DNA of 19,506 nt, taken from assembly GCA_041623475.1 (NCBI GenBank), contig JBFJWU010000014.1, positions 1-19,506 of the forward strand. Reading direction: 5' to 3'. Every line of letters starts with the position of its first letter. Positions within the stretch are counted from its first letter, which is position 1. The stretch is from JBFJWU01 sp041623475 [NCBI: bacterium]. Its GTDB lineage: Bacteria; J088. This document shows positions 1-19,506 of this stretch, in pieces. The position numbers and the translations under genes were made by a program. The notes beneath the pieces are model-generated. The model was not told the origin of the DNA. It made no database searches and was given only the letters and a program-made list of their open reading frames with translations.

Positions 1-141
1 ACGCGGCACCGCGGGTTGCTTACGAGGCAGCGATGTCTTTGCGGCGTTATCGGTCCGTAGAGCTGGAGGCAACTTTAGTCGAGTTGCTCGAAGATCTGTC
101 TCCGTATGTCCAGACCGCTTTGATTGAGTTCCTCGCCGAAT
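1..141. repeat. Terminal direct repeat, left copy (circle overlap)
   Basis: These 141 bases are identical to the last 141 bases of the window (19366-19506). The repeat lies inside the HEAT-repeat gene, and the reading frame is the same in both copies. Joining them gives a circle of 19,365 bp with no frameshift. A length of exactly 141 matches the largest default k-mer of the MEGAHIT assembler, which leaves such an overlap on circular contigs. I infer an assembly overlap rather than a biological terminal repeat. Confidence 0.95.
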
Positions 142-239
142 CCGAAGACGAGACGATCCGACAAAGGGTGGTTCGTCATTCAGACTCAGACCTGTTTACG
201 GAAGCCCCGCTGTTCGAATATTCGGGAGACAACGGGTGA
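1..239 (+). CDS. HEAT-repeat protein, C-terminal part (continues from 17676-19506)
   Basis: This is the end of the HEAT-repeat gene that starts at 17676; the window opens in the middle of it. Frame 3 is open from base 3 to the TGA at 237-239. The ATG at 33 is an internal Met of a helical repeat (it reads MSLRRYRS), not a real start. The last helices are followed by an acidic tail ending EYSGDNG. The stop overlaps the GTG start of cheR in a GTGA tetranucleotide, which implies translational coupling. Reading this as a separate 68-residue protein would be an artefact of where the circle was cut. Confidence 0.9.
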   Translation, partial: AAPRVAYEAAMSLRRYRSVELEATLVELLEDLSPYVQTALIEFLAESEDETIRQRVVRHSDSDLFTEAPLFEYSGDNG

Positions 240-1126
240 CGGCCGTGGTAAAAGAGGCGGTGGCACTGCTGGACAGTGAGTTCGAGAAGCTGCGCACACA
301 TGTCTACCGCCGCTGTGGCATATTTGTTGGCGACGACAAAGCCTATTTCCTTGAATCGCGGGCAATCAGTCGCATGGAAGCGCTTAACATGGACCGCTTC
401 ACAGACTATTTCCGTTACCTTGTCCTCGAGGCCGATGGCGAAGAGTACCGGCAGCTGATCAATTGTATTACCGTAAATGAAACATTTTTCTTCCGGGACT
501 ACCGGCAGTTGACCGGCTTCGCCGAAGAGATTCTTCCCAACGTGCTTGACGCGAAACGGCAGGCAAAGGACTATTCCCTGAAGATCCTCAGTGCCGGTTG
601 CTCAACGGGCGAAGAACCTTATTCGCTGGCGATCATCCTGCGGGAAATGATTCCCGATTTCGAACGCTGGGTCATCCAGATCGACGGGATTGACATCAAT
701 ACCGAGGTGCTGGAATTTGCCCAGGCGGCTCTTTATGGCAGCCGGGCCACGCGTGACATTCCCATCACCTTCCGCCTGACCTACTTTGAGGACGCCTCTG
801 GAGATACGGCCGTCAAACCTGTTGTGCGCAACATGGTGCGATTTTTGCATGTCAACATGTACAACGCCGACGAGATCAATCGCTTTGCCGGCGTAGACGT
901 AATATTCTGCCGCAACGTGCTGATCTATTTTGATGACCAGTCGCGCTCGCGCGTCTTGAATAATCTCTACAACATTCTCCAGCCCGGAGGCTACATATTT
1001 CTCGGTTACGCCGAATCGGTATCCCGCTACTCGGGTGCTTACGAAGTCATCAAGATCGGCGACCTGATTACCCACCGTCGTCCTGTACAGGCGGTGAAAC
1101 CGTTAAAAAAAGGAGATGGCTCGTGA
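236..1126 (+). CDS. cheR: Chemoreceptor glutamate methyltransferase CheR
   Basis: A 296-residue CheR, close to the usual length. It would transfer methyl groups from S-adenosylmethionine to receptor glutamates in the cytoplasm. The N-terminal helical domain runs to about residue 90 and ends in NETFFFRD (81-88), the CheR linker signature. The SAM-binding Rossmann fold carries GCSTGEEPYS (121-130), the acidic loop GIDIN (151-155) and FCRNVLIYFD (224-233). All expected motifs are intact, so it should be active. The GTG start overlaps the HEAT-gene stop (GTGA). GGGAG at 224-228 is a well-placed ribosome binding site that supports this start. The end overlaps cheY by four bases. It sits in the same operon as the tandem-MCP receptor, its probable substrate. 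It is distinct from the second CheR-like gene at 7725. Confidence 0.95.
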   Translation: MTAVVKEAVALLDSEFEKLRTHVYRRCGIFVGDDKAYFLESRAISRMEALNMDRFTDYFRYLVLEADGEEYRQLINCITVNETFFFRDYRQLTGFAEEILPNVLDAKRQAKDYSLKILSAGCSTGEEPYSLAIILREMIPDFERWVIQIDGIDINTEVLEFAQAALYGSRATRDIPITFRLTYFEDASGDTAVKPVVRNMVRFLHVNMYNADEINRFAGVDVIFCRNVLIYFDDQSRSRVLNNLYNILQPGGYIFLGYAESVSRYSGAYEVIKIGDLITHRRPVQAVKPLKKGDGS

Positions 1127-1500
1127 CCAAACGTGTATTGGCCGTCGATGATTCGAAGATGGTCCGAGACCTGATGAGCTACATGGTAGCGTCGGGTGGC
1201 TACGAAGCCGAGACCGCAGAGAACGGGGCAATGGCCTTGGAAATGCTGGCACAGCAACGGTTTGACCTGGCGCTCGTTGACCTGAATATGCCGCTGATGG
1301 ACGGTTACACTCTGGTTGAAAACATTCGTGGGAACCCTGAATGGGAGGATATTGCCGTAATTATTGTTACGACCGAGGCGGAAGCGGAGGACCGTCGCCG
1401 CGGACTTGAGGCGGGGGCCGACCTGTACCTGGTTAAACCGGTCGATGAAGTTGAGCTTCTGACCAATATCAAGATGCTGATTGGTGACCCCGATGGATAA
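1123..1500 (+). CDS. cheY: Single-domain CheY-like response regulator
   Basis: A 125-residue stand-alone receiver domain. The acidic pair is D9-D10, the phosphoacceptor is D53 in LVDLNMP, the switch Thr is at 83/84, and the conserved Lys is K105 in LVKPVD. It should accept phosphate from CheA and act as a diffusible output or a phosphate sink; no output domain is attached. The GTG start is set by AGGAG at 1111-1115 and overlaps the cheR stop (GTGA). Its TAA overlaps the cheA start by eight bases. The name follows the family. Whether it controls a motor cannot be told from the sequence, because no flagellar gene is nearby. Confidence 0.92.
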   Translation: MTKRVLAVDDSKMVRDLMSYMVASGGYEAETAENGAMALEMLAQQRFDLALVDLNMPLMDGYTLVENIRGNPEWEDIAVIIVTTEAEAEDRRRGLEAGADLYLVKPVDEVELLTNIKMLIGDPDG

Positions 1501-3532
1501 AAACAAACTTCTGCAACAATTTGTCCAGGAGGCGCGGGAACACCTGAAGCAGGTTGAGGCCCTCGTTCTTGCACTGGAAAAAGACTCAGGCAACGTGGAA
1601 ATTATCCACGAAATTTTCCAGGGGATCCACGGCATAAAAGGTGGTTCGGATTATGTTCAATTGCCCGGCATCAACAGCCTCAGCCACGAGATTGAGACGC
1701 TGCTCAACAGGCTGCGCCGCGAGAAACTGGCGGCGTCTCCTGAGCTGACAGACTTGCTGCTGGCCGGGGTCGACCTGATCAAAGATTGTATAGAAAACGT
1801 TGACGACCCCGACTATCGCGATGCCGATATCAATGACTACATTCAGCAGATCGGTGATGCGGTCGCCGAGGGCGGCACCAATGCAGTCAATCAGCCGGCC
1901 AGTGTTGCCAGGGACGTCAAAGCGGAGCTGCTGGATGTGTTCCAGACGACCGCGAATCAGCACCTGGAAACCCTGGAGATGGTGAAAACCGACCTCGAGT
2001 CCGGCGCGACGCTGGACAGTAAACTGAAACTTCTGCAGCGCTCGCTCAAGATTTTTCGGAATGCCGCGACCTACATTGATGCAGCCGGGCCGGCCGCCGC
2101 GCTGGACAACCTGCTTGACCGGATTGAACTGGACAAAGACCGACAGGAGTTCTTGCCCCATCTGGTGGCAACGATTGAGCAGCTGCGCCGGGATCTGGAG
2201 CAATTGGCGGCCCCGCACCCCGGGTCGGGTCCGGAATCAACGGCGGTAATGGCCAACAGCGACGCCGAATCAGTCCGCGATTCGGAAGCTGCGGGGACCG
2301 GGACAGGCGAAAGCGGTAGCCCCGGCCCTGCTGATGGTGATGCGACCCTGCGGGTTTCTATGCGAAAACTCGACGACTTCATGAATCTCGTTTCTGATCT
2401 GGTCCTGATCAAGAACTCGGTGTCGCATCTGATGGAACTGGCAAAAGAGGAGAAGCTCTCGGCCAAGTTTTCACGCGGACTGGCTGGCGTCTCCAACCAG
2501 GTCGCAAAAACATCCGACGGGCTGCAGGAGCAGGTCATGGCGATCCGCATGATTCCCACGAATTTCCTGTTCGAACGGTTCCCCCGGATGGCGCGCGATC
2601 TCGCCCGCAGCCACGATAAAGAGGTGCGGCTGGTTATGCTGGGCGGTGATACAGAAATCGACAAAGGGGTTGCCGAGTTGCTGGCAGAGCCCTTGATGCA
2701 TCTTATACGTAATGCGATCGCCCATGGGATCGAGGGGGGCGATGAGCGCACCAGCGCTGGAAAGGCTACCATTGGCACTGTCACCCTAAAGGCCAGCAGC
2801 ACCGGTGGAACCATTACGATTGAGGTAATCGACGATGGCCGCGGAATTGATCCGGCGCGAATCGCCGAGACAGCTCGGCGCGAAAAAGTGCTTTCGGCTG
2901 AAGAGATCGATGCGATGTCGGAGACCGAACTGGTCAACCTGCTGTTCAGACCTGGTTTTTCAACTCGGATGGCGGCAGATACGCTGTCGGGGCGGGGAGT
3001 TGGCCTTGACGCGGTTAACAGCAACGTCCGTAAACTCGGAGGCAACACACAGGTTGAGTGGGAACCCGGACACGGTACCCGCTTCAAAATCCGAATTCCA
3101 ATAACGCTCTCTGTGATCGACACCATCGTCGTGCAGGCGGGCGATTCGATGTTCGCAGTGCCGTCGAGCTTTGTCGAAGAAAATATCAGCGTGGCGCCAG
3201 ATCGCGTCTCCCGTCTCAATCATGTTCGTACCATTCTCTATGATAATCACGCCGTGCCACTGGTGCCGCTCGAGTCGGCGCTCGGCTTTCCGGATGAACG
3301 GGATGACAGCAAGGAGCACACAACGTTGATTGTCCGCCACGGCGCCGGTACCTACGGCCTGATTGTGGATCGGATCGTGGCGCAGCAGGATGCGCTAGTG
3401 CGGCCACTCGATTCGCAGTTGAGCAAACTGCAGCATTTTTCGGGAGCGACGGTCATGAATGATGGCCGCCTGGTCCTGATCCTAAATCCAGTTGGACTGA
3501 TTGGAGACTCTGCCCGGGGAGCCGCAGCGTGA
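1493..3532 (+). CDS. cheA: Chemotaxis-type histidine kinase CheA
   Basis: A 679-residue CheA from the ATG at 1493, which overlaps the cheY stop. In-frame TTG 1481 and GTG 1484 are alternatives. The N-terminal phosphotransfer domain has the phosphohistidine H46 in the HGIKGG motif. A second helical segment (about 143-238) resembles another HPt domain, but Lys186 stands where the His would be. An acidic, Gly/Ser-rich linker (about 240-284) follows, then the dimerisation helices (about 285-360). The ATPase has its N box around HLIRNAIAHG (403-412), DDGRGID (447-453), LFRPGFSTR (484-492) and GRGVGLD (500-506). A CheW-like C-terminal domain runs from about 536 to 675 and lets it join a receptor array. 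It has no membrane segment and no fused receiver. It lies between cheY and the double-receiver gene, its likely phosphate acceptors. Confidence 0.95.
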   Translation: MDKNKLLQQFVQEAREHLKQVEALVLALEKDSGNVEIIHEIFQGIHGIKGGSDYVQLPGINSLSHEIETLLNRLRREKLAASPELTDLLLAGVDLIKDCIENVDDPDYRDADINDYIQQIGDAVAEGGTNAVNQPASVARDVKAELLDVFQTTANQHLETLEMVKTDLESGATLDSKLKLLQRSLKIFRNAATYIDAAGPAAALDNLLDRIELDKDRQEFLPHLVATIEQLRRDLEQLAAPHPGSGPESTAVMANSDAESVRDSEAAGTGTGESGSPGPADGDATLRVSMRKLDDFMNLVSDLVLIKNSVSHLMELAKEEKLSAKFSRGLAGVSNQVAKTSDGLQEQVMAIRMIPTNFLFERFPRMARDLARSHDKEVRLVMLGGDTEIDKGVAELLAEPLMHLIRNAIAHGIEGGDERTSAGKATIGTVTLKASSTGGTITIEVIDDGRGIDPARIAETARREKVLSAEEIDAMSETELVNLLFRPGFSTRMAADTLSGRGVGLDAVNSNVRKLGGNTQVEWEPGHGTRFKIRIPITLSVIDTIVVQAGDSMFAVPSSFVEENISVAPDRVSRLNHVRTILYDNHAVPLVPLESALGFPDERDDSKEHTTLIVRHGAGTYGLIVDRIVAQQDALVRPLDSQLSKLQHFSGATVMNDGRLVLILNPVGLIGDSARGAAA

Positions 3533-4353
3533 AAACCGTGCTCGTGGTCGAAGACAGCGAGCTCTCGCGCGGGTTTATCTGCATGGCCTTGAGCTCGCGG
3601 CCTGATATCAAAATCATCGAAGCGAGCGATGGACAGGAGGCCTGGGAGATTTTAGAAGGCAACTGTGTGTCATTGGTCATTACCGACCTGCATATGCCAC
3701 GACTTGACGGATTCGGGCTACTGAAGAAGATTCGCGAAGCGGAACCAGTTGATGCTCATGTGCCGGTCATCGCCGTCACGACGCAAGGACAGTTGGAGAC
3801 TATGGACGCCCTGGTTGATGAAGGTGCTGACGCCTGTATCGCGAAGCCTGTAACACCCCAAGCGCTGCTGCCGCTATTGGATCGCTACCTTTCAACACAG
3901 ACGGAACCTCTGCAAAGCATTGCTCCATCAAACCCGGATCCTGGAGTAGAACCGGTATCGGGACTCGATCCGGATGAGGCTTCGGGGTTGGTTGTCATGG
4001 CCGCCGGCGCGGCCCGCGATGAAATTGTTCGCGAGCTTGCGGCGACACTTGGCGCCGAACCTCTTGTTGCCGAAACTGGAATGGAGGCCGTCGGCCAGCT
4101 TTTTCTGCACACAATTAACTATCTGCTGGTCGACATGTCGCTGCCCGGAAACGAAGCAGTCGTCTTTCTCGGGCAATTGCGTGGCAACCAGGCCTACAAT
4201 TCACTGCCGGTGGCCTTGCTGGTAACGAAAGCGGTCGAACAGGATCTTGCAGAGCTGGACAACCTTGGCGCCGATCAGATTATTCCGGAATCCGTCGGGC
4301 CGGGCAAAGTGGCCGAACTGATCGGGCAGTTTCCTCTGCGGCCTGCAGATTGA
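3529..4353 (+). CDS. Response regulator: receiver plus degenerate receiver
   Basis: A 274-residue protein with two receiver-like folds. Domain 1 (1-122) is complete: E8-D9, phosphoacceptor D53 in VITDLHMP, T84, and K106 in IAKPV. A Pro/Gly-rich linker (about 123-150) follows. Domain 2 (about 153-270) keeps an Asp at the phosphorylation position (D202 in LLVDMSLPG). It has lost the acidic pair at its first strand (VVMAAGAA), and the conserved Lys-Pro is replaced (IIPESV), so it is probably a pseudo-receiver used for binding. No DNA-binding or enzymatic output domain is present. The GTG start overlaps the cheA stop (GTGA), and the next gene follows after 11 bases. A second CheA target or an adaptor between CheA and the hybrid kinase is plausible, but this is inference. 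Confidence 0.85.
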   Translation: MKTVLVVEDSELSRGFICMALSSRPDIKIIEASDGQEAWEILEGNCVSLVITDLHMPRLDGFGLLKKIREAEPVDAHVPVIAVTTQGQLETMDALVDEGADACIAKPVTPQALLPLLDRYLSTQTEPLQSIAPSNPDPGVEPVSGLDPDEASGLVVMAAGAARDEIVRELAATLGAEPLVAETGMEAVGQLFLHTINYLLVDMSLPGNEAVVFLGQLRGNQAYNSLPVALLVTKAVEQDLAELDNLGADQIIPESVGPGKVAELIGQFPLRPAD

Positions 4354-4364
4354 ATCGCTGAGAA

Positions 4365-7300
4365 ATGTTCATATCAGACAAGGAACACTTGACCGAAGAC
4401 CAGAAGCAACTCTTTATGATGCAGATGCTTTTCGTCTCGATCACCAAGCTGCACCAGAGCCTGGACCGCGATCGGATCAATCGCACAATTTTCGAAATAC
4501 TGACAGATTTCGTCGGTGCGGCCAAGTCGGCCCTGATTGTCCAGACAGAGTGGGACTCGGAACCTGAAGTATTCCTGCAAAGGGAGCACTCGGGAGACCC
4601 CGGCACCGATGACGCCGGGGAGCTCACGGCTGAATTAAAGCGATTGCCTCAGTTCCGGAAGGTAATGGAGACGGCCAACTCCTGGTTCTATCGCGACCTG
4701 GAAAAGGGGATCCCCCAGGCCGATGAAACGGCATTGCCGGTCGGTACGCCCCTGGTCATCTACCCGCTACTCGTGCAGCGGCGGACGGTAGGTGTTTTTT
4801 GTGTCCTCGAATTCCTGCCACAAAAAAAGCAATTGCAGGCGATTGATTACCAGTTTTTCAACCTGCTTTCAGAGCATGCCGGCAGTGCTGTTGTTAGTTC
4901 CAAACTCTACGAAAAATCGGAAACGGAATTGAGTGCCCTAAAAGGGATCAGTGAAGTGGTCATGAGCAACATTGATCTGGACGCGACCACAGCCGCTGCC
5001 CTGGATCATCTGGCACGGGTAATCGATTCCGACAGGCTCTATTTCCTGTCGCCAACCGACGAGGGGCGCAATTATCTGGTCGTTGCAGGAAAAGGTGTAA
5101 CCCACGGGCGACAAGATTTTGCCGTTTCGGCCGGGGACGAGTTGTTGGCCATGGTGCTTGCCGCTGAGGGCGAGTCCGTCTTTATCGGCCAGGAGAATAT
5201 CGGGAGCGCGGAGATCCAGTCAGATCTGGAGCCTTTGCTTGGCGCGCAGCAGCTTGCCTGCGTCGTTTCCAAAGCGGGCGAGCCGCGTGGCGTCGTTCTG
5301 CTCGTGCGGACAGAGGCCGGCAAAGAATTCACGACCCAGGACAGGCACCTGCTGAAACTTGCCTGTTCCCAGATGGCAGTGGGAATTGAAAACGCGCTGC
5401 TCTTTCGGAAGTCAGAAGAGCAGCGCGAACAACTGGCCGAAGCTCGAGCCATCGCCGAACAGGCAAGTCGCTACAAGAGCGAGTTTCTTGCCAATATGTC
5501 GCATGAAATCCGCACGCCGATGAACGCCATTATAGGCTTTACTGACCTGTTGCACGATGAGGAAACCGATCCCGAAAAACGGCGCAAGTTGAACATTATT
5601 CACACCGCCGGCGGCGATCTGCTGACAATCCTCAACGACATCCTCGATCTGTCAAAAATCGAAGCCGGCAAGATCGATGTCGTTGTCGAGCCCTTTTCCC
5701 CGCGGCACCTGCTGGAGCAAATGCGCAATGTCTTTCTGTTCAAGGCGCTGGAAAAAAACCTGGAGTTGAAAGTGACCGGTGAAATCGGTCTGCCACCATT
5801 GCTGGCAGGCGATTCGCAGCGACTGGGGCAGATCATCCTTAATATCGTCGGTAATGCGATCAAGTTTACCGAATCGGGTTCAGTGAGCCTCGAATGTGAC
5901 TGGCGCGACGACACTCTGCTTCTGAAGATCACAGATACCGGGATCGGCATGACGGAAGAGCAGGTGGCCAATGTGTTCGAGGCTTTTCGGCAGGCGGAAG
6001 CGACTACGTCGCGGACCCACGGGGGCACGGGTCTGGGCCTGACGATCAGCAAGAACCTGACTGAGATGATGAATGGTGCAATCGAAGTTCAAAGCGAGCC
6101 GGGGCAGGGGTCGATTTTTCTTTTGCGGATTCCGGCGACTGAAGTTTTCGAACCGGCGCAATTGAACGAGCCGGGAAGTCCGGAATTGATCGCAGACGGC
6201 GCCGGCAAGAGGGTTGCGATCGTCGAGGATGATCCCGCGGCAGTTGAGATGTTCAAGGCTGCACTGGACAAAGCGGGCTATGAGGCAGTGTTGATTGAGC
6301 CCAATGCTGACTTTGTCGAGCAGATTCTAGAATCCAGGATCGATGTGGTTTTGCTCGACATGGTAATTGATGGCAAGAATGGTTTGTTTTTCAATGACCT
6401 GCTTAAATCGGACGGCCGTACGGCAGCGCTGCCGGTCATCGTATGCAGTGTCGAGCCCGAGGGGGCGCTGCGCGGAACGTATGGATATTACGATTTCATC
6501 CGCAAGCCGATCGACCGGACCGAGCTACTGGCACGCGTCCGCGGGGCGTTGCGATTGGTACCTGTCCCGCGGCCGGTCTTCATCATTTCCAGTGGTGGAA
6601 ACAACGGCCAGGCCATCGAAAAACTGGTCACCAACCCCGGCCGCGAGACCCACGTATTTAGGGCTATCCGCGCTGCACTGGATGCGATAAATGGTGGTGC
6701 AGAGCCCGGGTTGGTGGTGCTCGATTCAGATGTGATGACGGGGGATGACGACGAGGCCGGTTTCATCGACCTGGCACAGGCGGCTATGCGGCGGGACATT
6801 CCGATCGTATTCATCGATCCCGAAGAGCACGAGTCCGGTGTTGAGCGGGTTCTGGATCGTGGCTATGGCTTCCTGTCACGCGACCTGCGGATGTCGCTGG
6901 CGCGGATTGAAGAGCACATCGCCCGCGAAGAAGAGGTAGGAGAGGCCATGGTGCGGGAGTGGCTTTCGGCTCAGGGTATGCCTGAACTGAAAGATCTGCT
7001 GCTTGACAATCTGCGGCAGCGCCTGTTCGGCGAAATGCAGAAGCTCGAGCATGCAATCCGGCGGGAAGACTATCAGGAAATCCAGCGCCAGGCCCATACG
7101 GTAAAAGGATGGAGCGGAACTTACAAAATGACCGAAATTTCAGATACCGTATCGGCAATAGACGAACTCGCCGGTGCGGCAACAGTCGACATGGCTGGCA
7201 TTCGTGCCCTTTCATACGAACTCGGGTTGATTTTGGCGCGGATACCGTCGCACTACGTGACCGAACGCCGCGGGCGCGGCGCGATCAACAGGGGCAATAG

Positions 7301-7718
7301 CGGCGTCCAGCGCGACTGCCCGAAAGACTATCGCGTGCTGGTCGTGGACGACAACGAAATGAACCTGATGCTGCTCAATACCCTGTTGGACCGCTGGTCG
7401 GTGCCCTATGACACGGCGATAAATGGCCGGGAGGCGCTGGACGCGCTGCGCGGCAACAGCTACGATTGTGTTTTCCTGGATATGGAGATGCCGGTGATGA
7501 ACGGATGGGAAGCGATTGCCGAAATCCGCAGCGACGAAACGTTGGCCGGCAATTTTGTAATCGCACTGACAGCGCATGCGATGGGCGGCATGAAGGAAAA
7601 ATGCCTGGCGGCAGGGTGCGACGAATACCTGACCAAGCCGCTGGATAAAGCAGCGTTTTACGAAATCCTTGATCGGCGCTTGAAAGCGTTTGAGCATCGA
7701 GCAGCAGCATCCGGATGA
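4365..7718 (+). CDS. Soluble hybrid histidine kinase (GAF-GAF-HisKA-HATPase-REC-REC-HPt-REC)
   Basis: An 1117-residue multidomain phosphorelay protein with no membrane segment. Two GAF-like domains (about 25-185 and 200-345) lead into a short coiled coil. HisKA carries phospho-His H380 in SHEIRTPMN. The ATPase has N497 in the N box, DTGIGM at 524 and GGTGLGL from 553. Receiver 1 has E621-D622-D623, D665 and K714. Receiver 2 (about 738-850) keeps D787 in VVLDSD but lacks the acidic pair and is probably degenerate. An HPt domain follows with H911 in QAHTVKG, then a complete C-terminal receiver with D995-D996, D1039 and K1091. The order, with a receiver after the HPt, is less usual than the REC-HPt ending. 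The ATG start is 11 bases after the preceding stop, with only a weak ribosome binding site. Its place inside the operon suggests that it feeds a second, intracellular signal into the CheA circuit. Confidence 0.93.
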   Translation: MFISDKEHLTEDQKQLFMMQMLFVSITKLHQSLDRDRINRTIFEILTDFVGAAKSALIVQTEWDSEPEVFLQREHSGDPGTDDAGELTAELKRLPQFRKVMETANSWFYRDLEKGIPQADETALPVGTPLVIYPLLVQRRTVGVFCVLEFLPQKKQLQAIDYQFFNLLSEHAGSAVVSSKLYEKSETELSALKGISEVVMSNIDLDATTAAALDHLARVIDSDRLYFLSPTDEGRNYLVVAGKGVTHGRQDFAVSAGDELLAMVLAAEGESVFIGQENIGSAEIQSDLEPLLGAQQLACVVSKAGEPRGVVLLVRTEAGKEFTTQDRHLLKLACSQMAVGIENALLFRKSEEQREQLAEARAIAEQASRYKSEFLANMSHEIRTPMNAIIGFTDLLHDEETDPEKRRKLNIIHTAGGDLLTILNDILDLSKIEAGKIDVVVEPFSPRHLLEQMRNVFLFKALEKNLELKVTGEIGLPPLLAGDSQRLGQIILNIVGNAIKFTESGSVSLECDWRDDTLLLKITDTGIGMTEEQVANVFEAFRQAEATTSRTHGGTGLGLTISKNLTEMMNGAIEVQSEPGQGSIFLLRIPATEVFEPAQLNEPGSPELIADGAGKRVAIVEDDPAAVEMFKAALDKAGYEAVLIEPNADFVEQILESRIDVVLLDMVIDGKNGLFFNDLLKSDGRTAALPVIVCSVEPEGALRGTYGYYDFIRKPIDRTELLARVRGALRLVPVPRPVFIISSGGNNGQAIEKLVTNPGRETHVFRAIRAALDAINGGAEPGLVVLDSDVMTGDDDEAGFIDLAQAAMRRDIPIVFIDPEEHESGVERVLDRGYGFLSRDLRMSLARIEEHIAREEEVGEAMVREWLSAQGMPELKDLLLDNLRQRLFGEMQKLEHAIRREDYQEIQRQAHTVKGWSGTYKMTEISDTVSAIDELAGAATVDMAGIRALSYELGLILARIPSHYVTERRGRGAINRGNSGVQRDCPKDYRVLVVDDNEMNLMLLNTLLDRWSVPYDTAINGREALDALRGNSYDCVFLDMEMPVMNGWEAIAEIRSDETLAGNFVIALTAHAMGGMKEKCLAAGCDEYLTKPLDKAAFYEILDRRLKAFEHRAAASG

Positions 7719-7724
7719 GGCGGC

Positions 7725-9329
7725 GTGAGCCGGCTTTACCGTGTAGAATCAACTGACCTGCCAATCACCTTTGACGTGCCTGATCGGCCTGCACCGCGCT
7801 CTCCTTTCCCGCATTCGAATTACCTAAACGTGGTGCGTATGGCCATTTCGAGCAATCCTGTTGTTCCCCCTCCTGCTACAGTCGCGCAGTTGTCTGATAT
7901 TCGACAAATGGTCCATCGTCGTCTGGGTTGGCCGCCCGCTCTTGCCAGTCATGGCGACGATCGTGTTGCTGAGTTGGTCGCGGCAGGCATGACCGATGCC
8001 GGTATCGCCTCGCCAATTGCTTATCTGGCTGAACTGCAACGCGCTGACTCTCCCCTTTGGGGCTGGATTTATGCAAATTGGACTGTGGGGGAAAGCTATT
8101 TTTTTCGCACCGACAAGCATACAGCCTGGCTGAAAGATTGCTGGCTTCCGTCTCTGATTGCGGCGACGTGGCAAAGCGAGCAGCCGCGGATTCGTGTCTG
8201 GAGCGTGGGCTGCGCCGATGGCCAGGAACTGTATTCGATTGCCATGCTGATTGCTGATGTTTTGCCCGAGTCGGAGCGCGGCGGTATTTCACTACTTGGC
8301 ACAGATATCAGCGAGCAGTCGCTGGCAGCAGCGCGCCTGGGCTGCTACCGAAGTCTCTCGCTCCGGCGCGTCTCGGCAGAGACCACCGGGCTCTATTTCG
8401 AGCGCAGCGAACGGGGCTGGCAGCTCTCTCCAGAGATCAAGGCGTTGGCGACATTCGAACAGGCGAATTTCGGCGGGCAGCACGCTTGGTGCCATAAAAA
8501 CCAGTTTGACCTGATTCTTTGCCGAAATCTCGCAATCTACCTGGCGCCTGAGGCGATCCGGAGCATGCTGTCCTGTTTCTCCAGCACACTGGCAGATTCC
8601 GGGTTGTTGCTGTTTGGCGATTCAGATCTTGCACATGTTCGCTCGCCGGAGTCGCGTTCCGAGCTCGAAGGTAATTTCGATTTCCGGCGTTGCGGCATGG
8701 GTCTTAGGGTAGAACTCGGCATGCGCCGGTTGACTGTTGGCGAAGGCGAGAGCGGCGACCAGGTCGACAACACTGCAGGACCTCTGGCAAGGACCGAACA
8801 GTTCAATCGCGTTGCCAATCCGTTTGCCTGTACTGTTGACGGCCTGCTGGCGGCCGGTCGACCAGAAGCAGCTGTCGCGGCAATCCACTGGCGTACGATG
8901 GAAGAGGGGTTGACGGCACGGCGTACCCGGCAAATGGCCCAGGCGCGTTTCAATCAGCGCAGTTTCGTCGAGGCGGGGGACCTGGTCGACGACGCTATGC
9001 GGCAAGCGTGCGAGGCCGGAGTGCCTGATCCCTATTGCGACATTCTCAAGGCGCGACTGGAGCTCGGGCGAGGCGATTTTGAGCTTGCGTTCGACAGCCT
9101 GGCCGGCGAAGGTCATGGCAGGGGCCTGGTTGAAGCTGATGCCCTCTTCATAGAAATTGCCGTTGCGGCAGGACGTGGTTCAGAATGCGCCGGTCGTATT
9201 GACAGATTGCAGGCACGACTCGACACGTCCGGATGGAATGGTCCATCTCTGGCGTTCGAGCGCATTACTGTCCGTGGTTATGCGGAGGGCGTGATTCGCT
9301 CGTGGCGAGCCGTGGAAGCCGCAGGGTGA
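7725..9329 (+). CDS. Second CheR-like methyltransferase with helical (TPR-like) C-terminus
   Basis: A 534-residue CheR-family protein. The linker motif is VGESYFFRTD (121-130), the SAM-binding loop GCADGQELYS (162-171), the acidic loop GTDIS (192-196), and the late motif LCRNLAIYL (265-273). Compared with the other CheR here, the loop has Gln for the first Glu of GEE and Leu for Pro, so catalysis may be altered. From about residue 365 onward the sequence is Ala/Leu-rich and helical, resembling TPR repeats that bind partners, as in the CheR-TPR proteins of FrzF type. The GTG start lies six bases after the hybrid-kinase stop, with GAGG at 7716-7719. The ATG at 7839 (residue 39) is a credible alternative, because residues 1-38 show no family resemblance. 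It is the last gene of the operon. Confidence 0.85.
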   Translation: MSRLYRVESTDLPITFDVPDRPAPRSPFPHSNYLNVVRMAISSNPVVPPPATVAQLSDIRQMVHRRLGWPPALASHGDDRVAELVAAGMTDAGIASPIAYLAELQRADSPLWGWIYANWTVGESYFFRTDKHTAWLKDCWLPSLIAATWQSEQPRIRVWSVGCADGQELYSIAMLIADVLPESERGGISLLGTDISEQSLAAARLGCYRSLSLRRVSAETTGLYFERSERGWQLSPEIKALATFEQANFGGQHAWCHKNQFDLILCRNLAIYLAPEAIRSMLSCFSSTLADSGLLLFGDSDLAHVRSPESRSELEGNFDFRRCGMGLRVELGMRRLTVGEGESGDQVDNTAGPLARTEQFNRVANPFACTVDGLLAAGRPEAAVAAIHWRTMEEGLTARRTRQMAQARFNQRSFVEAGDLVDDAMRQACEAGVPDPYCDILKARLELGRGDFELAFDSLAGEGHGRGLVEADALFIEIAVAAGRGSECAGRIDRLQARLDTSGWNGPSLAFERITVRGYAEGVIRSWRAVEAAG

Positions 9330-9769
9330 ATCACGCCTGGACGGAAGGTGCGGTTCCCGGGGCGTCGGCCGAACCGAAAAAAATCCAGAATTCCATGCTG
9401 CCGTTGCCGCTGAACGCGAGCATTCGCGGAAGCGAGTTTTCGAAAACTATCAGTTCAGGTTTTTGATTTCAAATTCAGGCTTGATTCGCCGTCAGCTTTT
9501 CGGCCAGGCCTTATGGGGTCTAATTGTGTCCAGCGAATCCTGGTACGCCGACTGCCACAAATGCGTTTTCTTCCCGCCGGTTTCTTTCGCCATGGGCAGT
9601 GACCGTGACAGCGTGCAGCGGCGTTGATTCCAGCAGACTCGGAGGCCGCAGAAAAAGTACGCTCGAGATACTGGATCCCTCGCAAGTTTGTCTGCAATTC
9701 GCAGGCGTTGCTGCATCCATGTTGAAAAAAAGAGTCTCCGCTGCCCTGCAGGTGCATGGGGGCTGCGAA
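9330..9769. other. Non-coding stretch after the operon
   Basis: About 440 bases follow the last operon gene. I find no convincing coding frame in either strand and no clear intrinsic terminator. The notable item is a perfect 14-base palindrome, AGTTTTCGAAAACT, at 9435-9448. An inverted pair CGGTTC/GAACCG at 9351-9376 is followed by A residues, so it does not read as a terminator on either strand. Confidence 0.5.
9435..9448. promoter_or_regulatory. Perfect 14-bp palindrome
   Basis: AGTTTTCGAAAACT equals its own reverse complement. It lies about 105 bases past the operon end and has no loop, so it is more like a protein-binding site than a terminator. No adjacent gene start shows which regulator would use it. 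Confidence 0.3.
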
Positions 9770-10183
9770 TCAGGTGGGGGCCGTTACCGCTTCCAGGCCG
9801 GCAATTTCGCGGGCTTTCTGGCAATACAGGTCCATTGGCGCCTCGTGCAGCAGCATCATCTTCTGGGATGCAAACGAGCCTTCAGCGTGGATTGTGCAGA
9901 CTTCGTGCCAGCCGGCGAAGTCGCTGGCGAACGTATGGTGGAGCATGCTCCACAGGCGCATCCGGGTTTCGGCGTTCCACCCCGGTGCACCGCCCAGATA
10001 GCGATCCAGATGCGGACGCAGCTTTTCATTCTGCCAGTCCTGCCAGGTTGGCTGGGTGACCAGCAGACCGCCGGCGATGTCCTGGACGTCGCGGACAAAT
10101 TCGTGGAAATTGGAAGCAAAATGCAGCTTGGCCATGTTTGCCGACAACGTGTTGGCAACGTAAAGTCCTGACCCGCCATAGCC
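9770..10183 (-). pseudogene. HpaB-like flavin-dependent hydroxylase, C-terminal remnant
   Basis: On the minus strand about 137 residues resemble the C-terminal end of the 4-hydroxyphenylacetate 3-monooxygenase (HpaB) / 4-hydroxybutyryl-CoA dehydratase family. Diagnostic stretches are SGLYVANTLSANMAKLHF, the DIAGGLLVT segment and the EVCTIHAEGS segment. It ends at a natural stop (9770-9772). Full family members are roughly 480-520 residues, so about three quarters is missing. The homology breaks off near 10183, at the edge of a hairpin repeat, and the frame continuing upstream to an ATG at 10309 reads through repeat DNA. No flavin reductase or aromatic-degradation gene is nearby. I read it as the decayed tail of a chromosomal gene, not a working enzyme. 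Confidence 0.8.
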
Positions 10184-10249
10184 TCGCGCGACGGCGGCTC
10201 GCCGGTTGCGCGGCGATCTCCCGATCGCCTCGGCCTGCGGCCTCGTGCC

Positions 10250-10300
10250 TGCAGCCGCTTGCGATTTGGTGCCAGGCCCCAGGCACCAAATATCGAATCC
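10250..10300. repeat. Hairpin repeat, copy A
   Basis: It contains a perfect 10-bp inverted repeat, ATTTGGTGCC (10264-10273) and GGCACCAAAT (10282-10291), with an 8-base loop. The preceding bases and the hairpin match copy B (12221-12279) at most positions; B carries a few extra bases inside the loop. It resembles the small REP-like palindromes dispersed in many proteobacterial genomes. It lies just upstream of the truncation point of the hydroxylase remnant. Confidence 0.7.
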
Positions 10301-10404
10301 GGTTCTCATGCGCCGTCTATAGTCGTTGCGATTATTTGCAATTGATTCCGGGTGCGGCGAGTTAATGCTTGCGTTTGGATGACAGCACCCAGTATCCTGA
10401 AAGC

Positions 10405-10605
10405 ATGAAATCGGTGGAAGCCATAGAGTCCGCTGTCGAGGCGCTGTCTGGTCACGAATTTGAGGAGTTCAGGTCGTGGTTTTTTGACTACGATCACGGT
10501 CGCTGGGACCAGCAGCTCGAAAAGGACAGCCAGGACGGCAAGCTTGACGATCTGGCCCGGGAAGCGGCCCAGGAATATCGCGACGGACGTTCCCGACCCT
10601 TGTGA
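10405..10605 (+). CDS. Type II antitoxin
   Basis: A 66-residue acidic protein starting at the ATG at 10405 (MKSVEAIESAVEAL). An in-frame upstream ATG-like start at 10369 would add 12 residues that do not resemble the family. The middle has EEFRSWFFDYD, then WDQQLEKDSQDGKLD and a basic end EYRDGRSRPL. This pattern is typical of small antitoxins paired with RelE/ParE-fold toxins: helical N-terminal half, then a tail that wraps the toxin. Its stop overlaps the toxin's GTG start (GTGA), as expected for a coupled pair where antitoxin is made first. Such pairs usually repress their own promoter, which would lie in 10300-10404. I recognise the family but assign no gene name. Confidence 0.85.
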   Translation: MKSVEAIESAVEALSGHEFEEFRSWFFDYDHGRWDQQLEKDSQDGKLDDLAREAAQEYRDGRSRPL

Positions 10606-10859
10606 ATCATTTCGCTACGTCCCGGTTCTGGGCGTGTTACGATCGACTTCCCGCGGATATTCAGGCCACTGCGGACAAGAACTTTGAATTACTCAAGTTA
10701 AATCCGCGTCACCCGTCATTGCATTTCAAGAAAATCGATCAATTCTGGTCTGTGCGTGTAGGACTGCGTTGGCGTGCGCTAGGTGTGCAGGTCGATGAAG
10801 ATGCAGTTTCCTGGTTTTGGATTGGCAGTCACGACGAATATGACCGATTAATCGGTTAG
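10602..10859 (+). CDS. Type II toxin, RelE/ParE fold
   Basis: An 85-residue protein with the small RelE/ParE-like fold: an N-terminal helix pair (FWACYDRLPADIQATADKNF), then HPSLHFKKI, FWSVRVGLRWRALG and a final WFWIGSHDEYDRLIG. Family members are about 80-95 residues, so it is full length. They are usually ribosome-dependent mRNA endonucleases or gyrase inhibitors; the sequence alone does not decide which. The GTG start overlaps the antitoxin stop. On a circle, such a pair could help keep the element in the population. It is followed by an inverted repeat at 10880-10899. Confidence 0.88.
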   Translation: MNHFATSRFWACYDRLPADIQATADKNFELLKLNPRHPSLHFKKIDQFWSVRVGLRWRALGVQVDEDAVSWFWIGSHDEYDRLIG

Positions 10860-10879
10860 CAGTCAGCCCGTTCTTGTCA

Positions 10880-10899
10880 GGGCGCAGGCGAGTGCGCCC
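10880..10899. terminator. Inverted repeat after the toxin, possible weak terminator
   Basis: GGGCGC and GCGCCC form a perfect 6-bp G+C-rich stem around an 8-base loop, 20 bases past the toxin stop. There is no T tract on either strand, so it is not a canonical intrinsic terminator. It sits between the plus-strand toxin and the convergent fic gene and could slow transcription from either side. Confidence 0.3.
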
Positions 10900-10978
10900 A
10901 GTTGTACTTGGGGCCTGGAATCAGACTCCGCCACCGACGAACCATTGAGGCTAATAACTTCCGGAAAATATCGCGACT

Positions 10979-11959
10979 CTAATTGGCTAAACGCACCTTG
11001 CGGTATTTTTGTTTTGGGTGGCGGGGCGAGTTGGGGTATTGCATTTCGACCAGGCCCGATTGTATGGCTGGATTTAAATAGTTCTCGCGAAATGTTGCCC
11101 GGTGAGACAGGCCCAGTCGCTGCATTAGTTCTTTGGCGCTGGCAAACTGATCGCCGATGGCGGCCAGCAGGGCCTGGACTTGGTCGGTTACTTGGTCGGT
11201 TACTTGGTCGGTGGCGGCCAATGTGTCGCGGATTGCGGCCAGCATGAATGCCACGAATTCACCACCGTCACCCTTTTTGTCGGCGCGGCCCAATGCTGCG
11301 TAGTATTCCGCCTGTCGGTTGCGGACGACCGTTTCGACGGGCAACCACGCCAGTTCCGGCTTCCATTTGGACAGCATCAACGTCTGCCACAGCCGGCCCA
11401 TCCGACCATTCCCGTCTGAAAACGGGTGGATGAATTCCAGCTTGTAATGAAACAGGCAGCTTGCCAACAGTGGATGCATGTTGTTGGATCCGGCCCAGGC
11501 CAGCAGGTCCGCCATCAGGCCCGGGACCCGGTCGGCCGGCGGGGCCATATGTACCAGGTTTTCGTCCTGGAAAATTCCAACGCCACCGGTTCGATAGCGG
11601 CCGGCATCGTCAGTCAGCGCGGTCATCAACAGCCGGTGGGCTTGCAGCAGGTCGTCCTGGCTGTCGACGGACCATCCGGGCATCGCCTCGTATGCGGCAA
11701 AAGCGTTTTTGACCTCCTGGATCTCGCGCGGCGGGCCGATGACCGGCTTGCCATCAATGACATCGCTGACCTGTTCCAGGCTTAGCGTGTTCTGTTCGAT
11801 CTCCAGCGACGCCTGGATTGTTCGTACCCGATTGCCACGTCGCAGGCGGGGTGCCATTTCGCCGCTGCTGGCAACGGACCAGGCACCGATTCGCTCGCTG
11901 AGTTCGGCGATCAGGTTCAGCAGTTCTGTGGTGGGTTGGAATGGCGGCGCGTATGGCAT
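10979..11959 (-). CDS. Fic-family protein with C-terminal winged-helix-like region
   Basis: A 326-residue Fic protein. Such enzymes usually transfer AMP from ATP to hydroxyl groups of target proteins. The catalytic motif is HPFSDGNGRMGR (178-189), with His178 intact and the anion-binding Asn/Gly/Arg present. An N-terminal inhibitory-helix-like segment has S51 and E55 in SLEIEQN, close to the S/TxxxE(G/N) motif of self-inhibited class II Fic proteins but with Gln in place of Gly/Asn. The C-terminal part (about 262-320) looks like a winged helix; before it lies a VTDQ repeat (249-261). The ATG start gives MPYAPPF; no strong ribosome binding site is visible. It is transcribed towards the toxin-antitoxin pair. 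It could be a solitary regulator or a toxin; no separate antitoxin gene is seen beside it. Confidence 0.92.
   Translation of the reverse strand: MPYAPPFQPTTELLNLIAELSERIGAWSVASSGEMAPRLRRGNRVRTIQASLEIEQNTLSLEQVSDVIDGKPVIGPPREIQEVKNAFAAYEAMPGWSVDSQDDLLQAHRLLMTALTDDAGRYRTGGVGIFQDENLVHMAPPADRVPGLMADLLAWAGSNNMHPLLASCLFHYKLEFIHPFSDGNGRMGRLWQTLMLSKWKPELAWLPVETVVRNRQAEYYAALGRADKKGDGGEFVAFMLAAIRDTLAATDQVTDQVTDQVQALLAAIGDQFASAKELMQRLGLSHRATFRENYLNPAIQSGLVEMQYPNSPRHPKQKYRKVRLAN
11179..11214. repeat. 12-bp tandem repeat, three units, inside fic
   Basis: The unit CTTGGTCGGTTAC-like period of 12 bases (units start at 11179, 11191 and 11203) occurs three times, the last with two changed bases. On the coding strand it encodes repeated TDQV units. 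Because the unit is a multiple of three, copy-number changes would keep the frame and alter the length of the linker before the C-terminal domain. Confidence 0.85.
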
Positions 11960-12115
11960 GGCGTGGTGTCGGCAGTCGGGGTGACAGGGAATTATTAGAT
12001 CATAGCCCCCCGGTTAAGGAAAAGCAGGGGTAACAGTGGAAAAGGTCGCGGACACGACACCATAGGATACGGCAACGGTCCGCCGGGCGGGATCAGATCG
12101 GACCGTTCATACGGA
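11960..12115. other. Intergenic stretch between fic and the tRNA remnant
   Basis: About 156 bases upstream of fic. The long minus-strand frame crossing this area also runs through the tRNA remnant and repeats, so I do not accept it as a gene. The fic promoter should lie here, but I cannot point to convincing hexamers. Confidence 0.4.
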
Positions 12116-12173
12116 TACCCGAGTGGCCAAAGGGGGCAGACTGTAAATCTGCTGGCGTCGTCCTTCGGAGGTT
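12116..12173 (+). pseudogene. tRNA-Tyr(GTA) remnant lacking both acceptor strands
   Basis: 58 bases match the body of a proteobacterial tRNA-Tyr. There is a D arm with CCC/GGG (12118-12120 and 12132-12134) and an anticodon stem GCAGA/TCTGC (12136-12140 and 12148-12152) with anticodon GTA at 12143-12145. A long variable arm follows, then the first strand of the T stem GGAGG with TT (12167-12173). At the next base, where CGAAT should follow, the sequence changes into a repeat. The seven bases before position 8 do not give a usable acceptor strand. It therefore cannot fold into a complete tRNA, and I call it a remnant. Confidence 0.85.
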
Positions 12174-12188
12174 GTTCCCGTTGTTCCC
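12171..12188. repeat. 9-bp tandem duplication at the tRNA break
   Basis: GTTGTTCCC occurs twice in a row exactly where the tRNA-Tyr homology ends. Together with the following AAAACGGGAA it can form a small hairpin (TTCCC/GGGAA). It marks the junction between tRNA and repeat sequence. Confidence 0.65.
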
Positions 12189-12196
12189 AAAACGGG

Positions 12197-12215
12197 AATC
12201 GCTGTCGCGACTGCG
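12197..12215. repeat. 19-bp near-palindromic repeat, copy 1
   Basis: AATCGCTGTCGCGACTGCG recurs exactly at 12368-12386. Its last 16 bases are a palindrome except for one mismatched pair. In both places it directly follows a hairpin with a different stem: here TTCCC/GGGAA (from 12184), there TTTTTGCCG/CGGCAAAAA. The unit is thus a variable hairpin plus a fixed 19-mer, like a bacterial interspersed palindromic element. Confidence 0.75.
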
Positions 12216-12220
12216 CGACC

Positions 12221-12279
12221 TGCGGCCGCTCGCGATCTGGTGCCAAGCCCCAGGCCCCAGGCGCCGAGTTTCGAATCTC
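12221..12279. repeat. Hairpin repeat, copy B
   Basis: Related to copy A at 10250-10300: the TGCGGCCGCT..CGATCTGGTGCC part and the CCAGGCCCCAGG core are shared, and both continue into a TCGAATC string. The inverted repeat GGTGCC (12239-12244) and GGCGCC (12260-12265) is less perfect than in copy A. It fills the gap between the tRNA-Tyr body and the tRNA-Gly 3' end. Confidence 0.65.
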
Positions 12280-12289
12280 GTTTCCCGCT
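12265..12289 (+). pseudogene. tRNA-Gly 3'-end remnant
   Basis: CGAG-TTTCGAATC-TCG followed by TTTCCCGCT matches the T arm, acceptor strand and discriminator of a typical tRNA-Gly(GCC), with one extra T in the loop. The 5' two thirds, including the anticodon, are absent. A strong terminator follows within one base, as at the end of a tRNA operon. With the tRNA-Tyr body 90 bases upstream, this looks like a collapsed tRNA-Tyr/tRNA-Gly operon. Confidence 0.7.
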
Positions 12290-12320
12290 AAAAAGCCTCC
12301 CCACCCGGGAGGCTTTTTTT
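12290..12320 (+). terminator. Strong intrinsic terminator
   Basis: A perfect 7-bp stem GCCTCCC (12295-12301) and GGGAGGC (12307-12313) with a 5-base loop is followed by seven T residues (12314-12320) and preceded by five A residues, so it can work in both directions. It probably ended the former tRNA operon and now insulates the area upstream of the chemosensory operon. Confidence 0.92.
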
Positions 12321-12733
12321 GGAATTCGCCCTCGCTCGCCAGTTGTTTTTGCCGTTCCCACGGCAAAAATCGCTGTCGCGACTGCGTTTCCTGGCCGTCC
12401 GCCATTCGCGGAAATCGGCGGGGTTGCTGGTGAGGATGATTTCGAATGTGCGCGGGCCGGGCGCAAGAGGCTGCCTTGGCTGTATGGGTAATCACCGGCT
12501 TCGCGAATGAGCGTGTCCCCCAACAGGCTCTGTCAGTCAAAGGGGGGGCGAGGTGGATGGCTTTTCGTCAACCGCGCATTTCCAGATGGGTCGCATTGCG
12601 TCGGGGCCGTTTTCGGCGACAATTCCGATCCCCTATAGCAGCCAGGGACAGCATTTTTGCGGCCAGTCGTACGTGTGAAATGACCACCTGGAATGATTAC
12701 CCGCTGCGGTAGTAGCCGGCTGGCCAGTACTTT
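12321..12733. other. Non-coding stretch upstream of the operon promoter
   Basis: About 410 bases without a supportable gene. It holds the second 19-mer repeat with its hairpin (12343-12386). A short minus-strand string near 12350-12480 vaguely recalls the end of a PIN-domain protein, but it is too short to call. Confidence 0.5.
12343..12386. repeat. Hairpin plus 19-bp repeat, copy 2
   Basis: A perfect 9-bp stem TTTTTGCCG/CGGCAAAAA with a six-base loop is followed at 12368-12386 by AATCGCTGTCGCGACTGCG, identical to 12197-12215. The stem differs completely from that of copy 1, while the 19-mer is unchanged. Confidence 0.75.
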
Positions 12734-12749
12734 GTTGCAATTATGCAAC
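12734..12749. promoter_or_regulatory. Inverted repeat, candidate activator site
   Basis: GTTGCA-ATTA-TGCAAC is a perfect 6-bp inverted repeat. Its centre is about 95 bases before the expected start of transcription from the sigma-54 promoter at 12810-12824, within the range where enhancer-binding activators bind. A further TTGCAA half-site follows at 12767-12772. The role is inferred from position and symmetry. Confidence 0.45.
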
Positions 12750-12809
12750 GGCGCTGTAGATAGATATTGCAAGTTGGCATCCAAAAATCATTACTGTGCC
12801 CGGAAATTC

Positions 12810-12824
12810 TGGCACCGTCTTTGC
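12810..12824 (+). promoter_or_regulatory. Sigma-54 (-24/-12) promoter of the chemosensory operon
   Basis: CTGGCAC, five bases, then TTGCT matches the sigma-54 consensus YTGGCACG-N4-TTGCW, with one deviation (C for the G after TGGCAC). GG (-24) and GC (-12) are correctly spaced. Transcription would start near 12836, leaving a leader of about 147 bases before the receptor ATG at 12983. No sigma-70 pair of similar quality is seen here. Sigma-54 promoters need an activator, which is not encoded in the window. Confidence 0.7.
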
Positions 12825-12862
12825 TATTATGTTGTGCGCGTGAACAAAACCAAAGAACCTCA

Positions 12863-12902
12863 GGGGGCTTGCCCCATATCGACGGGTCTGGCGTTTTTTT
12901 TT
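12863..12902 (+). promoter_or_regulatory. Leader with small hairpin and nine-T run
   Basis: In the untranslated leader, GGGG-CTTG-CCCC (12864-12875) and a possible CCC/GGG pairing (12873-12886) precede nine T residues (12894-12902). This could be a weak attenuator or just a flexible leader. The stems are short and not directly next to the T run, so confidence is low. Confidence 0.25.
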
Positions 12903-12982
12903 GCACTCGAATTCAAGAATGTAGCCGTTCGGAAAACCGGACGGGAACAAGGCTGATTTGCCTTGAAAGGGCGTACCTAAAC

Positions 12983-15028
12983 ATGGCGGAAAAAGACAAC
13001 GAAAAAAAAGGAAAGCAGCCCGGGGAGATTCCGGACGACTCTGGCGTTGAAGCCAAGGCAGCCAAGTCAGGCAAGAAAAAAATGCCACCACTGCCAGAAG
13101 GCGCCTCGCAATCCCCCGTAAAGCAGAAGACTGCTGGTCGTGTCGGCAAGGGGATTGACAATAGCGTCAAGGAACAGCGGGCTCGGGCCCGGCGCAAGGC
13201 CCAGCAGCTGAAGTCCAACCTCCGCAACCGTTCGACCGAAGAGATCCTCGGTACTGTGGTGACGTCTGCGGCCGAGTTGCAGGCGGCGACACAGGAGATC
13301 TCCTCATCGGGGCAGGAGCTTGCATCGACCATGGACGAGATCTCGTCGGCAGCACGACAAGCGGCAGCTGCAACCGCGCAGTCGACTTCGGCCGTCGCCC
13401 AGGTTTTGAGCGCTTCCCAGCAATCGCGCGAAGCGACGAATCTCTCGCTGCAGAAAATGGAGGATGTCGAACGCCTGGTGCAGGTCTCTGTCGAGTCGAT
13501 GGGTGAACTGGTCGCCGGAATCAATATGGCACTTAACTTCAACACAACGTCAGCCGAAAACGTCCGCGCGGTTCAGGAGAACTCGCGTCGGGTACGTGAG
13601 ACAGCACAAGCCGTCGCTTCGATTGCCGAGCAGATCAACCTTTTTGCATTTAACGCGGCGCTCGAGGCATCGCGTGCCGGGGAATTCGGGGGCGGATTTT
13701 CGATCGTTTCGGACGAGGTGCGGGCCCTGGCACAGCAGGCAGCTGCGGCATCGGCGAACATCGACACGATCCTCGAAGATATTGATGGGGCAGTTGTACA
13801 AGTTGTCGGTGATATCGAAAAATCGGTCACTGACAGCCGGGCCTGGGCCGATGAAGCCAATGCGCTTGCTGAGGCGCTGTCAAAAAGCACGTCCCGCATG
13901 ACGGCGGTCCGCCAGAGCGCCAGCGAGATAGATGTGGCCGCAACCGAACTTGCCAACGTCATGCAAGGGGTAGACGCCGCCGCCGGCGAAATCAACGAAA
14001 TGACGGAGCAGGCAGAGTCGGCCGCCGTCGAATCAAGCAGTGTGCTTGTCGAACAGCAGAGCGCCTTGCGCGGGATTCAGGATGCTTCCGATGAGCTTCT
14101 GGTAAAGACCGAGGCGGTTCGCAGCGGAGATGACGGAGATGAGGTTTTCGCCGAAATAGGCACGATTACCGACGAGCTTTCCGCAACCATCCAGGAGGCG
14201 GCCAGTTCTGCCGAGCAGATCAACGCCGCGGTGTCCCAGATTGCTCGCGCGGCCGACGTACTGGCAGCCCAGGCCGAGGCAAACGTGCCGGTCGTGCAGC
14301 GGGCGCGCAGCCGCGTCGGCGATATAGCGCAGCGCGCGGCATCGTCAGAAAATGCCGTCACCGAATTGCGCGTGCTGCTGGTTGAAAACGCCGAAAAAAT
14401 GAACAGCGTCGTGGAAAATGTCGGTAGCGCAGCGGAACAGAATTTACATTACGCGGCAAATATCAAGCAGCTTCAGGCCGAGGTGCTGCGGATCGATGAG
14501 GTGATCGACTCGTTGATCTCTATTTCCGTAATGACCAATCTGCTCAGCGTGAGCGGCCGGATCGAAGGTGTCCGGGCCGGCGAGTCGGGAGCCGGATTCA
14601 CAACTGTCTCCGAGGATATTCGGCAGCTTGCACAAGACACTACGAGCAATGTCAGTGCTGCGCGCCGAATGATTCGCGACATCCAACTGGCGGTTAGCGA
14701 TGTAGTCACCGACCTGGAAAAAGCCGGAGTTGCTGTTCGCAGTGAAGCGGACAAGGCGAATCGGATAGCATCGCAGCTGCTGGTGATTGACGACGACATG
14801 GCGGCTATTCTTTCGGGGGTTCTGGAAATAAGCGCCGCGACCGCAGAGGCAGAACAGGGAATTCCCCAGATCGAACAGGCAATAGAATCGATTGCCCAGG
14901 CATCCAACCAGACTGCGGCGGCGATGACAGAAGCCTCGTCTGCAGCGTCCGAGCAATCCATGGCAATGAGTGAACTGGCGGATTCAGTGGATGATTTGGC
15001 AATGCAGCTGGGTGCATTGAAGCGGTGA
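12983..15028 (+). CDS. Soluble chemoreceptor with two tandem MCP signalling modules
   Basis: A 681-residue methyl-accepting protein with no membrane segment and no recognisable sensor domain. Residues 1-90 are charged and Lys-rich. The rest is two Ala-rich coiled-coil hairpins. Tip 1 (214-234) includes INLFAFNAALEASRAGE; tip 2 (514-534) includes TNLLSVSGRIEGVRAGE. Sites fitting the methylation consensus lie at Q111-E112 (SSSGQELAST) and E411-Q412 (ASSAEQINAA). Tips, sites and flanking segments are all exactly 300 residues apart, which shows an internal duplication without net insertion or deletion. Tip 1 keeps the N-A-A of canonical tips; tip 2 does not. The ATG at 12983 is chosen because the frame upstream reads leader and promoter DNA; GAAAGG at 12964-12969 is a distant ribosome binding site. 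It is the first gene of the operon, and its stop overlaps the CheW gene (GTGA). Confidence 0.92.
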   Translation: MAEKDNEKKGKQPGEIPDDSGVEAKAAKSGKKKMPPLPEGASQSPVKQKTAGRVGKGIDNSVKEQRARARRKAQQLKSNLRNRSTEEILGTVVTSAAELQAATQEISSSGQELASTMDEISSAARQAAAATAQSTSAVAQVLSASQQSREATNLSLQKMEDVERLVQVSVESMGELVAGINMALNFNTTSAENVRAVQENSRRVRETAQAVASIAEQINLFAFNAALEASRAGEFGGGFSIVSDEVRALAQQAAAASANIDTILEDIDGAVVQVVGDIEKSVTDSRAWADEANALAEALSKSTSRMTAVRQSASEIDVAATELANVMQGVDAAAGEINEMTEQAESAAVESSSVLVEQQSALRGIQDASDELLVKTEAVRSGDDGDEVFAEIGTITDELSATIQEAASSAEQINAAVSQIARAADVLAAQAEANVPVVQRARSRVGDIAQRAASSENAVTELRVLLVENAEKMNSVVENVGSAAEQNLHYAANIKQLQAEVLRIDEVIDSLISISVMTNLLSVSGRIEGVRAGESGAGFTTVSEDIRQLAQDTTSNVSAARRMIRDIQLAVSDVVTDLEKAGVAVRSEADKANRIASQLLVIDDDMAAILSGVLEISAATAEAEQGIPQIEQAIESIAQASNQTAAAMTEASSAASEQSMAMSELADSVDDLAMQLGALKR

Positions 15029-16548
15029 CGAGCGAACCTGCCAGCGGGGCGCCGGACGGGAGTTTCCTGTTTTTCGGCATCGGCCCCAACCGATACGGAC
15101 TGCCAACAAGCCAGGTGCCGGAGGTGCTGTTGCGCGGCGATATGACCGAGGTGCCCGGATCTCCTGATTATATTGAGGGCGTGATGAACTATCGTGGCCG
15201 GATCATCCCGGTCGTCAATGGCCAGTCGCGGCTCAAACTGGAGGTCGAGTCGGCTGCTGGACAGTTGATTATCCTTGATGCAGACGGTTTTTCTGCCGGC
15301 CTGCTGGTTGATCGGGTGTTGGAGATCGGCGCCGTGAAGACGGAAGAGACGGATGCCACCCCCGATGTGATCAACGATGGCACCGCCGGGCTTTTTTCCG
15401 GGCTGGCGCGGCGTGATGGCAATTTAGTGGGGCTGCTGGATGTCGCTGCGTTGGTCGACTTTGAGCTCGACCAGCAATTGCACAGAGAGCTCGAGGTCGA
15501 CCGGCGACAACGCAGGGTTCGCGCATCAACCCGGGATGCTGCAGACGGCCGTCTTTTTGCCGTTGTGCGTGTGGGTGACGAAGAGTATGGCCTGGATGCT
15601 GGCCTGGTTTTTGAAGTGGTCGGGGCCCTGGCGACGGAGCGGCCGGGTCGAGTTCCCGGATATGTTTCTGGCCTGGCGCCATTCCGCAACCAGACGATCG
15701 CCGTGATCAACATGCGCAAAAGGTTGGGTGCTCGAGGAACGGCTGCCGGGGCTCCGGGCAGCGTGGTAATCGTAGAAAGCGCCGGCACCCTGGTCGGCGC
15801 TGAGGTAGACGAAATCGTCGAAATCGTGGCGTTCCCCGAATCGGGCATGAAACCGATCCCCGATCTGATTCGCGGCGAAAATGACCACTTGGCCAACGTG
15901 GCAATCGACGAACTGAGCGGCAGGGTCATCGCAGTGATTGATACGGATCGCTTGATCAAGTCCGAACACTTGAAACGAATCGACAAACTGAAAGAAAAAG
16001 CTATGCCGAGCGAACAAGAGCCGGCGGAGTCGAGCGCTCGCGCCGAAGCAGATACAGAACTGGTTGTCTTCTCTGTCAACGATACCCACTTTGCCCTGCG
16101 CAGCGAACAGGTCCGCGAAATCCTGGCCGCGCAGCAGACGACGTGGGTGCCCTACGCACCGCCGTACATCGATGGCGTGTTCCAGCTGCGCGGCGAGGTG
16201 ATTGCCAGCGTCAACATCTGGAAGCGGCTCAATCTGGCAGATTCCGACCTGCAAGACAAGACTGGAAAAATGTTGATCATCGCTCGCGATGGGGAGCATT
16301 ATGCACTGCACATAGAAAAGCTCGAAGAGATTCGCCGAATTCCCAGCAACCAGATCGAGCCGCCACCAGGAATTGTCCAGGGCGTCGAGGCACGGTTCCT
16401 GAGCGGTATCGCTGCGACCGAGGACAGCACTATCCTGCTGCTGGACCCCTCGGTGTTATTTGATCGAACGATCGACATGCAGAAAGAAGACAGTCCGGGA
16501 ACCGGCTCGGCCAGGGGGGACGATGATCGCGGAACACCGGCAAACTGA
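15025..16548 (+). CDS. Triple-CheW scaffold protein
   Basis: A 507-residue protein of three CheW domains in a row (about 12-148, 176-315 and 344-482) joined by charged linkers. Single CheW proteins are about 150-180 residues and link receptor tips to CheA. Each domain shows the core pattern of a Pro-containing turn, an Arg-led loop and a hydrophobic strand: NYRGRIIPVVN (55-65), PFRNQTIAVINM (219-230) and QLRGEVIASVNIW (387-399). Domain 2 has Asn for the usual Gly after the Arg. The GTG start overlaps the receptor stop. It ends inside the start of cheB. Three docking surfaces in one chain next to a two-tip receptor suggest a multivalent array connector; this is inference. Confidence 0.9.
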   Translation: MTSEPASGAPDGSFLFFGIGPNRYGLPTSQVPEVLLRGDMTEVPGSPDYIEGVMNYRGRIIPVVNGQSRLKLEVESAAGQLIILDADGFSAGLLVDRVLEIGAVKTEETDATPDVINDGTAGLFSGLARRDGNLVGLLDVAALVDFELDQQLHRELEVDRRQRRVRASTRDAADGRLFAVVRVGDEEYGLDAGLVFEVVGALATERPGRVPGYVSGLAPFRNQTIAVINMRKRLGARGTAAGAPGSVVIVESAGTLVGAEVDEIVEIVAFPESGMKPIPDLIRGENDHLANVAIDELSGRVIAVIDTDRLIKSEHLKRIDKLKEKAMPSEQEPAESSARAEADTELVVFSVNDTHFALRSEQVREILAAQQTTWVPYAPPYIDGVFQLRGEVIASVNIWKRLNLADSDLQDKTGKMLIIARDGEHYALHIEKLEEIRRIPSNQIEPPPGIVQGVEARFLSGIAATEDSTILLLDPSVLFDRTIDMQKEDSPGTGSARGDDDRGTPAN

Positions 16549-17683
16549 GCATCGCCCTGTCGTGACGAATAAACGAAAGATCAGGGTGCTCGTCGTTGAT
16601 GACTCCGAGTTGATGCGCCGCGAGATAAGTCGTGGACTGCGAGCAAACCGGCGGATTTCAGTAGTTGGCACCGCCGAGAACGGTGAGCAGGCGCGCGAAC
16701 TGGCCCGGGAGCTCAATCCCGATGTGATTACGCTGGACGTCAATATGCCCGGCATGGATGGATTGACCTGTTTGCAATACATCATGATCGAAAATCCAAC
16801 GCCCTGTGTCATTGTCAGTGCCCTGACCGACGAAAGTGCGATCGAAACTTTCGAAGCCTACGAGCTTGGTGCCGTGGCTGTGGTTGAAAAGCCTCGCCAG
16901 AGCAAGGGCGAACCGCTGCAGTTATTCAAGCGGCGCCTGGCCGCCAACATCATACGTGCCAGCCACGTTGACATGGAAAACCTGACACGCGCCGAGTTAA
17001 GCGCAGCTGTCGGTCCGAAAAGCCGTCAGGTGCCGATGGTTGACCAGCAGCCAGAGGGCCGCATTGCCCGACGGGTGGTTGTGATCGGCGCCAGCACCGG
17101 GGGGCCGCGTACGTTGATGGATGTGATTCCCGGTCTGCCACCTAACCTGGGCGCCGCAGTCATCGTGATCCAGCATATGCCAGGAAGCTTCACCGGGGCC
17201 TATGCCCGGCGGCTGAACGACTATTCGCAACTGCCGGTTCACGAGGCCAGGCAGGGAGAGTTGGTGATCGAGAACCACGTTTACATCGCACCGGGCGACT
17301 ATAACCTCAGCATCAAGCGTACCGGGACCGGCCACCGCTCGGAGATCGTTCTGGAAGAGGGAAGTGGCGACGAATTCATTGTGCCGTCGTTTGATGTCGC
17401 GCTCGACTCGGTCATTGAAGTTTATGGGAAACGTACCTGCGGCGTGGTCCTGACGGGGCTGGGCAACGATGGTGCCAAGGCGATGGCCAGGTTGCACGGC
17501 ATGGGCGGTACCACTATCGCCGAATCAGAAATATCGGCGGTGATCTACGGAATGCCAAAAGCGGTCGTAGACCTGAAGGCGGCAAGCCGGATTGTCCCGA
17601 GCCGGAAAGTTGCCGAAGCCATTGTCGAAACTATGCCGCGAGCGAATGGCGACGATGATGCCCCCGAGAACAGTCGTGAGTGA
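16523..17683 (+). CDS. cheB: Chemoreceptor methylesterase/deamidase CheB
   Basis: A 386-residue CheB. The N-terminal receiver has D26-D27, phosphoacceptor D72 in TLDVNMPGMDG and K123 in VEKP. After a linker (about 145-182), the esterase domain has the catalytic triad Ser191 in GASTGGP, His218 in QHMP and Asp316 in GLGNDG. It should remove methyl groups from receptor glutamates when phosphorylated by CheA. I chose the ATG at 16523 because AGGGGGG (16513-16519) precedes it; an in-frame extension to 16460 lies wholly within the CheW gene, and GTG 16562 is a shorter alternative. It overlaps the CheW gene by 26 bases and the HEAT gene by about eight. It is the only methylesterase here, against two CheR-type proteins. 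Confidence 0.95.
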   Translation: MIAEHRQTEHRPVVTNKRKIRVLVVDDSELMRREISRGLRANRRISVVGTAENGEQARELARELNPDVITLDVNMPGMDGLTCLQYIMIENPTPCVIVSALTDESAIETFEAYELGAVAVVEKPRQSKGEPLQLFKRRLAANIIRASHVDMENLTRAELSAAVGPKSRQVPMVDQQPEGRIARRVVVIGASTGGPRTLMDVIPGLPPNLGAAVIVIQHMPGSFTGAYARRLNDYSQLPVHEARQGELVIENHVYIAPGDYNLSIKRTGTGHRSEIVLEEGSGDEFIVPSFDVALDSVIEVYGKRTCGVVLTGLGNDGAKAMARLHGMGGTTIAESEISAVIYGMPKAVVDLKAASRIVPSRKVAEAIVETMPRANGDDDAPENSRE

Positions 17684-19506
17684 CCTGCGCCAATTGACCG
17701 CCGCCGAGCTGCAGGTCATCCTGGCAGACCCGGCTGACCCACAGTGCGGCTTTGCCGCCCTCGAACTCGGTCGGCGAAACGACTCTGACAGCATCCCGGC
17801 GCTAATTGCCTGCCTGCAAGTGGCCGACCGCGGCGTTGCAGAATCGGCCGAGGCCGCCCTGGTCTCGATCGGTGGTGAGCACTTGAGCGCCCAGTTACAG
17901 GATTGCCTGCGTTCGGAAGACCTTGGCCTGCGCAACCTGGCGATTGGCATTCTTGAAAAGCTGGGCGATGATGCGGTCGAAACCGTAACACCTCTGGTTA
18001 AGGACACTGACCCCGATATCCGGTTGTTCGCCTTGGAGATTCTGCTGCGGATAGGCCGGCCTTCGGTGCTTGCACCAGTGCTCCAGGCACTTGATGACGA
18101 GAACGTAAACGTGGCAACGGCTGCGGCCCGGTCCCTGGGCGCACTTGGGATGGGGGAAGCAGTTAACTTCCTGGTGCCCTGCCTGGAGCGGGAAAACTGG
18201 CTGGCTTGTGCAGCGGCGACCAGTCTGGGCCAGCTTGGCGGCGAGGACGCGTTGCGGGCCTTGATGGAATTGCCGGAAAGTGCCCCGGGTACCTTGCGCT
18301 TTGCTGCGATTTCAGCACTCGGAGAGCTGGGCGATCCATCGGCAATCAACTATCTCAGGACAGTCGTTGGTTCGGGGCCCGGTCCGCTGAAAGAGCTGGC
18401 CGTACAGGCAACCGTCCAGATTCTTGACAAAGCCTATAACGAGATTGTCGACGACGCCGCAGAATACCTCGGTATTGAAACGCTGATCAAATTTCTGAAG
18501 TCGAAGAGCGAAAACACCGTTCGCAGTACGGCGAGCCTGCTGGCTAAATTGAAACGAGAAGGCCTTGAGGCCGCTCTCTACGAACTGCTTCTGGAGGATG
18601 ATCGCGAACTGAATGTCCATTTAGAGCAGATCCTGGTTCAGCGTGAACTCGAAGAGTTGCGCCCATTGGTACGGATCCTGGATAACCGTTCCCTCTCGTT
18701 TCATACACACCGAACCTGCGTGCGGGCCCTGGCGGCCACCGGCCAGGACGAGGCGATTGAGGCGCTGGTGGCGCATCTGCGTTACGGCGACGCGGGGCTG
18801 AAGATGGAGTTGGTCAGGGCATTGGGCCAGTTCAACACGCCTGAATCGATCGCCGCGATTGTCCGCCAGACCGAGGCAAAAGATGAATTCGTCCGCTGCA
18901 CATTGGCGGAAATTCTTGACCCGAACCGATCGGAAGATGAATTTGCTGCTGCGATGCAACTTTGTGGTGACGCGTCAGCCGCCGTGCGCAACAAGGTGCG
19001 AGAGCGGTTCGGACGACTGATGAACAGCGAGCTGCGTTCCCGCCTGCTGGCGGAACTTGAGGAAGCAAAGGGTGTCACGCTGGAGACCCTGGTGGCGCTG
19101 CTTGGATCAGGCACGGACCGCGATCTGGCTGAGCGGTTGCAGCAGATGCTGCCGGATGCGGACGAAGGCCTGTTTGCGGCAATCCTCCGGGCCCTGCCAA
19201 ACGTCGTCGACGACCTTGGTGAGGCGGCGGTTGAGCAGCTTTCGTTGATTTTGAAGGAGCGGCTGAAAGATTCGAACGCCGGGATTCGCCTGGCAGCTGT
19301 AAAGGCACTGCGTCATTTCCACACCGGAGTTGCCGCGAACGATTTCCTTGAGTTGGTTGAAAGTGACGCGGCACCGCGGGTTGCTTACGAGGCAGCGATG
19401 TCTTTGCGGCGTTATCGGTCCGTAGAGCTGGAGGCAACTTTAGTCGAGTTGCTCGAAGATCTGTCTCCGTATGTCCAGACCGCTTTGATTGAGTTCCTCG
19501 CCGAAT
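17676..19506 (+). CDS. HEAT-repeat scaffold protein, N-terminal part (continues at 1-239)
   Basis: An open frame runs off the window's right edge and continues, across the circle join, to the TGA at 237-239, giving 642 residues. The whole chain is built of helical pairs with HEAT / PBS-lyase-like repeats, for example VADRGVAESAEAALVSIG, DTDPDIRLFALEILLRIG, DDENVNVATAAARSLGALG and ESAPGTLRFAAISALGELG, spaced about 30-38 residues. Such solenoids bind proteins. No catalytic motif, signal peptide or membrane segment is seen. GTG 17676 overlaps the cheB stop and gives MSDLRQL; in-frame ATGs at 17646, 17655 and 17658 are possible starts. Lying between cheB and cheR, it may position methylation enzymes or the array. 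HEAT-like proteins occur in some alternative chemosensory clusters; the exact role here is unknown. Confidence 0.9.
   Translation, partial: MSDLRQLTAAELQVILADPADPQCGFAALELGRRNDSDSIPALIACLQVADRGVAESAEAALVSIGGEHLSAQLQDCLRSEDLGLRNLAIGILEKLGDDAVETVTPLVKDTDPDIRLFALEILLRIGRPSVLAPVLQALDDENVNVATAAARSLGALGMGEAVNFLVPCLERENWLACAAATSLGQLGGEDALRALMELPESAPGTLRFAAISALGELGDPSAINYLRTVVGSGPGPLKELAVQATVQILDKAYNEIVDDAAEYLGIETLIKFLKSKSENTVRSTASLLAKLKREGLEAALYELLLEDDRELNVHLEQILVQRELEELRPLVRILDNRSLSFHTHRTCVRALAATGQDEAIEALVAHLRYGDAGLKMELVRALGQFNTPESIAAIVRQTEAKDEFVRCTLAEILDPNRSEDEFAAAMQLCGDASAAVRNKVRERFGRLMNSELRSRLLAELEEAKGVTLETLVALLGSGTDRDLAERLQQMLPDADEGLFAAILRALPNVVDDLGEAAVEQLSLILKERLKDSNAGIRLAAVKALRHFHTGVAANDFLELVESDAAPRVAYEAAMSLRRYRSVELEATLVELLEDLSPYVQTALIEFLAE
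19366..19506. repeat. Terminal direct repeat, right copy (circle overlap)
   Basis: Identical to 1-141. The base before this copy (19365) continues the HEAT-repeat frame, and the bases after position 141 at the other end of the window complete that gene through to its stop at 237-239. One of the two copies should be dropped when the sequence is used as a circle. Confidence 0.95.

What the first reader, a model, noticed from the sequence alone, without database searches (positions are those of the whole stretch)
12983..15028. Chemoreceptor with an exact 300-residue internal duplication: two complete MCP hairpins in one soluble chain
The tips begin at residues 214 and 514, methylation-consensus pairs are at 111/112 and 411/412, and segments such as ELQAATQEI/ELSATIQEA (98/398) and the E-x6-E-Q region (350-358/650-658) line up with a constant offset of 300. 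The spacing has been kept with no net indel although the sequences have diverged strongly, implying selection on coiled-coil register. Tip 2 has lost the canonical N-A-A while tip 1 keeps it, so the two tips may bind different CheW domains or partners.
Basis: seen in the sequence. Interest (0 to 1): 0.75.

Follow-up and report, generated by a model that had tools for sequence, protein, structure and literature searches.

The report
Divergent DosM-type double-headed chemoreceptor
This gene makes a soluble bacterial chemoreceptor with two signalling rods in one chain, a diverged member of the known DosM scaffold family, and sequence covariation across the family suggests that the two unlike rods pair with each other rather than each with its own copy.

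Summary
The 681-residue protein at 12983-15028 aligns to itself at offset 300 over 297 residues without a gap (27.6% identity), has no membrane segment and holds two MCP signalling hairpins. It is not a new kind: it sits directly before a three-domain CheW, the signature pair (DosM + CheW3) of the published F9 chemosensory class, and is a very divergent member (29% identity or less to 60 relatives).

What I add: 60 of 64 distinct full-length receptors have tip-to-tip spacing of exactly 300; the other four (297 or 299) differ in the linker. First hairpins form one clade and second hairpins another (34 of 34 each). The variant second tip is a family trait (Gly in 64 of 64), not local decay. Against a phylogeny-aware null, three of the four inter-hairpin arm pairs covary in register about as strongly as the arms within a hairpin (weaker in mid-arm in a replicate). 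This favours hairpin 1 packing on hairpin 2, within one chain or as a swapped antiparallel rod, over homotypic bundles. No contact or partner was tested directly.

The parts
12983..15028 (+). DosM-type double-signalling-domain chemoreceptor gene, 681 aa
12983..13159 (+). residues 1-59: Lys/Pro-rich tail; the stretch before hairpin 1 is longer than in the 8 relatives aligned (their start codons were not checked)
13160..13255 (+). residues 60-91: predicted helical extension before hairpin 1 with a basic motif (R at position 66 in 48 of 61 and at 70 in 52 of 61 aligned receptors)
13256..14122 (+). hairpin 1 (residues 92-380)
13301..13330 (+). methylation-consensus string, residues 107-116
13622..13732 (+). 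tip 1 (residues 214-250), canonical N-A-A
14123..14143 (+). inter-hairpin linker (residues 381-387), predicted helix break at 381-384; the linker length changes of four relatives lie at 384-386
14144..15025 (+). hairpin 2 (residues 388-681)
14180..14230 (+). methylation-consensus strings, residues 400-409 and 407-416
14522..14632 (+). tip 2 (residues 514-550), variant tip with Gly525 and Asp545, each in 64 of 64
15025..16548 (+). CheW3: three concatenated CheW domains, 507 aa, overlapping the receptor's stop codon
16460..17683 (+). CheB methylesterase (receiver + CheB domains); an in-frame ATG lies at about 16523
17676..19506 (+). HEAT-repeat protein, open at the window end (610+ aa)
236..1126 (+). 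CheR methyltransferase
1123..1500 (+). CheY-like receiver
1481..3532 (+). CheA (Hpt, H-kinase_dim, HATPase, CheW)
3529..4353 (+). double receiver protein
4365..7718 (+). hybrid histidine kinase (GAF, HisKA, HATPase, receivers, Hpt)
7725..9329 (+). second CheR with a long C-terminal region that has no Pfam match

Best explanation
The gene encodes a divergent DosM, the scaffold receptor of an F9-class cytoplasmic chemosensory array, working with the CheW3 made by the next gene and the CheA, CheR and CheB of the same region (family shown by sequence; function inferred). Hairpin 1 and hairpin 2 arose by one old duplication (supported by the tree). They most likely pack against each other in register, forming one four-helix bundle with one canonical tip (tip 1) and one variant tip (tip 2) side by side at its signalling end (inferred from covariation and from two AlphaFold2 monomer models). 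The pairing can be within one chain (about 22 nm long) or between two antiparallel chains that swap hairpins (about 44 nm, a mixed tip pair at each end); the lengths are my estimates from about 147 residues per arm. The second form would fit the published view that DosM spans two CheA/CheW baseplates and would make both baseplates alike. The fixed tip asymmetry would then set which hairpin faces the trimer axis and which faces CheW/CheA (inference). No sensor domain was found, so input must come from partner receptors or cytoplasmic proteins (inference).
For: Family: the next gene has three CheW domains in 15 of 15 examined (window plus 14 named loci), and CheB, CheR and CheA follow in 13 of the 14 named loci (the L012 locus ends after CheW3, and the CheA of L001 is cut by the locus end). 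One duplication: H1 34 of 34 and H2 34 of 34 monophyletic (FastTree supports 0.876 and 0.988), both together separated from 30 single MCPs (0.999). Length: spacing 300 in 60 of 64. Covariation, 58 sequences, null = tree + site rates + site profiles (pair-wise null from 700 simulations; block null from 200 more): near-minus-far z is N1-C1 11.8 and N2-C2 10.7 (positive controls), N1-C2 10.8, C1-N2 8.8, N1-N2 9.8, C1-C2 5.2, none reached in 200 simulations. The exact register ranks first for N1-C2 (sum 768, 1 of 166), N1-N2 (offset 300, 1 of 163) and C1-C2 (300, 1 of 169) and sixth of 166 for C1-N2; for the controls it ranks 7 and 4 of 166. Middle third: N1-C2 z 4.2, C1-N2 3.8, N1-N2 2.6, C1-C2 0.0; base third: 4.0, 2.6, 3.3, -0.2. 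Replicate with 40 non-redundant sequences, no window protein, 20-letter MI: N1-C2 and N1-N2 again rank first, whole-block z 6.7 to 11.1 for the four inter-hairpin pairs. AlphaFold2, window protein: pLDDT 90.9, pTM 0.65, helix broken at the linker and at tip 2, the turn of tip 1 being read as helix. Single-chain helical bundles superpose on ranges that begin in hairpin 1 and end in hairpin 2 (PilJ periplasmic region 129 residues, 2.3 A, Z 14.6, model 138-509; McpZ sensing domain 160 residues, 2.8 A, Z 12.2, model 1-622). A second member (L045: pLDDT 89.8, pTM 0.66, broken only at the linker) behaves alike (talin bundle 132 residues, 2.9 A, Z 12.4, model 149-524).
Against: A first, cruder statistic without a pair-specific null did not show even the positive controls (z 0.5 and 0.6), and of the inter-hairpin pairs only N1-C2 stood out clearly (z 4.0; C1-N2 1.2, N1-N2 2.0, C1-C2 1.4), so the result depends on the better null. 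In the replicate the exact register for C1-N2 ranked only 19 of 169 (peaks at 766, 771, 773, 775), and middle-third z for the inter-hairpin pairs fell to 1.2-2.6 while the controls gave 3.3 and 4.5; there C1-C2 (1.5) is not below N1-N2 (1.2). In the tip third N1-C2 has only z 2.2. The null does not model lineage-specific composition or selection that acts on a whole layer. AlphaFold2 saw one chain only, so it could not build a homotypic dimer; I had no coordinates, and the side-by-side packing is inferred from aligned ranges, of which only first and last residue are given, at Z values near or below the level the tool calls common for helical bundles. For L045 the PilJ and McpZ matches were poor (6.6 and 11.8 A). 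A published review describes V. [quoted passage not shown] the compact form alone would not give that. The tree used 30 single MCPs picked by similarity to the profile.
Confidence: 0.62

Rival explanations
1. Parallel homotypic rod: two DosM chains run side by side, hairpin 1 pairs with hairpin 1 at one baseplate and hairpin 2 with hairpin 2 at the other, so the two baseplates differ chemically.
For: cryoET is reported to show an extended rod with a signalling domain at each end between baseplates 35 nm apart (PMC7534058; PMC3964821, passages). The two tips differ throughout the family.
Against: It predicts no in-register covariation between the hairpins in mid-arm, which was seen (weaker in the replicate). 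It does not by itself require equal hairpin lengths. Helices break at the linker in both models.
Confidence: 0.25
2. The inter-hairpin covariation is an artefact of lineage-specific selection by layer (for example tuning of the methylation region with CheR/CheB), and says nothing about pairing. (This overlaps with the other readings: it would leave the pairing open.)
For: The effect is spread over about 10-15 residues either side of the register, and the null assumes one fixed profile per site. In the replicate C1-C2 is about as strong in mid-arm as N1-N2 (1.5 and 1.2).
Against: C1-C2, whose positions are homologous, shows none in the middle and base thirds (z 0.0 and -0.2) while N1-C2 and C1-N2 do. 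Single-residue register peaks rank first in three of four inter-hairpin blocks and in two of four in the replicate.
Confidence: 0.3
3. Hairpin 2 is a decaying, non-signalling copy kept only as a spacer.
For: The window's tip 2 departs from the family consensus at several sites (S522, R526, G529, V530).
Against: Tip 2 has its own fixed residues in 64 of 64 (Gly525, Asp545, Glu528), hairpin 2 of the window has methylation-consensus strings, and the family shows almost no indels.
Confidence: 0.06

Closest known systems
DosM (VC1403) with triple CheW (VC1402), F9 system of Vibrio cholerae (PMC7534058: passages and section 7; original 2016 paper not held)
   Same: Two signalling domains in tandem, soluble, encoded with a concatenated triple CheW and a CheA. 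Three of 187 genomes sampled from the genus of locus L026 (Vibrio ulleungensis) have the same family, all three with spacing 300.
   Different: The window protein is far diverged (29% identity or less to the relatives held), has a Lys-rich N-tail and a long HEAT-repeat neighbour, and its che genes are split into two blocks. I did not compare it with VC1403 itself.
Rhodospirillum centenum Che2 system (MCP2, tripartite CheW; PMC2890560 passages; PMC4692393 section 26)
   Same: Tripartite CheW and, according to PMC4692393, a soluble single-chain receptor.
   Different: Its mcp2 deletion is reported as hyper-flagellated; no such role is known for the window's genes, and its sequence was not compared here.
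Engineered single-chain Tsr~Tsr receptors (PMC4692393: abstract, sections 23 and 26, passages)
   Same: Two receptor subunits in one chain that can signal as a unit; subunit swapping was seen.
   Different: Engineered from copies of one subunit with membrane and HAMP parts; here the halves are unlike and soluble.
Thermotoga maritima MCP cytoplasmic domain (PDB 2ch7)
   Same: Best match among solved structures by sequence (1.4e-14) and a single-hairpin fold match (302 residues, 4.0 A, on hairpin 2).
   Different: One hairpin per chain; that it dimerises with its own copy is recalled.

Membership tests
DosM / F9 chemosensory class | two MCP signalling domains in tandem in one chain | tested here: met
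DosM / F9 chemosensory class | no membrane or sensor domain (98% of DosM homologues hold only two signalling domains, PMC9321776 passages) | tested here: met
   hydropathy maximum 1.44; Pfam finds only MCPsignal above its cut-off
DosM / F9 chemosensory class | gene paired with a concatenated triple CheW | tested here: met
   window CheW has 3 domains; 14 of 14 named relatives likewise
DosM / F9 chemosensory class | CheA, CheR and CheB in the same cluster | tested here: met
   all present, in two blocks separated by about 3.65 kb
DosM / F9 chemosensory class | common descent of both hairpins with those of other members | tested here: met
   window_h1 falls in the H1 clade and window_h2 in the H2 clade
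DosM / F9 chemosensory class | forms a two-baseplate cytoplasmic array | not testable with these tools
   needs cryo-electron tomography
DosM / F9 chemosensory class | direct sequence relation to VC1403 | not tested
   VC1403 was not fetched; homologues in 3 of 187 genomes of a Vibrio genus sample were
ACF (alternative cellular function) chemosensory class | multidomain response regulators and CheR-TPR (PMC3447774 passages) | tested here: inconclusive
   a double receiver and a hybrid kinase are present, but the long CheR has no TPR match, and DosM/CheW3 point to F9

The most novel reading that the evidence does not exclude
DosM is a built-in heterodimer: hairpin 1 always pairs with hairpin 2, and in arrays two chains swap hairpins antiparallel, so every end of the rod shows one canonical and one variant tip. 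The variant tip fixes which half faces the trimer axis and which faces CheW3/CheA, an asymmetry that ordinary homodimeric receptors can only take up on assembly, and both baseplates become equivalent.
Probability: 0.35. Interest if true: 0.7.

Novelty: new member of a known kind. Interest (0 to 1): 0.45.

Why it matters
In ordinary receptor arrays the two identical subunits of a dimer take up different places (trimer axis or periphery; PMC4692393 abstract). A natural receptor whose two halves are unlike and pair with each other would be a ready-made tool to assign those roles, and would bear on how DosM spans two baseplates. The gene itself is an ordinary, if very divergent, member of a known family.

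Tried and rejected
Chance heptad periodicity: rejected by offsets and shuffles. A locally new architecture: rejected once relatives with the same gene pair appeared in plasmids. Literature: brought up PMC4692393 (and listed PMC9321776, which I did not open until later); one search gave nothing on this; the name DosM, recalled, led to the F9 papers. The naive diagonal statistics mostly reflected site variability and were replaced by a pair-specific null. Array height (35 nm for V. cholerae F9, 31 nm for Tar fragments) does not separate compact from swapped forms by my estimate, because both put about 22 nm in each layer. Foldseek's top full-length matches had very large rmsd and were not used. 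TTYH channels, pore-forming toxins and other helical proteins rank high in the VIA lists as generic bundles and are not taken as relatives. No NCBIfam model reached its cut-off for the receptor or the CheW3. The window's organism was not identified: no whole genome is held for it. I found no paper proposing pairing of hairpin 1 with hairpin 2 (searches; open-licence papers only); Briegel et al. 2016 and Wuichet and Zhulin 2010 were not held and not read. Further papers seen as passages only and not needed for the argument: PMC8466855, PMC6746300, PMC7184735, PMC11940527, PMC10613068; PMC8100600 held none of the terms looked for (45).

Rows dropped before counts: duplicates and fragments (L015/L097, L101, L151, L154, L155) from the set of distinct receptors; L135, L138 and L159 from the covariation set (58 of 61), and in the replicate also the window and near-duplicates (40 used). 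The three Vibrio-genus sequences (L160-L162) came later and are in the 64 but not in the covariation. The genome surveys mostly scored only the best few candidates per genome, the samples overlap and most include the genome they were centred on, so their counts are rough.

Full report
The observation. The frame at 12983-15028 encodes 681 aa. Comparing the protein with itself, offset 300 stands alone: 27.6% identity over 297 ungapped columns, best local score 318 against at most 65 in 40 shuffles. Pfam finds two MCP signalling stretches and a hydropathy scan finds no membrane helix.

What it is. The plasmid collection gave eight relatives whose receptor gene is followed by a triple CheW, CheB, in some a HEAT-repeat protein, CheR and CheA. 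In 14 of 14 named double receptors (eight from plasmids, six) the next gene has three CheW domains, as in the window. One further hit, L007 (Ruegeria), has a long CheW with no annotated receptor gene beside it and was not counted. This gene pair is the published signature of the F9 class: DosM, with two signalling domains in tandem, and CheW3 (PMC9321776, passages; PMC7534058, passages). PMC9321776 reports full F9 clusters in 64 of 2781 species. R. centenum Che2 also has a tripartite CheW (PMC2890560, passages), and natural soluble single-chain receptors were noted in 2015 with roles unknown (PMC4692393, section 26). So the gene is a new, very divergent member of a known kind: 29% identity or less to the 60 other members aligned, and the longest terminal branch in the tree of 64.

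Surveys. With a profile of 13 double receptors, matches were found in 5 of 385 genomes of the class of a Microvirga locus, 9 of 369 of the class of an Alteromonas locus, 4 of 199 of the phylum of an Acidobacteriaceae locus, 5 of 60 of the genus of a Bradyrhizobium locus, 2 of 4 (order), 2 of 158 (order), 9 of 119 (family), 18 of 201 (order, some fragmentary), 8 of 299 (phylum) and 3 of 187 (genus of a Vibrio locus). The samples overlap, most include the genome they were centred on, and in most only the best few candidates per genome were scored. Full-length double receptors scored 608 bits or more and the best single MCP 174 in the first set; later full-length ones went down to 425 (L159).

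Conservation. Of 64 distinct full-length receptors, 60 have exactly 300 residues from tip to tip, two have 299 and two 297. In the 61 available the core shows no length change outside the linker, except a local out-and-in shift in L159 (no net change) and missing ends in L135 and L138. First hairpins form one clade and second hairpins another, each 34 of 34, and together they stand apart from 30 single MCPs. Tip 1 is canonical. Tip 2 has its own fixed features: Gly in the middle of N-A-A (64 of 64) and Asp (64 of 64) where tip 1 has Glu (54) or Thr (10), while the Glu and Arg that correspond to Tsr E385 and R388 (numbering recalled) stay in 64 and 63 of 64. The variant tip is therefore an old specialisation. 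The three CheW domains also look old: in a tree of 45 domains from 15 CheW3 proteins, 13 of 15 first domains and 13 of 15 second domains form clean groups (window and L012 outside), and 14 of 15 third domains group together with the window's first domain among them and L012's outside (support 0.625); domain borders came from a profile seeded mostly with third domains.

How the halves are arranged. Two AlphaFold2 monomer models (window protein: pLDDT 90.9, pTM 0.65; L045: 89.8, 0.66) superpose with single-chain helical bundles over ranges that begin in hairpin 1 and end in hairpin 2, which I read as hairpins lying side by side. This is weak: no coordinates were at hand, the Z values are of a size common for helical bundles, and one chain has no other partner to bind. 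I therefore tested covariation in 58 sequences against alignments simulated on their tree with each site's own rate and residue profile. The two arms within one hairpin, which must touch, served as positive controls (z 11.8 and 10.7). Between hairpins the same contrast gave 10.8 (N1-C2), 8.8 (C1-N2), 9.8 (N1-N2) and 5.2 (C1-C2). The exact register expected for a side-by-side bundle ranked first in three of four inter-hairpin blocks and sixth in the other; in the two control blocks it ranked 7 and 4, with higher diagonals within a few residues and, for N2-C2, one at 1092. By thirds of the arm from tip to base, N1-C2 has z 2.2, 4.2, 4.0; C1-N2 5.4, 3.8, 2.6; N1-N2 5.2, 2.6, 3.3; C1-C2 1.9, 0.0, -0.2. 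A replicate with 40 non-redundant sequences, no window protein and another measure agreed in the main (whole-block z 6.7-11.1; N1-C2 and N1-N2 rank first), but mid-arm z was only 1.2-2.6 and C1-N2 ranked 19 at the exact register. A cruder first statistic had failed to show even the positive controls.

Reading. Heterotypic pairing explains the equal hairpin lengths, the near-absence of indels and the fixed unlike tips. It can be met within one chain or by two antiparallel chains swapping hairpins. The swapped rod would also fit the description, in a review, of an extended rod between baseplates 35 nm apart (PMC7534058). Engineered single-chain Tsr receptors do swap subunits (PMC4692393 abstract), and that paper raises the question whether natural ones do (section 26). 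I did not read the original DosM paper (not held), so I cannot say how its authors arranged the chains.

Limits. No contact has been shown directly. The null ignores lineage-wide shifts. The function of the window's system is unknown: it has CheR, CheB and methylation-consensus strings, so adaptation is likely, and a double receiver and a hybrid kinase nearby suggest extra outputs (inference).

Noticed in passing
window 9330-12982: About 3.65 kb of unrelated DNA separates the two halves of the che gene set: a truncated HpaB C-terminal frame (minus strand), a ParE-like toxin gene with what looks like a small frame before it, and a Fic gene on the minus strand.
   Followed up: partly
window 9770-10309 (-): Frame matching only the C-terminal two thirds of the 4-hydroxyphenylacetate 3-hydroxylase profile (68-202 of 202), probably a gene remnant.
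   Followed up: no
window 10248-10304 and 12219-12282: Two diverged copies of a short direct repeat, about 1.97 kb apart, flanking the ParE-like and Fic genes.
   Followed up: no
window 17676-19506: The HEAT-repeat neighbour is at least 610 aa and runs off the window; in L011 the gene in the same place is 213 aa.
   Followed up: partly
window 12983-13243: Residues 1-87 are rich in Lys and Arg (15 K, 7 R against 12 D+E), a basic tail before the first hairpin; its role, possibly nucleic-acid or layer contact, is unknown.
   Followed up: no
   Followed up: no
L012: A double receptor and triple CheW on a contig titled Paenibacillus sp. MAG; misbinning is possible.
   Followed up: no
L005 15442-16293 and L009 15514-16275: ParA-family genes lie at the end of the F9-like clusters of Methylosinus and Methylobacterium plasmids.
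   Followed up: no
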